The position numbers were made by a program, and so were the translations under genes. Under the pieces are notes generated by a model. That model worked only from the letters and a program-made list of their open reading frames with translations. It searched no databases and had not been told where the DNA came from. From Infirmifilum sp. NZ (GTDB lineage Archaea; Thermoproteota; Thermoprotei; Thermofilales; Thermofilaceae), in NCBI RefSeq assembly GCF_022693705.1, contig NZ_CP094288.1, positions 325,185 to 389,184 of the forward strand: a stretch of 64,000 nt of DNA. Reading direction: 5' to 3'. Positions 1 through 64,000 of this stretch are shown here, piece after piece. How positions within the stretch are numbered: position 1 is the stretch's first letter; each line of letters starts with the position of its first letter.

Positions 1-1
1 G

Positions 2-150
2 GTGCACCTGATTGACACAAATATCTTCCTCGAAGTGATGCCCTCGCGCAGTAGAAGCGAGGAGTGCAAGAGGCTTCTCGGAGCCCTGAGAAGCGGCAAG
101 CCGAGGGGGCGTGACGGACTCCACAATCCACTCGATTATGGCCACTCGTA
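2..150 (+). pseudogene. Relic of a PIN-domain (VapC-like) toxin, frameshifted
   Basis: A GTG-started frame at position 2 reads VHLIDTNIFLEVM, the usual first strand of a PIN ribonuclease with its first metal-binding Asp (the D of DTN). The frame then stops early, near 150. The typical next PIN segment, VTDSTIHSIM, is found in another frame starting at about 111, so an indel near 104-112 broke the gene. The remaining PIN residues are not recognisable downstream. The gene may begin left of the window. The PIN assignment rests on the DTN strand and the TDxTIHSI-like strand; the pseudogene status is read directly from the frame change. Confidence 0.6.
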
Positions 151-217
151 GACCCGGGAAGCCTCACCCTCAAGCAGCAGCTCCCTCGCCCGGGGCGCAG
201 GCGATAGTCTCCTCCAA

Positions 218-239
218 CAACCTCGGGATCCCGAGGTTG
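218..239. repeat. 22-bp perfect palindrome
   Basis: The half-site CAACCTCGGGA is followed immediately by its exact reverse complement. It lies between the PIN relic and the 3' end of the next leftward gene. It could be a hairpin or a rearrangement scar. There is no T-run, so a terminator role is not shown. Confidence 0.6.
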
Positions 240-270
240 GAGCCCAAGGGGGCTCCTAGACTGACACCGC

Positions 271-852
271 TCAGTGGGGCGCGCCGGGCGCCAAACCCCT
301 CAGGCCGCGGCTCCTCCTGCCCGAGCAGAAGCCCTCGCCCGCTGGCGTGGAGCCCTCCTCGAGGGCGCGAAGAACCTCGACGAGGCCTCTCACGTACCTG
401 CCCCTGCTCCTCGCAGGGAACGGGAGGCACACAACAGGCACCCCCGGGCCCGCGAGCCGGACAGCCTCCTCGACGAGGTCGCACACCCTGCACAGCACGG
501 CCACCACCAGCCTGGGCCTAAGCTCCCCGACAAGCCCCGCGAGCCGTTGCACAGCCGCCGCCAGCTCCCCCTCCGGCGCCTCGCCGACACGCCTACCCCT
601 CCCGCCCAGCAGGTCCACCAGGAAGAACCCCCGAGACCTGAAGAACTCCAGGAACTCCGAGTAGCTGCCAAACCTCACCCCATACGCCTCCTCGAACGCC
701 TCCCTCGTCGCCCGCCCCAGCTTAGAGCCCCCATGCGCGTAGAAGAAACTCCCGCCCGCCGGCGGAGACTCACCCACCATCAGCACCACCACCCTAGACG
801 GCCTATACCGCTCCCTCAGCGCCTCAACCCTGCCGCCCATACCACAGCTCAC
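271..852 (-). CDS. Unknown protein, possibly uracil-DNA-glycosylase-like fold
   Basis: This is a 193-residue GC-rich protein. Residues about 20-35 read VVVLMVGESPPAGGSFFY, which resembles the glycine/proline loop after the first strand of uracil-DNA-glycosylase superfamily proteins. A second hydrophobic strand (GFFLVDLL, about 75-82) and a third (RLVVAVLCRVCDLV, about 113-126) fit an alpha/beta fold. A TATA-like GCATAAGC lies about 25 nt before the ATG, which supports this start. The Arg-rich C-terminal tail may be extended past the conserved part. The glycosylase link is only a motif resemblance; no catalytic residue can be assigned. Confidence 0.5.
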   Translation of the reverse strand: MSCGMGGRVEALRERYRPSRVVVLMVGESPPAGGSFFYAHGGSKLGRATREAFEEAYGVRFGSYSEFLEFFRSRGFFLVDLLGGRGRRVGEAPEGELAAAVQRLAGLVGELRPRLVVAVLCRVCDLVEEAVRLAGPGVPVVCLPFPARSRGRYVRGLVEVLRALEEGSTPAGEGFCSGRRSRGLRGLAPGAPH

Positions 853-1208
853 ACCGCATCACTCGGTCATGAAGCTTATGCCATAGACGCTTCAAACCCC
901 TTAACCTCAAGCTTCAGCATAGGGCTTCCCCTTGGTATTGACTAACGCTTGGGGTCGCCAACAAAGGGAGGCTTCTTGCTAATCCTTCCAGCTTCATTCC
1001 CACATTAAGCACCGAATGCACCACTTAACCTTTACCGCGACCAGTTGCCACAACCCCTCACGCGAGAAGTTTTTCTTTAGACCATCAACGTGCATCGCAC
1101 AGGTACATCTCCAGTTATGCTGGGAGAGAGCATAGGAGCAGCCATACCCTAAGTATGGAAGCAAATCTGAGAAAAAACACACCCGAAAAATAGTTAGCTC
1201 CAATTCAC
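853..1208. other. Intergenic region without a credible gene
   Basis: About 350 bp shift from GC-rich to AT-rich DNA. Apart from the TATA-like promoter of the leftward gene ending at 271, I see only one short leftward frame (994-1203) with no family likeness. The composition change marks the left edge of the AT-rich stretch that includes the next gene. Confidence 0.5.
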
Positions 1209-2228
1209 CTACTCACCAAGGTTTATCACTGTATATATGATCCCGGTTCCACCTTCTCCACCCCTTTCTTCTATCTCTATACCCTCAGGGTCAGGGACAT
1301 CGTATGGATAATCATACCGCGTAAAAAGCTGAACAAAATCCTCGAAACATTTCTTTCCTTTGAAGTATGATATCAACTTCTGCAGAAAACTGGCTATACT
1401 ACAGTTATAGTATCCCATAGCAGAGAAAGCTGGCTCTCCTACGAAGCCCCTGAGGAAGTTGGACGCAAATCCGAAGGCGTCTAATGAACAGAGAGAAACG
1501 CCTAGAACTTCTCCGCTTAAAAGGGGTGGGGGTATAAAAGTAGGTAGATCTAATAGCCAAGGTACATACCAATTGCGATGGTAACGTAAATACAATGAGT
1601 AATAATCACACCAAAATAAATCTTCTCTATTCACTCTTTCTACTCTCGAATCGTTGGCACTAACAATGTCATCAAGGAGACGCGCGCTGATGTAAACGAG
1701 GTCATTTTCTCTAAGGTCAAATAGAGTGTATGAACCTAAGGTATAGGTATAGTTAGGCAGACGGTACTCTCTGCCCCGCCCACTTATTTTGAAGGGCGGA
1801 AAGCGTGAAAGCAGGTAAAGCTGAGCCTCATTCGACAGATCCCACACACCGTTTCTCGTTACCTTTGCTTGAGATATCGTGAGCTTCTCAAAAAATATTA
1901 GGTTCCTATAGACGACAGAAAGGATGAATATCAAATCACCAAGCTCCCTTCTAACATTGTCTCCTTTGAAATCAAAACTAGCCATGATCTTCCCATGAAT
2001 AAAAGCGGTGCTAGTTGAAAGCGTCACGCCATTACGCCCTCTTACCTCAAATCCTCGCAGCTGATGCACAACTTTCCTTACAATATCCACCTCGTGTGAG
2101 CTGTCACGAATTGCTTCCCTTAACCCACCACTGAACTTGTGAACGTAATCCCAGAAGACTGGTTCATAGGTAATTTTGTTGTATTTCCAGATTGCCTTGT
2201 CCACTTCGTCAAAATCTCGGATGCTCAT
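1209..2228 (-). CDS. Unknown AT-rich protein beside CRISPR array 1
   Basis: This is a 339-residue protein I do not recognise. It is rich in Tyr, Phe and Asp, has no signal peptide or membrane segment, and ends in a short glycine-rich acidic tail. A TATA-like AAAATTTTATATTC about 25 nt before the ATG suggests a leaderless transcript. Its base composition is clearly lower in GC than most neighbours, which suggests horizontal acquisition. It stands alone, with its promoter facing the old (leader-distal) end of CRISPR array 1. A defence or anti-defence role is possible from location only; no motif supports it. Confidence 0.7.
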   Translation of the reverse strand: MSIRDFDEVDKAIWKYNKITYEPVFWDYVHKFSGGLREAIRDSSHEVDIVRKVVHQLRGFEVRGRNGVTLSTSTAFIHGKIMASFDFKGDNVRRELGDLIFILSVVYRNLIFFEKLTISQAKVTRNGVWDLSNEAQLYLLSRFPPFKISGRGREYRLPNYTYTLGSYTLFDLRENDLVYISARLLDDIVSANDSRVERVNREDLFWCDYYSLYLRYHRNWYVPWLLDLPTFIPPPLLSGEVLGVSLCSLDAFGFASNFLRGFVGEPAFSAMGYYNCSIASFLQKLISYFKGKKCFEDFVQLFTRYDYPYDVPDPEGIEIEERGGEGGTGIIYTVINLGE

Positions 2229-2390
2229 TGCAGTTTTTACTTACCTAAAAGAATATAAAATTTTTCTCTAAGACCTCGTATCAACACTTCACATATAAAA
2301 GCTAGAGCAGACAATACCCTTGGCAAGCTAAAATTCATATTTTTAGGGATCCATCAGAAAAACTCACCTAGCTTAAACCCAATATACAAC

Positions 2391-4460
2391 CAATCAATTG
2401 TCTCTTGACTTCTTCGCTAGCTCCAAAGCACAACATCATGGTTCTCTGGGCTGAAATGCTTTCAATTGTCTCTTGACTTCTTCTAAACGTAAATAAATCT
2501 CTGTTTTGAAAAAGCGGTTTAAAATCTTTCAATTGTCTCTTGACTTCTTCTAGGTCCCGCTCCCTCGGGGACCGACCCGATCATTTTGTTCCTTTCAATT
2601 GTCTCTTGACTTCTTCGCGCTGAAAGTGATCGAGGAGAGAGGCGAAATCACGTATCTTTCAATTGTCTCTTGACTTCTTCATCGATTCGAGCACAAACAC
2701 CGGAGGCTGGCTTACCGTCTTTCAATTGTCTCTTGACTTCTTCACCACCACCAGAGTTCAAGTTGCCGCCAGCACCAACAACTTTCAATTGTCTCTTGAC
2801 TTCTTCGCTAAGCTGTGGTGGGCGACGCATGTCCCTGAGAGGAGCTTTCAATTGTCTCTTGACTTCTTCGGCTAAGAATCGCAGGCGCACACTTGTGCTG
2901 ATAAAGCTTTCAATTGTCTCTTGACTTCTTCCCCCAATGATCAACGAAACCCCCCAACGACCCGCTGATCTCTTTCAATTGTCTCTTGACTTCTTCACAA
3001 GAACAGGCAACAACTGGACAAGTGGGCCCCCACAATCGACTTTCAATTGTCTCTTGACTTCTTCATGTGCTGGAAGTCCTAGAGGTGAAGGTCCCGTGAA
3101 CGCAAAACTTTCAATTGTCTCTTGACTTCTTCCTACGGAGAGTCCATGATATACGGCATGGCGAGGGGTGGGCTTTCAATTGTCTCTTGACTTCTTCACC
3201 GGCATGTCACCCTTCACCAAGACGGGCAAGGTGAACGTCTTTCAATTGTCTCTTGACTTCTTCAGGCCACTTCACTCTCCTTACCACTACAACACTTATT
3301 CCCCTTCTTTCAATTGTCTCTTGACTTCTTCCTGCCTCGACTGCGGAAGGGTGGCTAGGCTTGCTCAGAAGTAAACTTTCAATTGTCTCTTGACTTCTTC
3401 ATATAAAGGCCAGGGCTAAGGGCTTCCTGCTCACAATATACGAGACTTTCAATTGTCTCTTGACTTCTTCGGATAAACGTCCACACCGGCTCCGTGACCG
3501 GCGCAGTATTACCTTTCAATTGTCTCTTGACTTCTTCATGAGACCGGTAGCGTGACGGTGGACAAGCTGCAGATGTACACTTTCAATTGTCTCTTGACTT
3601 CTTCGTACAGCTATGGCTCATGAGTGTGGATAATAGTACCATATCCCTTTCAATTGTCTCTTGACTTCTTCAGAAAATCCTATCGAAGCTCAGGAGTCCT
3701 GGCAAGAGCAACTTTCAATTGTCTCTTGACTTCTTCATAGTGTCAATGAAAGCCTACCCGTAACCCAGGTGAGAGCCTTTCAATTGTCTCTTGACTTCTT
3801 CAGGTTGAGAACTACATCCGCATGATCGAGAGCCGCTACGGCACTTTCAATTGTCTCTTGACTTCTTCCGTGGGCTAATTGGTCTTTCGAGGAGAGCGGA
3901 GAGGAGAAACTTTCAATTGTCTCTTGACTTCTTCTAGGGTTTTACGAAAAGAGCGTCTGCAAGTGAGATTACGCCTTTCAATTGTCTCTTGACTTCTTCT
4001 CCCCGCGTGTGGCAAGCTCACCCGAGACGAACGCCAACCTCTTTCAATTGTCTCTTGACTTCTTCGCCGAGCGTGTACTCGTGGGGGGTCTCGGGGAGTA
4101 TCGATCTTTCAATTGTCTCTTGACTTCTTCTGGAGAACCTCCTCAACCTAAGGTGGCTTCCAGCAGGCAAGACTTTCAATTGTCTCTTGACTTCTTCTGA
4201 TTGATAAGTCGTAGGAGCCGCGAGGAGTGTAGTTACTTTCAATTGTCTCTTGACTTCTTCCCTATTCGCGAAAATATTCAACCTGGCGAGGAGCCTAACC
4301 TCAGGTACTTTCAATTGTCTCTTGACTTCTTCTTGATTTCTTCAGGCTTTACCTTGAGGATACTCAGGACTTTCAATTGTCTCTTGACTTCTTCCATTCC
4401 CACCACCGGTGCTTGGTCGGGGTCGGGGCCTCATTCTTTCAATTGTCTCTTGACTTCTTC
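2391..4460 (-). CRISPR. CRISPR array 1: 32 repeats, 31 spacers, read leftward
   Basis: The 25-nt repeat, in transcription direction, begins GAAGAAGTC and ends AATTGAAAG; the last 8 nt (ATTGAAAG) are the expected crRNA 5' handle. On the plus strand it appears as CTTTCAATTG...CTTCTTC. I count repeat starts from 2391 to 4436, with spacers of roughly 36-46 nt. The leftmost copy (2391-2415) has a changed terminal end (CAATCAATTG), as expected for the oldest repeat. The leader lies on the right, so transcription and growth run from 4460 leftward. All repeats here carry the GAA 5' form, unlike the GCA form that dominates arrays 2-4. Confidence 0.97.
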
Positions 4461-4696
4461 CGTTAAACGATGTGGGAGGGGCTATTTAAATGTTCTTTTT
4501 TTACCCGTTTCCCGTTTCCCGTGCGAACACGCGTTTTCAGGCTTATCTCTTCCCGTGGTTGTAATTTCAAACCCTCCCTGTATTTTAAAAGTTCGCAATG
4601 TTAATGAAACTTGATTAATAAGATAACTCGGTTATGTTCCACCTCAGTCTTCTCGGAGGAAACTTTAAATAGCCTGAAATTTTTCACTGCTGAAAA
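4461..4696 (-). promoter_or_regulatory. CRISPR leader 1
   Basis: This 236-bp AT-rich segment is homologous, in reverse complement, to the leaders of arrays 2 and 3 and, in the same orientation, to that of array 4. Shared blocks include CGTTAA next to the first repeat, a TATA-like TTTAAATA about 22-30 nt from it (around 4481-4490), the AACACGCGTTTT block, a TTAATAAGATAAC block, and a distal palindrome TTTTCA-N4-TGAAAA at 4681-4696. The TATA position predicts a transcript starting close to the first repeat. The leader ends just 33 bp from the end of the type III operon. Confidence 0.9.
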
Positions 4697-4729
4697 TAAA
4701 TTTAAGTTTCCCTAGGGGGTTTTTCGGGT

Positions 4730-5617
4730 TCAGAGCTGGTCGCCGCGGAGCCACTTCGCGAAGCCTTCGAGGTCAACCGCTGGTGCCTCGAAGGGATCCC
4801 CCAGGAGCGCCCCCCTCCTGGTTGCGGCATCCCGCTCAAGCTCCACGACGTGGAACTCCGACCGCTTGAGCTCCAGTAGCCCCAGCCCCGCGCTTTTCCT
4901 CCCCCCGACGGCTAGGCCCACCTCGGCCACGGCCTCGAGGAGCGACGCAAGCAGCCTGGACGGCGTGCTACCCCTACTCTCCACCTCGCCAACGAGTACC
5001 AGGGGCACCTCGACCCCTGCCAGGGACGTCTCGACCCTGTAGAGCGCCCCCTCCATCGCCGTCCCCGTCTTCCTGTCGATGCCGACCCCGTACCTGCTCT
5101 GCACCCTGAGGGGTAGCAGCGTGTCGAGGGGGCGGACGCTGGCCGCTCTAACGCGGTTCCCAAAGAGCCTCCCGACCGGGCAGTGGTGTGAGAGGTAGTC
5201 GATGAGTGCGCCCTGCACGTCTTCCAGCCTCTCGAGCTCGTAGCCAACCTCCTCTAGGACGCGCATGACGTCCTCGTGGCGGAACGGGCCGGCGTCCTCG
5301 CCCTTGAGGGCTTTCTCGAACTCGCCGAGCAGCTCCCTGGTGCTCTCCCGCGGGCTCTGCGAGAGCGTTACTTTCTCGAGGGCGAGCCTCTCCAGCTCCT
5401 CCATCTGCATAGTCAGAGCCAAGCGCTCAGCGAGGAAGCGGAGCGACCCCTTCCACGTGCTGGCTGGTATCAGCAGGGCGTTGCGCGAGCGTAGCCTGAG
5501 GGCGTAGAGCACGTTCGCCTCTCTCCCCCCGCCCACGTGGACAGGCGTCCGGGCTTCGAAGACGAGCCTCCCGATGAACTTTGCCTCAAAAACCCTCCCT
5601 CCTCCCACTCCGATCAC
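4730..5617 (-). CDS. Type III Cas7-like RAMP protein (last gene of operon)
   Basis: This 295-residue RAMP of the Csm3/Cmr4-like Cas7 group is a backbone subunit of the type III effector that binds crRNA. Typical segments are PVHVGGGRE (about 25-33), IPASTWKGSLR (the WKG/LKG helix start), a CPVGRLFG motif and RYGVGIDRKTGTAMEGALYRVE, followed by a Gly-rich VGGRKSAGLG loop. The Csm3-type catalytic Asp after the GGG loop is not evident (the text reads NVLYALRL), so this subunit may not cleave target RNA. The GTG start overlaps the upstream stop as GTGA. It is the promoter-distal gene, next to leader 1. Confidence 0.9.
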   Translation of the reverse strand: MIGVGGGRVFEAKFIGRLVFEARTPVHVGGGREANVLYALRLRSRNALLIPASTWKGSLRFLAERLALTMQMEELERLALEKVTLSQSPRESTRELLGEFEKALKGEDAGPFRHEDVMRVLEEVGYELERLEDVQGALIDYLSHHCPVGRLFGNRVRAASVRPLDTLLPLRVQSRYGVGIDRKTGTAMEGALYRVETSLAGVEVPLVLVGEVESRGSTPSRLLASLLEAVAEVGLAVGGRKSAGLGLLELKRSEFHVVELERDAATRRGALLGDPFEAPAVDLEGFAKWLRGDQL

Positions 5618-6606
5618 CCCCTGAGCAGCCTGTAGTACTCGTCAACCGGCACCAGGGCGTTGAGGCCCGTAATAATGTCGCCGTTCAGGGCCACTGGGAG
5701 GCCGGCTCGGAGGGCGGCCGGCTCGCAGCTCTGGCTAACCAGGGCGACGGCGCCGGGCTTAACGAGCGTCGCGAAGGGTCGTGGGGCTCCTTTCCTGATG
5801 TCCCACCCGAGCTGAACCCGGAAGGTCCTACCGAAAGCTCTCTCCACCTCAACCCTGCTCCCGCCCCACTCCCAGGCTTTCTCGGGTAGCAGGGGGGACA
5901 AGGCTATAAACACGCCCCTATCGGGCGCTGGCCGTGCTTGAACTTGGGTGAGGCTCAGCTCAGCCCACCCGAAGCCCCTCGAAGACCCTCTACCTAGAGT
6001 AACCTCCAGCCTGCCTGGCAGCTCGATCCCATCGGCTACGGCGAGCCGAGCCCAGAACTCCGACCCCTCGGCTATCGCCTCGTACTCGAACAGCATCTCC
6101 CTCACAGCCGACCCCCTTGTTTTGCTTATCCCGACGGATGTGGCCCTGAAGGTGCGTGGCCTGAAGGTCTTGTACTCGTCTCCATCAAGGTACACAAGCT
6201 CGCCGTGCATGGACTCAAGGGGCGAGACCAGCCCCCGGCTTAGGCAACGTGGGCAGAATCCGGGGAACTCGGGGTTGTGGCCGCCCTCGAGAGCCCTCGC
6301 AGCGCTCTCCGTCAGGTCCTGGGTGTGGCCGCACAGCTTGCAGCGCGCCATGAACGGCGTAGCCGGCAGTGTCCGGTGCCCTCCAGCTAGCGGGAATGCG
6401 GCTGACGCCAAGATGCTCGGCTGGCTCGCCTCTCGGGATAAGTCTTCCTCCCCCAGGGGCCCTGCCCTGAAGAGAGCCGTCACGACGGCTCCGCGTAGCG
6501 TAGAGCCGGGTATGTACTCGGGCGGCCTTATGTACCCGCGCTCGGTTCTCCTGCGCGTGATGATAGCGGGGCTTTTGAGCACCAGCCTAACCTCGTACAG
6601 CTTCAC
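5614..6606 (-). CDS. Csx10-like (Cas5-group) RAMP protein of the type III effector
   Basis: The protein has 330 residues from a GTG start at 6606, chosen because it overlaps the upstream stop as GTGA; a longer frame to 6663 is open but would overlap by 61 bp. It starts with a RAMP strand (KLYEVRLVLKSPAI) and YIPGSTLRGAV, then a Cys cluster (CKLCGH ... FCPRCL) likely to bind zinc, and a second RAMP part with RGSSRGFGWAEL, the Gly-rich loop. Csx10 of subtype III-D holds the crRNA 5' handle beside Cas10. No other Cas5/Csm4-like gene is in the operon, so this one probably has that job. The subtype call is inference from the Csx10 likeness. Confidence 0.8.
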   Translation of the reverse strand: MKLYEVRLVLKSPAIITRRRTERGYIRPPEYIPGSTLRGAVVTALFRAGPLGEEDLSREASQPSILASAAFPLAGGHRTLPATPFMARCKLCGHTQDLTESAARALEGGHNPEFPGFCPRCLSRGLVSPLESMHGELVYLDGDEYKTFRPRTFRATSVGISKTRGSAVREMLFEYEAIAEGSEFWARLAVADGIELPGRLEVTLGRGSSRGFGWAELSLTQVQARPAPDRGVFIALSPLLPEKAWEWGGSRVEVERAFGRTFRVQLGWDIRKGAPRPFATLVKPGAVALVSQSCEPAALRAGLPVALNGDIITGLNALVPVDEYYRLLRG

Positions 6607-7271
6607 GGCTGCACCACCCTTTCCCACAGCCACCTCCTCATCCTCTGCAGAAGGGGCTTCCACTCATCCCCGATGAGCCCGTCCAGCCTCCCCTCATCCT
6701 CAACCTTCAAATCCACGACCGACCTCCTCCCGAACCTCCCCGTCCTGAGCTCCGCCATAGCAAGGAGCAGAAGAGGAAGAAGTTCCCTTGCCCCCTCCTC
6801 GAGCCTGACAAAGCCCTCGAACTCTACCCCCGGTGGCAGGTTCTCCATTGTGTAGAGCATGTCCTCCTTGGCTGTGAGAGTCGTGTCGCTGAGGGAGACG
6901 CGAGTCACTATCTCAGTCGTAAGCTCTCCAACGGCCCTGAAGTCGCTCACGTAGAGCTTCGCATGACCCTCCGGGCGCGTCCCGGGGTACCCGAAGAGCC
7001 TGCATACGTCGCAGGGACCTCCCATGCTTTTGTGAGCCTGCTCGATCATCTCGGGCTTTACCTCGCCGCAGCTCGTGAAGCCATAGGCCTCTGCTACGCG
7101 AGAGGCTGAAGTTCTCAGGGCGCCCTTCACGCTACTGCCGGGAATGTACAGCTCGAAGCGGTCCCCGACGAGCTTCCTGGCATGCACCACATCAGCGCCG
7201 ACAACCTCGGGCACTCCCCACCCAACGGTCAGCAGACCCACAGCCTTAAGCCTGATCCTGAACCCTATCAC
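6603..7271 (-). CDS. Type III Cas7-like RAMP (Csm3-like)
   Basis: This is a 222-residue Csm3-like backbone subunit. Landmarks are the YIPGSSVKGALR helix start (about 42-53), a likely zinc cluster around the first Cys (SCGE) and CDVCRLFGYPG, and the GRFGRRSVVDL loop near the C-terminus. An Asp (D27, in VVGADVVHA) sits where Csm3 has its RNA-cleaving Asp, so target-RNA cleavage is possible here. It overlaps the cas10 stop by 4 bp and is followed by a GTGA junction, so it is translationally coupled. Confidence 0.9.
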   Translation of the reverse strand: MIGFRIRLKAVGLLTVGWGVPEVVGADVVHARKLVGDRFELYIPGSSVKGALRTSASRVAEAYGFTSCGEVKPEMIEQAHKSMGGPCDVCRLFGYPGTRPEGHAKLYVSDFRAVGELTTEIVTRVSLSDTTLTAKEDMLYTMENLPPGVEFEGFVRLEEGARELLPLLLLAMAELRTGRFGRRSVVDLKVEDEGRLDGLIGDEWKPLLQRMRRWLWERVVQP

Positions 7272-10057
7272 CAGGCACCACCCCCAGCCAGCTTGATTAG
7301 GATCAAAACGTCCGCGAGCGGGATAGCCCTCTTGCCTGGAGGAGCGCCGAGGAAAGTCGCCCTCACAAGCTCGAGGAGCGATTTGTAGGCATCCCCTAGC
7401 CCACCTTCACCCCGCGCCGCCTGCCTCTGGAGGTACACAGCCAGTATCTCCCTCCAGCACGGCGAGCCGGAAACCTCGCTCCAGGCCCTCAGCGTGGCGG
7501 CCCTCAGCTTCCTCAGCCTCTCTGACTCAACCTTCTTGGAGGGCTCGGAGCCGCTGGGCCTCGAGGTTAGGAAAGCCACGCCGAAAGAGCGCTTGTGAAC
7601 CTCAAAGCTGACGCTGTCACTCCACTGCCCGTTAACCCCTTCAGGCGCGAAGACCAGGCGGAAAACCGTTCTCCAAGCCTCCGGCTCGGCTCCGTCGCCG
7701 AGCTCTATCAGGTAGGGCTGGATGCTGTCGATGGTGCTCTCGCCGCAAACGGTTGTCTCAGCCACGTTGCTGGGGCGAGCGCGGCGGGACAGGAGCGAGA
7801 TCCTTTCTACGGCGCTACTTCCAGAGGGAGAGCCCGACTCGTAAATGTCGAACACCAGCGCCCCCAGTGAGGCGTTCTCCCTGCTCCTGATAACCCCCTT
7901 GGCCACCTTGAGCAGCTCACCCGCGCTGTCGATCAGCGACCAGAGGTTCATTTTCACGGGGCCCGCTACCACCGCTACTGACAGACCGCGCTTTAAGCCT
8001 AGCTGCCTGCAGAACTCCTCGGCGATGAAGTGAGCCAGCACGGGAGCAGCCCAAGAGGGGGAGAGTATCAAACCGTCGTCGCCGCCCATGTATATCGTCC
8101 CGAGAAAGACCTGGGAGACCGCCTTCATGGCTTCCTCCTTACCGACCGCCTCCTTAACGCCTAGATACAGGGCTTCGAGGGCCTTGCGGTAGGCAGTCTT
8201 CATCGCGACGTCTATCCGGAAGCTCCGCTCCACGGCGTCAGAGAACGAGACCGCCTCGTGCATGAACGAACCCATCATGTTCCCGTCGAACCTGACGACG
8301 GCGTAATCCCTCCAGTTAACCTCACCTCCCTTGGCCTTCTCGATCTCATCGGGGGTATGACCGGCTATGATCCTCATGATGTCGCCGGAAACCTCCTCCC
8401 ACAAGGCGCCGAATGATTGAGATGGGCTGAACTCCGCGCCGTCGACAGCGATCCTCGACTCCCACTTCGCCTTGAAGTGAAGCTTCGAGCCCAGCTCGTA
8501 GAGGTCGTGGCAAACTTTACACGCATCCACCTTGCCTTCAGGCGTATCCACAGTGGTTACAGCGGGCGCCGAGTAGCAGAGCCTGCATAAGCCCCTCGAG
8601 CCCTCCATTCCTTCGGGTTTACTCATTCCAAACGCGACGTTGTTCTTCTCGAAGCTCATGGCTGGGAAAAGGAGCCCGCTAACGTAGGGGTAGCTCGTCG
8701 AGAAGGGGGCCAAGGCCACGTGAAGCTGTGGACCAAACTTCTCCGCGTATCCCCTGGCCAGATCGCGAAGCCTTTCAATCATGCGCTTTGGTAGAACGAG
8801 GAGAAGCATCCCTCCCCCCGAGTAGAGCACAGCCTCGGGCGGAACCTTGATGCTTTTCGCCCGCAGGTAGTAGAGGAAGTGCGCGTGGACCGCAAGGTCG
8901 ATTAGGTAGCTGGCCGCCGCGACCACCCTTATCTCCTGGCTTCTGAAGACGAAGCTTTGAACGGAGTCCACGTCTACCAGCACTAGGTACGTGTCAGCCT
9001 TACCCTCCCCCTGCTCCTGAGACAACTTAGCCCCAACCCCGCCCGCGAGCCTCTCAAGGAACTTCTGGGTCAGCTCGCGTACAGGGTCTTCGCTGATAAC
9101 GCCGGCGTCCCGCAGCTCCTCAACCTTCCTGCAGGCTTCCCGCCAGAAGTCCCAGCTGTCCTTTGGCAGCTTCAAGAGACTCTCCATCTTCTTTAGCTCT
9201 TCGCCGATAGTGGCCTGAACGACGAAATCAAGCCTATCGCTCGCCGCCGCAAGCCTGTCCGCCTCCGCTAGGACTCCTCCGGCCCTGTGATGCTCCCTAA
9301 TAATCCTCGCCACCTCGCTCACTAGGCCGTCGGGAAGCAGGCCCGTCAGCAGCCTACGGGCCAGCTGCTCCGAAGCCTCGTAGTGGTGCTCCGGGTCGAG
9401 CACCTTCCCAAGGTCGTGCAGGAGAGCCGAGAGACGCATCATCGCTAAGCGCCCCGTGGGAGCTTCCCGGTTGCACTCCTGCACCCACACTAGGGCAGAG
9501 GTTAGGAGCGCGTGAGCCACGAGGCTAGAGGTGTTGTACCCAGGCCTGGTGTCGGCAGGGAACTTAACCCACGCGTTGAACACGAGCTGAGAGGTAGCGG
9601 GATCGAAAAGGGGCGATAAGTACTCTTTCACCTGCCGGAACTCTTCACTACCGAAGAGGGCAGTCAGGTTCACAGCGAATTTGTAAGGGTCTTCGGCAAC
9701 CATTTTCCCGTACTCCTCGGGTAGCAGTAACATGTAGGCGAAGGCTTTGAGCGGCGTTGGAGCTACGGGTGTGACCTCGGCGAGCAGGGGGGCCTTGAGG
9801 AAAATCGCGATCGCGTCAGCCACGCGCTCAAGGAGGTCCTCCTCCTTAACCCCTACCGTCTCCCAGTGCTTCACGAGCCTCTCGAGCAGCCCCCTCAGCC
9901 TTGAGAGCATCTCAAGGAACTCTTTGCGGTCGTCATCCGTTACCCTTCTCACTGCTACCGGTGCCCCCTTCTCCCAAAGCGGTACCCTGAAGCCGCGGTA
10001 CACCGGGTAAGGCTCCTTAAACTCCGGAAGTGAGGCTCCCAACGATCCCCACCTCAT
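7268..10057 (-). CDS. cas10: Cas10: HD nuclease plus GGDD polymerase/cyclase, type III large subunit
   Basis: This 929-residue protein is a large Cas10. An HD domain occupies the N-terminal third (H214-D215 in LLHDLGK, with further His at 224-225 and 256-257). A zinc finger follows (C491, C494, C513, C516), then palm domains with the complete GGDD motif at 658-661 in YMGGDDGLIL. An intact HD predicts ssDNA cleavage, and an intact GGDD predicts synthesis of cyclic oligoadenylates on target-RNA binding; both are family knowledge. The first ATG overlaps the previous gene by 41 bp. A GTG at 10003 (Val19), preceded by GGAG just after the upstream stop, is an equally good start. Confidence 0.95.
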   Translation of the reverse strand: MRWGSLGASLPEFKEPYPVYRGFRVPLWEKGAPVAVRRVTDDDRKEFLEMLSRLRGLLERLVKHWETVGVKEEDLLERVADAIAIFLKAPLLAEVTPVAPTPLKAFAYMLLLPEEYGKMVAEDPYKFAVNLTALFGSEEFRQVKEYLSPLFDPATSQLVFNAWVKFPADTRPGYNTSSLVAHALLTSALVWVQECNREAPTGRLAMMRLSALLHDLGKVLDPEHHYEASEQLARRLLTGLLPDGLVSEVARIIREHHRAGGVLAEADRLAAASDRLDFVVQATIGEELKKMESLLKLPKDSWDFWREACRKVEELRDAGVISEDPVRELTQKFLERLAGGVGAKLSQEQGEGKADTYLVLVDVDSVQSFVFRSQEIRVVAAASYLIDLAVHAHFLYYLRAKSIKVPPEAVLYSGGGMLLLVLPKRMIERLRDLARGYAEKFGPQLHVALAPFSTSYPYVSGLLFPAMSFEKNNVAFGMSKPEGMEGSRGLCRLCYSAPAVTTVDTPEGKVDACKVCHDLYELGSKLHFKAKWESRIAVDGAEFSPSQSFGALWEEVSGDIMRIIAGHTPDEIEKAKGGEVNWRDYAVVRFDGNMMGSFMHEAVSFSDAVERSFRIDVAMKTAYRKALEALYLGVKEAVGKEEAMKAVSQVFLGTIYMGGDDGLILSPSWAAPVLAHFIAEEFCRQLGLKRGLSVAVVAGPVKMNLWSLIDSAGELLKVAKGVIRSRENASLGALVFDIYESGSPSGSSAVERISLLSRRARPSNVAETTVCGESTIDSIQPYLIELGDGAEPEAWRTVFRLVFAPEGVNGQWSDSVSFEVHKRSFGVAFLTSRPSGSEPSKKVESERLRKLRAATLRAWSEVSGSPCWREILAVYLQRQAARGEGGLGDAYKSLLELVRATFLGAPPGKRAIPLADVLILIKLAGGGAW

Positions 10058-11045
10058 CTACTTCTATTAGCTCTTCAGCGTACGCCTGCTTAGCGGCGCC
10101 CACCAGATCCTTGACCAGCGGGTCGAGCTTCTCGCCACTCACCACAGACCCAGGCGCAATGGAGGATGAGCCGACCTCCAGGCCCTTAGAGAAGGGTGCC
10201 AGCTCGAGGCTCTCCAGCTCGTACCTCACCACGCCGAAGATGTGCGGGAGGTCTCTGCGGTACTTCAGCTTCCCGAGCAGGACCGGCCTACCCACCCTCG
10301 AGTCGCTCAAACCCATGCCGAAGAGAATGAGCCCCAGCTCCTCGGGCTTAAGGTTGAAGAAGTAAACCTCGCCGCTGAACCTGCTCCCAGGGGGAACCGC
10401 TTCGACTTTTTCATTGTAGGGCAGATCCAGCTTTACAGTTGAGGTCCCTACGCCGACGAAGTCGCTGAAGCTCACAAGCCCCTTGAGGCCCGCCGTTCCG
10501 AAGATGTCGCAAAGCAGGCAGACCTCGCACTCCTCTGGCCCCTCCACGCAGGTGCAGGCCGGCCGGTGTCCCTCCAGCGACCCCCTCCATATCCTGTAGT
10601 GCCTCCAGCCCTGCTGGCCGGGCTTAGGCTCCAAGATAGGTTGTGAGGATCTCACGAAGCAGGCCCTGACAGCGTCCCCCTTAGGGACGAAGCTGAGCTC
10701 CAGCCTGCTCCTGACGTTCCCCTTTACGCTGCTTCCAGGCACCACAACGCCAGCCCGCGTAGACGAGAACAACGCGTAATCAACGGACATGGTTTCGGCG
10801 AGCTCGCGGATGAAGCTCTCAAGGTTCACGCGCTCCCTGGAGCCCGTGACCTTTTCGAGGAGGCTCCTGTCGAAGGAGAATTTCAGCATCCCGGTGCCCA
10901 CGTGCAGGTAGCTATCGTAACTGTCGCCCAAACTCCTGGAACACGTTCTCAGGCTAACCTTCAGGCGGCCGGCAAGCCCATCAGCCTTGCTCCTGTCCCT
11001 CGGCCTTCCCCTTAAGACTTTAAGCGCGCGCTGCACTGCTCCCAC
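10017..11045 (-). CDS. Type III Cas7-like RAMP (Csm5/Csm3-like) with zinc cluster
   Basis: This 342-residue RAMP has a basic N-terminal extension (about 25 residues), a VGTGMLKFSFD strand, VVPGSSVKGNVR (helix start typical of Cas7), and a Cys-rich insertion CTCVEGPEECEVCLLC followed by DIFGTAG. It is the largest Cas7-like protein in the operon and has no clear Csm3-type catalytic Asp, so it may be a capping (Csm5-like) subunit. The GTG start lies inside the previous gene (34-bp overlap), and no better ATG is seen downstream. It directly precedes cas10. Confidence 0.85.
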   Translation of the reverse strand: MGAVQRALKVLRGRPRDRSKADGLAGRLKVSLRTCSRSLGDSYDSYLHVGTGMLKFSFDRSLLEKVTGSRERVNLESFIRELAETMSVDYALFSSTRAGVVVPGSSVKGNVRSRLELSFVPKGDAVRACFVRSSQPILEPKPGQQGWRHYRIWRGSLEGHRPACTCVEGPEECEVCLLCDIFGTAGLKGLVSFSDFVGVGTSTVKLDLPYNEKVEAVPPGSRFSGEVYFFNLKPEELGLILFGMGLSDSRVGRPVLLGKLKYRRDLPHIFGVVRYELESLELAPFSKGLEVGSSSIAPGSVVSGEKLDPLVKDLVGAAKQAYAEELIEVDEVGIVGSLTSGV

Positions 11046-11938
11046 ACCTCTTCCAGCTTCCCGACCACCTGCCAGGCAACAGCCCCCTCAGCCACTACTT
11101 TATGCTCCTCAACCCTCGCGATGCTGCCCAGATCCACCTCCAGGTCCTTATCGTCTATCGCAACAAGCTTACCTTGCTCCACGGTGAGACCCCATATTGA
11201 AATGCGGAGGTCCTCTACGTGAACCCTGCCGAAGCCCCTCGTCTTGAAGCCGCCGACCCTCACCCACCCCTCGTGCAGCATCCTCAGGGCCTTGAAGAGA
11301 AGGCCGAGCGCGTAGTTCGGCAAGTTCGTCGCCGCGATCGTGAAGCGGAAGCGCGCACCGGGCTCCACGTACTCCACCTGGTACAGCGCGCCCGCGTGAA
11401 CCGCTCCCGTCCTGCGGTCTATCGCGATGCCAGTCCTGACGCCGATTGGGACCTCGACGACCTCCCCGCGCTCGTCGAGAGGGTCAGCGTCGCTGAACAC
11501 CACGTGACCGGTGAACGACGGAGATCCGAACATCTTGCAGAGCAGGCACGCTTTCTCGTGAAAAGCCCTGATAGCCTCCATAACGTCCCCTACCCGTAAC
11601 CGATCCTGAACGTAGCCCATGAGGGTGCTACCCCCGTATTCGGTGAACTCCTGATCCATGCACGTGTAGCCTGACAGCCCGCTACAAGCATGCAACCCCT
11701 TTGCGAGAGCCAGCTGCATGGCTGTGCTCCTGAACACGCCCTTAAGGCTGCTCCCCGGGATGTAGGGCACCTTCTTCCCACCTATTGCCACCCTCAAGAC
11801 CGCCAAGTCCACCGCGCTGCCCAGCGGAGGCTCTCTGCCCGCACCGACCCTGAGCGGGGAGTCATTCACGAGATAGCCTTCGACCACCGCGTCGCGCAGC
11901 CGCACCCTATGAGAGCTCCAGGGGATCCTTTGGCTCAC
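11012..11938 (-). CDS. Type III Cas7-like RAMP (Csm3-like, likely catalytic)
   Basis: The 308 residues carry the Csm3 signature almost completely: PLRVGAGRE (about 28-36), GSAVDLAV with D44 at the position of the target-RNA-cleaving Asp, PYIPGSSLKGVFR, a Cys cluster with CLLCKMFGSPS, and GVRTGIAIDRRTGAV. It overlaps both neighbours by 4-34 bp. It is a clear paralogue of the next gene upstream (11935-12657), so a tandem duplication in the operon is likely. Confidence 0.92.
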   Translation of the reverse strand: MSQRIPWSSHRVRLRDAVVEGYLVNDSPLRVGAGREPPLGSAVDLAVLRVAIGGKKVPYIPGSSLKGVFRSTAMQLALAKGLHACSGLSGYTCMDQEFTEYGGSTLMGYVQDRLRVGDVMEAIRAFHEKACLLCKMFGSPSFTGHVVFSDADPLDERGEVVEVPIGVRTGIAIDRRTGAVHAGALYQVEYVEPGARFRFTIAATNLPNYALGLLFKALRMLHEGWVRVGGFKTRGFGRVHVEDLRISIWGLTVEQGKLVAIDDKDLEVDLGSIARVEEHKVVAEGAVAWQVVGKLEEVWEQCSARLKS

Positions 11939-12657
11939 AGATCGCCACCCCTTATTTCCCCCTCAGCCACCTTCGCGAGGCGCCCGTCCCTAGGCTCGTA
12001 CACGTCGTATCTCCCCTCCACGAGCCTGATGAGGCCGTAGCCTACCGTCCTCCTTGCGCCGACCTGCACCATACCGTTAGCCAGGAGCTCAAGCAACTCC
12101 CTAAGGAGCCCACCTCTTTCATCTGCCGGTTGCGGGAAAACCCTTATGTTCACAATGTCCATCATGAACTTCCACCTCACGTAGGGCGCAACTTGCTCCT
12201 CGGTGTACAGGATCCCCGGTTGCGCGCCGCTGAAATCCCTGTTTATGCCGACCCCCGTCTTCACGAACGTGGGAGCAAAGAAGCCCTCAGGATAGGCGTC
12301 GTACACGCGCACGTGGCTCGCCAGCCTAGTGCTACCGAAAGTGCCGCAGATCACGCAGTAAGTCCCATCATCCCCCTCCTCCCTAGCCTCAGGGTCCCAT
12401 GGCGAGTGCACGGGCATGTTCCTGGCCCTGGCGATCGACTCGGCCAAGCTACGCAAAACGCCCTTCAGGCTACTCCCCGGTATGTAGGGTACGCTCTTCC
12501 CGTCGGCGAACACCACACGAAGCGGCGCGGTGTCCACAGTCGATCCGAGAGGTGCCTCCCTCCCAGCCCCCACCCTCAGCGGAGAGACGTTGACAAGCGT
12601 GCCGGTAATCCGGGTGAGCACCTCGAGTTTATCGAAGTCTGCGTAACGTCCCCTCAA
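11935..12657 (-). CDS. Type III Cas7-like RAMP (Csm3-like, likely catalytic)
   Basis: This 240-residue Csm3-like subunit has PLRVGAGREAPLGSTVD, with D42 in the catalytic position, then PYIPGSSLKGVLR, a CVICGTFGST zinc-cluster segment, KTGVGINRD and the C-terminal GARRTVGYG Gly-rich loop. It is close in sequence to its downstream neighbour. The stop overlaps the next start by 4 bp, and only 5 bp separate it from the small-subunit gene upstream. Confidence 0.92.
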   Translation of the reverse strand: MRGRYADFDKLEVLTRITGTLVNVSPLRVGAGREAPLGSTVDTAPLRVVFADGKSVPYIPGSSLKGVLRSLAESIARARNMPVHSPWDPEAREEGDDGTYCVICGTFGSTRLASHVRVYDAYPEGFFAPTFVKTGVGINRDFSGAQPGILYTEEQVAPYVRWKFMMDIVNIRVFPQPADERGGLLRELLELLANGMVQVGARRTVGYGLIRLVEGRYDVYEPRDGRLAKVAEGEIRGGDL

Positions 12658-12662
12658 CTAGC

Positions 12663-13055
12663 TCACCTAGCGCTAGCCAACTGCTTGAGGAGCTCCTCCA
12701 AGCTGAGCTGACTGAGGTCGCCACTTACGCGTTGCATTCCAACGGCCTCGAAAACCCACTTGGCAAAGCCGAGCATCTTCCTAGCCTCTTCCTTCCCGTA
12801 ATCACGCTCGTACAGCTCGCGCAAGGCTTGAGCCACGAGTCTAGCCATCGTGCGCCCTACACCTAGTCTCTGCACCTGCCTCAGCGCGTAAGCAGCGGTG
12901 ACGAGAAGCGCCTCCCTCCCCTCCACGGAATCAAGCGAAGCGATGAGATTCTCGAGCTGCGAGGCCTTAACCCCATCCCTCCTCGCCGCGACACCTATGC
13001 GCGCGCCCCAGTCGAGAAGCCACTTCTCGTCTATCTGCTTCATTTTCGCGGACAT
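12663..13055 (-). CDS. Type III small subunit (Csm2/Cas11-like), first gene of operon
   Basis: This 130-residue, probably all-helical, charged protein has no metal or Cys motifs, matching the size and position of Cas11/Csm2 small subunits that line the crRNA-target duplex. It is the first gene of the eight-gene leftward operon ending at 4730. A TATA-like run (CTTTAAAAAAA) lies about 30 nt before the ATG in the divergent region shared with the gene at 13131. The assignment rests on context, size and helical character; sequence similarity alone is too weak. Confidence 0.75.
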   Translation of the reverse strand: MSAKMKQIDEKWLLDWGARIGVAARRDGVKASQLENLIASLDSVEGREALLVTAAYALRQVQRLGVGRTMARLVAQALRELYERDYGKEEARKMLGFAKWVFEAVGMQRVSGDLSQLSLEELLKQLASAR

Positions 13056-13130
13056 ACATGTTATTTAACATCGACATTTTTTTAAAGTTAACTTCCAATC
13101 TAAATTAAGAAAAGCTACACAACTCAGCGG
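13056..13130. promoter_or_regulatory. Divergent promoter region, type III operon / PD-(D/E)XK gene
   Basis: This 75-bp AT-rich spacer separates the start codons of the leftward type III operon and the rightward nuclease-like gene. It holds a TTTTTTTAAAG stretch that reads as a TATA box leftward, and a CTAAATTAAG element that could serve the rightward gene. The pairing suggests co-evolution or shared control, but no operator is apparent. Confidence 0.5.
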
Positions 13131-14411
13131 GTGATCACATTGAATCAAGAGACTATTAGCACCGAAATCGCTAATAAAATTCTCAACTCTCTTCACAAAT
13201 ACTCTGTAAACATTCTAAGAAGGGAAGATATCATATCTGCTACTACTTTCGAACTTTGTGAGATAAAAAACTTCTCCGAAGCTGAATGCGAATATATCCT
13301 AGAAGCTCTATTCCCAAAGGAGGTTAACGACATAAAGAAAAGCATGAAGAATACTTGTAACGAGTTGATCGAATTATTTAAGAATGCCACAAGAACACTT
13401 ATTTTATTTATTGAAAACAGTTTTGAAGAAGCAACTCAAACTTCTTACCCTCAACCTGAACTGACCCAGGAACTCTGTCTTCACTTTCCTACAAAAGCCT
13501 CTAGTAAAATTGCAGATTTTCATCAAAAAATCGTTGAAATAGTCAATAGGAGGCAAACATTCCTAAGCGGTGTAGCCTTGCTATTACAATTAAACCAAAG
13601 AAATCCGGATGAATGCAAGATAGAAGTAGAAAGTGGTGATATTCCTATTATTAGGGTGTGGAGCAAGTTGGCGGATGTTGGTTTCGGCTTAGCTCCTCCT
13701 GTGCTCGAAAAGATTAGCCAAATAAGTAAACTTTATTCGAAGCTCGGGCAGAAACTTGTTATCCACTCAAAAGAAATCAGCAACTTCCTTGGGGGTTGTG
13801 AAGTAAGTAAGCTTTCTTCCCTTGTATATGACCAGCTATCTCAGTCAAACGATTTAGCGGACTTAAAGGAATACATAAAATATCTGGTCGATTATGTAGT
13901 TCAACACTTGCGAAGGTTGAATGAAGAAAGACGGCCGCTCCCCAAAGACATCGAGGACTATATAAATAAAGTCTTCGTCAACCGTGGCTTTGCCGAGTTT
14001 GAGGTATATTCGGCTTTTATTCGTTTAGGCATACCAGCGATACCGAGGCTTAAAGTACCTTACAAGGATGAAAAGAAGGGAACAAAGTACGAGGTTGACG
14101 TATTAGCCGCTCCACGTAATGAACTTTGGGTCGTAGAGGTTAAGACAGGTGAATCACTGGAGGAGGAAGAATTAGAAAATTTAAATATAGTTAAGCAAAT
14201 ATTGAATGCCAATCGAGTAGTACTTGTAGTTGATAAGCCAAAAGAGGCGGAAGAGTTAGTTAATAAGATCGGTTATAAGGAATCCATGCATTGCTTATCG
14301 TTTAGCGACCTAATTGCGGGGTGTGGATTTTTCCAAGAATATCTTAGAGCACTTACCACCAGCACACAAAGTGCAAAAAATCACCACATAGATGTTAAGC
14401 CTCTAGGTTAA
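13131..14411 (+). CDS. Unknown protein with C-terminal PD-(D/E)XK nuclease-like domain
   Basis: The protein has 426 residues. The first ~300 are helical and not recognised. The C-terminal part carries a restriction-endonuclease-like core: basic strand RLKVPYKDE, then EVD (D323) in KYEVDVLAAP and EVK (E336, K338) in ELWVVEVKTGE, followed by helix LENLNIVKQIL and strand RVVLVVDK. The D-X12-E-X-K spacing is that of the PD-(D/E)XK superfamily. The gene is much richer in A+T than the cas genes around it, which suggests transfer. It is divergent from the type III operon and upstream of the CARF operon. It may be an accessory nuclease or an independent defence gene. Confidence 0.75.
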   Translation: MITLNQETISTEIANKILNSLHKYSVNILRREDIISATTFELCEIKNFSEAECEYILEALFPKEVNDIKKSMKNTCNELIELFKNATRTLILFIENSFEEATQTSYPQPELTQELCLHFPTKASSKIADFHQKIVEIVNRRQTFLSGVALLLQLNQRNPDECKIEVESGDIPIIRVWSKLADVGFGLAPPVLEKISQISKLYSKLGQKLVIHSKEISNFLGGCEVSKLSSLVYDQLSQSNDLADLKEYIKYLVDYVVQHLRRLNEERRPLPKDIEDYINKVFVNRGFAEFEVYSAFIRLGIPAIPRLKVPYKDEKKGTKYEVDVLAAPRNELWVVEVKTGESLEEEELENLNIVKQILNANRVVLVVDKPKEAEELVNKIGYKESMHCLSFSDLIAGCGFFQEYLRALTTSTQSAKNHHIDVKPLG

Positions 14412-14607
14412 TAATTTCAAAATAATATAATTTAGTCTGCAAGATAAAAGACAGCAGACTACCTAAGGCAAAAACTATTAAAATAGTAATGCGCTTTAAG
14501 TCACTTGATTTGAGGAGTGATGTGGAGAGGAGTTGTTACGATATTGAATGTCCCGGTTAACGTTGCCTTGACGCGGGCGCGATCATTTTCAGCTACGAGG
14601 GTGACGA

Positions 14608-15174
14608 GTGGTGGATGAGGTCGAGCTGTGGAGGAGGGCGTTCTGCACCTACACCAAGGAGCCCGGCGTGCTGCAGGCCTGGGTCGAGCACGTAGAGCGG
14701 GTTGGCCCGGAGAGGGCTGTGGAGGAGGCAGTTAGGTACATCAGGGTTTACGGCGACGCGCCCGACGGGGTGACGCTCGGCTTCTCGCCCCAGGTCCTCG
14801 TGGCGGCTGCGGCTGTGCGGGGGATGCAGGGGCGCGAGCCGGCGCTAGTCGTCGTCACGAGCCCTGAGGTCGTGGCGGGCAGCGTGAAGGCCGCGGAGCT
14901 GTCCCACAGGGTCCTGGCCCTCTTCAGGGAGAGCGGGCTCGTCAAGAGCCTCTACACGTCGCTCATGGCCCCCTCGCGCGATGTGAGCGTGGACAGGGTG
15001 CTCTCCGAGCTCACGGGCGCGTTGCAGAGGGCGCGCGGCGACGGCGTCAGGGTGCTGGACATCTCGGGTGGGACGCAGCTCGTCCCGGTGGCGGCGATGA
15101 GGGCGGGCCTGAGGAGGCTGACCTACACCTACCCCGACGGGGAGTACGTCGTCGTCTACGGGTTCGAGGTGTAG
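14608..15174 (+). CDS. CARF-like domain protein (type III accessory)
   Basis: The protein has 188 residues. The central strand ALVVVTSPEVVAGSVKAAEL and the later RVLDISGGTQLVPVAAMRAG match the two ligand-site segments of CARF domains (a first strand with a small-residue loop, and a DxSGGT-like loop before a helix). CARF domains bind cyclic oligoadenylates made by Cas10. No effector domain is visible, so it may be a sensor or a ring nuclease. A TATA-like TTAAAATAG lies near 14480; a 32-codon frame (14520-14618) precedes and overlaps the GTG start and may be a leader peptide or an older N-terminus. It is the first gene of a three-gene operon. Confidence 0.7.
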   Translation: MVDEVELWRRAFCTYTKEPGVLQAWVEHVERVGPERAVEEAVRYIRVYGDAPDGVTLGFSPQVLVAAAAVRGMQGREPALVVVTSPEVVAGSVKAAELSHRVLALFRESGLVKSLYTSLMAPSRDVSVDRVLSELTGALQRARGDGVRVLDISGGTQLVPVAAMRAGLRRLTYTYPDGEYVVVYGFEV

Positions 15175-15178
15175 CCGC

Positions 15179-16351
15179 TTGAGCGGCGGAGTGCTCCCGG
15201 ACAGGTGCGTGAAGAACGCCGCGGTCTTCGACCCGGATATGCCTTACACGTTCACGAGCGCGCTCCTCGAGGTGGACTACCTCTGCGAGTGCGACGAAAA
15301 CGACCCAGATCCATGGAGGCTCCTAGCCGCCACCGGAATCCCGAAAGGGAGGTATCTCCTCGTCGAGGACGTCTCGAAGGCAGCTGAGATCGCCGGGAAG
15401 GTGGCCAAGCGGTCCCTCCTGACGCTGACCCCGGTTCCCAGCGAGCTGTGGGTAAAGGTCAACACTCCTCAGAGCGGAGGCTATGTGGAGGTTCCGGCCC
15501 CAGCCCACCTTGCCTTCAGCGAGATAATCAACATGCTCTTCTACTCCGCGCTCCTGCTCCCCGAGGATGAAGCCAAGAACATCGCGAAGTGGATCAGGGA
15601 GCTCCTCGGATCGCTCGGCGTCACAGGCGGGGAGTCAGGGAGCGTTTACCAGATCGTCAAAGCCCTTCACGACCACGGCAACTTTATCACTGAAAAGCTG
15701 AGGAACCACCTCACGAAGGTGTGCAAGACCCTTTCGTCTCTCTGCAGTAAAAGCGCGTGGGTTGTCCTAGTACAGAAGGGCATGGAGGAATACAGGCTCC
15801 GAAAGGTCCTCGAGAGCATCGAGATCCTCGCTAGCCTGCTCAGGTGCGGGCAACCGGAGAACGGCGGGCCCGATAGGGTGTGCTACATCAGCCAGGAGGT
15901 CCAGAGCTTCCTCAAGAGCAGAGGGATAGAGTTCGCGAGCCTCGCCGGAAACAAGTGCAAGGTTCTCATACAGGTCGACAAGAACGACTTGCTGAAAGAT
16001 CTCTCTAATTCCGGCTACTGTGAGAATGTGTTGTTCATAGTTTTCGGCGACTACGCGAAGGCCGCGCTGAAGCAGGTGCTCGACTCCCAAGCTCGCCACC
16101 AAGTGCTCGTTGTAAACGAGTCCTTCTACGCGCCCTACAGCGAAGTCCCCTACGGTGTTAAATCGTTCTATGGCTACCTTAAGGCGGTCGAGCAAGCCTG
16201 CTATGCTTCAGGCGGTCAGCAACCGCTCTTCGACCCCCAGCAGCTACTGGGGGATTGCCCCCTCGCGTCGGGACTCAGCGATAAGGAGCTCTGCGAGCTC
16301 GCGTTGCTACTGGCGAGGAGCGTGGTGGTTGAAACAGGGGGAGGGCGATGA
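15179..16351 (+). CDS. Unknown Cys-rich protein of the type III accessory operon
   Basis: I do not recognise this 390-residue protein. It contains more than a dozen Cys, including CECDEND near residue 35 and CKTLSSLCSK in the middle, with hydrophobic strands such as VLFIVFGDYAKAAL near 280 that could belong to a Rossmann-like fold. There is no signal peptide. It starts 4 bp after the CARF gene and overlaps the next gene by 4 bp, so the three genes are surely co-expressed. Context suggests a role in type III immunity; a metal site is possible from the Cys content. Both are inference. Confidence 0.7.
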   Translation: MSGGVLPDRCVKNAAVFDPDMPYTFTSALLEVDYLCECDENDPDPWRLLAATGIPKGRYLLVEDVSKAAEIAGKVAKRSLLTLTPVPSELWVKVNTPQSGGYVEVPAPAHLAFSEIINMLFYSALLLPEDEAKNIAKWIRELLGSLGVTGGESGSVYQIVKALHDHGNFITEKLRNHLTKVCKTLSSLCSKSAWVVLVQKGMEEYRLRKVLESIEILASLLRCGQPENGGPDRVCYISQEVQSFLKSRGIEFASLAGNKCKVLIQVDKNDLLKDLSNSGYCENVLFIVFGDYAKAALKQVLDSQARHQVLVVNESFYAPYSEVPYGVKSFYGYLKAVEQACYASGGQQPLFDPQQLLGDCPLASGLSDKELCELALLLARSVVVETGGGR

Positions 16352-17580
16352 GCGTGCTCAGCGTCCTCTTCACCGTCCGCGAGAAGAAGTCGCGCAAGAC
16401 AATACTCGCTGTCCCGTGGCTGGAGGCGGGACGTAGCCTGGGCGACGTCGGCCTCGCCGTGAACTCTGACTGCTTTGCTGAGGGAGACTTAAAGAAGATT
16501 TGCTCTAGTGTGCTAGAGGAGCTGTTGAGGCTGATGGGCCTTGGAGTGCGGATGAAAGTCGAGCAAATGGGAGAAACGATGGGTGCTCTAACGCTCATCG
16601 GGAACAGCCCCCATTATCCCTTCGCCTTCGTGCCGATCCTTGTCGTCGAGGAGATAGAGGAGCACACCTCCTCAGAAGTCGTAGCGAGCATCCACAGGCT
16701 GGCTAAGAGACCCCTCTCCCAGCTACCAGCGGACACCCTATGCTCAAGCTGCGCACCTTCCCTTGAAGTGGGCGACGACGAGCACGAGCAGCAGCTGGCC
16801 GCTACAACGCTGGCCTCACTGCTCACCGCGAAGACCAGGCGCGGCTACTACCTCTCGCTTGTGCTGGCGCAGTCCCTCCCGCTCTTCACCCGTGCCGGGG
16901 TCAGCGCGGAGGCCGTCTCCACGGCTCTCGCCGCGGCTCTGAACTATGTGTACGGCTACTACGGGAGGAGGATAGCCGGGGAGTTCGGCGAGACGATGAG
17001 GTTCCTCATGGCCGAGCCACCAACCCCCATTGAGCTTAACCCGAGCGAGCTCTACGCGAGCATCCTCGACACGTTCAAGCGGCTTGGCGCCTCCGACACA
17101 CAGCTACTTATCGCAGAGCTCGAGAGCACCGTGAAAGCGAGGCTGGGCTTGCAGCGCTCAGAGATCCTCTTCGGCAGAAGCACTCTCCTCCACCGCGCAC
17201 TTACGAAAACGATAACGGGCGGTAAATACGACACGATCGTAACCGTGGCGACCGAGCAGTGGGGCCCTCTCCAGCGCGAGCTACTCGCAGAGCACCTAGA
17301 CAAGGAAGGCACGCTTGCGGTGCTTTTCACCCAGGCCTCGCTGCACAACGTCCTAGCCGAGAGGATCGTCTCCGGCTGGCTGAAAACGCACGGTAAGCTA
17401 GTCTACGTCCCCACATCGGCCACCGACTCCTACCTGCTCAGCCAGGAGAGCCTCGAGGCCGCCCTCAAGAAGCACGTCAAGAACAAGCGCACCATAGTGG
17501 TGGCCCAGGGCCCGGCATCCATCGCGCTCCCCCTCTACGCCTGGGCCAAGAAGACGGGAGCAGAGGCCGTCCTCGTATAA
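16348..17580 (+). CDS. Unknown protein with possible C-terminal CARF-like domain
   Basis: The protein has 410 residues. The last ~140 hold three alpha/beta segments, TIVTVATEQWGPL, TLAVLFTQASLHN and TIVVAQGPASIALPLYAWAKK; the last resembles the glycine-loop-plus-helix of CARF domains with GG changed to GP. The N-terminal part (SVLFTVREKKSRKTILAVPWLEAG) is a ferredoxin-like or unknown fold. It could be a ligand-sensing effector that does not match a known Csm6/Csx1 HEPN: no R-X4-6-H motif was found. Stop-start overlap with the previous gene; leader 2 begins 24 bp after its stop. Confidence 0.65.
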   Translation: MSVLSVLFTVREKKSRKTILAVPWLEAGRSLGDVGLAVNSDCFAEGDLKKICSSVLEELLRLMGLGVRMKVEQMGETMGALTLIGNSPHYPFAFVPILVVEEIEEHTSSEVVASIHRLAKRPLSQLPADTLCSSCAPSLEVGDDEHEQQLAATTLASLLTAKTRRGYYLSLVLAQSLPLFTRAGVSAEAVSTALAAALNYVYGYYGRRIAGEFGETMRFLMAEPPTPIELNPSELYASILDTFKRLGASDTQLLIAELESTVKARLGLQRSEILFGRSTLLHRALTKTITGGKYDTIVTVATEQWGPLQRELLAEHLDKEGTLAVLFTQASLHNVLAERIVSGWLKTHGKLVYVPTSATDSYLLSQESLEAALKKHVKNKRTIVVAQGPASIALPLYAWAKKTGAEAVLV

Positions 17581-17604
17581 CCCAACCCCTTGAGTTAAAC
17601 GTTA

Positions 17605-17840
17605 TTTTCAACAGTGAAAAAATCTGAAGTATTTAAGGTTTTCTCTGGGAAGACTGGGGTGGAACATAACCCTGTTATCTTATTAATCAAGTTTCATTAA
17701 CGTCGCGAACATTTAAAATACAGGGAGGGTTAGAAATCACAACCGCGGGAAAAGTCACCCTGCAAAAACGCGTGTTCGCACGGGAACAAGGAACAGGCTA
17801 AAAAGGAACATTTAAATACCCCCTCCCACATGGTTTAACG
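17605..17840 (+). promoter_or_regulatory. CRISPR leader 2
   Basis: This 236-bp leader is the inverted counterpart of leader 1. It begins with the palindrome TTTTCA-ACAG-TGAAAA (17605-17620), contains the conserved TTATTAATCAAG, AAAACGCGTGTTCGC and AAAAAGGAACA blocks, and has TATA-like ATTTAAATA at 17810-17818, about 22 nt before the first repeat. It ends TTTAACG against the repeat. Confidence 0.92.
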
Positions 17841-20800
17841 GCAGAAGTCAAGAGACAATTGAAAGTATCAGCGCGGGTATCGCCCTTTCCATGTACTTGC
17901 GGCTTTCAATGCAGAAGTCAAGAGACAATTGAAAGTTTGCGCCACTTCTCAGCCTCTGCCTTGTAGGCATCGAGCATCGGCAGAAGTCAAGAGACAATTG
18001 AAAGCTACGTCTACAAGAGTAACGCTACGCCCCATATCATCTATTTCGGCAGAAGTCAAGAGACAATTGAAAGTACAGCATCATGCGGCTCTATTTCATG
18101 CCAAGTCTCAGCAGCAGAAGTCAAGAGACAATTGAAAGTCTATAACCTCATGAGGAGTGTCTGCTCAGGAGTGTTGCAGAAGTCAAGAGACAATTGAAAG
18201 AAACCATATAAAAGTTGTAGCACCATTCGAGAGAGAAATGAGTGAGGCAGAAGTCAAGAGACAATTGAAAGGACGAATACCGCCACGGCAAGCGCCGTAT
18301 CCCACTAGCATAGCAGAAGTCAAGAGACAATTGAAAGTTATCAGGCATTAGCTCATCTAGCTCTCTCAGGAATCCCCGCAGAAGTCAAGAGACAATTGAA
18401 AGTTACGTAGGGTTCATGGACGGCGTGACGCACAGGGCTATCTTTGCAGAAGTCAAGAGACAATTGAAAGCCTCACCGCGTGTAATATCCTTCAATGTCT
18501 TAATGAATGTTACGCAGAAGTCAAGAGACAATTGAAAGCAGGTTCAACTACATATTTGCCTTTAGCATTTTGAATAGAGTTCAATGCAGAAGTCAAGAGA
18601 CAATTGAAAGAAACGCTTCGCATGCAAAACATGCAAAACCTAACCCCAAGCCAGAGCAGAAGTCAAGAGACAATTGAAAGGCGCAGAGCGAGCTCGCGCG
18701 GAAACTGGGACTCGTCGCAGAAGTCAAGAGACAATTGAAAGTACACATTTCACGTACGCGAAGACGCGGTGGCTCCGGGCAGAAGTCAAGAGACAATTGA
18801 AAGGACGCGGGGGGGCTCGGGCTGAAGCCCGCCGACTTCGTGGGCAGAAGTCAAGAGACAATTGAAAGTGTCTTAGACTTCAGCGTACCACGCTACCTTG
18901 AGATCCGCTGTGCAGAAGTCAAGAGACAATTGAAAGTCCCGTTATCTCGCTCACGCGCTGTAAAAATGCAAGAAAGCAGAAGTCAAGAGACAATTGAAAG
19001 GATGCAGTCATAGCTTGGAGCCTTGACCGCTTCGGCCGCACGAGCAGAAGTCAAGAGACAATTGAAAGCCGCACCGTAGTTCACCGAGGCGTTGACGAGG
19101 CTCGTGGGCAGAAGTCAAGAGACAATTGAAAGGGAAGACGCTACGCGCTTCAGCTCCCATACGATAGTGTTCTCAAGCAGAAGTCAAGAGACAATTGAAA
19201 GGGTTGTTCAGTTGCTACATGAGGTGGTGGTTCGTGAAGAGCGGCAGAAGTCAAGAGACAATTGAAAGAGACTATATGTTAGTGTTAATCGTGAGAGAAT
19301 ACTCAAGGTGAGCAGAAGTCAAGAGACAATTGAAAGTTTCACAGCTATTATCGAATGGGAGGTTTTTCCCTTACAATTGTTTGCAGAAGTCAAGAGACAA
19401 TTGAAAGAGCAGTACCATCAGTAGCGCACCCGCCAACGTTACGGCCTCCACAGAAGTCAAGAGACAATTGAAAGCCTCGAACTCGACGCGCTTAGGCTCA
19501 TCGGGGTCAACGAGCGCAGAAGTCAAGAGACAATTGAAAGACGTAGCTCGGGTTTGATTTCAATCAGCCAGTCAGCATCATCGGCAGAAGTCAAGAGACA
19601 ATTGAAAGGAAGTTCCCCGTGTTGCGTACGTAGAAGCCACCGGAGAGCAGAAGTCAAGAGACAATTGAAAGGCAGAGCACATTCAGAGGAGGGGCAGGCC
19701 CGTTGCGGTCTGCAGAAGTCAAGAGACAATTGAAAGTGCAAAGGACTACGCGTTGAACCCCTTCGCGCCGAAGCTTCCCTGGGCAGAAGTCAAGAGACAA
19801 TTGAAAGCAAAACACTGAACCCTGCACCATAGTCGTTCACGGTGAAAGTAGCAGAAGTCAAGAGACAATTGAAAGGACAGGGCCATTGACCAAGTGCTGA
19901 AGAACATTCAGGACACGCAGAAGTCAAGAGACAATTGAAAGAAGCACCCTAGGTAGGAGCGACTTTAGGTCGTTGTCGATGGTGCGCAGAAGTCAAGAGA
20001 CAATTGAAAGCGTGGTTGTAAAAAACGGTGGTGATAAAAAACCTGCAACTAGGTCCCCGCAGAAGTCAAGAGACAATTGAAAGCTCGTCGGCTATAACCT
20101 TAGCGTCGTCTGCCGTGAAGTAGCCGTAGGCTACGCAGAAGTCAAGAGACAATTGAAAGATCTAACATTTTTGAGATAGAGGAAGCCCCCGCGTCGCGGC
20201 AGAAGTCAAGAGACAATTGAAAGTGGCAGGAAGTCAACATGGGTTTCATCCTAGGCGTCACGCCTCTAGCAGAAGTCAAGAGACAATTGAAAGCCTCGTC
20301 TCCGCGTCCACTACGTCCTCGCCTCTACCTGCAGAAGTCAAGAGACAATTGAAAGTTTATTATTTTGTACGCATCGACTAAGTTCAAGCTAGCGCAGAAG
20401 TCAAGAGACAATTGAAAGAATAACCACGGTTGGGATGGTAATGAACAGCGGTATCCACTGCTTTTGCAGAAGTCAAGAGACAATTGAAAGATATCCTGCT
20501 CTCTGCAAAACCTGCAAAAGGTTAGGCCGCAGAAGTCAAGAGACAATTGAAAGTTCATTGTCTCACTGTGACTTGCACGGGCTTGCGTATATTCGCAGAA
20601 GTCAAGAGACAATTGAAAGGTGAGTTCTATCGGCTGGCTAGCACTCGGATATTACCTGGACACGATGCAGAAGTCAAGAGACAATTGAAAGCTAATATCC
20701 TAGCTGTAGGAACCGGTGACATAGCTAAGTGGGGGCTGGGAGCAGAAGTCAAGAGACAATTGAAAGCTGCTCGTGCGCTCCAGCGGCGACGACAACGGTC

Positions 20801-21573
20801 TCGAGCAGAAGTCAAGAGACAATTGAAAGACTGGTATTGCTGTTCTACGTCATCGCGCCCGTCGCGTACCTAGGCAGAAGTCAAGAGACAATTGAAAGGC
20901 GTGCGCTTGAAGCGGAAAGTCATCGTTTTCTTGTCGTACGCAGAAGTCAAGAGACAATTGAAAGTTGAGTTCATTAACGTGCTTGAGAGTTACCTTTCAA
21001 GCCTTGAGCAGAAGTCAAGAGACAATTGAAAGTCGTAATAGCTGGCGACGTGGATGTCCGCGCTCCCGTGCCCGACGAGCAGAAGTCAAGAGACAATTGA
21101 AAGGCAAATGTTTCCCTTACAGTCAAAAACGGTAATTTCTGAACGAAAGCAGAAGTCAAGAGACAATTGAAAGAGCCTCTTCGACAAAAGCTTGACGGCG
21201 TCCCAAGTAACCGCAGAAGTCAAGAGACAATTGAAAGGCGCGGTGACGGTGTTCACCTGAACGGCGTTCTCGTAGTAGCAGAAGTCAAGAGACAATTGAA
21301 AGCCCTTCAGCCCCCTCACCACGTCAACCTCGCTTTGCGAGCAGAAGTCAAGAGACAATTGAAAGATCGTCAAAAGAATGCGGAAATCCCCGCTCTTCAA
21401 AGCAGAAGTCAAGAGACAATTGAAAGCCTTGGAAGTAGGCGATGAACTGGCCCGGCTTCAGCTTGATGGAAGAAGTCAAGAGACAATTGAGAGTCCTACG
21501 AAGTATCCCCTCTTCGCACCGCGCGCGGCACCCGCATGCGTGTATGCTGAAAAAAGTCAAGAGACAATGAAGG
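17841..21573 (+). CRISPR. CRISPR array 2: 56 repeats, 55 spacers, read rightward
   Basis: Repeats of 25 nt begin GCAGAAGTC and end AATTGAAAG. I count 56 copies from 17841 to the degenerate last copies. One copy (19450) starts ACAG. The last two, at 21469-21493 and about 21549-21573, are decayed (ending TTGAGAG and AATGAAGG) and carry the GAA form seen in array 1. This degeneration marks the leader-distal end. It is the longest array in the window. All frames in it that repeat EVKRQLK or RSQETIE are repeat translation, not genes. Confidence 0.97.
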
Positions 21574-21647
21574 GGTTGTCCGACCGGGCTCCGCTTCCCG
21601 GGAGGGTTTAGGCGCGCGGGGCTTGGACGCAGCTAGCGTCTGATACG

Positions 21648-22487
21648 CTACTGCTGTGGGGTGCTTTGGGCTTCTTGCGCCTCACCGGTGTGCAGCTGCT
21701 CCACCTTCACTCTGCCGAAGCCGAGGGACCTGGACTGGCCGACGCCGGTGATCTCGGCGAGCTTGAGGGCGGCGAGGATTAGGGGGGCGTCCCTGGAGCC
21801 GTGGACGGCGTACAGCGCGTCGCCGATGAAGGCGGGGATCACCCTTCCCTCCCCTATGTCGACCCTGAGTGGCCTCGCCCTGGGGGCTCCGACGGCCTCG
21901 ATTGTCTTGGCGATGGTGTCGCTGGCGGGCCTCGTGTCCACGCTCGTTACGCGGGAGTAGGTCTTGAGGGCGCTGAGGGCGACGCGGGTGGGGGAGGGGT
22001 AGAGGACGTCGCTCCCGTAGAACATGAGGATCGTGGGGGAGAGGAACCTGACCCTTAGGACCGCCAGCCTGGGGGGCTTTGGGGGCTGCGGGGGCTCGGC
22101 CTGGGTGAAGGAAACACTAGCCACCTCGAACCTGCCGCTGGGGAGCTCGAGGTTGGGGTCCTGGGCGATAGAGAACATGTAGTCGGAGGCCAGGGCTTCG
22201 GAGTAGAAGTGGGCCGTGACGGTGATGGGCGTGCCAGCCTTGACCTCGCGCACCCTCGCCCTCCCGCTCCTCCCCACGATGCCGGTGAGGAGGTAGCCCT
22301 CCGCGCCGTCGACGGCGAGGGGCTCTACGGAGAACTGCTTCTCGGCCCTCTTCGGGAAGTCGATCCTGGCCCTGTGCAGGAACTCGTAGACGACCCTCAG
22401 CGCGAAGCTCCCGCTCCAGCTCACCACGGGGGTGTCTTGGCGGGGAATCAGGGTCAGGGAGACCGTGTAGATCCTCGGCTTCTCCAC
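21648..22487 (-). CDS. cas6: Cas6 pre-crRNA endoribonuclease
   Basis: This RAMP-fold nuclease has 279 residues from a GTG at 22487. The C-terminal EITGVGQSRSLGFGRVKVE is the Gly-rich loop that defines Cas6; the N-terminal half starts IYTVSLTLIPRQD. Cas6 cuts the repeat to leave the 8-nt handle ATTGAAAG. A longer frame to 22547 is open, but a strong TATA-like TTATATTTTA (about 22520-22530) would then lie inside it; the GTG lies where a leaderless transcript should begin. It is the only cas6 in the window, so it probably processes all four arrays. It faces array 2's old end and is divergent from the NurA-like gene. Confidence 0.92.
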   Translation of the reverse strand: MEKPRIYTVSLTLIPRQDTPVVSWSGSFALRVVYEFLHRARIDFPKRAEKQFSVEPLAVDGAEGYLLTGIVGRSGRARVREVKAGTPITVTAHFYSEALASDYMFSIAQDPNLELPSGRFEVASVSFTQAEPPQPPKPPRLAVLRVRFLSPTILMFYGSDVLYPSPTRVALSALKTYSRVTSVDTRPASDTIAKTIEAVGAPRARPLRVDIGEGRVIPAFIGDALYAVHGSRDAPLILAALKLAEITGVGQSRSLGFGRVKVEQLHTGEAQEAQSTPQQ

Positions 22488-22693
22488 GCGGCTGCACCGG
22501 CCGCTAACCAGACGCGCGGGTAAAATATAATGGTGACGGCAGTCCACGCGGGAAAATTTCCACGAAGAACTGCTATCCTCCCGAGATATAATCCGGTAAA
22601 ACTCCGTTTTTCAGAAACATTCACCTGTAACAGCCGAAGGCCGTTGAAACTTCACTTTCACTCATATCTTCATCAGGAATAAAAGTTCAGGTT

Positions 22694-22709
22694 CTGAAAT
22701 GTGTTTCAG
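22694..22709. promoter_or_regulatory. Palindrome at the start of the NurA-like gene (possible operator)
   Basis: CTGAAA-TGTG-TTTCAG is a perfect 6-bp inverted repeat with a 4-nt centre and covers the GTG start codon at 22701. Its core GAAATG-TG-TTTC resembles GAAATGCATTTC upstream of csa1 (27989-28000). A repressor site is possible. Confidence 0.4.
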
Positions 22710-24065
22710 GCGGTTGGGTTGCCGGCGGCGCCCGTGGCGTACGCGTCGAGGCTGGAGGGGGTGTTCAAGGCGTGCCTAGAGCTGTCGGCGGAGAGGGGCT
22801 ACTTCACCCCCTCGGAGCTGGCCGAGAGGCTCGGCGTGACGGAGAGGATGGCCAGGTACTACCTCATCGACCTGGTCTCGATCGGCGCGGTCGAGTACGC
22901 TGGGGGTGGGAGGTACAGGCTAACGGAGGGCGCCTCTAGGGCGGTTTTGAGGGCCGAGGTGTTCGGAGCCGACTCGCAGCTGGAGAGCGTGGTCGCTGAG
23001 ACGTTGCTGAGCAACCCCGAGGTCGCGGACGCGCTCTTCGAGAGGGTCTACAGGCTGAGGAAGAGGCTGGAGGCCCTAGGCGACAGGGGCGCACTCAGGA
23101 GGGCCTTCGAGTCCCTAGCGGGGGACGTGCTGGTCGGGGACAGGGCGATTCTCTCTTCGAGGGAGCTTGAGCCGTCGAGGCCCGCTACGCTGGCGGGGGC
23201 TGCCTACGAGGCGGTGCTGAGGGACTACGCGCTGGCCGGCAGCATCGTCATCGCGGTTGCGTACCTCGCGGCGTGCGTGGCGCACGTCCAGCTGGACGAG
23301 GCGGGGCAGGTCTCCGGGGTGCGGTTTGTGAGGCGGCCGGACCTGAGGAGCTTCAGGGGCTCGCAGCCCTTTGACGAGGGCGTGCTGGAGCTGGCCGTGG
23401 AGAGGCCCGAGCTGCTGGCGGCGGGCAGGAGGCTCGCGGCGAGGTTCATCGTCGCCAGGATGACCTACGAGGCCATGAGGAGCCAGGTGGAGTCCGAGCC
23501 CCCTGAGCTGGCCCTGCTCGGCGGGAGCCTCTGGCCGCACGGCTTCGTGGTCTGGGGTAGCAGGGAGCTGCAGAAGCTGAAGGAGGGCATGGAGTCCGCG
23601 TTCCTCGACCTCCTCGAAGCCGCCTCCTCGAGGGGGGTCACGCTCGCCGGCGTTGTCCTGGTCCCGAGGGACAGCAGGCTGTTCGCGGCCGTGAGCGGGA
23701 GGCTGGGGCTGAGCGGGCCCGCGGTCAGCGACTTCGCGCTCCTCTCCTACGTCCTCGAGCCCTGGGAGTACACGGCGCCTATGAGCCTCGAGAGGGAGAG
23801 GGGGAAGAGCGTCAGCGGGTGGTACGAGTTCTACTGGAAGGTCGGCGAGAGGCTCGTGAAGGTCGAGTACGTGACGCGCTCCGACCCCCTAGCCGTCCAG
23901 GAGGAGATCGTCCGGGCGCTCAAGGGCAACTTCTACGCCCGCGGCGAGCCCCTGGGAGTGGCGGAGGCGAAGGCGGAGGCCGGCAGGCTCGTCAGGCACC
24001 TCGAGGCGTGGTTCAGGGGGGCTCTGGCGGTGATCGCACGTGGAGAAGCTAGGGGTAGTTATTAG
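22701..24065 (+). CDS. Winged-helix plus NurA-like nuclease domain protein
   Basis: The protein has 454 residues. Residues about 15-75 form a winged helix (YFTPSELAERLGVTERMARYYLIDL). From about 265 a NurA-like domain follows, with LALLGGSLWPHGFVV where NurA usually has an Asp-Gly-Ser motif, then GVVLVPRDSRLF and a C-terminal VKVEYV...DPLAVQEEIVRAL. NurA is a 5'-3' nuclease that works with HerA in end resection. The usual Asp of the first motif is not obvious here, so activity is uncertain. It overlaps the HerA-like gene by 26 bp. The pair sits inside the cas cluster, which suggests a defence or adaptation link. Confidence 0.72.
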   Translation: MFQAVGLPAAPVAYASRLEGVFKACLELSAERGYFTPSELAERLGVTERMARYYLIDLVSIGAVEYAGGGRYRLTEGASRAVLRAEVFGADSQLESVVAETLLSNPEVADALFERVYRLRKRLEALGDRGALRRAFESLAGDVLVGDRAILSSRELEPSRPATLAGAAYEAVLRDYALAGSIVIAVAYLAACVAHVQLDEAGQVSGVRFVRRPDLRSFRGSQPFDEGVLELAVERPELLAAGRRLAARFIVARMTYEAMRSQVESEPPELALLGGSLWPHGFVVWGSRELQKLKEGMESAFLDLLEAASSRGVTLAGVVLVPRDSRLFAAVSGRLGLSGPAVSDFALLSYVLEPWEYTAPMSLERERGKSVSGWYEFYWKVGERLVKVEYVTRSDPLAVQEEIVRALKGNFYARGEPLGVAEAKAEAGRLVRHLEAWFRGALAVIARGEARGSY

Positions 24066-25401
24066 CAGGAACCCGCCGACCGAGCTCGCGTTCGAGTTCG
24101 AGGTCACCGAGCCGGGCTCGGTCGCCACGGGGGACTTCATCGAGGTCCCCGTCGAGGGGGGCACGCTCCTAGCCAGGGTCGTGAGCGTCCAGGCGATCAA
24201 CGCGGCGCTCAGCGAGGTCGGGGTCGTCTCGGAGGCCAGCGAGTACGGCCTCAGGCTGCCAGCGTCCACCCTACTCGCCGCCTCCGAGGTGCAGGTCGCG
24301 AGGGCTAGGGCGCTCGAGGTAGTGACCGCTTCGGGCGAGCTGGTCCCGCCGATGCTCCCGCCCAGCCCTGGGACGCCGGTCTACCCGGCTTCGAGGGACT
24401 ACCTGATGAGGCTGCTCGGCCTCAGAGAGGGAGGGGTGAGGCTCGGGGAGCTCTGGCGCGTGGGCGTGGAGGCGCTCCTCGACGCGGACACGCTCGTCAG
24501 GCACCACGTGGCCGTAGTGGGGGCGACGGGCTCGGGGAAGTCGCACACCCTGGGCGTGCTGGCCGAGGAGCTGCTCGACCACGGCTACCCGGTCGTCGTG
24601 GTGGACGTGCACGGCGAGTACGGCTTCCTGGAGGGGGAGGGCTACAGGGTGAGGAGGGCGAGGATCACCGAGGTGCTCCTGAAGCCCGGCCTCCTGAGCC
24701 CCGACGCCGTGGCGGAGGCCACGGAGATGACCGAGGTACAGCGGGACCTCCTGCACCTCGCCTACGAGGAGAGCGACGGCGTCGAGCTGAGCGACATCAT
24801 ATCCAGCGTCGAGAGCACCGCCGAGAGGTACGGGTTCAGGAGGGAGACGGTGATAGGGGTCGTGAGGAGGCTCAGGACGCTGAAGGCTATGGGCATCTTC
24901 ACCGGGGGCGGCGGGGCAGGGCCACCAGAGGAGCTCGTGGAGGAGGGCAGGGCCACAATCCTCGACGCCGGGCTCGGGCTCCCGGACAGGGCTACTGGGG
25001 CGCTCGTGGGCTCCATCGCCTGGGCGCTCTTCGAGCTGAGGAGGACCAACGATGTGCCCGGCTTCGCCCTTATCGTCGACGAGGCGCAGAGGTTCCTCCC
25101 GCAGGACGAGGACGTCTTCTCGAAGAGGGCGCTACGCGTCATGGCCAGGGAGGGGAGGAAGTTCGGGGTGGGGCTGATGGTAGCGAGCCAGCGCGTGGTG
25201 GGCCTCGACAAGGACGTGCTCAGCCAGTGCGGGACCAAGATCGTCCTGAGGATGGACAGCGCCACCGACCTCGCCATGCTGAAGCCTCTCCTCGGCTCCA
25301 GCCTGCGCCTCGTCCCGCACCTGCCCCGCGGCATCGCCCTGGTCGCCGGAGTAGCGGTCAGGTACCCTGTGCTCGTCAAGGTGAGGCCTAGGAAAGGCTA
25401 G
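24040..25401 (+). CDS. HerA-like hexameric ATPase/DNA translocase
   Basis: This 453-residue protein has an N-terminal HAS-barrel-like beta domain (to about 100). The FtsK/HerA ATPase follows, with Walker A GATGSGKSHT (161-170), DVHGEYGFL after it, Walker B ALIVDEAQRFLPQ (about 345-357), GREGRKFGVGLMVASQR sensor and C-terminal PHLPRGIALVAG. HerA pumps DNA into NurA. The GTG start overlaps the NurA-like gene, so the two are translationally coupled. The stop overlaps the end of the convergent cas4 by 4 bp. Confidence 0.9.
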   Translation: MEKLGVVISRNPPTELAFEFEVTEPGSVATGDFIEVPVEGGTLLARVVSVQAINAALSEVGVVSEASEYGLRLPASTLLAASEVQVARARALEVVTASGELVPPMLPPSPGTPVYPASRDYLMRLLGLREGGVRLGELWRVGVEALLDADTLVRHHVAVVGATGSGKSHTLGVLAEELLDHGYPVVVVDVHGEYGFLEGEGYRVRRARITEVLLKPGLLSPDAVAEATEMTEVQRDLLHLAYEESDGVELSDIISSVESTAERYGFRRETVIGVVRRLRTLKAMGIFTGGGGAGPPEELVEEGRATILDAGLGLPDRATGALVGSIAWALFELRRTNDVPGFALIVDEAQRFLPQDEDVFSKRALRVMAREGRKFGVGLMVASQRVVGLDKDVLSQCGTKIVLRMDSATDLAMLKPLLGSSLRLVPHLPRGIALVAGVAVRYPVLVKVRPRKG

Positions 25402-25985
25402 CCCAGCTGCCTGCAGACGCGCCTGTAGTAGCAGTAGCCGCACTTCCAGCTAGCCTGCCTCGGGGGCGGCTTAGGGGCCTCGAGGTCGCGCCTCATCCGC
25501 TGGGCGAGGGAGGCCACGTAGCTCCTGAGGGAGGGCGTCACCCGCACTTCCACCCACCTGCCCGAGCCCACGATCAGGACGGAGTCCGCCGTGGCCCTGA
25601 GGGTCTCCTCCGCCAGGAGGGCGTACGCTACGCCCTGGGCTAGGACGTGGCGAAGCCTGCCGTAGAGCGAGCGCCGGGAGACGTCGCTCAGAGCCTTGAC
25701 CTCCACAACCCTGACGAGGCTGCCGCGCCTCAGCACCGCGTCCGCGTAGCCGTGGAGCCCCAGCCTCCTGCTCCTCACGTAGAGGTTCCTCAGGAGCTCC
25801 CAGCCCGCGGGCGGCCTCAGCTCCGGAAGCCCCGCCTCCCCCGCGGCCCTCATGGAGGGGGTGACGTAGTCCCCGCCGAGCCTGAGCTGGAGGTACGCGT
25901 ACCTAGGGCAGTAGGCGTACTCCTTGAGGAGGGCGACGGGGAGCAGACCCGCCTCCTCCAGGCTATACGACGACACGCGCCTCAC
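25398..25985 (-). CDS. cas4: Cas4 adaptation nuclease
   Basis: This 195-residue RecB-like nuclease has an N-terminal YAYCPRYAYLQL (first Fe-S Cys), a nuclease core GYADAVLRRGSLVRVVEVKAL with the D and EVK residues, and a C-terminal CGYCYYRRVC cluster giving the other three Cys of a 4Fe-4S site. Cas4 trims pre-spacers and selects PAM. It is the last gene of csa1-cas1-cas2-cas4; its start overlaps cas2 by 23 bp. Confidence 0.93.
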   Translation of the reverse strand: MRRVSSYSLEEAGLLPVALLKEYAYCPRYAYLQLRLGGDYVTPSMRAAGEAGLPELRPPAGWELLRNLYVRSRRLGLHGYADAVLRRGSLVRVVEVKALSDVSRRSLYGRLRHVLAQGVAYALLAEETLRATADSVLIVGSGRWVEVRVTPSLRSYVASLAQRMRRDLEAPKPPPRQASWKCGYCYYRRVCRQLG

Positions 25986-26244
25986 CCCCGAGCGGGGCCA
26001 TGGGCCTCCCGGCTACCAGCGCGCGCTCGAGGCTCTCGTCGGGGACGACCAGCACGATGACGCTGTCGCCCTCCTGGGTGACGTGCCTCTGCGCCACCCT
26101 GTAGACGTCCTTCGCGAACGCGTAGCCGCCCCTGCCCACGAAGACGCTCCGCTGGACCCGGGTGAGGGACAGCCCGAGCAGGCGCGAGGAGAGCCTCAGC
26201 CTGTCGGCGTCGTCGCTTATGTCGTACACGACCACGACCCTCAT
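25963..26244 (-). CDS. cas2: Cas2 adaptation protein
   Basis: This 93-residue ferredoxin-like protein starts MRVVVVYDISDD, with the conserved Asp after the first strand, and continues LTRVQRSVFVGRG, a typical Cas2 segment. Cas2 dimers bridge Cas1 dimers for spacer integration. It overlaps cas1 by 4 bp and cas4 by 23 bp. Confidence 0.94.
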   Translation of the reverse strand: MRVVVVYDISDDADRLRLSSRLLGLSLTRVQRSVFVGRGGYAFAKDVYRVAQRHVTQEGDSVIVLVVPDESLERALVAGRPMAPLGGEARVVV

Positions 26245-27203
26245 CCCATCCTCGCCCTGAAGCCCACGTACTCCTCAAGCTCGCCCCTGAGGTAGCTGGC
26301 GAGCTCGGACGCCTTCCTGACGATGATGTCGTCCAGCGTCGCCCTCCCCGCTCTGTAGGGGAACTCCCTCCCCAGCGCATCCAGGACTGCTGCAGCCACC
26401 CTCCTCCTCGAGTCCCTGTCCAAGATCCCGTTCGAGGCCGTGAGCACGAGCCGGGCGAAGATCAGGGCCTTGTCGACGACCGGCCTGAACTGCTCGATAA
26501 AGTCGTAGACCAGGGTCCTCTGCCCGCTCTTCATCGCGTGCATGAAGCCCGCGTAGGGGTCGAGGCCGACGAGGAGGAGCGCCCTCTCGCACCTCGCGTA
26601 GAGTATCCCGTAGCCGTAGTTGAGCGCCATGTTGAACACGTCGAGCCCCTGCGGGTCCCTGCCCGTGAAGCCGTAGCTCTCGGGGAGCAGCTTCGCGACA
26701 GCCCCCCAGTACACCCTCGCGGCCTGGGCCTCGAGCTCCCTGATCTCCGCGGCGTCCGGCCTCGCGCGCCTGATCTCGTCCGCCAGGGCCTCAACCCTCT
26801 CAGCCTCAATCGCGAAGTAGTCGTCACGCCTCGACTTCGCCGCGTACCTCAAGATGCCCGCCTGGTTGCGCACCTTCGCCTCCACGATGCTCTTCGCCGC
26901 CTTAAGGCCCCGCCCGTCCACGATCGCCCTGTACTGCGCCACCCTCGTCGCGGCGGTCTTGTTGATCGTCGGCGGGTAAACGCGGGCCACCGGGTGCCCG
27001 TGGGCCCCGAGGAGCGTGACGTCGACCCCGTGGGCCGCGAGGGCCTGCAGGGCTGCGGAGGTGATGCTCGCCGCCCTCGTCGCGATCACCACCGAGTCGT
27101 AGACCGCCGGGGAGAGCTCCACAGCCTCGCCGTCGCTAGTCCGCAGCACCACCCTGCCCCTCTCCACCCTCACCCTGCACGGCTTAGACACGAAGAGCAG
27201 CAT
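26241..27203 (-). CDS. cas1: Cas1 integrase
   Basis: This protein has 320 residues from the ATG at 27203, which begins the canonical MLLFVSKP strand; upstream codons are open to 27272 but lack family likeness. It has an N-terminal beta domain (ELSPAVYDSVVIATRA, ALAAHGVDVTLL), then the helical catalytic domain with DVFNMALNYGYGILYARCERAL, LDPYAGFMHAM and LVYDFIEQFRPVVDK, containing the Glu, His and Asp metal ligands. The start lies inside the 3' end of csa1 (20-bp overlap). Confidence 0.95.
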   Translation of the reverse strand: MLLFVSKPCRVRVERGRVVLRTSDGEAVELSPAVYDSVVIATRAASITSAALQALAAHGVDVTLLGAHGHPVARVYPPTINKTAATRVAQYRAIVDGRGLKAAKSIVEAKVRNQAGILRYAAKSRRDDYFAIEAERVEALADEIRRARPDAAEIRELEAQAARVYWGAVAKLLPESYGFTGRDPQGLDVFNMALNYGYGILYARCERALLLVGLDPYAGFMHAMKSGQRTLVYDFIEQFRPVVDKALIFARLVLTASNGILDRDSRRRVAAAVLDALGREFPYRAGRATLDDIIVRKASELASYLRGELEEYVGFRARMG

Positions 27204-27975
27204 GGCACACCGCCCTCCAGGGGCACCACTCCGGGCAGTCGTCCGCCACCCCAGGGTCCTCGCGCGACTCAACGACCCGCGCCACGTAGTCCCTAGCCTC
27301 GAGGAAGCGGCCCCTCACCGAGTCGTCGAGGACGACGGTCCTCCAAGTTATCCTCCCGCCCGCGAACTGCGCCACCACCCCGTAGTTCACGGGGTTGCTC
27401 GTCAGCGCCTCTACCGCGAGCGCGTAGGCGGTCACCGCCAGCTCCTTGCGCTCCAGCCCGTTCCCCGTGACGAAGTCCACTGGCACGCCGCCCACCAGCA
27501 GGTCGGGCCTAACCGTGTCCGAGAGCCCCACCAGGCTACCCGGCAGCTCCGGCTCGACCGCCACAGGTAGCCTGGCGCCGCCCACGCCCCACGCGCTAGC
27601 CAGGGCGAAGGCCTCGTCGAAGACCCTCGACGCGGCCGCCCTTAGGTCCCTCGGAGCCCCCCTCAGCAGCCTAGCCTTAGCCCTCGACGCCTCCTCCACG
27701 CTCACCCGGCCCCTCAGCGCCAGCCTGAACGGCTCGAGGAAAGCCTCGTGCAGGAGCCTCCCCACCTGCAGCACCCCGTCGCCCTGAGGCCTCAGCCCCC
27801 TGACCCTCCTCAGGTACGCGTCGCGCTTCGTCGGGCAAGGCGAGGAAACCTCGCTCACAGTCGGCATGAAGCCGTGCCTCGCCCCCACCTGCTCGAGCCT
27901 CCAGCCCCTCAGCTCCACCACGAGGTCACCGGCCACGACGCCCCTCACCTTACCCCAGACAGTCCACGGGAACAT
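27184..27975 (-). CDS. csa1: Csa1, Cas4-family adaptation protein
   Basis: This 263-residue protein has the Csa1 signature SPCPTKRDAYLRRV (about 45-58), a PD-(D/E)XK-like core (VRPDLLVGGVPVDFVTG, with LERKELAVTAYALAVE) and a C-terminal Cys cluster CPEWCPWRAVC for an Fe-S site. In crenarchaea csa1 heads the csa1-cas1-cas2-cas4 adaptation operon, as here. The core EVK is degenerate (DFVTG), so nuclease activity may be lost. The promoter lies in the 116 bp between csa1 and leader 3. Confidence 0.9.
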   Translation of the reverse strand: MFPWTVWGKVRGVVAGDLVVELRGWRLEQVGARHGFMPTVSEVSSPCPTKRDAYLRRVRGLRPQGDGVLQVGRLLHEAFLEPFRLALRGRVSVEEASRAKARLLRGAPRDLRAAASRVFDEAFALASAWGVGGARLPVAVEPELPGSLVGLSDTVRPDLLVGGVPVDFVTGNGLERKELAVTAYALAVEALTSNPVNYGVVAQFAGGRITWRTVVLDDSVRGRFLEARDYVARVVESREDPGVADDCPEWCPWRAVCHAALRV

Positions 27976-27988
27976 AGTTTTCCACTAG

Positions 27989-28000
27989 GAAATGCATTTC
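27989..28000. promoter_or_regulatory. Palindrome upstream of csa1 (possible operator)
   Basis: GAAATGCATTTC is a perfect 12-bp palindrome 14 bp before the csa1 start, flanked by TTTTCC-ACTA-GGAAA. Csa3 proteins are known to regulate crenarchaeal adaptation promoters, and csa3 is 3 kb away. Site identity is inference. Confidence 0.4.
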
Positions 28001-28103
28001 AAACGGTACAAATAAATCTAACCCACGAGAGCATAAAGAGAGACACAAGCCAAGACCTTTTCGAAACATTTTGCAAAAGCACCAGCAGAACGTCTTAAGT
28101 TTA

Positions 28104-28338
28104 TTTTCAACAGTGAAAAATTTAGCTATATTTAAGGTTTTCTCTGGGAAGAGAATGCTGGAACATAACCGAGTTATCTTATTAATCAAGTTTCATTAGC
28201 GATGCGAACATTTAAAATAGAGGGAGGGTTAGGAATCACAACCACGGGAAGAGATAAGCCTGAAAACGCGTGTTCGCACGAGAACAAGGAACAGGCTAAA
28301 AAGGAACATTTAAATAGCCCCTCCCACAACGCTTAACG
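28104..28338 (+). promoter_or_regulatory. CRISPR leader 3
   Basis: This 235-bp leader runs from the palindrome TTTTCA-ACAG-TGAAAA (28104-28119) through TTATTAATCAAG, AAAACGCGTGTTCGC and AAAAAGGAACA blocks to TATA-like ATTTAAATA at 28308-28316 and TTAACG against the first repeat. It is closely similar to leader 2 across its whole length and lies divergently from csa1. Confidence 0.92.
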
Positions 28339-30893
28339 GCAGAAGTCAAGAGACAATTGAAAGTTAAACATACCGTTATACTACGACCCCGAGACGCGCA
28401 AATTCCGCAGCAGAAGTCAAGAGACAATTGAAAGGTGATCGCCTACGACGCCGTGCGGGACCGAGTCCTTGCCCGCAGAAGTCAAGAGACAATTGAAAGT
28501 CCGCGTCCGCTAGGCTGGCCTGGCCCTGCAGGTAGGCGTCGCAGAAGTCAAGAGACAATTGAAAGCATCAACCCCGTAATCAGCTTCTCAGCCTCACTGT
28601 CACGTGCGCAGAAGTCAAGAGACAATTGAAAGGCGTTGTCCTTCGGCACCGTGCAGAAGGGACAGCGCGCGCAGAAGTCAAGAGACAATTGAAAGTTCTG
28701 AGCCCGCTTCGGGGGGCGGGCGATGAGAGAGGGCAGAAGTCAAGAGACAATTGAAAGTCACGCCTAATCTCCTCAAGCTTCTTTCTCACATCATCAGGCA
28801 GCAGAAGTCAAGAGACAATTGAAAGTAATGCTACTCAGCTCTCGGTTAAGGACTATCTGAAGAAATACGCAGAAGTCAAGAGACAATTGAAAGCGGATAC
28901 ACGGTTGACGTGGACTCGGCTCTCGGCAAGATCCGCAGAAGTCAAGAGACAATTGAAAGATCGGCTATCGCATTTATCTCCTGCTGGGAGTAGCCCATCT
29001 GCCTCAGCAGAAGTCAAGAGACAATTGAAAGTCAGTTGCGGTTATGCATGCGAGCGAGGATGTCCGAGCAGAAGTCAAGAGACAATTGAAAGTGCCATCT
29101 CCTGGGCTGTTTTCCTGCTGCTCAGCAGGAGGCTCCTGAGCAGAAGTCAAGAGACAATTGAAAGAAGAGCGGCATAGCGGAGGCGGGCGGCGCGAGGGTG
29201 CTCGCGCGCAGAAGTCAAGAGACAATTGAAAGACTCGTCATCTAGACACCCTCTTGAACTGGTAGACCCGGCAGAAGTCAAGAGACAATTGAAAGTCTAA
29301 GCAGAGGGGTAACGAGGTTGTGATCGCGACCAAGGATCTGCAGAAGTCAAGAGACAATTGAAAGCAGTACTTCTTCTTCCACTCCACCAGCTGGCGAACC
29401 TGCAGAAGTCAAGAGACAATTGAAAGTTACCCTTCCAGGCGAGCACCACGGGTATCACGCGGTTCATGACGTGCAGAAGTCAAGAGACAATTGAAAGGGC
29501 TCTCGAAGCGCGTCCTCGAGGTATGGGTTGACTCGCAGAAGTCAAGAGACAATTGAAAGTCGCCTACAGTTGTCCAGTTGTACCTAGGCAACAGCTCCCG
29601 CAGAAGTCAAGAGACAATTGAAAGAATGTGCAAACAGACCCCTCAACTGCCACGCGTGTTGTACGCAGAAGTCAAGAGACAATTGAAAGACTATAAAACA
29701 CAATTCCTTTTTTTACCCATCTTTTCTCAGGTGAGGCAGAAGTCAAGAGACAATTGAAAGCCTTCTACTTCCTTCTACTACTACTTCCATAGGAAGACCT
29801 CGAAAGCAGAAGTCAAGAGACAATTGAAAGACCGCTTTGAATCACAACGATTTTGTAAACATAACTTATAGGCAGAAGTCAAGAGACAATTGAAAGATAG
29901 AATAGATGGGCCTTCTCCCCTGCGAGTCTATCCCTACGGGCAGAAGTCAAGAGACAATTGAAAGGCCAAGGTTGCGGGCACCTAGAATGACCCGCAACTG
30001 GATCCAGCAGAAGTCAAGAGACAATTGAAAGCTCAAGAAGCGTGAGAGCCAACTTGAGCTGCTCTAGGAGAGCAGAAGTCAAGAGACAATTGAAAGCTGC
30101 TCAGGCCCAACACCGCGGTGAACATCAAAGTCACGGCAGAAGTCAAGAGACAATTGAAAGTAGGCGATGTATAGGTAGGTCAGCGCGGCTACGGCGGCTG
30201 CCGCGCAGAAGTCAAGAGACAATTGAAAGACGGAGCTATCCATATCCACATGGTGCTCTTCGGTGTGAGGAGGAAGTCAAGAGACAATTGAAAGTCTTAT
30301 GAAATCCGATCGGTTCACGTAAATGCCGGCCTCGGAGGAAGTCAAGAGACAATTGAAAGTGGGTTGTCTCCCTGAGTGGCAAAATGACAAAGCTCTGCGA
30401 GGAAGTCAAGAGACAATTGAAAGCTACGACTGGGACAACACCTCCGCCATCGTCGCGCTGGGAGGAAGTCAAGAGACAATTGAAAGGGGTCAATCTCCTC
30501 TAGGGGAGCTATTCGTGAGAGAAGGAAAAGAGGAAGTCAAGAGAGAATTGAAAGGACAGCCGTGTTACTCTGGGTGCTTGAGAACGTGGGGCAGAGGAAG
30601 TCAAGAGACAATTGAAAGGATCCCTAGTTCTTACGCGCCGAGACGTTTTATATGTTTATTTGAGGAAGTCAAGAGACAATTGAAAGAACTCCCTGTTGAA
30701 AGCGAAGCCGCTGGGGTGACGGTGGATGGGTGAAGAAGTCAAGAGACAATTGAAAGAAGCTCGCTGAGGTTCCACATGACGTTGTAGACGGTCTCGAAGA
30801 AGTCAAGAGACAATTGAAAGTGTCGGATAGGGAGAGCTTGCCGTGCTCGGAAAGCAGCTTTCAATTGTGAAGAAGTCAAGAGACAATTGAAAA
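28339..30893 (+). CRISPR. CRISPR array 3: 39 repeats, 38 spacers, read rightward
   Basis: The first 29 repeats have the GCAGAAGTC form. From 30270 seven repeats (30270, 30335, 30399, 30462, 30530, 30594, 30662) begin GAGGAAGTC, and the last three (30732, 30796, 30869) begin GAAGAAGTC as in array 1. The copy at 30530 has a G for C (GAGAGAATT), and the last copy ends TTGAAAA. Spacers 17-20 (29427-29664) are identical to spacers 2-5 of array 4. Confidence 0.97.
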
Positions 30894-30895
30894 GC
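30857..30895. repeat. Inverted repeat formed by the last repeat of array 3
   Basis: The end of the final spacer reads GCTTTCAATTG (30857-30867), an inverted copy of the repeat's 3' end; the last repeat supplies CAATTGAAAAGC (30884-30895). The two arms can pair as a hairpin with a 16-nt loop and one bulge. It may stop transcription or be a scar of inverted-repeat recombination. Confidence 0.6.
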
Positions 30896-30959
30896 AGGAC
30901 GACACGGCTGGGGTGCGATAGAGATATGTTTTTCGCCCCCGATTCTTCTTCGAGGTAGT

Positions 30960-31583
30960 GTGGGCAGGCTGTTTGTCGTAACGCTGGGTTTTGACGAGAA
31001 GTTCGCTGTGCGTGCTCTGATGAGGAGGGGGGTTGGTAGGGATGACGCGGTAGTGGTCTTTCTTCCACGCGAGGAGTCTAGGGACGAGAGGGCGGCGAGG
31101 GCGCTGGAGGCGCTGAGGGGTATCGTCGAGGGCCTAGTTCAGGGCGGGTTGAGGGAGGTAGAGCTGAACGTTGGGGACTTCGTCTCCGCGGTGGCGGCTG
31201 TCAGGTCGACGGTCCGCGAGTACGGTGCCTCCGAGGTCTACGGGAGCCTGAGCGGGGGGATGAGGGCGCTCGTGGTGGAGGTCCTGCTGGGGCTCATGAT
31301 GCTCGAGGGGGTCAGGGTCTTCGTCGACGTTGACCTCGAGTCGCTGAGGGGCTACGTCTCGATACCGCTACACGTCTTCAAGGCGCCGAGGAGGGATAGG
31401 TGGATTTCCATCCTCAGGGCGCTGGAGGAGGCGGGGGGTGTGAGGGGCGTCTCGGCGGTAACGGGCTACTCGCCGGCCACGGTGAGCAGGGAGATTAAGC
31501 AGATGAAAGCCCTGGGACTCGTGGACGAGGAGCTCAGGTTGACCGAGGCCGGTAGGCTCTACCTGCGAATACACTCCGCTTGA
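30960..31583 (+). CDS. csa3: Csa3, CARF plus winged-helix CRISPR regulator
   Basis: This 207-residue protein starts with the Csa3 opening GRLFVVTLGFDEKFAVRALMRRG, then the CARF ligand loop VYGSLSGGMRALVVEVLLG (about 92-110), and a C-terminal winged helix (SAVTGYSPATVSREIKQMKALGLV, about 160-185). Csa3 regulates adaptation genes and arrays in Sulfolobales, with cyclic oligoadenylate sensing by the CARF part. It sits just after array 3 and before the type I-A genes. The GTG start follows a short AT-rich stretch. Confidence 0.92.
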   Translation: MGRLFVVTLGFDEKFAVRALMRRGVGRDDAVVVFLPREESRDERAARALEALRGIVEGLVQGGLREVELNVGDFVSAVAAVRSTVREYGASEVYGSLSGGMRALVVEVLLGLMMLEGVRVFVDVDLESLRGYVSIPLHVFKAPRRDRWISILRALEEAGGVRGVSAVTGYSPATVSREIKQMKALGLVDEELRLTEAGRLYLRIHSA

Positions 31584-31775
31584 TGTTTCACGATTCAGGA
31601 AAGCCTGGTCTCAAGGCTCGCTTCTTCGTCTCGACTTCCTCAAAAATCCTGCCTCTCAGCGGCTACCTGCGTTTCATCTATCTGGAACATTCTCAGTCTT
31701 ATTTCACTAAGATTGAACACTCTATGAAACAAAAAGCTTATTAACGGCCTTGCAGCCTTATTGAGTGGTGAAAGC

Positions 31776-32147
31776 ATGGGCTCGAAATGGGTTGATGTGA
31801 AAGAGTTCGAGGGGATAGTCAAGATGCTGCGCTTCTTCGCGGCCATCCGGAACTACAGCTTCGTCGACCGCGTCGGCAACGCCCTTAACCCCGAGACCGT
31901 CGAGGTCGCTATCAGGGACGCGCTGAGGACTTTCACCTCGATCTACGACTCCGCCGCGTCCGACGAGAAGGGTTTCCGCTACTTCGAGCTCGAGGAGGCC
32001 GGAGCTAAGAGGAAGGTCTACCTGCCTGCGAAGCCGCGCGAGGATGAGGTCGCGAGCTTCGTGAGGGCGGTCTGGGAGGATGTGGGCGTTGCTAGGCGCG
32101 TGGCGATCATGGCTATGAGCGTCCCGGCGAGGGAGGCTGAGGGGTGA
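31776..32147 (+). CDS. csa5: Csa5, type I-A small subunit
   Basis: This helical protein has 123 residues from ATG 31776 (a TTG at 31761 is also in frame). It contains FEGIVKMLRFFAAIRNYSFVDRVGNALNPE and FVRAVWEDVGVARRVAIMAM segments typical of Csa5, the Cas11-like small subunit of type I-A Cascade. TATA-like CTTATTAA lies about 30 nt upstream. It is the first gene of the interference operon and overlaps cas7 by 4 bp. Confidence 0.85.
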   Translation: MGSKWVDVKEFEGIVKMLRFFAAIRNYSFVDRVGNALNPETVEVAIRDALRTFTSIYDSAASDEKGFRYFELEEAGAKRKVYLPAKPREDEVASFVRAVWEDVGVARRVAIMAMSVPAREAEG

Positions 32148-33145
32148 TGGGCGTGCTGTCGTTCCTGAGCCTTGGGGTTAGGTTCGAGGCGAACGTCGAG
32201 GCCCTGAACATGGTTGAGGTCAGCGGCAACTACGCGAGGCACAGGAGGGTACCCTACATCATCACCGAGGGCGGGAAGCCCAAGGTAGTGTACGTGCCGG
32301 CAGTCAGCGGGGAGAGCCTGGCGCACGCGTACCAGGAGCTGCTCGCCGAGGAGGCTAAGTCGCTCAACCTGCCTGTGTGCTCGTACTGCTCAGCCGGGGA
32401 GTTCCTCAAGTCGATGGACGAGGAGCACGCGAGCGAGAAGTTCGGTGGCAAGGTCCCGAAGCTCAGCCAGAGGGCGAAGAAGGAGGAGCTGATCAGGGTC
32501 GTGAACGAGATAGAGGCTGGGATCGTGAGGGGGTGCGTGGTCGAGGACGTAGGGGGGTTCCTCTACGCGGAGAAGCCCCCGGTGAAGAGGACGTCGAGGT
32601 TCGCCGTGAGCTACGCGCTCCCCATCAAGTCGATGGCGACCTACGCGACGCTGGAGCCCCAGCTCCACGCGCGCCACGCTAGGACCACTGGGGAGAGGAG
32701 GGAGGGGGCGGCCGAGCAGATGATATACTACGTGGAGAGCGGCACGGCGATCTACGCGTTCACCTTCAACCTCGACCTGGCCGGGATCGGAGTGAGCAGC
32801 TACTCCGGGGCGCAGCTCGTCGAGGACGTGGGCAAGAGGCGGCTGGCCGCCGTCAGGGCCCTGTACAGGATGCTGTCTTCCCAGGGCTTCGGCGCGAAGC
32901 TCTCGCGCTTCTTTCCAGTGGGCGGGATAGTCTCGCTGGTCGCGACGCTCACTGAGAGGCCTTTCACGGTCACCTCGCCCATATACGACGACTTCGCCAC
33001 CTCGACGAGGCAGAGGCTCGAGAGGGTGAAAGCCACCTTCGGCGAGAAGGCCCTCTACTTCGAGATGGGGGCCGAGGGCTACAGGACCCCTGAGGACGTG
33101 CTGAGCGCCGTGATCGAGGCCCTCAAGCAGGAGGGCACGGTGTAG
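32144..33145 (+). CDS. cas7: Cas7 (Csa2), type I-A backbone
   Basis: This 333-residue DevR/Csa2-type Cas7 has FLSLGVRFEANVEALNMVE at the N-terminus, YIIT and PAVSGESLAHAYQELLAEEA, a mid CSYCSAGEF insertion, RTSRFAVSYALPIKS, and SGTAIYAFTFNLDLAGIG near 205. Six or more copies coat the crRNA in type I Cascade. Its start overlaps csa5 by 4 bp; a 12-bp gap precedes cas5. Confidence 0.93.
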   Translation: MMGVLSFLSLGVRFEANVEALNMVEVSGNYARHRRVPYIITEGGKPKVVYVPAVSGESLAHAYQELLAEEAKSLNLPVCSYCSAGEFLKSMDEEHASEKFGGKVPKLSQRAKKEELIRVVNEIEAGIVRGCVVEDVGGFLYAEKPPVKRTSRFAVSYALPIKSMATYATLEPQLHARHARTTGERREGAAEQMIYYVESGTAIYAFTFNLDLAGIGVSSYSGAQLVEDVGKRRLAAVRALYRMLSSQGFGAKLSRFFPVGGIVSLVATLTERPFTVTSPIYDDFATSTRQRLERVKATFGEKALYFEMGAEGYRTPEDVLSAVIEALKQEGTV

Positions 33146-33157
33146 GGTGCGTGCGCA

Positions 33158-33892
33158 TTGGGCGCGGCTTTTTCTCTACGCTACGTCCTAGCCGTTCTGA
33201 GGCCGCACGGCGTGGTGTCCCTGAGGGTTCAGCCGCAGAGCAAGGCCCGCGTCAGCCTGAAGCACCCACCCCCAAGCTCCCTGCTTGGCGCCCTCTCCTA
33301 TTCCCTCGCCCGGGAAGACGGAAGGGAGGTCGTGTTCAGGGACGGGCACGTCGAGCCGAGGAGCGCCGAGTTCAGGGACTTAATCGAGCACGTAGCTGTG
33401 GCCGTCTCGGGTGAGGGCTACTCCTACGGCTCCCTCTACAAGATAAACGAGTACTACCGCGGGGAGGCCCTTCAGGCCGTGACGGCCCTCATGAACACCT
33501 TCCTCTACGGGGAGGGCGACTTCGCCATAAAAGCCCTGTTCGTTCTCAGCGGGAGGTGCGACGGGGACTGCGCCAGGCTCGTCGAGAGGGCAGCGTGGGG
33601 GATCTCGAGGCTCGGCTCGAGGGAGTCGCTGGTGAGCGTGGAGCGCGTCTCCTCTGGTGTAGGCAGGGTGCTCGCGGTCGACGAGGTGGAGACGGAGTAC
33701 TCCTTCGAGTGGAGGGAGGGGGTTAGCCTGGAGGGCTCCTACGACGTGGTCTTCACAGCCGACTGGCGCTCGGTGCTGGGCAATATAGCCTCCGCGCCGA
33801 GAATTAGGGTCGTCTACCCCAGAGGCAGGGTCAGGGTGAGGGGTAAAGGCATGAAGGTCTTCCAGTTCGACGAGGGGGTGGTTGTCCTTTGA
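33158..33892 (+). CDS. cas5: Cas5a, type I-A Cascade subunit
   Basis: This 244-residue RAMP has HGVVSLRVQPQSKARVSLKHPPPSSLLGALSYSLA, the N-terminal strand and helix of Cas5a, with a C-terminal strand RIRVVYPRGRVRVRGKGMKVFQFDEGVVVL. It should hold the crRNA 5' handle. TTG or GTG starts are possible just after cas7; its stop overlaps cas8a by 4 bp. Confidence 0.88.
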   Translation: MGAAFSLRYVLAVLRPHGVVSLRVQPQSKARVSLKHPPPSSLLGALSYSLAREDGREVVFRDGHVEPRSAEFRDLIEHVAVAVSGEGYSYGSLYKINEYYRGEALQAVTALMNTFLYGEGDFAIKALFVLSGRCDGDCARLVERAAWGISRLGSRESLVSVERVSSGVGRVLAVDEVETEYSFEWREGVSLEGSYDVVFTADWRSVLGNIASAPRIRVVYPRGRVRVRGKGMKVFQFDEGVVVL

Positions 33893-35088
33893 GCGCGCCT
33901 GTACTCACCTCGGGGCTACTCACGGAGGTCATGGCCCAGGGGCTTGCGTACATCTACTTGCAGGGCCTCGTCGACGCCCAGCTCGAGGAGAAGGAGGTGA
34001 ATGAGCGGGTTGCCGACGTTCTTGAGAGAAAGGCCGAGGAGCTGAGTGGGGAAGATATCACCAGTAGCGCAGTGACGGGCCACTTCAAGGATCACTACTT
34101 CTCGCCGGATGATGGCGTCCTCGTGAAGTGGTACGGGGGCGGCGAGCAGCCAACTGAGTACGCGAGGCTCATGCTGTACGTCATGGAGGGGACGGCCAGG
34201 CTCCTCCGCCAGGACCAGGTCTCCTTCCTCAGAAGCCTAGGGAGCGTGGAGGGGTTAAGCTTCGGGGAGCCCTTCAGGGGGAAGCTGGCGATAGTCCCCG
34301 CTATCTTGAAGCAGGCCGAGTTCTACGAGAAGCAGACGGTGTTTATGAGCCCCACAAGCGGTCCAGAGGCTGACCTCCTCGTGGACCCGGTGTGGTTTGC
34401 CATTCTGGCGCTGGGCTTCATGCTGGGGTTTGGCGGCTACTACGACGGGGCTTACCACGTGTTCACGAAGCCCGGGCTGCCCCTCACCCTTGAGGGCCTG
34501 AGCTCGCTGCACACGCCCACTCTCTCCAGGATGCTGGAGGGCTTGGAGCTAGTGTCGAAGCTGAGCAGGGATGTGAGGCCGTCGCCGGCATCCGAAGAGG
34601 TGTTCTCCATCCAGATGGCGATGGGTGTGGCTGAGAGCGGCCGGTCCGTTAGCCCTGAGGCCTTCCCGCTTAACCTCTACGTTGTGGAGTTCGTGGCGAA
34701 CACGTACACCGTGACCAGGAGCCTGAGCGTGGACCTGGAGCCTCTCGTGGCCTACCTCAACTCGTACCTGGGCGAGCTCAGGAAGCTTACACTCGAAGTG
34801 GTTCGCGAAGAGCCCCTTGAGCCGCTAAAGGTGATCGTGAGGCATGCCGTCGAAGACCTCACGGGTAGGGGGGTTTCCGGGGAGCCCGTGTTCTACCTCT
34901 TCGTGAAGGACTTCTACCGCGCCGTAGTCTCGAGGAACGCGGCGCTGCTGGAGGACGCGCTCCTCAGGTTCCTGAGGAGGCTAGACGTTGCGATCCGCAA
35001 CAGAGAGCTACGGGCGGAGGCCGCTCAGAGGCTCATGGCGTTCAGGAGCGAGCAGAACGTGCAGGCCATGCTCAAGGCGATCGCGTAG
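33889..35088 (+). CDS. cas8a: Cas8a-type large subunit of type I-A Cascade
   Basis: This 399-residue protein lies in the cas8a position between cas5 and cas3'. Segments such as VLTSGLLTEVMAQGLAYIY and FPLNLYVVEFVANTYTV agree with the Csa4/Cas8a2 group, which is poorly conserved. No Cys cluster is visible. It should recognise PAM. Identity is mainly from operon position and length. Confidence 0.8.
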   Translation: MSAPVLTSGLLTEVMAQGLAYIYLQGLVDAQLEEKEVNERVADVLERKAEELSGEDITSSAVTGHFKDHYFSPDDGVLVKWYGGGEQPTEYARLMLYVMEGTARLLRQDQVSFLRSLGSVEGLSFGEPFRGKLAIVPAILKQAEFYEKQTVFMSPTSGPEADLLVDPVWFAILALGFMLGFGGYYDGAYHVFTKPGLPLTLEGLSSLHTPTLSRMLEGLELVSKLSRDVRPSPASEEVFSIQMAMGVAESGRSVSPEAFPLNLYVVEFVANTYTVTRSLSVDLEPLVAYLNSYLGELRKLTLEVVREEPLEPLKVIVRHAVEDLTGRGVSGEPVFYLFVKDFYRAVVSRNAALLEDALLRFLRRLDVAIRNRELRAEAAQRLMAFRSEQNVQAMLKAIA

Positions 35089-36692
35089 TGGCCCCGATGC
35101 CCGGCGGCAACATCCTGATTGACGCCTACAGAGCCGTGGAAAGTAAGGTGAGCAGGGAGGGGGACGTTAGGCGCCCGCTGCTCGAGCAGTTCTTCGAGCA
35201 CGCGGGCGAGGTGCTCGAGGGGGGCCGCAGTTTCCTAGCCGTTGTGAACGCGCCCACGGGTTACGGGAAGACCACGCTGAGCCTCGCCTCAGCCCTCGCG
35301 GCGGCCACGCGCGCCAGGTACTTCTCAAAGGTCGTGCACGTCCTGCCCTTGAGGTCCATCGTGGAGGACGTTGCCGGTAAGGCCGCCAGGGTTCTGGGCG
35401 GGGAGGCCGTCGGCGTTAAGATGATGGGTGTGAGCTGGGAGGTCTTCCACGCCTTCCCCCTCAACGTGACGACTGTGGATACATTCACCTTCGACCTCCT
35501 GAGGCTGAACACGAAGAAGCTGCAGCGGGTGAGGATGGGGGAGGAGTTCGGGTACGACTTCCTCACCCAGGCCAGCCTCTTGAACTCGCTGGTGGTGCTG
35601 GACGAGGCCCACTACGCGCTCGAGGAGGAGTACATGAGGGACGCGTTCTACATGGTCCTCGACTTCCTCCTCCGCGTGGGCGTCCCGGTGGTGGTGATGA
35701 CCGCCACGCTCTCCAAAGGCTACGAGGAGCTCCTCCGCAAGCTTGCACGGGAAAGCGAGGTAGAGTTCCTCAAGTGTGAGCCGCTGACTGGAGACCCATT
35801 CGTGGAGAGCGAGAGCGGGAAGTCGATCCGCCTGGGCTTCGCCCCCACCGCCGAGGCCCTCGAGAAGGCCCTCGGCTACAGGAGAGTCCTGGTCGTGGCG
35901 AACAACCCCGCGAGGGCTACGTGCATCTACGAGAGGCTTCGCGGCTCGCGGAGGAACGTGCTGCTACTCCACGGGCGGATGAAGCCCTTCCACAAGAGGG
36001 AGGTTTTGGAGGGGGTTCGCGAGCTTGAGGAGCTGGGCGAGCCGCTCGTTCTCGTGGCTACGCAGGTCGTCGAGGCCGGGGTCGACGCTAGCTTCGACGT
36101 CTTGGTCACGGACCCAGCGCCGGCGTACAGCCTGATACAGAGGATGGGGAGGGTCGCCAGGAGGCCTGGTGATCGCGAGGGAGCAGTGCTCGTGGCCGAA
36201 GACGGCCCCTACTCGCCGTACGAGGAGGTGAAGGTCTCCAAGACGCTACGCTGGCTGAGGGAGAGGGGCGGGGGGTTCAAGCCCAGAGTCCCCTCGACCT
36301 ACGCGGAGCTTCTAGCGGAGGTTCACGGGAAGCGCGCGACCGAGGTGCTTCCGAGCGCATTCAGGCTGAGCCAAGTCATGGCCAAGCTGTACGATCCCAT
36401 GAGTAGGAGCCTTGAGGTGCTGGAAGCCATTGAGAAGCTTATGAAGCGGGAGCCTTTCCTCAGGGAGTTCAGCCTCCCCGTAGACGTTGACGGTGAAGTG
36501 ATCCTCCTGCGCCCCATAGAGGCTTACAGGATGTACCAGCGCGGCCTCCTGGAGGTCGAGGGCGCCACGGGAAGCGTCGACCCTGGCTACTTCTACAGCC
36601 TAGCGAAGCGCATGGCCTTAGGGGGTAGCGTCGAGATCCGCTTCACCGGTACCTACGACCCCGGGAGGGGTCTAGCCGAGTGCACCGAGTAG
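35088..36692 (+). CDS. cas3: Cas3' DExH helicase (type I-A)
   Basis: This 534-residue SF2 helicase has Walker A APTGYGKTTLSLA (about 55-67), motif II DEAH, motif III VVMTATLSK, and motif VI QRMGRVARRPGDREG. It has no HD domain, which is encoded by the next gene, as in type I-A. It unwinds DNA bound by Cascade. The GTG start overlaps the cas8a stop. Confidence 0.94.
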   Translation: MAPMPGGNILIDAYRAVESKVSREGDVRRPLLEQFFEHAGEVLEGGRSFLAVVNAPTGYGKTTLSLASALAAATRARYFSKVVHVLPLRSIVEDVAGKAARVLGGEAVGVKMMGVSWEVFHAFPLNVTTVDTFTFDLLRLNTKKLQRVRMGEEFGYDFLTQASLLNSLVVLDEAHYALEEEYMRDAFYMVLDFLLRVGVPVVVMTATLSKGYEELLRKLARESEVEFLKCEPLTGDPFVESESGKSIRLGFAPTAEALEKALGYRRVLVVANNPARATCIYERLRGSRRNVLLLHGRMKPFHKREVLEGVRELEELGEPLVLVATQVVEAGVDASFDVLVTDPAPAYSLIQRMGRVARRPGDREGAVLVAEDGPYSPYEEVKVSKTLRWLRERGGGFKPRVPSTYAELLAEVHGKRATEVLPSAFRLSQVMAKLYDPMSRSLEVLEAIEKLMKREPFLREFSLPVDVDGEVILLRPIEAYRMYQRGLLEVEGATGSVDPGYFYSLAKRMALGGSVEIRFTGTYDPGRGLAECTE

Positions 36693-36697
36693 GGGGT

Positions 36698-37429
36698 GTG
36701 AGAGGCTTGAGCTGCGCGGCGTTCTTCTCTGAGGGCAAAGTGGCGCAGACTATGCGCGAGCACGTTGAGCAGGGTCTCGATTACATCAGGCGGGTGTTCC
36801 TCGAGCGCGGCTACGCCGACTACGTGCACATGATAGCTCTCAGGGCTCGGCTCAGCGCGAGCGCGGAGCAGGCAGAGCAGGCTCTTCTCACCGCCTACAC
36901 CCTGCACGACGCGGGCAAGCTACTCTTGGAGTTCCAGGACGCGCGGGGAGGCTTCCAGGGGCACGAGTTCGCCTCAGCCGCCCTGATCCTAAAGTCCTGC
37001 GAATCCCTCGGGGGGCTGCAAGAGGCCGCGGCTCTCGCCGTCCTCCTTCACCACCACACGATGCCGCGCAAGCCCCGTGCTCTACTCCAGAACCGCAGCG
37101 GCCTGAGGTTCGCAGAGGAGTGCATAGCCGAGCTTGAGGAGCTCCTGGAGAGGAGGGCCGGCCTCCCCGTGCGGCTGGCGCGGGCGCTGAGCGTGCGCGA
37201 GGTAGAGGAGGTTAGGAGCCTTCTAGACCTCAAAGCGGGGGACTGGCCCAGGCTGAGGCTGGTGTTCGCCCTCCTGGAGCCGCTCATGCTGGCCGACAAC
37301 TACGCCTCCAGGTCCCGGGGCGGCGAGCCCACGCTCCTCGGCAACGAAGCCGAGAAGCTGAAGGTGGCGCTCGAGAAAATTCGACTGAGCTTCCGGGAAG
37401 GGGTGTATAGGGCAGGCGAAAGTAGGTAA
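36698..37429 (+). CDS. cas3'': Cas3'' HD nuclease (type I-A)
   Basis: This HD-family nuclease has TLHDAGKLLLEF (HD pair), GHEFASAALI and LLHHHTMPRKP, which supply the metal-binding His and Asp residues. It cuts ssDNA exposed by Cas3'. A GTG at 36698 starts 5 nt after the helicase stop; a longer frame from 36680 would overlap it by 13 bp. It is the last gene of the operon. Confidence 0.92.
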   Translation: MRGLSCAAFFSEGKVAQTMREHVEQGLDYIRRVFLERGYADYVHMIALRARLSASAEQAEQALLTAYTLHDAGKLLLEFQDARGGFQGHEFASAALILKSCESLGGLQEAAALAVLLHHHTMPRKPRALLQNRSGLRFAEECIAELEELLERRAGLPVRLARALSVREVEEVRSLLDLKAGDWPRLRLVFALLEPLMLADNYASRSRGGEPTLLGNEAEKLKVALEKIRLSFREGVYRAGESR

Positions 37430-38024
37430 TAACATATTTTTGTATTTAGTGAACAGTGGCGTTTCTTCCCGGGGACTTTCGCCGCGCTGGCCTTACGATA
37501 GGCTGGTGACCTTGAGTCCAGCTGGGGGAATAAGGGCGAGCCGCGGCCCCGCCTCAGGCCCTTCATCCCCGCTCGGGCCCACACCGCATCGGGGCTCTGC
37601 GGCCGCAAACCCTCAAAATCAAAGCGCGATGCAGGTACTTAAGCTCTTCCCCTAAGCCCTCTAGAAATCCGGTTCTCGCCTCGCTTGAGGCCTAATGCCT
37701 TCGGCGAGGCTTCGGTGCGCTTCGACCAGCCTCGTCTCCTCAAGGTAGCCCCTGGATCTAACTGCGGCGCCCCGCACGCCCCTCGAAATGGACACCTTTG
37801 AGGATTTCCCATCCCCCAGCCTTCCCCAGGCTACCGAAGAGCTCCCGTGCCGGTTGCAAGGCATCGCCTTCACGCGGCGCCAAGAGAGGTGCTGGGTGCT
37901 GCGCGGGAGTCCTTGCCCCATCCCTGAGGAGACTTCCAAGAGAGCCTGGATTCTTAGGCGCGCCTGGCTGACCCCAGCCACCTTGGGGCCATCCGCTCCA
38001 GCGGCCCGCGTATCCACGCGCCCG
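37430..38024. other. Gene-poor GC-rich stretch
   Basis: About 600 bp hold no recognisable gene. A leftward frame of 129 codons (37661-38050) is Arg/Ser-rich and matches no family I know; it overlaps the end of the membrane-protein gene. It may be a relic. No RNA gene or terminator was identified. Confidence 0.4.
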
Positions 38025-38291
38025 CTAAGGGCGCTTCGGCTCTCGGGCACCCTCCCGTTCCAGCGCCAGCAGTAGGATAGTTATGAGCACCGCTGTGATG
38101 AGGCCCGAGAGCACCGACGCGCGAAGCGGCGTTGGTTCAGTGTACTTGAAGAGGAGCGGAAGGACGCTCCCCAGCAGCACGGAGAGGGGGACCGCGATGG
38201 CGAGGTTGACCGCCAGGAGCACCGCGAGCCGCAGCAGCGCTCCCCGCACGCGCGGAGCCGCCCGGGTGCCTGGACCCAAGGCGCCCCCCAA
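38025..38291 (-). CDS. Small two-helix membrane protein, unknown
   Basis: This 88-residue protein has two hydrophobic segments, LLRLAVLLAVNLAIAVPLSVLL (about 20-41) and SVLSGLITAVLITILLLAL (about 60-78), and a basic C-terminus. A TATA-like TTATTTTATAG (about 38303-38313) lies at the right distance for a leaderless TTG or GTG start. It sits between the I-A operon and the old end of array 4. I do not recognise a family. Confidence 0.55.
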   Translation of the reverse strand: MGGALGPGTRAAPRVRGALLRLAVLLAVNLAIAVPLSVLLGSVLPLLFKYTEPTPLRASVLSGLITAVLITILLLALEREGAREPKRP

Positions 38292-38456
38292 CCAGCAGGC
38301 ACAACCCTATAAAATAAGTCTTCCGCCGAGGCTGGAGCCAGCATCAAAGGCCCAGGCACACGCAACCCCTCGATAGGAAAGCGTCCACGCTAGCCAACCG
38401 GGGGTGAAGCAGTACCTCTAACTCGCCCGGCCAGAACGCGCCCAGCCCCTCTCCGT

Positions 38457-40612
38457 CTTTCAATTGTCTCTTGACTTCTGCCGGACAAGAAGCGCTACAT
38501 CCTCGAGGCGTTCCTGGTCACGGAGCTTTCAATTGTCTCTTGACTTCTGCGAAACAAGGTTTCAACGCATAATTAAGACTATCGATACTGCAGTTACTTT
38601 CAATTGTCTCTTGACTTCTGCAAGCCTCTTCTTAGTCTCCTCGTCGAAATTCGACAACAGAACTTTCAATTGTCTCTTGACTTCTGCAAGGAAGAAGCTG
38701 AAGGAGGAAGAGGAGGTTTCGCTCACAGAGGTACCTTTCAATTGTCTCTTGACTTCTGCATTCGCGTAGAACTTCCACAGGAATGGGAAGTACCTCAGCT
38801 TTCAATTGTCTCTTGACTTCTGCGAACGATAAAGCTAGTGGGAACTGGGCGCTTGGAGTATCCCTCTTTCAATTGTCTCTTGACTTCTGCACGGGTATTG
38901 GAGAGAACCCTGCCCCGTGTGCAAGCTAGTCTTTCAATTGTCTCTTGACTTCTGCGAGGAGCTACGGTAGGGACGGGAAGAAGTACCGTAACATGCCTTT
39001 CAATTGTCTCTTGACTTCTGCATAGCCTAGACGGAGTCACACTGACCGGAGTTCCAGCGAGGGACTTTCAATTGTCTCTTGACTTCTGCCCACGCTCCCC
39101 TCGGAGGCCGAGGTCAGAATAGTGTCTGCTTTCAATTGTCTCTTGACTTCTGCGGAAGGCCCCGCAGCCTGTCTAGCATGGCAGCTTCCCGCTTTCAATT
39201 GTCTCTTGACTTCTGCGTGGTGATACATTGCTTGCCAGTCCTTTCCTCACCAGTTCACGACTTTCAATTGTCTCTTGACTTCTGCCTCGGTTTTCCTCGG
39301 CGAGGAGCTGGGGCTCGACGAGTGCGATGTCCTTTCAATTGTCTCTTGACTTCTGCTGACCGCTCATCGGGTCGTATACTACGCGCTCCTGCATCTTTCA
39401 ATTGTCTCTTGACTTCTGCGGAGACAGGTCCGGAGCCGGAAGGTTGGAGAGACAAGGTCTTTCAATTGTCTCTTGACTTCTGCTATGTTTTCGTGTTTAG
39501 AAGGGTAGATGGGAATGAGTAGCTTTCAATTGTCTCTTGACTTCTGCCTATGTCGGTGAGTTGCTTCCGCCCGTGCGCCACGTCGTACTTTCAATTGTCT
39601 CTTGACTTCTGCACAATGGGAGAGATTGTTACGGCAACAGCGGTGCCGGCTTTCAATTGTCTCTTGACTTCTGCCCAGCTTGATCCTAACAGTCCCCCAC
39701 CCAGCGTTTTTGGCGAACTTTCAATTGTCTCTTGACTTCTGCTTGTGTCCAAGCTCTCTTTCCCTCACCTGCTTTAGCGCCTGCAACTTTCAATTGTCTC
39801 TTGACTTCTGCTCTTGGCTGCCGGTTGCGCGAGCGAGGGCACCTGGATGCTCTTTCAATTGTCTCTTGACTTCTGCTAGAACCCTGTAGAGCCTACGCAA
39901 CTGCATGTCCAAGTCGAAGATGATCTTTCAATTGTCTCTTGACTTCTGCGTATGCCGCTGTGGTGGTTGCGCTGTACCATGCTGTGCCTCGCTTTCAATT
40001 GTCTCTTGACTTCTGCCTCACCGTTTTCGGGGTCTGGAAGGGTCGCGGCCTCCCTTTCCTTTCAATTGTCACTTGACTTCTGCCCTGCTTGTAGTTGGGT
40101 GGCAGGTAGGGGGACACGCCTTCCTTTCAATTGTCTCTTGACTTCTGCTGGTCGTACCATCCCGCGCTTGAGGCCGCGCCGCAGGAGCTTTCAATTGTCT
40201 CTTGACTTCTGCAGTATTGTATCAATCGTGGATAGGAACTGCTGTTCTTGCGGAGTGCTTTCAATTGTCTCTTGACTTCTGCGTACAACACGCGTGGCAG
40301 TTGAGGGGTCTGTTTGCACATTCTTTCAATTGTCTCTTGACTTCTGCGGGAGCTGTTGCCTAGGTACAACTGGACAACTGTAGGCGACTTTCAATTGTCT
40401 CTTGACTTCTGCGAGTCAACCCATACCTCGAGGACGCGCTTCGAGAGCCCTTTCAATTGTCTCTTGACTTCTGCACGTCATGAACCGCGTGATACCCGTG
40501 GTGCTCGCCTGGAAGGGTAACTTTCAATTGTCTCTTGACTTCTGCTGGTGGTATGAATCGGGTGAGAGACAGGTGCCGTATTACCCACTTTCAATTGTCT
40601 CTTGACTTCTGC
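38457..40612 (-). CRISPR. CRISPR array 4: 33 repeats, 32 spacers, read leftward
   Basis: On the plus strand the 25-nt repeat reads CTTTCAATTG...CTTCTGC, so in transcription direction it begins GCAGAAGTC and ends AATTGAAAG. All 33 copies have the GCA form; the copy at 40059 has an A for T (GTCACTTG). The leader is on the right. Spacers 2-5 from the leader (40283-40520) duplicate spacers 17-20 of array 3 in the same order. Confidence 0.97.
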
Positions 40613-40847
40613 CGTTAAACGGTGTGGGAGGGGGTATTTAAGTGTTCCTTTTCGACCTGCTCCCTGCTCCCTTGCGAACACGCGTTTTACAGCATGCCTC
40701 TTCCCGTGGTTGTGACTTCGAACCCTCCCTCTATTTTAAAAGTTCGCAATATTAATGAAATTTGAAATATAAAATAACTGGGTTATGTTCCAGCCTAACC
40801 CTCCCAGAGAAAACCTTAAATATAGCTAATCTTTTCACTGCTGAAAA
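40613..40847 (-). promoter_or_regulatory. CRISPR leader 4
   Basis: This 235-bp leader has the same blocks as the other three: CGTTAA at the repeat, TATA-like TATTTAAG at 40635-40642, AACACGCGTTTT, CCCTCCCTCTATTTTAAAAG and the distal palindrome TTTTCA-N4-TGAAAA (40832-40847). It differs most in the central block (TTTGAAATATAAAATAAC instead of TTGATTAATAAGATAAC). Confidence 0.9.
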
Positions 40848-41480
40848 TAACGTTTAAAGGGGCTCTCAACATACTTTAGGTGATTTTAGCGCGCCGGCTA
40901 TGGCGTCGAGGAGCTCGCTGGGCTACCATCCCGTGCGAGAACAAGGAGTCACTAGAAGCGTTTTTCTCGAACCCGTGGAAGCCTCGGATAAAGCAGTGGG
41001 CTCGCCGAGTCAATACTCTTCCACAGCCTAGGCACGCTTAAGTCTAAGCGTCCCTTTTTAGAGCACTTCCTCTGATGGAGGCCAGTGCGCTGTTCGCAAC
41101 GGCGCCCGGGGCGACTTCTAGACGGGTTGGGGGCTCGTCTGCCGATAAGCTGGTCCGGTTCAGGGCTCAGGAGCCCGGGGTAGGCTAACGAGTGGGAGCA
41201 TGGGGATCTGAGGAGAGGCTTTCCGCTCGTGTGGTTTAGGGATACGTTCCCCTGCCCGGTGCTTTTCTGCTTGAAGGGGGCTCTAAGCGCAGAGTCTGCC
41301 GCTGAGGAGAGGTTCAAGGTAATGGACGGTAGGGTCTACCTTGAGGGCTAGCTTCCGCAACGTGCTCCAATGTATATGGATTAGGAGAGGGGAGTTGCGC
41401 ATCTAGACGTTTTAATGCCACTCCTGCCCTCAGCGTAAACTTTTATTCGAGCCAAGCTCCCTAAAAGTAGATGAATCGAT
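40848..41480. other. Non-coding stretch with possible decayed gene
   Basis: About 630 bp have no intact frame. Plus-strand fragments such as KESLEAFFSNPWKPRIKQW (frame at about 40945-41005) and FKVMDGRVYLEG ending at a stop at 41348-41350 look protein-like but sit in different frames, so this may be a broken gene. The family is not recognised. A TATA-like element probably precedes the Mrr-like gene. Confidence 0.3.
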
Positions 41481-42707
41481 GTGAAAACGAAAAGGGCTAG
41501 CGGTAGGAAGGCCAAGAGCTCGTCTAAAAAGAGTCTGGAGCGATACAGGAAGGGTCACCTGTTCGAGGAGACCGTGGAGAAGTACTTCCAAGGGTTGGGG
41601 TACAGCATTAGGAGGAACGTCGTGAGGACAGGTTTCTCGGGTGCCAGGCACGAGATAGACGTGCTGATCGTCAAGGGCGACGTTGTGGGAGTGGTTGAGG
41701 CTAAGAACTACGGGAAGCCTATCCCGAAGGAGTGGATCATCAAGGCGCACCACGTCGCAAGGGACGTCGGCGCCTCTGAGGTCTACGTTGTCTCGGCGAA
41801 GGGCTTCACGGAGGACGCCGTGAAGACGGCGGAGATCCTGGGTGTAAAGCTCCTGGACCTCGACAAGATGGCTCAGGAGATAAGAGCGGTTAGGGCCGAG
41901 GAGGTTCTTGAGAAGCTACACCTCGATCCCGCCTACGGGGCCCGCGAGGCCATCATGCTGGCAGAGAGGTTCGCCGTGAAGAAGCTGTTCGCCAAAGTGG
42001 AGGAGCCCGTGGAGGCTACCCTCGTTTACACCCCCCTCTACCGCATCGATGGAATCCACACTTATGAGGAGGAGGAAGGCGTGCTCGTCAGGAAGAGGGT
42101 GACCAGGCACCGCGAGGTGGGCTTCTACGTCAGCGCGGTGAACGGTGGGCTGGTGTTCTACGGGAGAGGCTCCATAGAGGCGGTGAGCGTGAAGCCCCTG
42201 TCGGACGACGAGCTCGAGCTGCTCAGAGTTCTCGGCCGGTACGAGAGCGCAGCCGCCGAGGACCTCATCCAGGAAACCGGGTGGAGCAGGAGCAAGCTGG
42301 CACGCGTGCTGAGTAAACTCGACGAGAAAGGGCTCCTCCTCGTGAGGGAAATAGCCTATGACGGCACGTGGGCGAGCGAGGGGAGTAGAGGCAGGAGGAC
42401 GGTGAGGGTCTACAGCTCCCCGTTCCCGACGATCGAGGAGCTCGAGGAAGCCGGCTCCAGTCTGGTAGAGCCTGAAGCAGCAAAGAAAGGCCCACCGCGG
42501 GGCCGCTCCTCAGAGCCAAGAATCGACCTAGACCACCTCAGACGCGTGGTCGAGGAGCTCTACGATCTGGAGGTGAGAGCAGTCAGCTTGCTTTACGTGC
42601 CGACCTACAGGGTCAAGATGGAGAAGAAGGATGGGTCGTACCGCTTCATTCACCTAGCTGGGTGGCTGGAGCAACCCACTTTAGCCGACGCGCTAGTGAG
42701 CGTGTAG
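41481..42707 (+). CDS. Mrr-like PD-(D/E)XK endonuclease with winged helix
   Basis: The protein has 408 residues. After a Lys-rich start, GHLFEETVEKYFQGLGYSI leads into the Mrr-cat core: HEIDVLI (D60), VVEAKNYGKP (E73, K75) and the helix/strand HHVARDVGASEVYVVSAKGF. Residues about 235-290 form a winged helix (ESAAAEDLIQETGWSRSKLARVLSKLDEKG). The C-terminal ~100 residues are unassigned. It lies just outside leader 4. It could be a type IV-like restriction enzyme or a repair nuclease; no methylase is nearby. Confidence 0.85.
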   Translation: MKTKRASGRKAKSSSKKSLERYRKGHLFEETVEKYFQGLGYSIRRNVVRTGFSGARHEIDVLIVKGDVVGVVEAKNYGKPIPKEWIIKAHHVARDVGASEVYVVSAKGFTEDAVKTAEILGVKLLDLDKMAQEIRAVRAEEVLEKLHLDPAYGAREAIMLAERFAVKKLFAKVEEPVEATLVYTPLYRIDGIHTYEEEEGVLVRKRVTRHREVGFYVSAVNGGLVFYGRGSIEAVSVKPLSDDELELLRVLGRYESAAAEDLIQETGWSRSKLARVLSKLDEKGLLLVREIAYDGTWASEGSRGRRTVRVYSSPFPTIEELEEAGSSLVEPEAAKKGPPRGRSSEPRIDLDHLRRVVEELYDLEVRAVSLLYVPTYRVKMEKKDGSYRFIHLAGWLEQPTLADALVSV

Positions 42708-42835
42708 GCGGTGCGCCGCGGGCGCGGGCGAGCACCTTCGGTGGCGTCAGCGGCGTGTAGGCTGGGCTGTGGCGCTCGTTGAGGTGGCAGGCAGCGCGGG
42801 GAAAAATGCCTTAAGCGAATGGGCCCTGGGAAGGT

Positions 42836-43861
42836 CTACGCTGACTCCTCTATAATCTTCTTGACTGTGAAGTAGCCTTTCGCGAAGATCCTGGCGTACT
42901 CCTCGAAGACGCGCTCCGGGACTTGGATCCTGAAGTCCCCGCCACCCTCCAAGTGGGCTTTTGTGAGAAGGTCGGCAGACCGCCTAACCTCCCTCAGGGC
43001 GGCCTCGTAGCAACTGCCCTCATTGTCGGTACTCATGCACGCCGCGTGCGCATTCCTAGCTATAGAGGAGTTCGCGTTCAATCCTACCTTTAGGAGACGT
43101 TCGCTGATCATCTGTTGGCTTAGCGGCGTGAGGAGCGCGTAGAAGAAGAGGTGGGAGAGCCTTGCCGCGAGGAGGGAGACGTAGTACATGGCGTCTCCGC
43201 GGATCTTTTCCAGCTTGAAGGGCCTCGCATCTTCATCTCTCTCAACGTACCAGAGGCTGGGAATTCTTATCCTGTCGATTTTCTTGAGCTTGCTCCTGGT
43301 AATTTCCTCGACGCGCCTAGCAACGTCCGTGCTTCTCTCGAGCTCCAGCTCCTTGCTTGCCACGAGCTGAGCCCACCCGTCGAAGGCCTCGTGGAAGACC
43401 ACCCGGTCGAAGACCTCGCCTCCGAACTTCTCTAGCAGGTAGCGCTCGTCAGCGTACCTCGCCGTCAGCTCAGAGAGGCTGAAGTGGTAAACCAGGTCGG
43501 CCACCGCGCCGTGCATCATGCCGAGCCTGGCCTCCTCGTAGGGGTAGCCGGTGACCTTCAGGGCAGCGGCCCTCGGCCCGAGAACGTCCAGGAAGTGGTG
43601 GACGAGGAACGCGTCGACCCACAGCTGCCCGCGGCCCAGGATACTCCTTACGACGTGCTCCGCCTCCCAGCGCTTCTTCGACTTCTCTTGCGCTTCCTCT
43701 AGCCTGAAGTATAGCTCGAAGAGGGAGGGTTCCTCGGGCATGTACCTGCCGGCGTCGTGCACAGGCCCGGCGTCGATAAGCCGGTTCACCTCCCGCGTGA
43801 TCTCCACGGGTATCGAGAAAACGTCCCTTGCAACGGCCTCGTGCACGTACCACGGGGGCAT
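42836..43861 (-). CDS. Unknown His-rich protein, possible metal-dependent hydrolase
   Basis: The protein has 341 residues from an ATG at 43861 (MPPWYVHEAVARDVF); an in-frame TTG at 43885 lies too close to the TATA-like TTTTTTATAAG (about 43890) to be used. His and Asp residues occur in VHEA, GPVHDAGRYM, FLVHHFLDVLG and MMHGAVADLVYHF, a pattern like helical zinc-hydrolase or HD-like folds, with VFHEAFDGW after. Archaeal relatives starting MP-W-VH are known to me only as uncharacterised. Monocistronic. Confidence 0.7.
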   Translation of the reverse strand: MPPWYVHEAVARDVFSIPVEITREVNRLIDAGPVHDAGRYMPEEPSLFELYFRLEEAQEKSKKRWEAEHVVRSILGRGQLWVDAFLVHHFLDVLGPRAAALKVTGYPYEEARLGMMHGAVADLVYHFSLSELTARYADERYLLEKFGGEVFDRVVFHEAFDGWAQLVASKELELERSTDVARRVEEITRSKLKKIDRIRIPSLWYVERDEDARPFKLEKIRGDAMYYVSLLAARLSHLFFYALLTPLSQQMISERLLKVGLNANSSIARNAHAACMSTDNEGSCYEAALREVRRSADLLTKAHLEGGGDFRIQVPERVFEEYARIFAKGYFTVKKIIEESA

Positions 43862-44220
43862 AGCGCTCAATTGGATAGCTCGCAACTCTTATAAAAAACA
43901 TAATCCTGATTGAGCCCAACCTCTATGATAGAGGGTGGCTGAAACTGATAGGGTTACTTGTTACTTTTTAAGCATGGAGACCTGTTTAGCACGTTAACCT
44001 TGCTTGCTAGAGGGCAAGCTATAGGTGTTTTGTTTCTGAAGCGTCAGGAGCAAGGGGGCGTCGGTGCTGGGGCGTGTTGTTGGCTCGCCGAGGGACTGGT
44101 GGCTAGCCGAGAGGCGGGGGCTGGGCTGGTGTACTGGTTGTGGTCTCGATATGTCGAAATCAGTTTAATATCCATGTGGGATACGCTGGTTTTTTATGGC
44201 TTGGGGGTTGTTTCTGCGTG
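43862..44220. other. Divergent intergenic region
   Basis: It holds the promoter of the leftward gene (TATA-like near 43890) and, at its right end, GGTTTTTTATGG (44188-44199), the likely TATA box of the GAPN gene about 25 nt before its GTG. Nothing else was recognised in the middle 250 bp. Confidence 0.5.
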
Positions 44221-45774
44221 GTGATTGGAGTGACGGGTAACCTGGGTAGGGTTGAGCTTCGGGTTAAGGGGGATGTCTTCTCCGGGATCTTCGAGGAGGC
44301 TGGCGGGGTGCTGAGGTTCAAGACGTACTTGGCTGGCGAGTGGGTTTCGGCTGACGAGTACACGAGGGTGAGGAGCCCGATCGACCTGTCGGTGGTGGCG
44401 GAGGTGCCTAGGCTTTCCTGGGGGCAGGTGGACGCGGCGCTGGAGAGGGTGTACAGGAGGGGGAGGTGGGCGATCAGGGACACTCCTGGGTGGAGGAGGC
44501 TGGAGCTGCTCGAGAGGCTCGCGGGGCTCCTGGAGAGGTACAGGGAGGACCTTGAGTGGTCGCTGGTGGTGACGGCGGGGAAGACGCGGAGGCAGGCGGC
44601 GGGGGAGGTGGACTCCAGCATCATCAGGCTCCGGAGGGCAAGCCTTGACGCGAGGAAGATCTTCGGGGAGTACGCGCCGGGGGACTGGGACTCGACGACG
44701 GCTGGGACCGAGGCTATCGTGAGGAGGGAGCCGTACGGCGTCGTGCTGGCTGTCGCGCCGTTCAACTACCCGCTCTTCGACAGCGTCGCGAAATTCACGT
44801 ACAGCGTGGTCGCGGGGAACGCGGTGGTGCTGAAGCCCCCGTCCGCTGACCCCCTGCCGGTTCTGCTGTTCGCCAGGCTGGCTGAGGCGGCGGGCTTCCC
44901 GGCTGAGTCCTTCGCGGTCGTCACGCTGCCGGGTAGCGAGAGCGACAGGCTGGTCTCGGACGACAGGGTGAGCGTGATCAGCTTCACTGGGAGCAGCGAG
45001 ACGGGCAGGAGGATCCTTGCCAGGGCTGGGATCAAGCAGTTCGTGATGGAGCTGGGCGGCGGGGACCCGGCGATCGTGCTGGCGGACGCCGACCTGGAGC
45101 TGGCCGCGGAAGGGGTTGCCGCCGGGGTGTACAGCTACTCGGGGCAGAGGTGCGACGCGGTGAAGCTGGTTCTCGTCGAGAGGCCCGTGTACGGGGAGTT
45201 CACCGAGAGGCTTGTGCGGGAGCTCTCCAAGGTGGTGGTCGGCGACCCGAGGAGCCCCGAGACGGTGATGGGCCCGCTGATCGACGAGGGGGCCGTCGAG
45301 GACATGCTGAGCGCGGTGGAGGAGGCGTTGAGGATGGGCGGGCGGGTGCTGTACGGCGGCCGCAGGCTGGGCCCCACGCTGGTTGAGCCGACCTTGGTTG
45401 AAGTGCTGGACAAGCAGGCGCTCAGGGGGATGAGGCTGTACAGGGAGGAGGTCTTCGCCCCCGTGGCTGTGGTGACCGACTTCCAGAGCGAGGAGGAGGC
45501 CATCGAGATCGCCAACGGGAGGAGGCACGGGCTCGACGCGGCGATCTTCGGCAGGGACCTGGAGCGCATCCGGAGGCTGGTAAGGTTCCTGGAGTTCGGG
45601 GCGATCTACGTCAACGACATGCCGAGGCACGGGATCGGCTACTACCCGTTCGGCGGCCGTAAAGACTCGGGCATCGGGAGGGAGGGGGTGGCGTACGCGG
45701 TCGAGCACGTGAGCGCCTACAAGACGATCGTGTTCAACTTCAAGGGGAGGGGCGTCTGGAGCTACGCGGAGTGA
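44221..45774 (+). CDS. gapN: Non-phosphorylating NAD(P)-dependent glyceraldehyde-3-phosphate dehydrogenase
   Basis: The protein has 517 residues from GTG 44221. It is an aldehyde dehydrogenase strongly like Thermoproteus GAPN: RSPIDLSVVAEV, APFNYPLFDSVAKFTYS, FTGSSETGRRIL, VMELGGGDPAIVLADADL (general base Glu), YSGQRCDAVKLVLVERPVYG (catalytic Cys with the Asp that follows in archaeal GAPN), and IYVNDMPRHGIGYYPFGGRKDSG. It oxidises glyceraldehyde-3-phosphate to 3-phosphoglycerate in the archaeal modified glycolysis. An in-frame extension to 44140 lies upstream of the TATA-like element and is unlikely to be translated. Confidence 0.93.
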   Translation: MIGVTGNLGRVELRVKGDVFSGIFEEAGGVLRFKTYLAGEWVSADEYTRVRSPIDLSVVAEVPRLSWGQVDAALERVYRRGRWAIRDTPGWRRLELLERLAGLLERYREDLEWSLVVTAGKTRRQAAGEVDSSIIRLRRASLDARKIFGEYAPGDWDSTTAGTEAIVRREPYGVVLAVAPFNYPLFDSVAKFTYSVVAGNAVVLKPPSADPLPVLLFARLAEAAGFPAESFAVVTLPGSESDRLVSDDRVSVISFTGSSETGRRILARAGIKQFVMELGGGDPAIVLADADLELAAEGVAAGVYSYSGQRCDAVKLVLVERPVYGEFTERLVRELSKVVVGDPRSPETVMGPLIDEGAVEDMLSAVEEALRMGGRVLYGGRRLGPTLVEPTLVEVLDKQALRGMRLYREEVFAPVAVVTDFQSEEEAIEIANGRRHGLDAAIFGRDLERIRRLVRFLEFGAIYVNDMPRHGIGYYPFGGRKDSGIGREGVAYAVEHVSAYKTIVFNFKGRGVWSYAE

Positions 45775-46439
45775 GCATGCTGGTGCAGCCCGACGGCAAT
45801 CTTTTGCGTCGCCTGATGCGCACCGCCTAGGCTAGGGTGCGCGCCAGCCTGCTGTACTTGGGCTCGGTGAGGAGGACCCGCCTCTTGAGCCTCCTCGAGA
45901 GCTCCTCGCGTGCGAGGAATCTACACAGAATTTCTGCTCCACACGCTCACACCTACCCGTGCTGCACGGCGTGCCTGCGATATGTTTTCTGCGCATCGAG
46001 GGGGTTAGCAGGCGGTATGCGGTTATCCGCGGTAAGCGTAGGGGTTTCCTGGGATGTTCCTGCGGCTTAGCGTGCTGGCCGAGCCGGGGGTTATGGGGGA
46101 GGTTCTGGCGCATAGTGTGTGAGGGGTGTGCTTGCACCGAGGCTCTGCCGCGGGGTCGCACCGTCCTAGGGGCAAGTCGCTGGGCTTAGCCTCTAAAAGG
46201 TGGGGCTGGGTAAGCGGGGGGCTGTGCTTCAGTACTGCTTTGGGGGGTTGCGCTCGCCTGATGCCGGTAGCTAACTCCGTGCCCCTCATGGGGCTGACCG
46301 GCACTGTGCAGGCTAGCAGGCCCTGCTGATGCTCGACGTTGGCGCTACGGCACTGAGCTCAATGAAGCCGCGCTGTGGCTCGCAATCTTGCTTTGAGCTC
46401 AGGGTGGCGGGGGCCCGGCTAGAGCGCGCAGAGTCCCCC
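45775..46439. other. Gene-poor stretch with a PIN-gene start relic
   Basis: No intact gene is seen. At about 46262-46329 the frame PVANSVPLMGLTGTVQA resembles the N-terminus of the PIN toxin at 47592 (AVANSTPLIHLARTRA), with the same 14-nt string CGGTAGCTAACTCC, so it is probably a truncated DUF3368-type PIN gene. The rest shows only short, family-less frames. Confidence 0.45.
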
Positions 46440-46461
46440 TTTGTTAACTTAGTTTGTTAAC
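46440..46461. promoter_or_regulatory. Direct repeat upstream of vapBC (possible operator)
   Basis: TTTGTTAAC occurs twice, separated by TTAG, and each copy contains the palindrome GTTAAC. It lies directly before a TATA-like CTTATTAATG (about 46469-46477) and 39 bp before the vapB start. Such sites commonly bind the antitoxin or VapBC complex; that role is inferred. Confidence 0.5.
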
Positions 46462-46499
46462 AGTAAGCTTATTAATGTTGTTAGCGTTGAAGTGTTACG

Positions 46500-46739
46500 G
46501 TGAGCGGGGTGGGGTCGACAGTCGTGCTGGGGATCAGGGTGCCCAGGCAACTCAAGGAGGAGCTGGAGAGGCTGGGGATAGACTACGGTAGGGAGGTGAG
46601 GGAGTTCCTGGCCAGGCGGGTCAGGGAGGAGAGGGCGAGGAGGCTCAGGGAGGAGGCTGAGGCCCTCGCGAGGGAGATTGGGAGGCTGAGCGGCAACTAC
46701 GCGGCGGAGTTCGTCAGGGAGGTGCGGGATGAGCGGTAG
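46500..46739 (+). CDS. vapB: VapB-type antitoxin
   Basis: This 79-residue protein has an N-terminal ribbon (VVLGIRVPRQLKEELERLGI) typical of ribbon-helix-helix antitoxins and an Arg/Glu-rich helix after it, which would wrap the toxin. The GTG start lies about 25-30 nt after the TATA-like element, so the mRNA is probably leaderless. It overlaps vapC by 11 bp. Confidence 0.85.
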   Translation: MSGVGSTVVLGIRVPRQLKEELERLGIDYGREVREFLARRVREERARRLREEAEALAREIGRLSGNYAAEFVREVRDER

Positions 46740-47199
46740 CGTTGTCGCCGACGCTAGCGTCCTCGTCAAGTGGTTTGTCCCCGAGGACTTCTACGAGCAG
46801 GCGTGGGCGCTGAGGGACGACCACCTCTTCGGGCGCGTCAGGGTCGTCGCGCCGTGCACCGCGCCGGTGGAGGTGGCGAGCGCGCTTAGGAAGTACGTCG
46901 CGAGGGGGTTCCTCGACGCGGGGCGCGCGCTGCGGGCCTTGGAGCTGCTCTGGAGGACGGAGGTCGGGCTGGTGGGCGTCGACGAGGGGCTGCTTCGGGC
47001 GGCGCTGGAGTTCAGCCTGGCGAGGGGTGTGAGCGTGTACGATGCGCTCTACGTGGCACTGGCGCGCTCGCTCGGGACCGTCGTGTACACGGCGGACGAG
47101 AGGCTCTTGAGGAGCCTGGGCGGCGAGGAACCTGTGAGGCACATCAGGGACTACAACGGGTCTAGCTCGGCGCCTGGTAGCGAGCGGCAGGCCCGCTGA
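46729..47199 (+). CDS. vapC: VapC PIN-domain ribonuclease toxin
   Basis: This 156-residue PIN protein has all four acidic metal ligands: D8 (VADASVLVKWF), E48 (PVEVASALRKY), D105 (VYDALYVALA) and D123 (TADERLL). Family members cut tRNA or rRNA. The C-terminal Ser/Gly-rich tail after residue 145 is unusual and may be non-functional. It is coupled with the antitoxin gene. Confidence 0.92.
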   Translation: MSGSVVADASVLVKWFVPEDFYEQAWALRDDHLFGRVRVVAPCTAPVEVASALRKYVARGFLDAGRALRALELLWRTEVGLVGVDEGLLRAALEFSLARGVSVYDALYVALARSLGTVVYTADERLLRSLGGEEPVRHIRDYNGSSSAPGSERQAR

Positions 47200-47287
47200 G
47201 GGTCTAGGCCCCTTGGATCAGCGGTGGAGTCGGGCTAGGTGCGCCGCGGGGTTAAGCATATATCCTGCCCGTATACATTTGTACACG

Positions 47288-47608
47288 GTGAGCTGCGTGG
47301 AGGTTCTCTCGGTGAGGGTGCCCAGGGAGGTTCTGAGGTGGCTCGACGAGCTGGCCAAGCTGGAGGGGCGGGAGAGGGGTGAGGTGGTCAGAGAGATTCT
47401 CGCGCAGGGTGTTAGGGAGAGGAGGGTCGAGCTCGCCTTGAGGCTTTACCGTGAGGGGCGGGTTACCCTGTGGAGAGCGGCGGAGCTGGCGGGGCTGAGC
47501 CTCTGGGAGATGGTGGGAGAGCTGGAGAAGCGGGAGGTTGAGGTTCAGTACGGCTTGCGGGAGCTGGAGGAGGACTTGAGGGCTGCGCTCGGTGAGGGCG
47601 GTAGCTAA
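47288..47608 (+). CDS. UPF0175/RHH-type antitoxin
   Basis: The protein has 106 residues from GTG 47288, set about 25 nt after a TATA-like GCATATATCC. VLSVRVPREVLRWLDELAKLEGRERGEVVREIL is a ribbon-helix-helix, followed by the UPF0175 segment LYREGRVTLWRAAELAGLSLWEMV. UPF0175 proteins pair with DUF3368 PIN toxins, and one follows with a 17-bp overlap. A longer frame to 47213 is open but lies upstream of the TATA box. Confidence 0.85.
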   Translation: MSCVEVLSVRVPREVLRWLDELAKLEGRERGEVVREILAQGVRERRVELALRLYREGRVTLWRAAELAGLSLWEMVGELEKREVEVQYGLRELEEDLRAALGEGGS

Positions 47609-48113
47609 CTCCACGCCCCTGATACACCTGGCTAGGACTCGCGCCCTGCGCCTCCTCGGCGCGGTCTACGAGGAGGTCGTGATCCCGAGGGCCGTGTACG
47701 AGGAAGTCGTGGTTAGGGGGCTTGAGAGAGGCTTCTCGGACGTCGAGGCCGTTAAGTCTGCGGTGGAGTCTGGCTTGGTGCGCGTCGCGGAAGCCCCTGG
47801 AGGAGAGGCCGACGTGATCGCTCGCTCAGCACCTTTGATCCACAGAGGGGAGGCTGAGGTCTTTGCCCTGGCGCTGCTCATGAGGCCCTGCCACGTGCTC
47901 GTGGACGACAGGGCTGCTAGGCTCGTGGCCCGCTCGCTGGGGCTTGAGGTCCACGGGACTCTCTACGTCCTCGTCGCCGCGGCGAGGAGGGGTGCGGTGG
48001 CGCCGGAGGAGGCTCTGCTGATCCTAGACAGGCTCGTGCTGAGGGGCTTTCGGGTCTCAGCGGGTCTCTACGCGAGGATCAGGGAGGAGCTCGCGAAGAC
48101 CGGCAGGGGTTAG
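47592..48113 (+). CDS. DUF3368-type PIN-domain toxin
   Basis: This 173-residue PIN-like protein begins AVANSTPLIHLARTRALRLL, the DUF3368 form in which Asn replaces the first Asp. It continues VIPRAVYEEVVVRG (Glu), LIHRGEAEVFALAL and VLVDDRAARLVARSLGLEVHGTL (Asp pair). It forms a toxin-antitoxin pair with the gene before it. Confidence 0.88.
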   Translation: MRAVANSTPLIHLARTRALRLLGAVYEEVVIPRAVYEEVVVRGLERGFSDVEAVKSAVESGLVRVAEAPGGEADVIARSAPLIHRGEAEVFALALLMRPCHVLVDDRAARLVARSLGLEVHGTLYVLVAAARRGAVAPEEALLILDRLVLRGFRVSAGLYARIREELAKTGRG

Positions 48114-48168
48114 AGCCTGCGCGCCGGTTAAAGGTTTCAAGGCTCCGCGGATAAGGGGGTTTGCGGCT

Positions 48169-48972
48169 TCACCTCTCGTAGCTGGCTACGGTGTGCAGCC
48201 CGAGGCTGCGCGCCCTCTCCTTGGCGGGTGGGTAGATGAGGTAGCCGAAGAGCACGCCTATGGTCCTGCACGCGAGGGCCTCTGAGGCTGGCTTGTAGAC
48301 GCGCCTGTAGAAGCGCTCGACGTCGGAGTCGCTGATCTTGGACTTGACCTCGCCGAGGACGACGACTCTCTCCCCGTTGAGGGAGCCCTCCCCGTAGAGG
48401 TTCACCTTCACCTCCTCCCCCTTTACCTGGAGGAACTCCCTCCTCAGCTCCCCAACCTCGACCCCTAGGTGCCTGTGCAGCCAGCCGGGGAGGCCCACCC
48501 TCGCGATGTCCTCGAGACCGAAGCCCAGTGTCTCGGAGAGCCTCCCCACCTCGACTCGGAGAGCGTCGAGCCCCTCGGTTAGCTTGGCGACAGCTTCCTC
48601 GAGCCTGGACAGCCTCTCCTCCGATTTTGCCTGCGCCTCAGCAAGCTTCGCCAACGCGGTCTCAAGCCTGGCTACCGCGTCCTCCAGCTTGCCGGTGCGT
48701 GCCTCGAGGGCTGCGAGCCTCTCCTCCGACTTTGCTTGGGCTTCGGCCAGCTTGGCGATTGCCTCCTCAAGCCGACCTACTCGGGTCTCGACTTCTGAGA
48801 GCCTCTCCTCGAACCTGGCCTGCGCCTCGGCTAGCTTGGCGAGGGCTTCCTCGAGCCTTTTGGCCGATGCTCTGAGGTCCTCTAGGCCCAGGAGGCCCGC
48901 CACGGCGTATCGTAGCTCCTCGTCCTCCTTGAGCAGGTCGAGCAGCCTTTTCCGAAGCTCCAGATGCGCCAT
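48169..48972 (-). CDS. Coiled-coil protein with C-terminal PD-(D/E)XK-like domain (DUF3782-like)
   Basis: The protein has 267 residues. Residues about 38-145 are a long coiled coil made of near-repeats of EEAIAKLAEAQAKSEERL (about three copies). The C-terminal part has VGLPGWLHRHLGVEV, then GERVVVLGEVKSKISDSDVERFYRRV, a PD-(D/E)XK-like E-X-K core. DUF3782 proteins with this layout are common in crenarchaea; function unknown. TATA-like CTTTATAAGCC lies 25 nt before the ATG. Confidence 0.8.
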   Translation of the reverse strand: MAHLELRKRLLDLLKEDEELRYAVAGLLGLEDLRASAKRLEEALAKLAEAQARFEERLSEVETRVGRLEEAIAKLAEAQAKSEERLAALEARTGKLEDAVARLETALAKLAEAQAKSEERLSRLEEAVAKLTEGLDALRVEVGRLSETLGFGLEDIARVGLPGWLHRHLGVEVGELRREFLQVKGEEVKVNLYGEGSLNGERVVVLGEVKSKISDSDVERFYRRVYKPASEALACRTIGVLFGYLIYPPAKERARSLGLHTVASYER

Positions 48973-49249
48973 CTGCCCTACTTTGTTTAGGGTGCGGGGC
49001 TTATAAAGTCGTTGAGGCTAGCGGGGGTGGGCTCCGCGAGGGGCTGTTGGGCTCGTGGGCGGGTTAGATGAGGTTTAAGCGGGGTCGAGGATTAAGCATT
49101 TTCGAGAATTTTGTATGCCGCTTGGTAGGGCTACTGCAGTCTTTTCCCCTATTCCACGCATGCATACCAGGGCTTTGAGGCTGGGGCCTTAAGCTCGTGC
49201 AACGATTCTCCCTTTCTAGCTCTTCAGCTTGCTCCTTGCTTAAGGCTAG

Positions 49250-50652
49250 CTAGCTTGGTGGAGGGGGTGGGGGCGGGGCTCTTCTCCTCCTGGTTGCCAG
49301 CAGAGCCATAGCTACGATTAGGGCCAGGACACCCAGGGCGAGGAGCGCCTCGGCGCTGAGTGAGCTTGTGGAGTTGGATGGTGTTGCGGGCTGGGTGGAG
49401 GGTTGCGGGGGCTGCTGGGTCTGGGTTGGTTGCTGAGCTTCGGGTGGGGTCTGGGGGTTTGGTGTGCTCTCTGTGGGTTTTGCAGGCTGCGAGACCTCGG
49501 TGGTGGGTGTTGTGGGCGGGTACTCGAGGACTGGGGTCTCGGCGACGAACTGCCAGAGGATCCACGTGAGATGTATTTTGATGCGCTGCCCGGGCTTTGC
49601 TCCCATGTAGCTTAGGGGTATTTTGGCCTCAAAGGCGTCGTTGAAACCCGTGTTTGAGTCGTTGATGGCGAGCATTTTCCAGTCCCCCGAGTACCTGTAG
49701 TAGACTGCGGTGCTGCTCTTGCGGGTTGGGTTTACGTTGAACTCCGCCTTTAGGAGGAGCTCTGCTCCACTGTGCCAGGGGTCCCCTGTCTTGCTGTCGT
49801 CGTCTGTGTCGAAGTATACGTATAGGGACCGCGAGAGGTAGCCGCCTTTAAGGCTTGTGGCTGGAGCCCGCCTCGTGTCTATCCTGAGGTATAGGTTTTC
49901 GGTGTCGTCTGCAACGTAGACGCTGGAGACTTCGAGGTCAGGCGGGGCTATGGACCTTGAGGGGAATTTCAGCAGGGGGGCTGTGGAGCCCCAGTCGGCG
50001 GTGTTGCCGTCGACGGTTACCCGGGCCGCCGAGGAGCCCAGCACGTAGCTCGCCGAGGCGTCTGGGATGGCTAGGACCTGGGAGATGAAGGTCAGCTTGA
50101 ACTTCACCTTGCTTTGGCTGAAGTTGACGTCCTCTTTGCTGAATCGTATTTCAGCGTAGCTTAGCCCGGGCTCCTGCTTCACGCTCGCCGTCACGTTCCT
50201 CGAATTGTCGAGGTCAAACCAGTTCAGCGTGGTGTTCCAGGGGGTTAGCTCTGCCCACCTGCAGACAAGGTGTCTGGGCAGTTCGAGGGGTCTCCGGCTG
50301 TGACGAAGAGGAAATCGTAGTCTGCACCGAAGTCCGCCGAGCTCCTATCGCCTGTAGCTGGGTTGCCGTCTGAGTCAAGGTCTATGGCTATGCGCCTCCA
50401 CTCATCCCCGGAGCTGGGCATAGGGCCGTAGTACTCGACGTAGAAGTACAGCCCTTCCCCGTCGGCCTTCACGTAGACAGCCTTGGGGTTCATCCACTCA
50501 GCCCCCTCGGAGGGGTAGGCTAAGGGAGAGGAGTAGACGAGCGTGTACCCCTGGGGCTGGGCGCTCGCCGTGAACAGCACTTGGGCCAGCACGCCTAGTG
50601 CGAGGAACGCGGAGAGGAAGCCGGCTTTACGGCTTTTTACTTTTTTCCTCAT
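49250..50652 (-). pseudogene. Surface protein gene, split by a frameshift
   Basis: The 5' part (50652-50245) encodes a signal peptide (KAGFLSAFLALGVLAQVLFTASA) and a beta-rich domain with DLDSDGNPATGD. It stops after CPDTLSAGGQS. Shifting one base at about 50265-50275 gives CPDTLVCRWAELTPWNTTLNWFD, which runs straight into the 3' frame (to 49250) containing YVYFDTDDDSKTGDPW, a Thr/Pro/Gln-rich stalk, one membrane helix (ALLALGVLALIVAMALLA) and an RRRR-polyproline tail. So this is one cell-surface anchored protein of about 467 residues interrupted by a one-base loss, a sequencing error, or a programmed shift. The repeated DxDxDxxTGDP motif suggests calcium-binding sugar-binding domains. Confidence 0.75.
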
Positions 50653-50928
50653 AAATGCAGAAAAAATGAGACATATATAAACTTATTTGTATTTTTATCC
50701 TTAAAATCTATCATATATGTTATGTGTAAAACGCAGAAGGCCGTGATACGACAAAACCCTTCGAAGCTTCTGTTCGCTTCTCTGTGTCCAACCTCCCTCA
50801 TCCGAATCTCACTGCAGCCGGAGGCCAATAGGAGTGACCTCGTATAAGAGGAGGCCTTCTCAATCCACGTGAGGAAGCAAAGTAACGTATGAATCATGTA
50901 TGAATCATGGTTGGAAGAAGTGCAAAGG

Positions 50929-51164
50929 ATGGTTAGAATCCGCGTGAGGGTCGGCCCCAAGGGACAGGTAGTTATCCCGAAGGCGCTTAGTGAGGCTTAC
51001 CGGATCTTGAAGGGGGTGCTACTTCTCGAGCTGGCGAAGGGGGGGATCCTGCTCAGAGGAGTCGAGAACCCCGAGGAGGTTGTGAGGTGGACATGGAGAG
51101 GAGGGCTAGGATGAGGGGAGGAGAGGCTGGGCGAGCTGGAGGGGGTGGAGCTGGAGGAGGAGCT
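50929..51164 (+). pseudogene. AbrB-type VapB antitoxin, frameshifted C-terminus
   Basis: MVRIRVRVGPKGQVVIPKAL is the swapped-hairpin DNA-binding start of an AbrB/VapB antitoxin, followed by LELAKGGILLRGVENPEEVV. The frame stops at 51114, while a typical antitoxin tail, RLGELEGVELEEELL, is found just after in another frame, so an indel near 51100 truncated it. A truncated vapC follows. Confidence 0.65.
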
Positions 51165-51167
51165 CCT

Positions 51168-51284
51168 GCGAGGGTCTTCGTCGACGCCAGCCTGGTCGTC
51201 TACCTGAGCGTGAGTATGCTAGTCGAGGAGGCGAGGCTGGCGGCGCGTTTCTGGCGGAGGCCGCTCGGGAGGAAAAAGTTTTAG
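51168..51284 (+). pseudogene. Truncated VapC PIN toxin
   Basis: RVFVDASLVVYLSVSMLVEEARLAARFW is read in one frame (written here as RVFVDASLVVYL plus its continuation) and is a PIN first strand with its Asp, but the frame stops after about 38 residues, without the other acidic residues. It is the decayed partner of the antitoxin just upstream. Confidence 0.65.
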
Positions 51285-51333
51285 AGGAGCGTGCCGGCAC
51301 CGCGCGTAAGGATGCTGGGTGGAGGGTCTGGGT

Positions 51334-52266
51334 TTAAATCGCTCCTAGTTCCTTTAGGCTGGCAACCGCGTAGTATGTGTACTCGATGGTGGGTATTCCC
51401 AGGAGCGGCGTTCTCTTGAAGCCTCCCTTCTCGCTTTGGCACTTGGCCACGTAGTCTATGTGTGCGGCTCTGTGGTTGGGCTTCGCGCCGAGGATCCTGA
51501 GCGACGTGAGGCCGAAGTAGAGGTGCTCGATGAAGTTGCTCTTCGTGTATGGGCTCGCGCTGAAGCCGCCTTCCGGGTTCTCTGAGCGCCTCAGGTACCC
51601 GAGGGTTGGCTCGAGGTCTTGCGGCAGGCGGTTCAGGGCGTGTAGCGCTTCGAGGACCCTGTACGTTGACTCGACGCTGACGTCCCTCGCCCCGAAGCCT
51701 CCGTCGCTCTTCCTGAGCGCGAGGAGAAAGCTGGCCACGGGCTCCTCCAGCCCGGCTAGGTCGTAGCCTAGAGCCTTCAGCGCCACCACGCTCATTGCGA
51801 TCTCGTCGGCCGCGCTCGGCATGTCGGCTGGCGTCAGCAGTGCTGTCGCGTCCTTCGACTTGAGGGGGCCGTCGCCCTCCTGCTCCTCCTCGTTTATGAT
51901 TGTAGGCTCGAGGTCCGGCCTGGCGAGGAGCTGGGCTAGGCTTCGGCGCAGGAACGACGCGGCCCCTTCGGGGTCGGTGGGCGTCTCGCCGAGAAGGCTC
52001 AGCGCCTTTACGGCGTAGTAGGCCACCTCTACGCTCCTGTAGCTCCCGTCTTCAAGCTGTCTGGACCTAAGGAAGCGGACGGTTTTCTCCCTGTCGGGCG
52101 GATCCACCCCCAGGGCCTTCAGGGTGGCTAAGGCGAAGTAGGTGTCCTCCGCTGAGGACTCGAACATGTCGAGGTACTGGTAGAACAGGTAGCCTCCGTC
52201 GCTGCCCCTTTTCGAGAGGACGTACTCGACAGCGGCCCTTAGGTTAACGCTTACACTCACCTGCAT
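51334..52266 (-). CDS. Prenyltransferase/terpenoid-cyclase-like repeat protein
   Basis: This 310-residue protein has several helical repeats of the alpha/alpha-toroid type, each with a QxxDGSY/SDGGFG-like turn: RGSDGGYLF, QLEDGSYRSVE, KSDGGFGARD, NPEGGFSASP and SEKGGFKRTP, alternating with FALATLKALG-like helices. This matches prenyltransferase beta-subunit/squalene-cyclase toroids. No catalytic DxD or zinc ligands are clear; archaeal members are uncharacterised. TATA-like CTTATAATG lies about 25 nt before the start. Confidence 0.8.
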   Translation of the reverse strand: MQVSVSVNLRAAVEYVLSKRGSDGGYLFYQYLDMFESSAEDTYFALATLKALGVDPPDREKTVRFLRSRQLEDGSYRSVEVAYYAVKALSLLGETPTDPEGAASFLRRSLAQLLARPDLEPTIINEEEQEGDGPLKSKDATALLTPADMPSAADEIAMSVVALKALGYDLAGLEEPVASFLLALRKSDGGFGARDVSVESTYRVLEALHALNRLPQDLEPTLGYLRRSENPEGGFSASPYTKSNFIEHLYFGLTSLRILGAKPNHRAAHIDYVAKCQSEKGGFKRTPLLGIPTIEYTYYAVASLKELGAI

Positions 52267-52570
52267 GCCAGACCACCGTACCGCTCATTATAAGTGAAGC
52301 ACGAGAAAACTGAGCGAACCAGGGGCATGATCTTAGACTGTTCCCCGCTCCCTCGTCCGAGCACGTTTAAGCACCCACAGGCGAACTGCCAAGCAACACA
52401 ATAAGTTTTTTTGAATTATACGAGTGAACTAACTCGCGCTGACATTTGGCCCTGCGGAACCTCGTGGGAGGCTACTCCCTGCCCAGGGCACAGAGCCGCT
52501 GAAGGGGGTCGGGTAGAGCGGCGCGAGCAGTCCAGGCTAAAGTGACGGGCTTCTCCATTCCCACGGGATA
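52267..52570. other. Intergenic region
   Basis: It contains the promoter of the leftward toroid gene and about 250 bp with no recognisable gene; the open leftward frame across 52416-53165 is a shadow of the membrane-protein gene. Confidence 0.5.
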
Positions 52571-53098
52571 CTAGCGGCTTGCGCCGAGGTGCTTGGAGAG
52601 GTACCTGTTCCATGTCGTTGAGGCCAGGTAGCCCGCCGCGGCGCCCTCGAGCGTCCCGGCGACCAGGATGACCGCGTAGAGAGCCGGGTTCATCCCGAGG
52701 AAGCCGAGGGCCACCGCCGCCGTCATCGAGGTTACGCCTGTGAGCGCGGAGCTCGCGGCCAGAGCAGCTGTCAGGCGCGCAGCAGGCACTCTGGCCCGGC
52801 TCTCCGCTTTCAGCGCCCTGATGAGGAGGTCTGTGGTGAGCCCGTAGAAGGCGTCGAAGATTAGGCTTAGTGGGAAGAAGGCGGGCCTCCACCACGTCGT
52901 CAGGACCCCCACGACCAGGCCCGTGTATGTGGCGCCGAAGCCGCCTGCGATGAGGGAGCTGAGGGCTAGGAGGTACGCGTGCAGGACTATGAGGAGCTTG
53001 TCGTAGGGGGTTGGGAGCAGGAGCTTTGTGAGGAACGCGAGGACGCCCAGGGTCGAGGCGAGCGAGACCTTCAGGGCTCTGGGCTTCGCTGCTCGCAC
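52571..53098 (-). CDS. Integral membrane protein, possible ECF-transporter S component
   Basis: This 175-residue protein has about five to six hydrophobic helices (for example LASTLGVLAFLTKLLL, LLALSSLIAGGFGATYTGLVVGVL, LTAALAASSALTGVTSMTAAVALGFL, ALYAVILVAGTLEGAAAGYL). Size and glycine/alanine pattern resemble substrate-binding S components of ECF vitamin transporters. No ECF ATPase is nearby. The family call is tentative. Confidence 0.65.
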   Translation of the reverse strand: MRAAKPRALKVSLASTLGVLAFLTKLLLPTPYDKLLIVLHAYLLALSSLIAGGFGATYTGLVVGVLTTWWRPAFFPLSLIFDAFYGLTTDLLIRALKAESRARVPAARLTAALAASSALTGVTSMTAAVALGFLGMNPALYAVILVAGTLEGAAAGYLASTTWNRYLSKHLGASR

Positions 53099-53179
53099 GG
53101 TTGCACCATTCAGGGGGAGGCTTGTATTCCTTTATGTCGAGGGCGCGATATCTAGCCATTTTCACGTGTCGTTGCCCGC

Positions 53180-53377
53180 TCAGCGGAAGAGCTGGAGGCC
53201 CCCGTCTGGGAGAAGCCGCCCCACGGCCCTCGCGGACGCTGATCGGCTACAGCGGCCGGGGTGGCTTCTGCAGAACTCCTCGCAGGCTAAAGCGTGCTCG
53301 AAGTCCCTGTACACGAGCCCGCAGACCTCGCACGCGTAGAGCTCGCCGCCAGCGTGCTCGACCCTCTTAACCATCAT
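53180..53377 (-). CDS. Small zinc-finger protein
   Basis: The protein has 65 residues from ATG 53377; the TATA-like CATAAAAG near 53398 rules out the longer start. It contains YACEVCGLVYRDFEHALACEEFCRSH, with four Cys and a His (here split as CEVC and CEEFC). Similar small archaeal zinc-binding proteins are known without assigned function. Monocistronic. Confidence 0.7.
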   Translation of the reverse strand: MMVKRVEHAGGELYACEVCGLVYRDFEHALACEEFCRSHPGRCSRSASARAVGRLLPDGGLQLFR

Positions 53378-53587
53378 GAACCATACGTGGCTCAGGCTTT
53401 TATGGTGCTCCTTTTCCAATGTGTTAAAAAACCATGGCGGGGCTTTCCGTTCTGACCCTCAACCTGCGGTGGGATGCTCGGGGCTCATCTCGCCTGGGAG
53501 GATTGCGCTACGCGTGCTCTCCGGTGCTGATTACCGACGCGTATAGATTGGAAAGGCTCAAAAAAGGTCTCGGACGGGTTAAGGGCT

Positions 53588-55129
53588 ATGCGTCGGGAGC
53601 TCAGGCGCGTCCTCGGCTTGGCGGCTTTGACCGGAGTGAGCGTTGGGAGCATGGTGGGCTCGGGCGTGTTCTCGACTCCTGGGCTACTAGCCTCCGTCGC
53701 CGGCCCCTCCGCGGTGCTGGCTGTGCTCCTCATGGGCGGCGCGACGCTTATGCTCGGGCTGGTGTACGCTGAGCTGGGAACGCTCTTCCCGAGGGCCGGC
53801 GGGGTGTACTACTTCCCGCGAGAAGTCCTCGGCGACTTCGCGGGCTTCGTGACGGGGTGGAGCTACTACCTGTCCTGCGTCGTGGGGACGGCCGCGATCA
53901 TATACTCCTTCGTCCTCTACCTCTCCTTCTACGCGCCCTGGCTCGCGGAGGGCCTCACGCTGACGGGCTACGGGGTGGGCCTCTCGCTGGCTATCCTGAC
54001 CGTCGTCACGTACGTGAACGTCAGGGGGGTTAGGCTCGGCGCGGGCCTGAGCCTAGCGCTGACGGTGGCGAAGGTCGCTGCGATCGCCGCGGTCTCTGCG
54101 GCGCTGCTGCTCCGCTTCAAGCCCTCGAACTTCTCCAGCCTCGCCCCCTACGGGGCGCAGGGCCTGGCGCTCGCCGTGGCGTTCGGGTTCTGGATGTACG
54201 CCGGAGTCGAGTCGGTGAGCCTGGTTGGCGAGGAGGCGCTGGACCCCGACAGGAACATCGCGAGGAGCCTGCTCCTGACCGTCTCGCTGGTGACGCTGGT
54301 CTACGCCCTCGCGTTCGCCGCGTTCGTTGGCTCCGTGGACTGGGGGCTCCTCGGCCTGCGGGAGGGGGACTGGGCCTCCCTGGCTAACCTCTCCTCCCCC
54401 TTCGCGGACGTCGCCCAGTCACTCGGCATGCCCGCCGTGGCCCACCTGGCGTTCACCGGCGCCGCGCTGAGCACGCTGGGCTGCTTCTCCGCCTGGGTGC
54501 TCCTTCAGGGCAGGGTTGCCTTCGCCCTTGCGCGGGAGTCGAGGCTCTGGGCGAGGCTGGGGGAGGTCCACCCGAGGTTCGGCACGCCGGCCAACGCCCT
54601 GGTCTTCTCGTCCCTTCTGACCGGCCTGGTGATGCTCGCCGTCCCCTCCTTCCCCAGCGTGGTGCTCCTGTCGATGATCGCCGCGTTCCTAGCATACGCG
54701 ACGAGCTCCCTGTCGCTCCCCGTATCCCGGAGGATGCTCCGGGATGCAGCGAGGCCGTTCAGGGCCCCCGCGCCGCTGCTGCTGGGCTGGCTGGGCTTCG
54801 CCCTCTCGACCCTCTACATGTACTGGGCCTGCTGGCCCTGGACCCTCACCGGCTCGTTGCTGATGCTCCTCGCCGTCCCGGTCTACAGGGTCTTCTCGAG
54901 GCTCAGCGCCGCGGAGCTCAGGAGGTCCTTGTGGCTGCTCGCCTACGTGGCTTCCGTGCCGATTCTCTCGCTGCTGGGCGACAAGACCTTCACGTACAGC
55001 AACTTCCTCCCGGTTGAGCCTCTCGGCCTCATCCCCACCCCCTGGGACACAGCCGTCCTGCTTGCGGTCGCCACGGCGTTCTACGCCTGGGGCTACTACT
55101 CCGCGGTCGGGCCGGCCAAAGCCGAGTGA
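53588..55129 (+). CDS. APC-family amino acid permease
   Basis: This 513-residue protein has about 12-14 membrane helices. The first helix GVSVGSMVGSGVFSTPG carries the GSG(I/V)F substrate-binding loop of the APC superfamily; TLFPRAGGVYYFPRE follows, and helix 6 has FGFWMYAGVESVSLVGEEA. Substrate unknown. The ATG follows a TATA-like AAAAAAG about 28 nt upstream. Confidence 0.9.
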   Translation: MRRELRRVLGLAALTGVSVGSMVGSGVFSTPGLLASVAGPSAVLAVLLMGGATLMLGLVYAELGTLFPRAGGVYYFPREVLGDFAGFVTGWSYYLSCVVGTAAIIYSFVLYLSFYAPWLAEGLTLTGYGVGLSLAILTVVTYVNVRGVRLGAGLSLALTVAKVAAIAAVSAALLLRFKPSNFSSLAPYGAQGLALAVAFGFWMYAGVESVSLVGEEALDPDRNIARSLLLTVSLVTLVYALAFAAFVGSVDWGLLGLREGDWASLANLSSPFADVAQSLGMPAVAHLAFTGAALSTLGCFSAWVLLQGRVAFALARESRLWARLGEVHPRFGTPANALVFSSLLTGLVMLAVPSFPSVVLLSMIAAFLAYATSSLSLPVSRRMLRDAARPFRAPAPLLLGWLGFALSTLYMYWACWPWTLTGSLLMLLAVPVYRVFSRLSAAELRRSLWLLAYVASVPILSLLGDKTFTYSNFLPVEPLGLIPTPWDTAVLLAVATAFYAWGYYSAVGPAKAE

Positions 55130-55213
55130 GGGGCGCCGCGCTCCCGCTTTCCCCGTGCCGCAGGTGCAGGGTTCGCGAGCTAGGCTTATAAGGGAGGCGG
55201 TCGAGGCGTTGGT

Positions 55214-55663
55214 GTGGGCGTCGAGGCGTTTAGGGAGCTTGTGTCGAGCAGGCTGGCTGGCAGGGTTGTCTTCGTGTCGCTGTTCGGCTCCGTGGCTGAG
55301 GGGAGGGCTGGCGGGCTGAGCGACGTGGACGTGGCCGTGCTACCAAAGAAGGTGGACGCTGAGGGCAGGCTTCTGCTGGCTACCGAAATAGCGGAGCTGG
55401 CCTCCGAGGCGTTCGGCGTCCCGGAGGACCGCGTCGACGTCGTGTTCCTCGACTCGGATGACCTGCCGATCGGGCTCGCCTACAAGGCGGTGGTGAGGGG
55501 GGTGACGGTCTACTGCGCGGAGAAAGCAGCCTGCAGCGAGCTGAGGCTGAGGGTCCTGTCGGAGTTCCTCGACTTCCAGGTCTTCCGCGAGAAGATGGAC
55601 CTAGAGCGGAGGTACATTGAGGCGCTGAAGCGCAGGGTGGGCTTGGGCCTTGAAGCTCGGTAG
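55214..55663 (+). CDS. mntA: MNT-type nucleotidyltransferase antitoxin
   Basis: This 149-residue protein has the minimal nucleotidyltransferase motif FGSVAEGRAGGLSDVDVAVL (G25, S26, D37, D39). MntA antitoxins AMPylate the HEPN toxin next to them. A TATA-like CTTATAAGG about 28 nt upstream indicates a leaderless GTG start. It overlaps the HEPN gene by 14 bp. Confidence 0.88.
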   Translation: MGVEAFRELVSSRLAGRVVFVSLFGSVAEGRAGGLSDVDVAVLPKKVDAEGRLLLATEIAELASEAFGVPEDRVDVVFLDSDDLPIGLAYKAVVRGVTVYCAEKAACSELRLRVLSEFLDFQVFREKMDLERRYIEALKRRVGLGLEAR

Positions 55664-56051
55664 CCTCCTCAAGCTCATCGAGAGGAACGTCTCGCTCCTG
55701 GACGGCAAAGTGGGGGAGCTCGGCGTCTCCGGCCTCCTCGGGGACGAGTTTCACCTCAACTCAGTCCTGCACGTCCTCCAGACGTCCTCCCAGGCGCTGA
55801 TAGACCTCGCTTCCCACGTGATCGCTGAGGCTGGGCTAGGCTACGTTGAGCGCTACAGGGACATCCCGAAGGTGCTCTACGAGGCGGGGGTTCTCTCGGA
55901 GAGCGAGGCGGCGCTCCTGAGGAGGGTCATCGGCTTCCGGAACGTCGCGATTCACGGCTACACCGGCGTTTCCGTGGAAATCCTCAGGACGATACTCGAG
56001 GAGAGGAGGTACCGCGACATAATGTTGCTGGCTGTTAAGCTTGCGGAGTAG
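55650..56051 (+). CDS. hepT: HEPN-domain toxin (HepT/DUF86)
   Basis: This 133-residue helical protein carries the HepT catalytic motif R-X4-H-X-Y as RNVAIHGY (R97, H102, Y104). HepT is a ribonuclease silenced by the MNT partner. The TTG start overlaps the antitoxin gene. The motif is intact, so the module is probably active. Confidence 0.9.
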   Translation: MKLGSLLKLIERNVSLLDGKVGELGVSGLLGDEFHLNSVLHVLQTSSQALIDLASHVIAEAGLGYVERYRDIPKVLYEAGVLSESEAALLRRVIGFRNVAIHGYTGVSVEILRTILEERRYRDIMLLAVKLAE

Positions 56052-56176
56052 AGTTACCGCGTGGGGATCGACCCGTAACCCCCCGGGGAGGCGCGGCGCG
56101 CGATGCGGCAAGGAGCCCTGCGGATAGGCAACCCCTGCGCCGCAAAGCTTTATCGCAAGCCCCCGTTTTGGATTGC

Positions 56177-57103
56177 GTGCCTCGCTCCAGGCTCCGTGTT
56201 GCGCTGATCACCCTCTCGGTTATCACGGTTGCCGCTATCCTCGCCGCTCTCTTCGTCCACCAGCCCCGCTCCGCCACTAGCGAGGTGAAGGGGCTCGAGG
56301 AAAGGTTCCTCGAAGCCTACGCTCACGACGTTGGGTTCCGCGAGGCTGTTGAGTCGCTCAGGAGGATGGTCCTGGACCCCGAGGCAGAGTTCGACAGGGG
56401 GAGAGCCTTCGAGCTCTTCAACCTCATACTGTCGAGGCTCGGCCTGCCGAGCATGCCCCCAGAGTACTTCAGCTGGGGGAAGTCGGTGAGCTCCGGGGCC
56501 GGGGCTCCACCCCCGCCGGTGACCTGCGGCCCACCACCCCCGCTAGTGCTGAGGATCGTACAGCCCGCTGTAGACGTAGAAGCCGGGAACGGGGTCGAGG
56601 GGGTCTACGCCTGCGCTTTCAGCGCGGATGGGGCTACCGCCGTTGAGGTCACTGTGGTGTTCGGTGACGAGGACAGGGGGTTACCTGGGTCAACTGAGGA
56701 CCTCTGGTACGACGCCTGGAGGCTGGTCTCGTGGGGCAGGATTAAGGACGTGGAGACGTTCTACGTGGTCCTCTCGGAGCAGGGGGGCTACGTGAAGTTC
56801 CAGGGCTTGGCGCTCGTACTCAACGGGACGCTCGGCCTCAGGAGCGTAGCGCCCATAGGGAGCGGCGGCGCCGGCTTCTCCACTTCAGCCCACCTGGAGG
56901 GTCTGGAGGCCTTCAGCGGCCCCGAGCTCACGCTCTACGTGAACACCTGGAACCACGCGCTGAGCACAGTCGACGCCAACCCGGGGCTCGCGAAGCGCGT
57001 CTACACCTACAGCCTCAGCGGGGTAGGCGTTGCGTCTAGGGTTGACGTTGAGAACACCCTCTCGACGCTGAGGTACGCCGGCGAGGTCAGGCTGAGGCCC
57101 TAG
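56177..57103 (+). CDS. Unknown membrane-anchored extracytoplasmic protein
   Basis: The protein has 308 residues from a GTG at 56177 (a TTG at 56168 is in frame). One N-terminal membrane helix (VALITLSVITVAAILAALFV) is followed by a helical part, a polyproline linker (APPPPVTCGPPPP) and a beta-rich domain to the end. The two Cys around residues 117 and 145 could form a disulfide outside the cell. No family recognised. Its stop overlaps the convergent aminotransferase fragment. Confidence 0.7.
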   Translation: MPRSRLRVALITLSVITVAAILAALFVHQPRSATSEVKGLEERFLEAYAHDVGFREAVESLRRMVLDPEAEFDRGRAFELFNLILSRLGLPSMPPEYFSWGKSVSSGAGAPPPPVTCGPPPPLVLRIVQPAVDVEAGNGVEGVYACAFSADGATAVEVTVVFGDEDRGLPGSTEDLWYDAWRLVSWGRIKDVETFYVVLSEQGGYVKFQGLALVLNGTLGLRSVAPIGSGGAGFSTSAHLEGLEAFSGPELTLYVNTWNHALSTVDANPGLAKRVYTYSLSGVGVASRVDVENTLSTLRYAGEVRLRP

Positions 57104-57426
57104 CCCGCGTACTTGTTGAGGACCGCCGCGACGGCCTCCAGGTCTCCTGGCTCGATTTCGCCCATGAGCCCCACCCTGACCACCTTCCCCTTCAGCTCGC
57201 CCATACCGCCTGCGACTACGTAGCCCCTAGTGGCAAGCTCCCTAACCGCGTCGCTCGCTTTCGGCGGGAGGAAGGCAGCGACCGTGTTGCTCCTTACGCT
57301 CTGGTCCCTCACCAGTGGCTCGGCCTTGACGGCGCTGTAGACCAGCCTGGCCCTCTCGGCGTGGAGCTGCTGGTAGCGCGGCAGCCCGGTCTCCAGTATG
57401 AGGTCGGCGGAGGCCGGGGGGCCCTG
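57100..57426 (-). pseudogene. 3' fragment of a PLP-dependent aminotransferase
   Basis: Reading leftward, ILETGLPRYQQLHAERARLVY, then RSNTVAAFLPP, GYVVAGGMGELKGKVVRVGLMGE match the C-terminal domain of serine-pyruvate/alanine-glyoxylate aminotransferases, including the VVAGGxGELKGKxxRxGxMG signature. The N-terminal two thirds, with the PLP lysine, are missing: to the right of about 57426 the DNA encodes unrelated plus-strand proteins. So the gene was cut by a rearrangement. Confidence 0.75.
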
Positions 57427-57489
57427 AGATTGAGAAGGCGGCGGCGCTTGCGCTCCTCTACTGGGAGCTCTTCCGAGGGGTGGACTGGG

Positions 57490-58071
57490 TTGGGGGAGAG
57501 CTTAGAGCGAGAGCTAGCCGAGGAGATAGGGAAGGCGCTGGCTAGCGGCTCCGTCCTCGAGGTGCTGGCCACGGTCAACACTTTCCTCGAGGAGAGGGAG
57601 CTGGGCAGGCTGATCATTATGGGCGGCTTCGCGGTCGAGATCTAAAGCGGCGGTGCCTACAGGACGGGCGACGTGGACGTGGTTGTTGAGGGGGCGGCGG
57701 ACCTCCCGCGGAGAGCCCTTGGGCTGTTGGAGGAGTGGAGGAGCAGAGTGTGGGTATATGGGGGCCTCGAGTACGCGATCGACATAGTGTCGAGGAGCTA
57801 CGGCAGGCCTAAGGCGCCTGTCAGGCTCACGGTGAACGGGAAGGCTGTCTACGTCGAGCCGCCGTAGGAGTCGGTCGTCTCGTGCCTGAACGCGTGCGTC
57901 TACTGGCAGTCTGACCTACACTGCGAGAAAGCCGCGATGGTCATGGCCGCGCAGTGGGATAGGTTGGACTGAGAGTACCTCGAGAGGAGGTCAAGGGAGG
58001 AGGGTACTCTGGGGAAACTGGAGGAGCTCAGAAGGCAGGTGGAGAGGGTGGTCGAGGAGAGGGATCAGTGA
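57490..58071 (+). pseudogene. Nucleotidyltransferase-like gene with three in-frame stops
   Basis: A single frame runs without indels from LERELAEEIGKALASG through GGFAVEI, GGAYRTGDVDVVVEG and AMVMAAQWDRLD to VVEERDQ and a final TGA at 58069-58071. It is broken by TAA (57643-57645), TAG (57865-57867) and TGA (57970-57972). Each is one base from a sensible codon (Tyr, Glu, Trp). GGF-x-YRTGDVDVVV is the nucleotidyltransferase fold core of MNT-like or DUF6036-like proteins. Just before it, in another frame, EIEKAAALALLYWELFRGVDW (57425-57490) looks like the tail of a second broken gene. Confidence 0.75.
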
Positions 58072-58099
58072 GCGTTTTTAATTGAGCGCTTACTGAGCG

Positions 58100-58435
58100 C
58101 TAGCGGGGCGTACCCGTGGACTGGGGCTCGAGCGCTTCCTCTATCTTGACCTCGGAGGAGCCACAGCACAGGGCCTGGAGCCTCCTGAACTCGGCGAGCC
58201 ACGCGGCGCCCCTAGAGGTGATGCTGTATGTTCTGCCGGTGAGCGAGACGAGGTTCCTCGCCCGTAGGAAGTCCAGCACCCTCCTGCACCTGTCCGTGGG
58301 GATGTTCGCGCTCAGTGAGATCTCAGTTAGCTTCATGGGCCTCTGCGATAGGGCTGATAGTATATCCGCGGCGATCTCGCGGAAGCACCGCTTCTTCCGG
58401 TTCACGCGTCTGGAAGAGCGCCGGGGTTTAAACAC
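58100..58435 (-). CDS. Winged-helix transcriptional regulator
   Basis: The protein has 111 residues: basic start, then FREIAADILSALSQRPMKLTEISLSANIPTDRCRRVLDFLRARNLV, a winged helix with wing TGRTYSITSRGAAWL, and two adjacent Cys in the tail. It is divergent from the ferredoxin gene with a 45-bp spacer that holds promoters for both, so it may regulate that gene. Confidence 0.8.
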   Translation of the reverse strand: MFKPRRSSRRVNRKKRCFREIAADILSALSQRPMKLTEISLSANIPTDRCRRVLDFLRARNLVSLTGRTYSITSRGAAWLAEFRRLQALCCGSSEVKIEEALEPQSTGTPR

Positions 58436-58445
58436 ATTTCGTGTT
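58431..58445. promoter_or_regulatory. Small inverted repeat in the divergent promoter
   Basis: AACAC-ATTTC-GTGTT overlaps the start of the winged-helix gene, next to the shared AT-rich GCTTAAAAATTTTC promoter element. It is a candidate self-regulation site; short arms make this weak. Confidence 0.3.
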
Positions 58446-58480
58446 CAAAGCTTAAAAATTTTCAAATCTAGGCTGAGGCC

Positions 58481-59176
58481 GTGTGGCACGGGCTACCGAG
58501 GGAGAGGTTCGAGTGGCACCCATCGATAGACTACTCGAAGTGCACGGGCTGCGGCTTATGCTTTGTCACGTGCGGCCATGATGTTTTCCACTGGGACAGG
58601 AAGTCCGGCAAGCCTGTCGTCGCTAAGCCCGGCGACTGCGTGATGGGATGCACAACCTGCGGGAAGCTCTGCCCAGCTGAAGCCATCACCTTTCCCTCCG
58701 ACGCGAGGGAGTTCATTCAGGGCGTTCTCAGGGAGCACGGGGCGACGGTGTTCAAGAGCGCGCGCGAGGAGCTTGAGGAGAGGCTCAGCAAGTACCCGTT
58801 CCTGGCGGAGAGAAGGGAGCCTTCAGCGGAGCCATCCCCGGCTTTCAAGGCTTGGCACGGGCTCGACCGGAAGGAGATACCGTGGTACCCCTCCCTCGAC
58901 GAGGGGAAGTGCATAGGCTGCGGGCTGTGCGTCGTCACGTGTGGCCAGGCGAGGCTCGTCTGGGGCTTCGACAGGGAGAGGCGCAAGGCCGTTCTCCTGC
59001 AGCCGTACAACTGCATGGTCGGCTGCAACAACTGCGAGGTAAACTGCCCGCGAAGCGCGATCAGCTTCCCCGACGCCCGCGTCGTTCGTGACGCCGCTTC
59101 GAGGATAGACCCCAGCGTTCTGAGAGCCGAGGTGGAGGAGAAGCTGAGGAAAAAGCCGCACCTGGCTATCGGGTAG
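58481..59176 (+). CDS. Tandem-duplicated 4Fe-4S ferredoxin-like protein
   Basis: This 231-residue protein is made of two copies of the same unit. Each begins WHGL-x-R-x-x-W-x-PS-x-D and carries KCTGCGLCFVTCG (first copy) or KCIGCGLCVVTCG (second), followed later by CVMGCTTCGKLCP or CMVGCNNCEVNCP. Each unit thus has eight Cys for two 4Fe-4S clusters, four in total. It is likely an electron carrier or redox subunit; no partner enzyme adjoins it. The GTG start fits a leaderless mRNA from the TATA-like CTTAAAAA. Confidence 0.85.
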   Translation: MWHGLPRERFEWHPSIDYSKCTGCGLCFVTCGHDVFHWDRKSGKPVVAKPGDCVMGCTTCGKLCPAEAITFPSDAREFIQGVLREHGATVFKSAREELEERLSKYPFLAERREPSAEPSPAFKAWHGLDRKEIPWYPSLDEGKCIGCGLCVVTCGQARLVWGFDRERRKAVLLQPYNCMVGCNNCEVNCPRSAISFPDARVVRDAASRIDPSVLRAEVEEKLRKKPHLAIG

Positions 59177-59186
59177 CCAGCGCGCC

Positions 59187-60032
59187 CTACTTCGCGCCCA
59201 TGCCTATTACCATTAGGCCTCTCACGAAGTACCGCCCCAGGACGATGAATATGATGAGCGTGGGTAGCGAGGCTATGAGCGCGGCGGCGAACATCTGGTT
59301 GTAGAGTGTCCCGCTCTGGCCGACGTAGCTGAACACCTTCAGCGTTACGTGCATTTCGTAGCCCCTTGTTAGTATGAGCGGTATGAAGAAGTTGTTCCAG
59401 GTCTGTATTACCAGGAACACCATCGTGGACACCAGCCCGGGGCCTAGTACCGGTAGTACTATCCTCGTGAACATGGTGAACTCTGAGACTCCGTCGACGA
59501 GGCCCGCCTCGATCATGGACTTCGGCACTACGGTTATGAAGATGGACATCAGCAGGGCGGCCATAGGGACGTAGTATATCATGAAGCCGAGGATCACGCC
59601 GGGCAGGGTGTTGTAGAGGTTGAATGCCTTCACGATGTTGACGAGCGGGACGAGAGTGGCCTGGTAGGGTATGTACGTGGCTATCGCTACTAGCACCATG
59701 AGCGTGTCGCTCAGCCTGTCCGACCTCCTGTAGATAGCGTAGGCGGCGAGGGCCCCCAGGAAGGTTGCGACCAGGGATGTGGGGAGAACTATCGCCACGG
59801 TGTTCACCATTGGTGTGAGCAGCTCTGCCGCCACGCTTGCAAGCGTGGTAAGGTCCAGCTCCCGGGGAGGCGAGAACACGGGGGACGACATCACGTCCTG
59901 TAGGCTCTTCATCGAGCCGACGACGAGGGAGTATATGGGGATGGTCCATACGAGCATGGCGACCGCTACCACAAGTGTTGCCGTGATTTTCGCCGGGCTC
60001 GCGCGCACCTCGATCACCTCCCCATAACCCAC
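59187..60032 (-). CDS. Carbohydrate ABC transporter permease (MalG-like)
   Basis: This 281-residue protein has six predicted membrane helices and the EAA loop EAGLVDGVSEFTMFTRIVLPVLGPG that contacts the ATPase. It ends with the typical YFVRGLMVIGMGAK. It is the last gene of the solute-binding/permease/permease operon, overlapping the other permease by 19 bp. No ATPase gene lies in the window, so a shared ATPase encoded elsewhere is likely. Confidence 0.92.
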   Translation of the reverse strand: MGYGEVIEVRASPAKITATLVVAVAMLVWTIPIYSLVVGSMKSLQDVMSSPVFSPPRELDLTTLASVAAELLTPMVNTVAIVLPTSLVATFLGALAAYAIYRRSDRLSDTLMVLVAIATYIPYQATLVPLVNIVKAFNLYNTLPGVILGFMIYYVPMAALLMSIFITVVPKSMIEAGLVDGVSEFTMFTRIVLPVLGPGLVSTMVFLVIQTWNNFFIPLILTRGYEMHVTLKVFSYVGQSGTLYNQMFAAALIASLPTLIIFIVLGRYFVRGLMVIGMGAK

Positions 60033-60874
60033 CTCTTCAGCCCGTAGAGGGAGTAGGGTATGACGATGAACGCGGAGATCATGACGAGGACTAGGGCGGC
60101 CGCCGAGGCCTGGTAGAAGTACATGGCGACGTACCTCTCGAAAGAGTACATTACGACGGTCATCGTGAACGGGTTTAGGTAGAGGACAGTGTAGGGCAGG
60201 TCGAACATCTGGAGGCCAAAGAGTAGCAGGAAAACCGTCGAGATGATGAGCCCCTGCCGGGAGGCGGGTATGACGATCCTCGCCATTATCGTAAACATGT
60301 CTGCGCCGTCGACCATAGCGCTCTCGATCGTGGACCGGTCAACGTTGTAGAACATGCCTAGGTAGAGCATTGCTATGAAGCCCGTGTAGACCCACAGGGA
60401 GACGAGGACCATGCTCCAGAACGCGTTCTGGCCCTCCAGCCACCTCACCTGCGGGAGCCCCAGCTGGGAGAAGATGACGTTGAAGCCCTTGTAGGCGTCG
60501 AAGAGCCAACGCCACGTGATGCCCACGACGACGAGCGACAGCGATAGCGGGTATATGAAGAAGGTGGTGAGAGCACTCCTAACCCTCGAGCTCGTGAACT
60601 GGAAGATCGCTGAGGCTAAAAGCAGGCCTACCGTGTTCCCCAAGGCGACTAGCAGTAGCGCCCACAGGAGCGTGTTCTGGAGGGAGTTCAGGAAGCGCGG
60701 GTCGCTGAATATCTCTATGAAGCTCTGGAGGCCCGCGAACCTGGGCACGGGGTTCAGTAGCGAGTAGTTGGTGAGGGCGAACCACACGTTCCAGGACACG
60801 CAGTAGTAGAGCAGGACCGCGAACGGCAGAACGGGTGAGAGTAGCAGCACGAACTGCCTGAGAGGTATCTTCAA
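60014..60874 (-). CDS. Carbohydrate ABC transporter permease (MalF/UgpA-like)
   Basis: This 286-residue protein has six predicted membrane helices, an N-terminal FVLLLSPVLPFAVLLYYCV helix, and the EAA loop ESAMVDGADMFTIMARIVIPASRQG. It pairs with the downstream MalG-like permease. Confidence 0.92.
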   Translation of the reverse strand: MKIPLRQFVLLLSPVLPFAVLLYYCVSWNVWFALTNYSLLNPVPRFAGLQSFIEIFSDPRFLNSLQNTLLWALLLVALGNTVGLLLASAIFQFTSSRVRSALTTFFIYPLSLSLVVVGITWRWLFDAYKGFNVIFSQLGLPQVRWLEGQNAFWSMVLVSLWVYTGFIAMLYLGMFYNVDRSTIESAMVDGADMFTIMARIVIPASRQGLIISTVFLLLFGLQMFDLPYTVLYLNPFTMTVVMYSFERYVAMYFYQASAAALVLVMISAFIVIPYSLYGLKRWVMGR

Positions 60875-60915
60875 GACGCACCACCAAAAACATTGAGAAA
60901 AAGATTATTTTTAGC

Positions 60916-62346
60916 TTACCCCTTCACCCACGGAGGCAGGTAGCCGGCGAACGGCTTCTCCCTCGTCCCTATGAAGAGCCCCGAGGACTCCCACTCCTTG
61001 CGCTCGGTTGCAAGAGCGCTTGAGAGGGTGTTGTACCAGAGGTCAGTGCGACCGGTCTGCGCTAATACCACGCAGTCTCCAAGAAGCTTCGCGAACACGT
61101 CGGAGAACAGGGCCCCGTGCGTGAGGCTGAACACCTGGGCTTTGGACATACTGTACTCCTTCACCTCCCACTTCTGTATATCGGTCGGGTAGATGTTCGT
61201 CGGTATGTCCGGGTAGGCGGCGATCGAGCCCTTCAGCGGGTTGAAGATACTCTGACCCTCCTTGCTCGCGAAGTACTTGGCGAACTGCAGGCCGAGATCC
61301 TGCGAGGGGCCTTTGGGGACGCCGACAGCGTCGATAACCATGTTGTATATACCCTGCGTTCCGGGGAAGGGCGCCACAATAACCTTGCAGTCCGGGGTTA
61401 TGCTGTCGATCGAACACATCTTGACGTTCGGGTACACGTTGTAGATGAGGCCCACGGCCCAGTCTCCATCAACGTGGGCGAAAGCCTTCCCGGTTACAAC
61501 CCTGTCCACGCAAGCTGTCCAGTCAAGCGACATCCAGTCTGATGGGAAAGTCTTCGCGAGCTCGAGGAATATGTCCGTCGCTGTCTTGAGCGTGGGGTCG
61601 TCGGGTGGCAGGGTCCCGTACATGAACATCACGAACTTCTGGGGTCCTGCGAGTGCGAGGAATATCTGCTCCCAGGTGTGGAAGACGGTGAACTGGTCTG
61701 CGCCTCCCTCCACGAGGCACGGGACGCCTTTGTCGGAGAGCGTCCTGCACACCGCTCTCAGCTCGTCGAGCGTTGTCGGGGGCTTCAGGCCGTACTTGTC
61801 TAAGATGTCCTTGTTCATGAAGATCAGGTTAGCCCTGTGCAGGTTCACCGGGGCAGAGTACATCTTGCCGTTGAGCAGGCAAACCTGCCCCACCGGCGTG
61901 TTGTAGAGCCCGATCTCCTGGGCCGCGCTCGTCAGCTCGACGAAGTCGTCTGCACCGTGAGGGGCCGCTGAGAAGTAGCTTATAATCTCAGGGCCGCAGT
62001 GGACCTGGAAAGCCTCGGGCGGCTTTCCAGCCATTATCAGAGCGATTATCGCGAACTTAGCGTTTACCCCAGCGCCTCCCGGGACGGCTGTCTTCTCAAC
62101 GGGTATACCGGTTTTCGCCGTAAAGTTCGAGATCAAAGCGTCTATCGCGAAGCGCTCTAGCCCAGCCCACCACGTGTAAAAGGTGATTTTCCTCGCAGTC
62201 GTGGGGGGCGCTGTCGTGGGCGGTGGGGCTCGGGGGATCGTTAATAGGTAAGCCCCAATAGCTACAAGGATAATCACGATAACGGCGATGGCGATGTAAA
62301 GCGTTGTTCTCGGCTTTCCCTCGGGCTTCCTTTCGCCCACGAGCAC
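60916..62346 (-). CDS. ABC transporter extracellular solute-binding protein, probably for sugars
   Basis: This 476-residue protein has an N-terminal membrane anchor (LYIAIAVIVIILVAIGAYLL), a Pro/Thr linker (APPPTTAPPTTA) and a cluster B type binding protein: ITFYTWWAGLERFAIDALI, KPPEAFQVHCG, MYSAPVNLHRANLIFMNKDILDKYGLKPP and AFAHVDGDWAVG. It captures a carbohydrate outside the cell for the two permeases that follow. A TATA-like AAATTTAAATAC about 25 nt before the GTG supports the start. Substrate unknown. Confidence 0.92.
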   Translation of the reverse strand: MLVGERKPEGKPRTTLYIAIAVIVIILVAIGAYLLTIPRAPPPTTAPPTTARKITFYTWWAGLERFAIDALISNFTAKTGIPVEKTAVPGGAGVNAKFAIIALIMAGKPPEAFQVHCGPEIISYFSAAPHGADDFVELTSAAQEIGLYNTPVGQVCLLNGKMYSAPVNLHRANLIFMNKDILDKYGLKPPTTLDELRAVCRTLSDKGVPCLVEGGADQFTVFHTWEQIFLALAGPQKFVMFMYGTLPPDDPTLKTATDIFLELAKTFPSDWMSLDWTACVDRVVTGKAFAHVDGDWAVGLIYNVYPNVKMCSIDSITPDCKVIVAPFPGTQGIYNMVIDAVGVPKGPSQDLGLQFAKYFASKEGQSIFNPLKGSIAAYPDIPTNIYPTDIQKWEVKEYSMSKAQVFSLTHGALFSDVFAKLLGDCVVLAQTGRTDLWYNTLSSALATERKEWESSGLFIGTREKPFAGYLPPWVKG

Positions 62347-62535
62347 TCTTTCGAAAAACTTGTATTTAAATTTACTGCTATTTATTTAAAAAATAACTAC
62401 ATAAAGCAACTCTTTGTATATTTTTTAAGTGCCTTTGGAGTGTATAGAGAGTTCCAATTAGAAGTAACCTTGAGAACCGGGAGCTTTAGGGGAGAGTATA
62501 ATATTTAGTTTGCAGACGTTCAGGCTGAGGGGGCT

Positions 62536-63948
62536 ATGGGCTTCGACAAGGCTGTCTTCGTCCTCGGGTCCCCTTCGTTCGTCTTCGAGTCAGCGGCCTC
62601 CAGCATCGCCAGGGTTGTGGAGTCGTTCGGAGTTGAGGAGGCAGAGGTGTTCTTCAGCGAGTTCGCGCAGGACGAGGCTCTCAGGGTTCAGAGGTTCGTG
62701 GAGAGATTTTTCGGCGTCAAGGTCTCGCTTAAGCCCCTGCCTGGCTCCCTGTCGGAGGCCAAGGAGGTTCTCGCTGGGGCCCTCACGCAAGACAGCGTCG
62801 CGGTGCCCACGGCTGGCTCTGTGCTCGGGGCCGTAGCGCTCACCCACGCGGCCGACAAGGTGGGCGCGAGCCTTGCTCACGTGATGTTCCCTTTCGGCCC
62901 GTGGACCGGCCTCTTCTACCCCTACGTGCCCAGGTACCTCCAGCCGATCCTCGTCATCGGCCGGACCGAGGTGAAGCCTAGGGCGTTTGACGCCAAGCAG
63001 GCTGAGAACTTTCTGGGCGACAAGGACAACACGTACATCATCACGAAGCTTTCCCGAGCCCTGGCGCGCGTCTCCCTCAGGCTCAACTCCTCCCTCAGGG
63101 ACCTCTGGGTCAACGACACAAGAGTGCCGGAGCTCGCACTGGAGCTGTGCGACGAGGCCGGTGAGAAGAGCGTATCGCACGCAGTCTACCTCAAGACGCC
63201 TCAGTCTATTGTACAGGTCTGCAAGCTAGCTGAGACGCCACGCCAGCCAGAGGCCCGCACCCTGCCTCTCCTGCCGCAGATGCAGAAGAGCACGAGGTGC
63301 CTTGTGGGTACGGGATCTGCTTCCCGCGAGGCGGTGCAGAGGCTCTTTCTCGAGGCCTTCTACACGCTCGCCGGCGGCCGTGAAGCGTGCCTTCGTAGCC
63401 GCGACGCCAGCAGGGAGCAGGCCTTCAAGAGCAGTCTGGGCGAGCTCTACAGCCTAGCGGGGTTCGAGCTCCTCACGCTCAACCCCCACGGGGTCTACGT
63501 AGTTGACACCAACCTGGTTTACATTGGTATCCATAACCTCGCGAGGCCTGGGGGGCCGAGGATAATCGTCCCGTACTGCGTCCGCTACGAGGTCCTGGAC
63601 AAGCTGACCCATAGCAAGTCGCCGTGCGCCAGGTACACCGTGCTCCTGGCGAAGCTTGCTCTCGAAGCGCTCGAGAGCCAGGCCTCACGGCTACCCAGCA
63701 ACGCTGCGAGCTGCGACGTGGCGATCCCGGCCGTCGACCCCGAGCTGCTGAAGGGGGCGACCCTTCTCTCCGCGGACCGCCTTGCCGTGGACCTGTGGGA
63801 GAGCATGGTCCTCAGCAGGTACGCGGAGGTGAAGCTGGTCAGGAGGGAGGACTTCAGGCCGGCTACGGGCGCCGAGCTTCACTATGCGGTGGCTCAGCTC
63901 GCGGCCATGCTATGCTACCTGAGGGGTTACGCGAGGAGAAAGAGGTGA
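62536..63948 (+). CDS. CARF-like domain fused to a PIN ribonuclease domain
   Basis: The protein has 470 residues. The N-terminal ~150 form a CARF/Rossmann-like part: KAVFVLGSPSFVFES, a charged helix, then SVAVPTAGSVLGAVALTHAADKVGASL at the ligand-loop position. A helical middle part follows. From about 315 a PIN domain starts: VYVVDTNLVYIGI (D324), CVRYEVLDKL (E352), CDVAIPAVD, and TLLSADRLAVDLWE (D414). CARF-PIN proteins are known type III ancillary effectors; on binding cyclic oligoadenylate the PIN would cut RNA. It lies 45 kb from cas10, as a single gene with its own TATA-like TATAATATT and GAGGGGG before the ATG. Confidence 0.75.
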   Translation: MGFDKAVFVLGSPSFVFESAASSIARVVESFGVEEAEVFFSEFAQDEALRVQRFVERFFGVKVSLKPLPGSLSEAKEVLAGALTQDSVAVPTAGSVLGAVALTHAADKVGASLAHVMFPFGPWTGLFYPYVPRYLQPILVIGRTEVKPRAFDAKQAENFLGDKDNTYIITKLSRALARVSLRLNSSLRDLWVNDTRVPELALELCDEAGEKSVSHAVYLKTPQSIVQVCKLAETPRQPEARTLPLLPQMQKSTRCLVGTGSASREAVQRLFLEAFYTLAGGREACLRSRDASREQAFKSSLGELYSLAGFELLTLNPHGVYVVDTNLVYIGIHNLARPGGPRIIVPYCVRYEVLDKLTHSKSPCARYTVLLAKLALEALESQASRLPSNAASCDVAIPAVDPELLKGATLLSADRLAVDLWESMVLSRYAEVKLVRREDFRPATGAELHYAVAQLAAMLCYLRGYARRKR

Positions 63949-63955
63949 CTTTTCC

Positions 63956-64000
63956 TTAGGGCACGTACACGGCGGTCGCGTAGCCGTCGTTGAGCCAGAT
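63956..64000 (-). CDS. 3' end of a leftward gene, truncated by the window
   Basis: Leftward reading gives IWLNDGYATAVYVP then TAA at 63956-63958. Only 14 residues are visible; the family cannot be assigned. It converges on the CARF-PIN gene with a 7-bp gap. Confidence 0.45.
   Translation of the reverse strand: MWLNDGYATAVYVP

What the first reader, a model, noticed from the sequence alone, without database searches (positions are those of the whole stretch)
17841..30893. Repeat stratigraphy: GAA to GAG to GCA from old to new ends
In array 3 the 29 leader-side repeats begin GCAGAAG, the next seven GAGGAAG, and the oldest three GAAGAAG. In array 2 the leader side is GCA, and the two oldest copies are GAA-like. 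Array 1 is entirely GAA. Since new repeats copy the leader-proximal one, these steps record mutations of the first repeat. Arrays 2 and 3 appear to have passed from the array 1 form to the GCA form, either independently or by leader-end replacement.
Basis: partly seen in the sequence, partly recalled or inferred. Interest (0 to 1): 0.75.

Follow-up and report, generated by a model that had tools for sequence, protein, structure and literature searches.

The report
Layered CRISPR repeats, partly swapped between arrays
In a heat-loving archaeon (Thermofilum) the repeats of its CRISPR immune-memory arrays change type in clean layers from old end to new end, and an exactly shared block of four memories shows that neighbouring arrays also swap pieces, so the layers record copying of the first repeat plus exchange between arrays.

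Summary
Array 3 (28339-30893) has 29 GCA, 7 GAG and 3 GAA repeats in that order from the leader. Array 2 (17841-21574) has 54 GCA-class copies and then two GAA-like ones; array 1 is all GAA (32); array 4 is all GCA (33). Outgroup Thermofilum genomes make GAA ancestral, including an array at array 3's own cas locus.

The reading as a serial record of first-repeat mutations is only partly right. GAG to GCA needs two substitutions with no intermediate. The same A-to-C change tops three arrays. The leaders are mosaic. Most directly, array 3 spacers 17-20 and array 4 spacers 2-5 are one identical 288-nt block bounded exactly by repeats, so these arrays exchange segments. In NZ13, GAG and GAA also alternate, so the order is not a one-way clock.

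I conclude that the strata record the state of the leader-proximal template repeat, and that GCA probably spread between arrays by recombination. Both processes are known in archaeal CRISPR: a clear natural example, not a new kind.

The parts
2391..4460 (-). CRISPR array 1: 32 repeats, all GAAGAAG; terminal repeat ends GATTG (leader at 4460, old end at 2391)
4461..4703 (-). Leader of array 1 (homologous to the other three leaders)
   Evidence: coordinates approximate at the distal end
17597..17840 (+). Leader of array 2
17841..21426 (+). Array 2, new stratum: repeats 1-54, GCA (one ACA singleton at 19450-19474)
21469..21574 (+). Array 2, old stratum: last two repeats, GAAGAAG...GAGAG (21469-21493) and AAAAAAG...GAAGGG (21550-21574)
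28101..28338 (+). Leader of array 3; mosaic, with segments most like A4, A1 and A2 in turn
28339..30229 (+). Array 3, newest stratum: 29 GCA repeats
30270..30686 (+). Array 3, middle stratum: 7 GAG repeats (one internal variant at 30530-30554)
30732..30893 (+). Array 3, oldest stratum: 3 GAA repeats, terminal one ending AAAA
29402..29689 (+). 288-nt block (5 repeats, spacers 17-20 of array 3) identical to array 4 spacers 2-5, with no extension beyond the bounding repeats
40258..40545 (-). Same 288-nt block in array 4 (spacers 2-5)
38457..40612 (-). CRISPR array 4: 33 GCA repeats, one internal variant (repeat 9), no degenerate terminal repeat
40613..40857 (-). Leader of array 4
26241..27272 (-). 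cas1, the only Cas1 of the genome; presumed integrase for all four arrays
25398..25985 (-). cas4
27184..27975 (-). cas4/csa1
21648..22547 (-). cas6 (weak, below curated cut-off)
30960..37429 (+). csa3 and type I-A interference genes (csa5, cas7, cas5a, cas8a2, cas3', cas3'')
4730..12657 (-). Type III effector genes (Cas10/Csm1-like and Cas7-like RAMPs, Csx10-like; III-D-like, most below curated cut-offs)

Best explanation
The four arrays are one family of CRISPR arrays with homologous leaders, apparently served by a single type I-A adaptation module. Each new spacer is inserted at the leader and copies the first repeat, so whatever sequence the first repeat has at a given time is inherited by the repeats added afterwards, and the array keeps ordered blocks of former templates (GAA, then GAG, then GCA in array 3). 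The template changes partly by point mutation and partly by recombination between arrays through their near-identical repeats and leaders. The last step to GCA in arrays 2, 3 and 4 most likely came by such exchange from one array that first acquired it. Shown: order of strata, GAA as the ancestral state, block exchange between arrays 3 and 4, mosaic leaders. Inferred: that the GCA step itself was an exchange, the donor, and the direction.
For: Perfect blocks in array 3 and trailer-end GAA in array 2. Same arrangement in NZ13 array a, whose leader-proximal half nearly equals array 4's (12 GCA, then 7 repeats with A at position 2). Outgroup arrays GAA throughout, one syntenic with array 3 between csa1 and csa3. 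Array 3 spacers 17-20 equal array 4 spacers 2-5 as an exact 288-nt repeat-bounded block; in array 4 it sits one spacer from the leader, as expected if the transfer involved the then leader end. Leader mosaicism: A4/NZ13-a identical over 35 consecutive polymorphic sites (p = 5e-4), A3/A4 14 sites (p = 1e-3), A3/NZ13-c 14 (p = 2.5e-3), PHI-type test p = 0.008. GAG to GCA differs at two adjacent bases with no intermediate repeat. All three repeat types occur as the present first repeat of some array (GAA: A1; GAG: NZ13 b; GCA: A2-A4), so donors exist.
Against: The last 10-15 leader bases differ among GCA arrays (ACATGGTTTAACG, ACAACGCTTAACG, ACACCGTTTAACG), so no donor leader end came along with GCA. 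The shared block lies inside the GCA stratum of array 3, nine spacers newer than the GAG/GCA border, so it did not itself introduce GCA. The per-pair mosaic p values need correction for 21 pairs and only the best two (0.01 and 0.02) survive; the leaders are short. No relative shares spacers with this genome, so no border could be dated.
Confidence: 0.62

Rival explanations
1. Only in-situ point mutations of each array's first repeat, passed on by copying: A3G and later A2C plus G3A in array 3, A2C separately in arrays 2 and 4. No exchange contributed to the strata.
For: The template-copy model explains ordered blocks without recombination. Leader bases next to the first repeat remain array-specific. 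Changes concentrate at positions 2-3, which may be weakly constrained.
Against: It needs the same A-to-C change at least three times, a double change GAG to GCA with no trace of an intermediate, and ignores that arrays 3 and 4 demonstrably exchanged a block and that leaders are mosaic.
Confidence: 0.25
2. Array 3 is a fusion product: the GCA, GAG and GAA parts are pieces of different arrays joined by recombination inside repeats, and the order of types reflects joins, not age.
For: Repeat-bounded transfer is proven for one block. At another locus the last GCA repeat of NZ13 array c is a hybrid: 5' part GCAGAAGTC as in the array, 3' part ACGATTG as in the resident repeat of the window genome.
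Against: Array 2 and NZ13 array a show the same old-to-new order (GAA-like at the trailer, GCA at the leader), as growth predicts and random joins do not. The hybrid repeat is explained as well by internal deletion between a GCA repeat and the terminal repeat.
Confidence: 0.08
3. Selection or a change in the adaptation machinery favoured GCA: a new Cas1 or leader-binding partner used GCA first repeats better, so the arrays converged on it.
For: In Sulfolobus islandicus the region -25 to +7 around the leader-repeat junction, which includes repeat positions 2-3, is the Cas1-binding motif (PMC9456107).
Against: Array 1 is GAA to its first repeat in the same cell with the same single Cas1. T. uzonense-like arrays of 46 and 110 repeats grew with GAA and a similar Cas1.
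Confidence: 0.04
4. Assembly artefact: repeats confused the assembler, producing the shared block or the ordered strata.
For: Identical 25-nt repeats are classic misjoin points; reads were not available. NZ13 (IDBA-UD, short reads) shows suspicious triplicated first spacers in two arrays.
Against: The window genome is a single contig, 99.9% complete. Blocks of 29, 7 and 3 in age order and degenerate terminal repeats are not what misjoins give. The strata recur in an independently assembled strain.
Confidence: 0.03

Closest known systems
Polarized CRISPR array growth with duplication of the leader-end repeat (Barrangou 2007 and later, reviewed in PMC8047081)
   Same: New units at the leader end copy the leader-end repeat; old, degenerate repeats at the trailer end; the repeat state is inherited in order.
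   Different: Usually only the terminal repeat differs; here three successive repeat types are kept as long blocks in one array and recur across several arrays.
Spacer-repeat regions recombining between CRISPR loci within a cell in Sulfolobus (PMC4390879, citing Lillestol 2006 and 2009)
   Same: Blocks bounded by repeats shared between different arrays of one genome; conserved ~230-bp leaders.
   Different: Here the exchange coincides with mosaic leaders and with a repeat-type switch, so it bears on how repeat types spread. The earlier loci were not re-examined here.
Array collapse and repopulation in Legionella pneumophila type I-F (Deecker & Ensminger 2020, PMC7056967)
   Same: Recombination between first and last repeats leaves a locus with leader and one repeat, as at the fifth locus of this genome (C1:1489772).
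   Different: Its scar (all repeats carry the terminal repeat's sequence) is absent in arrays 1-4.

Membership tests
CRISPR array of the I-A type | Near-identical direct repeats (25 nt) with unique spacers of similar length | tested here: met
   32, 56, 39 and 33 repeats; spacers 36-56 nt, unique apart from the shared block
CRISPR array of the I-A type | Conserved leader on one side, degenerate repeats at the other | tested here: met
   Homologous ~240-nt leaders; degenerate ends in arrays 1-3, not in array 4
CRISPR array of the I-A type | Type I-A cas genes and cas1 adjacent | tested here: met
   single Cas1. Cas2 was not identified by profile: the ORF 25982-26380 in the cas2 position has no match
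CRISPR array of the I-A type | Active spacer acquisition and crRNA production | not testable with these tools
   Needs experiment; exact searches for three of the four shared spacers in IMG/VR and a BLAST of array 3 against phage records found nothing
Template inheritance of the leader-proximal repeat | Multi-copy repeat variants are contiguous and extend leaderward from their first appearance | tested here: met
   Arrays 2, 3 and NZ13 a; exceptions: NZ13 b alternates GAG/GAA, and T. uzonense-like array b has a two-copy variant (repeats 73-74) followed leaderward by the normal type
Recombination between CRISPR loci | Identical multi-spacer block in two arrays with borders in repeats | tested here: met
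   288 nt, 29402-29689 and 40258-40545, no extension
Leader-end replacement | Donor leader end and first repeat transferred together | tested here: inconclusive
   NZ13 array a has an A1-like distal and A4-identical proximal leader half, but within the window genome the leader bases next to GCA differ between arrays
Array collapse and repopulation | All repeats carry the sequence of the terminal repeat | tested here: not met
   Arrays 1-3 have terminal repeats unlike their consensus; array 4 lacks a degenerate end, so it is uninformative

The most novel reading that the evidence does not exclude
Repeat types spread through all arrays of a cell by short gene-conversion tracts at the leader-repeat end, so that arrays evolve in concert and the strata record sweeps of repeat types between arrays rather than a mutational clock of each array.
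Probability: 0.35. Interest if true: 0.55.

Novelty: new member of a known kind. Interest (0 to 1): 0.38.

Why it matters
Repeat variants are usually treated as noise or as terminal decay. Here they form a readable record alongside the spacers and show, with a shared block as an independent marker, that arrays of one cell exchange segments. If repeat types spread by exchange, tools that date spacers or reconstruct ancestral arrays one locus at a time will misread such arrays, and repeat strata offer a simple marker for finding exchange in other genomes with several arrays.

Tried and rejected
Shared spacers with relatives: none between this genome and NZ13 or the T. uzonense-like genome, only short chance matches, so no border could be dated or bridged. 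Protospacers: exact searches for three of the four shared spacers in IMG/VR and a BLAST of array 3 against phage records found nothing, so targets and PAM remain unknown; the repeat core is also absent from viral contigs. GAG as a necessary intermediate between GAA and GCA: rejected, because GAA to GCA is one step and array 2 shows no GAG. Leader replacement carrying GCA from array 2 or 4 into array 3: rejected in its simple form, because the bases next to the repeat differ. NZ13 array a as a true positional orthologue of array 4: rejected; leader and ~500 bp upstream are related, trailer and wider neighbourhood are not. The hybrid terminal repeat of NZ13 array c was first read as proof of leader-end replacement; I withdrew this because internal deletion between a GCA repeat and the terminal repeat gives the same hybrid. 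Direction of the A3/A4 block transfer: undecidable, because all repeats around it are identical. Spacer G+C does not differ between strata.
Full report
What is there. The window is 64 kb of a single-contig 1.83-Mb Thermofilum genome, placed in the same species as the metagenome-derived genome Thermofilum sp. NZ13 (NZ13 is described in PMC5823990). It holds four CRISPR arrays with a common 25-nt repeat: array 1 (minus, 4460 to 2391), array 2 (plus, 17841-21574), array 3 (plus, 28339-30893) and array 4 (minus, 40612 to 38457), with 32, 56, 39 and 33 repeats. Every other copy of the repeat core in the genome is accounted for by one stray at C1:1489772. Between the arrays lie one adaptation module (csa1, cas1, cas4, with an unrecognised ORF in the cas2 position), cas6, a type I-A interference operon with csa3, and a III-D-like effector set. 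The genome has one Cas1.

The observation. Read from the leader, array 3 is 29 GCA, 7 GAG, 3 GAA; array 2 is 54 GCA-class repeats (one ACA) then two GAA-like; array 1 is all GAA; array 4 all GCA. With fixed composition the array 3 order has a chance of 1.3e-11, and a runs permutation is at its floor. These figures were computed after seeing the pattern and test order only, but the blocks are plain.

Polarity. In a T. uzonense-like genome (G011; 1.63 Mb, two arrays, in keeping with the description of T. uzonense in PMC4673724) both arrays begin GAAGAAG apart from a terminal copy and isolated variants. The longer one (110 repeats) sits between csa1 and csa3, the position of array 3. A further species (G015) has GAAT in all 84 copies. 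GAA is therefore ancestral. In NZ13 an array with array 4's leader-proximal half has 12 GCA repeats at the leader and 7 decayed repeats at the trailer, all with A at position 2.

Exchange between arrays. Array 3 spacers 17-20 and array 4 spacers 2-5 are identical and in the same order. The shared stretch is 288 nt, exactly five repeats and four spacers, and does not extend by one base on either side. Four identical acquisitions in the same order are not credible, so a segment moved between arrays with crossovers inside repeats. In array 4 the block is one spacer from the leader, which suggests that it moved when it was at or near the leader end (inference). The direction cannot be told.

Mosaic leaders. 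The ~240-nt leaders of the four arrays and three NZ13 arrays are homologous. Their similarities change along the length: array 3 is most like array 4 in the distal part, like array 1 around -104 to -66 and like array 2 near -56 to -30, while NZ13 array a is A1-like distally and A4-identical over 35 consecutive polymorphic sites proximally. Permutation p values are 5e-4 for the best pair and 1e-3 for A3/A4; after correction for 21 pairs these two remain near 0.01 and 0.02, and a PHI-type test gives 0.008. Recombination among leaders is supported but the sequences are short.

How the strata most likely arose. Copying of the first repeat at each acquisition is established for CRISPR (PMC8047081) and explains the blocks. 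What changed the first repeat is the open point. GAA to GAG is one substitution. GAG to GCA is two, with no intermediate repeat; GCA heads three arrays here and two in NZ13; and arrays do exchange segments. I therefore favour exchange for the GCA step (about 0.6) over three or more independent mutations (about 0.25). Against it, the 10-15 leader bases next to the first repeat remain specific to each GCA array, so a replacement that carried the donor leader end is unlikely; crossovers at the junction or within the arrays are needed. The shared block itself is nine spacers newer than the GAG/GCA border and did not bring GCA in.

Limits of the 'old to new' series. NZ13 array b, at the left edge of the island, reads GAG, four GAA, GAG, GTG, GAG, GAG and two decayed copies from the leader, and a two-copy variant in the longer T. 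uzonense-like array is followed leaderward by the normal type again. So repeat types can return, and GAA to GAG to GCA is not a clock.

A fifth locus. The stray repeat at C1:1489772 follows a complete but decayed leader (a gap of 26 nt against the other leaders) and is followed by an old spacer and a decayed repeat. At the same place NZ13 has a 29-repeat array (28 GCA plus a hybrid last repeat, GCAGAAGTC joined to the resident ACGATTG) with a leader closer to array 2 (0.90) than to its positional counterpart (0.69). The locus has thus collapsed in the window genome, or was lengthened or refilled in NZ13. The hybrid repeat shows recombination between repeats of different type but does not distinguish import from internal deletion.

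Context in NZ13. NZ13 lacks I-A Cas7, has type I-D Csc2 and one Cas1 that is 28% identical to the window's, between two arrays with another repeat. Its three arrays of the present family therefore seem to be orphans, which may explain their decayed repeats.

Comparison with what is known. Ordered repeats from leader-end copying, degenerate trailer repeats and recombination of spacer-repeat regions between loci in Sulfolobus are all described (PMC8047081, PMC4390879). I found no paper in the searched library that describes several successive repeat types kept as strata in one array and shared across arrays, but the library lacks most subscription journals, so this is weak evidence of novelty. 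I rate it a new member of a known kind, of moderate interest.

Noticed in passing
L042:9767-9791 (genome C1:1489766-1489790): A fifth, collapsed CRISPR locus: decayed leader, a single repeat GAAAATGTCAAGAGACGATTGAAAG, one old spacer and a decayed repeat; NZ13 has a 29-repeat array at the same place.
   Followed up: partly
L032/L033 (NZ13 contig 1, about 222-247 kb) versus window 838-43931: Between matching flanks NZ13 carries a type I-D cas module with two arrays of another repeat (GTTTAAAACAAGCAAGACTAAGAG) instead of the I-A and III-D-like island; it has no I-A Cas7, so its arrays of the window's family look orphaned.
   Followed up: partly
L032:17759-16489 and L032:10855-10140: In two NZ13 arrays the first three spacers are identical copies of each other (and spacers 11 and 12 of the array in L034); either slippage duplication or a short-read assembly artefact.
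   Followed up: no
window 25982-26380 (-): 132-aa ORF in the cas2 position between cas1 and cas4 with no match in NCBIfam or Pfam; Cas2 may be divergent or annotated in another frame.
   Followed up: partly
window 22701-25401 (+): A HerA-like helicase gene and a weakly NurA-like gene stand between cas6 and the adaptation genes.
   Followed up: no
window 38457 (old end of array 4): Array 4 ends with an intact GCA repeat and no degenerate terminal copy, which suggests loss of its old end.
   Followed up: no
L036 repeats 73-74 of the array at 8605-15833: Two adjacent copies of a variant repeat (GTCGAG) followed leaderward by the normal type: a short stratum that did not persist as template.
   Followed up: no

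Follow-up and report, generated by a model that had tools for sequence, protein, structure and literature searches.

What does a NurA-HerA pair do inside a CRISPR locus? The question is raised by a window of 64,000 nucleotides (bases 325185-389184) in the genome of Infirmifilum sp. NZ, a single contig of 1,829,130 bases. A preliminary description had placed the pair between cas6 and the adaptation genes, and both open reading frames were confirmed there, flanked by cas6 and by cas4-cas2-cas1-csa1 (Table 1). The order between the two CRISPR arrays is cas6 (-), wH-nurA (+), herA (+), and cas4, cas2, cas1 and csa1 (-). The frames of nurA and herA overlap by 26 nt, while herA and cas4 are convergent with a 4-nt overlap. 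HerA matches the Pfam domains DUF87 (1.5e-26) and HerA_C (7.4e-10). A csa3-cas11-cas7-cas5-cas8a set follows downstream of the second array. The ORFs at 4730-13055, upstream of the first array, are read as putative cas10 and RAMP genes; in the related locus L025, the pair adjoins a comparable set. Three adjoining ORFs at 14608-17580 precede the first array. One encodes a weak Csa3_N/CARF-like protein, and the other two matched no credible Pfam family. Directly past the last array, 41481-42707 encodes a Mrr-type restriction endonuclease domain with a winged helix.

Table 1. Features of the gene block, with coordinates in the window and supporting evidence.
Feature	Coordinates	Strand	Evidence
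wH-NurA-like protein, lineage 'A', 454 aa	22701..24065	+	ORF; NurA fold Z 15.1; purifying selection vs L025
N-terminal winged helix, residues 10-85	22728..22955	+	weak Pfam wH matches; MntR/HmgR-like structures; wH profile
Motif I Asp position, Ala168 here	23202..23204	+	Asp in 19/20 other NurA rows, 0/7 lineage A
Motif III Asp position, Gly274 here	23520..23522	+	Asp in 20/20 other rows, 0/7 lineage A; 0/8 including split protein
Catalytic Lys position, Leu320 here	23658..23660	+	Lys in 20/20 other rows, 0/7 lineage A
HerA ATPase, 453 aa	24040..25401	+	ORF; Walker A GATGSGKS and Walker B VDEAQ intact
cas6	21648..22547	-	PF10040 4.4e-13
cas4	25398..25985	-	TIGR00372 9.7e-25; (D/E)-x-K intact (VEVKA)
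cas2	25963..26244	-	PF09827 5.5e-13
cas1	26241..27272	-	PF01867 7.5e-63
csa1 (Cas4-like)	27184..27975	-	PF06023 5.4e-50; E-x-K Lys apparently moved downstream
CRISPR array upstream of block	17824..21494, ends approximate	+	
CRISPR array downstream of block	28311..30820, ends approximate	+	

By sequence, the NurA match is weak: PF09376 gave an E value of 0.0074 and 16.2 bits, against a cut-off of 21. A profile of A1 searched against the PDB found winged-helix proteins only and no NurA structure, and phmmer with two housekeeping NurAs matched no NurA structure. In hhalign, lineage A NurA aligned to the housekeeping pair with a probability of 76% and to L090/L092 with 56%; the NurA profile of the sets B and C described below gave 0.8%, i.e. 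no match. AlphaFold2 models were built from four sequences. Mean pLDDT was 63.5 for the predicted full-length protein and 67.6 for predicted residues 112-454 (pTM 0.67); in both models the stretch from about motif I onward lies mostly below 50. With residues 112-454, VIA-align ranked all seven listed NurA structures first (Z 15.1-10.0, rmsd 3.6-4.2, 222-230 residues), the best being 2ygk (Z 15.1, rmsd 3.7, 230 residues). Argonaute/PIWI entries (Z 7.0) were the first non-NurA folds after them. Foldseek likewise placed two NurA chains first for the trimmed model, with weak E values of about 1e-3; for the full-length model its matches were methyltransferases and winged-helix proteins, all above E 0.001. 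As modelled, the domain after the winged helix clearly has the NurA (RNase H-like) fold, with the motif I region predicted at low confidence. The N-terminal winged helix, described beforehand as an addition to NurA, was borne out by the matches in Table 1 and by a lineage-restricted profile, which recognized 7/7 lineage A NurA rows and 0/20 other NurA rows.

The nuclease residues of S. islandicus NurA are D58, E116, D133 and K202 (PMC4351679, in part); D49 is one in T. kodakarensis NurA (PMC12977600, in part). An alignment of 27 NurA rows, 7 from lineage A and 20 others, was used for comparison. Equivalents of D58, D133 and K202 are lost in all seven lineage A rows, and the E116-equivalent shows no conservation in an alignment judged by eye. 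The single row outside lineage A without the motif I Asp, P2_L034, is probably misaligned. The motif III position is Arg in an eighth, split lineage A protein. Residues 58-229, including the motif I region, contain no column of D/E only across the lineage A rows, a result that holds without any motif I alignment. The atypical first motif of the preliminary description is real but understates the change: besides motif I, the catalytic Lys and motif III are gone too. Compared with its counterpart in L025 (70% identity), nurA shows differences per codon position of 0.21, 0.16 and 0.45, and 0.58 at four-fold sites, a pattern resembling that of the cas neighbours. Judged by these substitutions, nurA is under purifying selection and not in decay. 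The partner nuclease of HerA has apparently lost its cutting residues in a protein otherwise conserved.

Production of pre-spacers or degradation of foreign DNA by a nuclease had been suggested for the pair. Stated so simply, this idea finds no support, since every member has other residues in place of the known NurA catalytic ones. A rearranged active site is still conceivable, because nine acidic residues are invariant in the lineage A NurA domain before the last helix (E230, E234, E237, D324, D344, E366, E376, E389, D395); these could form such a site and count against a non-cleaving NurA. NurA would then still be a nuclease, and the pair would degrade foreign DNA into pre-spacers, like bacterial RecBCD. 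A Glu one residue ahead of the motif I position in 5/7 lineage A rows and the CRISPR linkage, which fits a supply of pre-spacers, are in line with this explanation. With every aligned catalytic position lost, Lys included, and no acidic column across residues 58-229, it is unlikely. Catalytically lost paralogues often turn into regulators, and the winged helix resembles MntR/HmgR. The winged-helix pseudo-NurA might thus control cas transcription, or act as a brake that competes with the housekeeping NurA for HerA and limits resection at arrays under repair. A pure regulator needs no HerA of its own; the retained partner, with Walker A and B motifs intact in 7/7 lineage A HerA rows, makes such a role quite improbable.

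A search for a second, housekeeping nurA-herA yielded three further NurAs in the genome, each adjoined by a HerA. All three score above the Pfam NurA cut-off, the window copy below it. In one of these pairs (L033), nurA-herA is followed by a metallophosphoesterase and then by an SMC/AAA protein, and L077 and L093 have these four genes in the same order. The L033 set is probably the housekeeping nurA-herA-mre11-rad50 operon, the names mre11 and rad50 resting on domains and gene order. This operon lies about 165 kb from the window pair, which has cas genes as neighbours and no adjoining mre11 or rad50, as described beforehand. The window pair is like the housekeeping HerA-NurA complex, which resects ends with Mre11-Rad50, in subunit folds, HerA ATPase motifs and nurA-herA order. 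It differs in having no mre11/rad50 neighbour and no catalytic residues, and in its added winged helix. For the pair of Pyrobaculum, Bernick et al. (2012; PMC3396285, in part) suggested the repair of array gaps after spacer integration, via homologous-recombination functions. For the window pair this role is very unlikely. End resection requires a nuclease, nuclease-dead NurA mutants of S. islandicus are described as toxic (PMC4351679, in part), and an intact housekeeping nurA-herA operon is already present in the genome.

Lineage A (7 HerA rows) formed one clade (99/99) in a HerA tree of 29 rows. Two further CRISPR-linked sets, B (7 rows) and C (4 rows), each formed a clade, and B and C together another (95/95). 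One set C locus, L084, has the order csa1-cas4-cas1-x-cas2-cas6-nurA-herA on one strand. The nearest row to the B/C HerAs is P3_L075 (100/100). Its locus (L075:2-7798) encodes a HerA-NurA pair with a strong NurA (1.1e-40) beside an Eco57I-type methylase and BrxL, a BREX-like defence context. Repeated recruitment of HerA-NurA by CRISPR loci is likely, because a single clade of A, B and C was rejected (p-AU 2.6e-6), yet the clade with P3_L075 added was not (p 0.386).

A CRISPR-linked nurA-csm6-herA cluster has been published for Pyrobaculum/Thermoproteus, a NurA-HerA paralogue adjoining CRISPR arrays and cas genes as in the window, and a role in adaptation was proposed there (Bernick et al., 2012; PMC3396285, in part). 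We take set B for this cluster; the gene arrangement agrees, with an ORF between nurA and herA in L074. The published cluster has csm6 between nurA and herA, whereas the window genes overlap with no intervening gene. Set B NurAs keep Asp/Asp/Lys and are without the winged helix, lineage A NurAs being the opposite on both counts, and in the HerA tree of 29 rows set B stands on a branch separate from lineage A. CRISPR-linked nurA-herA is therefore known, but the window lineage is a variant, since the Pyrobaculum lineage keeps its active site and has its own branch in that tree. A second source, PMC10910872, is presumably Altae-Tran et al. 2023. NurA and HerA are named there as putative CRISPR auxiliary genes, and the parts available describe no lineage, active site or adaptation operon for them (PMC10910872, in part). 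Searches of the open-licence literature yielded no account of a NurA that combines a winged helix, catalytic loss and fixed linkage to an adaptation operon.

A protein search found this wH-NurA in 8 of the 81 genomes of the class; Cas1 was found in 47/81. A profile search over 398 genomes of the phylum recovered the same eight, full-length or split at a contig end, and no further members; it matched 11/398 genomes, three of them with short winged-helix-only frames that were left uncounted. On viral contigs, 47 pattern stretches contained no relatives. On genome contigs, 10 matching stretches represented 9 loci, three archaeal and full-length, six winged-helix-only and presumably actinobacterial. 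The proposed co-occurrence with cas1 and csa1 was found throughout, nurA-herA lying beside a csa1-cas1-cas2-cas4 cassette in all eight genomes that encode this NurA. The linkage spans four family-level groups, in three of which nurA-herA is co-directional with csa1-cas1. In f1 (G000, G030, G034, G028, G029), herA converges on cas4. In f3, f10 and f11 (G011, G008, G009), nurA-herA-csa1-cas1-cas2 run on one strand throughout; cas4 comes next except in G011, whose contig ends in cas2. The distance from nurA to cas1 is about 2.2 kb in 7/8 genomes and about 6 kb in G029. In G029, nurA breaks off where one contig ends and resumes where another starts (L031 and L032, two halves of one NurA, were treated as separate rows); the contig ends are inferred to join, likewise in G009. 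The HerA of L030 is truncated, a frameshift being the probable cause. Within the genus, the pair is gained or lost together with the cassette: both are present in G000, G030 and G034, G035 carries a different Csa1 type without the pair, and G031, G032 (the species of the window) and G033 (81% complete) have neither Csa1 nor the pair.

Eight genomes retain the gene block, and the arrangement of the pair is therefore not due to chance. The pair is not the only HerA-NurA of its genome, and its neighbourhood is conserved. By gene neighbourhood, its standing as a component linked to the CRISPR adaptation machinery is strongly supported. A stand-alone HerA-type defence system had also been suggested; on this view the pair would act against phages and share a defence island by location only. 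In bacterial defence, HerA has other effector partners (PMC12977600, in part), and PADLOC gave HerA matches. Like HerA-Sir2 and HerA-DUF4297, the window pair combines a HerA-type motor with a separate effector subunit; unlike in those systems, the partner is of NurA fold and encoded with cas1/csa1. No member was found outside an adaptation cassette among the 81 class and 398 phylum genomes, and scans of the two proteins revealed no partner domain of toxin or NADase-like type. The NCBIfam anti-phage HerA models NF042943 and NF042944 gave 87.9 and 77.8 bits, far under their cut-offs of 800 and 850. Stand-alone defence has accordingly little probability.

The Csa1 encoded next to the pair belongs to a sub-lineage of 13 of the 40 rows in a Csa1 tree (SH-aLRT 100), comprising window 27184-27975, L025, L026, L027, L029, L030, L031, L142, L128-L131 and L140. 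The tree excludes the duplicates L125, L132, L133 and L135, one cas4 ORF and one fragment. The (D/E)-x-K Lys is missing in 13/13 sub-lineage rows, and the other 27 rows, which count one gene twice (L116, L150) and are a subset of all Csa1 matches in the class, retain it in place. All 13 sub-lineage rows have a new invariant Lys a few residues downstream (RKE/RKD/RKS/NKE), and Csa1 as a second dead nuclease was rejected on this ground; from the alignment, the Lys looks relocated, not lost. The expectation that every Lys-relocated Csa1 adjoins HerA-NurA failed, the pair being present for 8/13 rows. Four g27 cassettes (L136-L139, for Csa1 rows L128-L131) and L140 contained no HerA and no credible NurA in the stretches examined; one NurA-profile match in L137 (2e-4) falls on the cas2 ORF. 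In f13 genomes, cassettes with a Csa1 of this sub-lineage have no HerA within the stretch examined, which means that adaptation does not strictly require the pair. In genome G055, csa1 and cas1 are fused in one open frame of 596 aa (L140:456-2246). Genome G028 carries, besides its A-type cassette, a second csa1-cas1 cassette (contig C96, L143) with an intact E-x-K Csa1; this locus also encodes a Csa3-like protein with a winged helix similar to the one in wH-NurA.

The earlier interpretation stands as far as the adaptation link is concerned; nuclease-type supply of pre-spacers or degradation of foreign DNA is unsupported in its simple form, and stand-alone defence is unlikely. In our preferred reading, to which we give nearly an even chance, HerA and NurA form a module dedicated to CRISPR adaptation, and NurA has turned into a subunit that no longer cleaves. 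The function of the pair is what we infer, while fold, residue loss, Walker motifs, gene overlap and linkage are read at sequence or model level. HerA would form a hexamer that pumps dsDNA, with a NurA dimer as its cap. Lacking cleavage, HerA-NurA would unwind or feed duplex ends, Cas4 and Csa1 would trim the exposed strands, and Cas1-Cas2 would integrate them. The winged helix might help the complex onto DNA or attach it to Cas proteins, which is a guess. In T. kodakarensis, HerA-NurA made nuclease-dead by D49A still unwound about 45% of a splayed-arm substrate, and NurA residues contributed to the unwinding (PMC12977600, in part). The natural residue loss fits a HerA-NurA that only pumps and unwinds, in concert with Cas4 and Csa1. 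Cas4-family exonucleases act on ssDNA and would need a helicase, for which HerA is a named candidate (PMC3466216, in part). Class-wide counts speak against a module dedicated to adaptation: Csa1 occurs in 42/81 genomes, the pair in only 8/81, and most Csa1-bearing genomes of the class are without it.

A further-reaching version of the non-cleaving module is possible, with the balance of probability against it. The pseudo-nuclease NurA would make HerA-NurA a pure pump or helicase and a stable subunit of an archaeal adaptation complex, an archaeal counterpart of RecBCD/AddAB in spacer supply. Cutting would be left to Cas4 and the Lys-relocated Csa1, and such pairs would have been taken up by CRISPR loci of the class more than once. 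A complex of HerA, NurA, Cas4, Csa1, Cas1 and Cas2 is predicted by this reading. For archaea without RecBCD, the pair is a concrete candidate for the missing pre-spacer helicase. If the reading is true, this would be, within the open-licence literature, the first natural NurA with a conserved role independent of the known active site.

Follow-up and report, generated by a model that had tools for sequence, protein, structure and literature searches.

How did one and the same run of four consecutive spacers come to stand in two CRISPR arrays of a single chromosome? The question is raised by a stretch of 64,000 nucleotides (the window, i.e., the whole stretch of DNA that was analysed), which contains four arrays of one repeat family, each flanked on one side by a conserved leader sequence (about 245 bp). 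Array 1 (2391-4460, minus strand) holds 31 spacers and array 2 (17841-21493, plus strand) 54 spacers. Array 3 (28339-30893, plus strand) is composed of 39 repeats and 38 spacers, and array 4 (38457-40612, minus strand) of 33 repeats and 32 spacers. Arrays 3 and 4 face inward; their leaders lie at 28101-28338 (plus strand) and 40613-40857 (minus strand), the former aligning with the other three leaders.

All spacers of the four arrays were aligned against each other, as the earlier note on this DNA had proposed. The only related pairs are the four that the note had reported, and spacer sharing in the window is thus confined to them. The array 3 spacers at 29427-29472, 29498-29534, 29560-29599 and 29625-29664 are exact reverse complements of the array 4 spacers at 40475-40520, 40413-40449, 40348-40387 and 40283-40322, with lengths of 46, 37, 40 and 40 nt, respectively. 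In local alignments of the 155 window spacers on both strands these pairs score 37-46, the next-best pair scores 13.5 and shuffled spacers reach up to 14; a chance origin of the shared block is out of the question. Including its five repeats the block comprises 288 bp per copy, at 29402-29689 (plus strand) in array 3 and 40258-40545 (minus strand) in array 4, and both copies are 100% identical. They form the longest inverted repeat of the window in a repeat scan (100% complementary), are placed 10.6 kb apart on either side of an operon, and are the only two sites at which the block occurs in the chromosome (1,829,130 bp, single contig).

When all repeats are parsed and counted from the leader, the block takes up positions 17-20 in array 3 and positions 2-5 in array 4, as claimed before. 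The leader-relative order is preserved in both copies, the polarity being set by the homologous leaders of arrays 1-4. The flanking spacers are unlike on either side and identity ends at the outer repeats. Already the first bases beyond the leader-side limit differ, as spacer 16 of array 3 ends in CCT and spacer 1 of array 4 in CCA, and so do those beyond the far limit, where spacer 21 of array 3 begins with ACT and spacer 6 of array 4 with CAC.

The operon between arrays 3 and 4 (30960-37429, plus strand) encodes Csa3, Csa5, Cas7, Cas5a, Cas8a2/Csx9, Cas3' and Cas3'' according to Pfam and NCBIfam, and the adaptation genes cas4, cas1 and csa1 are found upstream of leader 3 (25398-27975, minus strand). 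The type I-A markers Csa5, Cas7/Csa2, Cas5a, Cas8a2 and the split Cas3'/Cas3'' all score above the NCBIfam cut-off, with Cas8a2/Csx9 reaching 162.1 bits against a cut-off of 156.65 bits. The locus is therefore predicted to be a type I-A CRISPR-Cas system of Thermofilum, a heat-loving archaeon. A scan of the named genome collection for the repeat pattern of the window arrays matched only Thermofilum sp. NZ13, and a search of genome contigs for related loci based on Cas8a2 found no relative. In the congener G001, Cas1/Csa1, a leader, an array, Csa3 and the I-A operon are present in the same order and orientation as in the window. In addition, array 1 is adjoined by a type III effector operon (4730-12657, minus strand) with a Csx10-like protein, several Csx7-like RAMP proteins and a Cas10-like protein of 929 amino acids, several of which score under the family cut-offs.

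The shared block is most probably the product of copying between the arrays by recombination at the repeats, likely in the form of gene conversion, after a single acquisition. The earlier note had preferred recombination or gene conversion over separate acquisition, and this reading is supported: repeats form both borders of the shared segment, its spacers agree in order and length, and the block is 100% identical whereas leaders 3 and 4 share only 82-85% identity. This difference indicates that the arrays had been separate for a long time before the block spread. The block also ends in repeats that are identical between the arrays, matching what is expected for an exchange at repeats. The run of four spacers would have been acquired once, by either array 3 or array 4, and later transferred to the second array by homologous recombination, with the identical 25-bp repeats as the sites of exchange and the tract ending inside the bounding repeats. 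The transfer was probably non-reciprocal, either by gene conversion or by repair of a broken array on a template provided by its counterpart or by the sister chromosome, and the 10-kb region between the arrays would have kept its ancestral orientation. We infer both the copying event and its non-reciprocal form, for which gene conversion is the simplest account. A point against this mechanism is that a repeat of 25 bp is short for classical recombination of the RecA/RadA type. Recombination between short repeats is reported for S. acidocaldarius in work cited in PMC4390879.

A crossover that inverted the operon was also considered. As a net event it is rejected, since operon order and orientation in G001 are the same as in the window and there is no net inversion; a single inverting crossover was either absent or reversed.

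Duplication of an entire array is named as one source of multiple arrays with the same repeat (PMC12814883), and array 4 might have been copied from array 3, spacers together with leader, while the block was leader-proximal, with later gains and deletions leaving four common spacers. However, the leaders would then hardly be expected at 82-85% identity beside a 288-bp block without any difference, and the trailer ends of the two arrays are unrelated. Moreover, a leader closely related to leader 4 is present at an array of the same-species MAG NZ13 (97-100% identity across the proximal 120 bp), so that the leader-4 type predates the window strain. We regard such a duplication as very unlikely. 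Somewhat less improbable, but still unlikely, is that one of the arrays received the block from the DNA of another strain, with or without an earlier exchange in the cell. Exchange between cells would be in line with the mosaic leaders of the species, as leader 4 and an NZ13 leader are 97 and 100% identical in two proximal 60-bp stretches and then only 83 and 74%. It would also agree with a description of S. islandicus in which CRISPR alleles occur in recombinant combinations (PMC2946923). However, transfer into the same array alone does not create a copy in a second array, and recombination between non-orthologous arrays would still be required. No other strain carrying the block was found, nor was a strain with a single copy, which would represent the state before the exchange; in NZ13 none of the spacers occurs in the window.

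Since leaders and repeats are similar in all four arrays, one adaptation machinery could presumably feed all of them, and both arrays might have acquired the same four spacers independently and in the same order. This would demand four spacers in a row that agree in their ends as well as in their lengths, whereas independent captures in S. islandicus are mostly offset (37 of 41 pairs); a pair of identical neighbouring spacers was not taken there as independent (PMC2946923). A review argues likewise for repeated series of spacers (PMC8047081), and in one locus of our own survey (G322) only partial overlaps are seen, as expected for independent capture. The probability of independent acquisition is next to nil. 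An artefact of assembly or of a strain mixture is barely more credible: a repeat of 288 bp exceeds the length of short reads and a misjoin is possible in principle, but the two copies have four distinct flanks, which a single copy in a clone could not produce. In addition, the genome consists of one contig of 1.83 Mb with 99.9% completeness, and the segment between the copies matches G001 in order and orientation.

The earlier note had offered a conditional clock, in which array 3 has gained 16 spacers and array 4 only one since the transfer. This clock is not supported, as it presupposes that the block bordered the leader of array 3 as well as that of array 4 when it was transferred. Counted back from repeat 1, leaders 3 and 4 already differ at the 7th and the 10th base, indicating that the leader was not co-converted with the block. 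The repeat variants, the protospacer searches and the comparison with NZ13, which shares no spacer, gave no indication of the donor array. The repeats within and beside the block are all of the GCAG type and therefore do not polarise the transfer.

Protospacers were searched in several collections. No protospacer was found in phages for the spacers of arrays 3 and 4, in plasmids for array 3 spacers, in congeners for spacers 1-29 of array 3, or in viral contigs for exact 22-24-nt cores of the four shared spacers, all hits being short matches at chance level; these negatives are to be read against sequence data in which Thermofilum viruses are hardly sampled. Target-based dating or donor assignment is thus impossible.

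The frequency of such sharing was surveyed in csa1 gene neighbourhoods (about 40 kb each) from genomes of the same phylum, with arrays parsed by one purpose-written script. The survey covers 131 arrays with 6,383 spacers in 60 array-bearing regions of 50 genomes. At least two arrays with the same repeat are present in 41 loci, giving 92 pairs, which are not independent within a genome; one apparent pair (G335) was excluded as a single array detected twice. Identical spacers common to two arrays were found in these csa1 neighbourhoods at 4 of the 41 loci, namely the window, G328, G053 and G006. The closest parallel is G328 (L111-L112; array positions 13697 and 35886 in the joined stretch), where two inverted arrays of 84 and 62 spacers with 80% identical leaders share an interior block of four spacers (spacers 45-48 and 28-31). 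The position of this block deep in both arrays is consistent with a transfer from interior to interior. In G053 (L089-L090), two inverted arrays of 17 spacers each have identical spacers 4-9 (six spacers) and leaders that are identical over about 270 bp, followed by three private leader-side spacers per array. Here the exchanged tract probably covered the leader together with the adjoining part of the array, after which each array would have gained three spacers. With both leader and block identical, G053 has the appearance of a leader-anchored event, in contrast to arrays 3 and 4. Leader identity can thereby separate interior exchange (window and G328) from leader-anchored exchange (G053). 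In G006 a single spacer is identical between the arrays. Duplicate spacers inside one array are present in 22 of the 131 arrays.

All sharing pairs are inverted (4/56, against 0/36 direct pairs; Fisher p = 0.15, not significant, with pairs within a genome not independent). This bias is suggestive only, and we consider it doubtful that exchange of spacer blocks is channelled by array geometry. If it were, recombination between direct arrays would remove the intervening cas genes, whereas inverted arrays could convert each other safely and serve as mutual back-ups of the memory.

The process itself is already known from Sulfolobales. In Sulfolobus, spacer-repeat regions recombine via the repeats between different CRISPR loci of one cell (PMC4390879, section 4.4). 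The probable exchange in the window is of the same type, with a spacer-repeat segment common to two loci within a single crenarchaeal genome and likewise ascribed to recombination at repeats. The window is a further well-documented example, in the genus Thermofilum, with block, borders, leaders and operon orientation all recorded, and there is no difference in kind. In a survey of strains with multiple arrays, spacers overlap in 11.9% of the arrays with the same repeat (PMC12814883), and our rate of about one locus in ten is near this value. In both studies arrays with an identical consensus repeat partly overlap in their spacers; the overlap there is mainly discussed as array duplication, whereas the divergent leaders in the window argue for exchange of a block. 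Spacers can also be duplicated within one array by misalignment of repeats (SpacerPlacer, PMC11472070; reviewed in PMC8047081), and there too blocks bounded by repeats are duplicated without acquisition. However, the copies in the window are located in two arrays, one on each strand, at a distance of 10.6 kb, and slippage within one array is therefore no explanation.

Spacer order is accordingly not always a plain record of acquisition, as blocks can be imported from another array on the same chromosome. Imported blocks mislead dating by leader distance as well as tools that reconstruct array histories. In the window, four targets would be served by two sources of crRNA.

Some further features of the arrays were observed. 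Array 3 carries GCAG repeats at positions 1-29, GAGG repeats at 30-36 and GAAG repeats at 37-39, and is thus layered by repeat type, with GAAG (three) as the oldest, GAGG (seven) as the next and GCAG (29) as the youngest layer. The step from GAGG to GCAG changes two adjacent bases together, which is why the leader-side repeat of array 3 may have been replaced through recombination. The leaders are mosaic (4461-4720, 17581-17840, 28079-28338 and 40613-40872 of the window; 13760-14019 of L029 in NZ13), and those of arrays 1 and 3, for instance, reach 95% identity over one 60-bp stretch, compared with 81% beside repeat 1. This mosaicism fits ongoing recombination among the array heads of the species. 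Among the NZ13 arrays (L029 6140-6855 and 12489-13759; L030 10990-12893), two have mutually identical spacers 1-3, counted from the leader, and a third has identical spacers 11-12, reflecting either true tandem duplication or an effect of MAG assembly. Finally, a solitary leader, the fifth of this type, was detected about 1.1 Mb away (L031 9540-9870; G000:C1 about 1,489,540-1,489,870); it is accompanied by one degenerate repeat and perhaps by another, and is a putative remnant of a fifth array belonging to the same repeat family.
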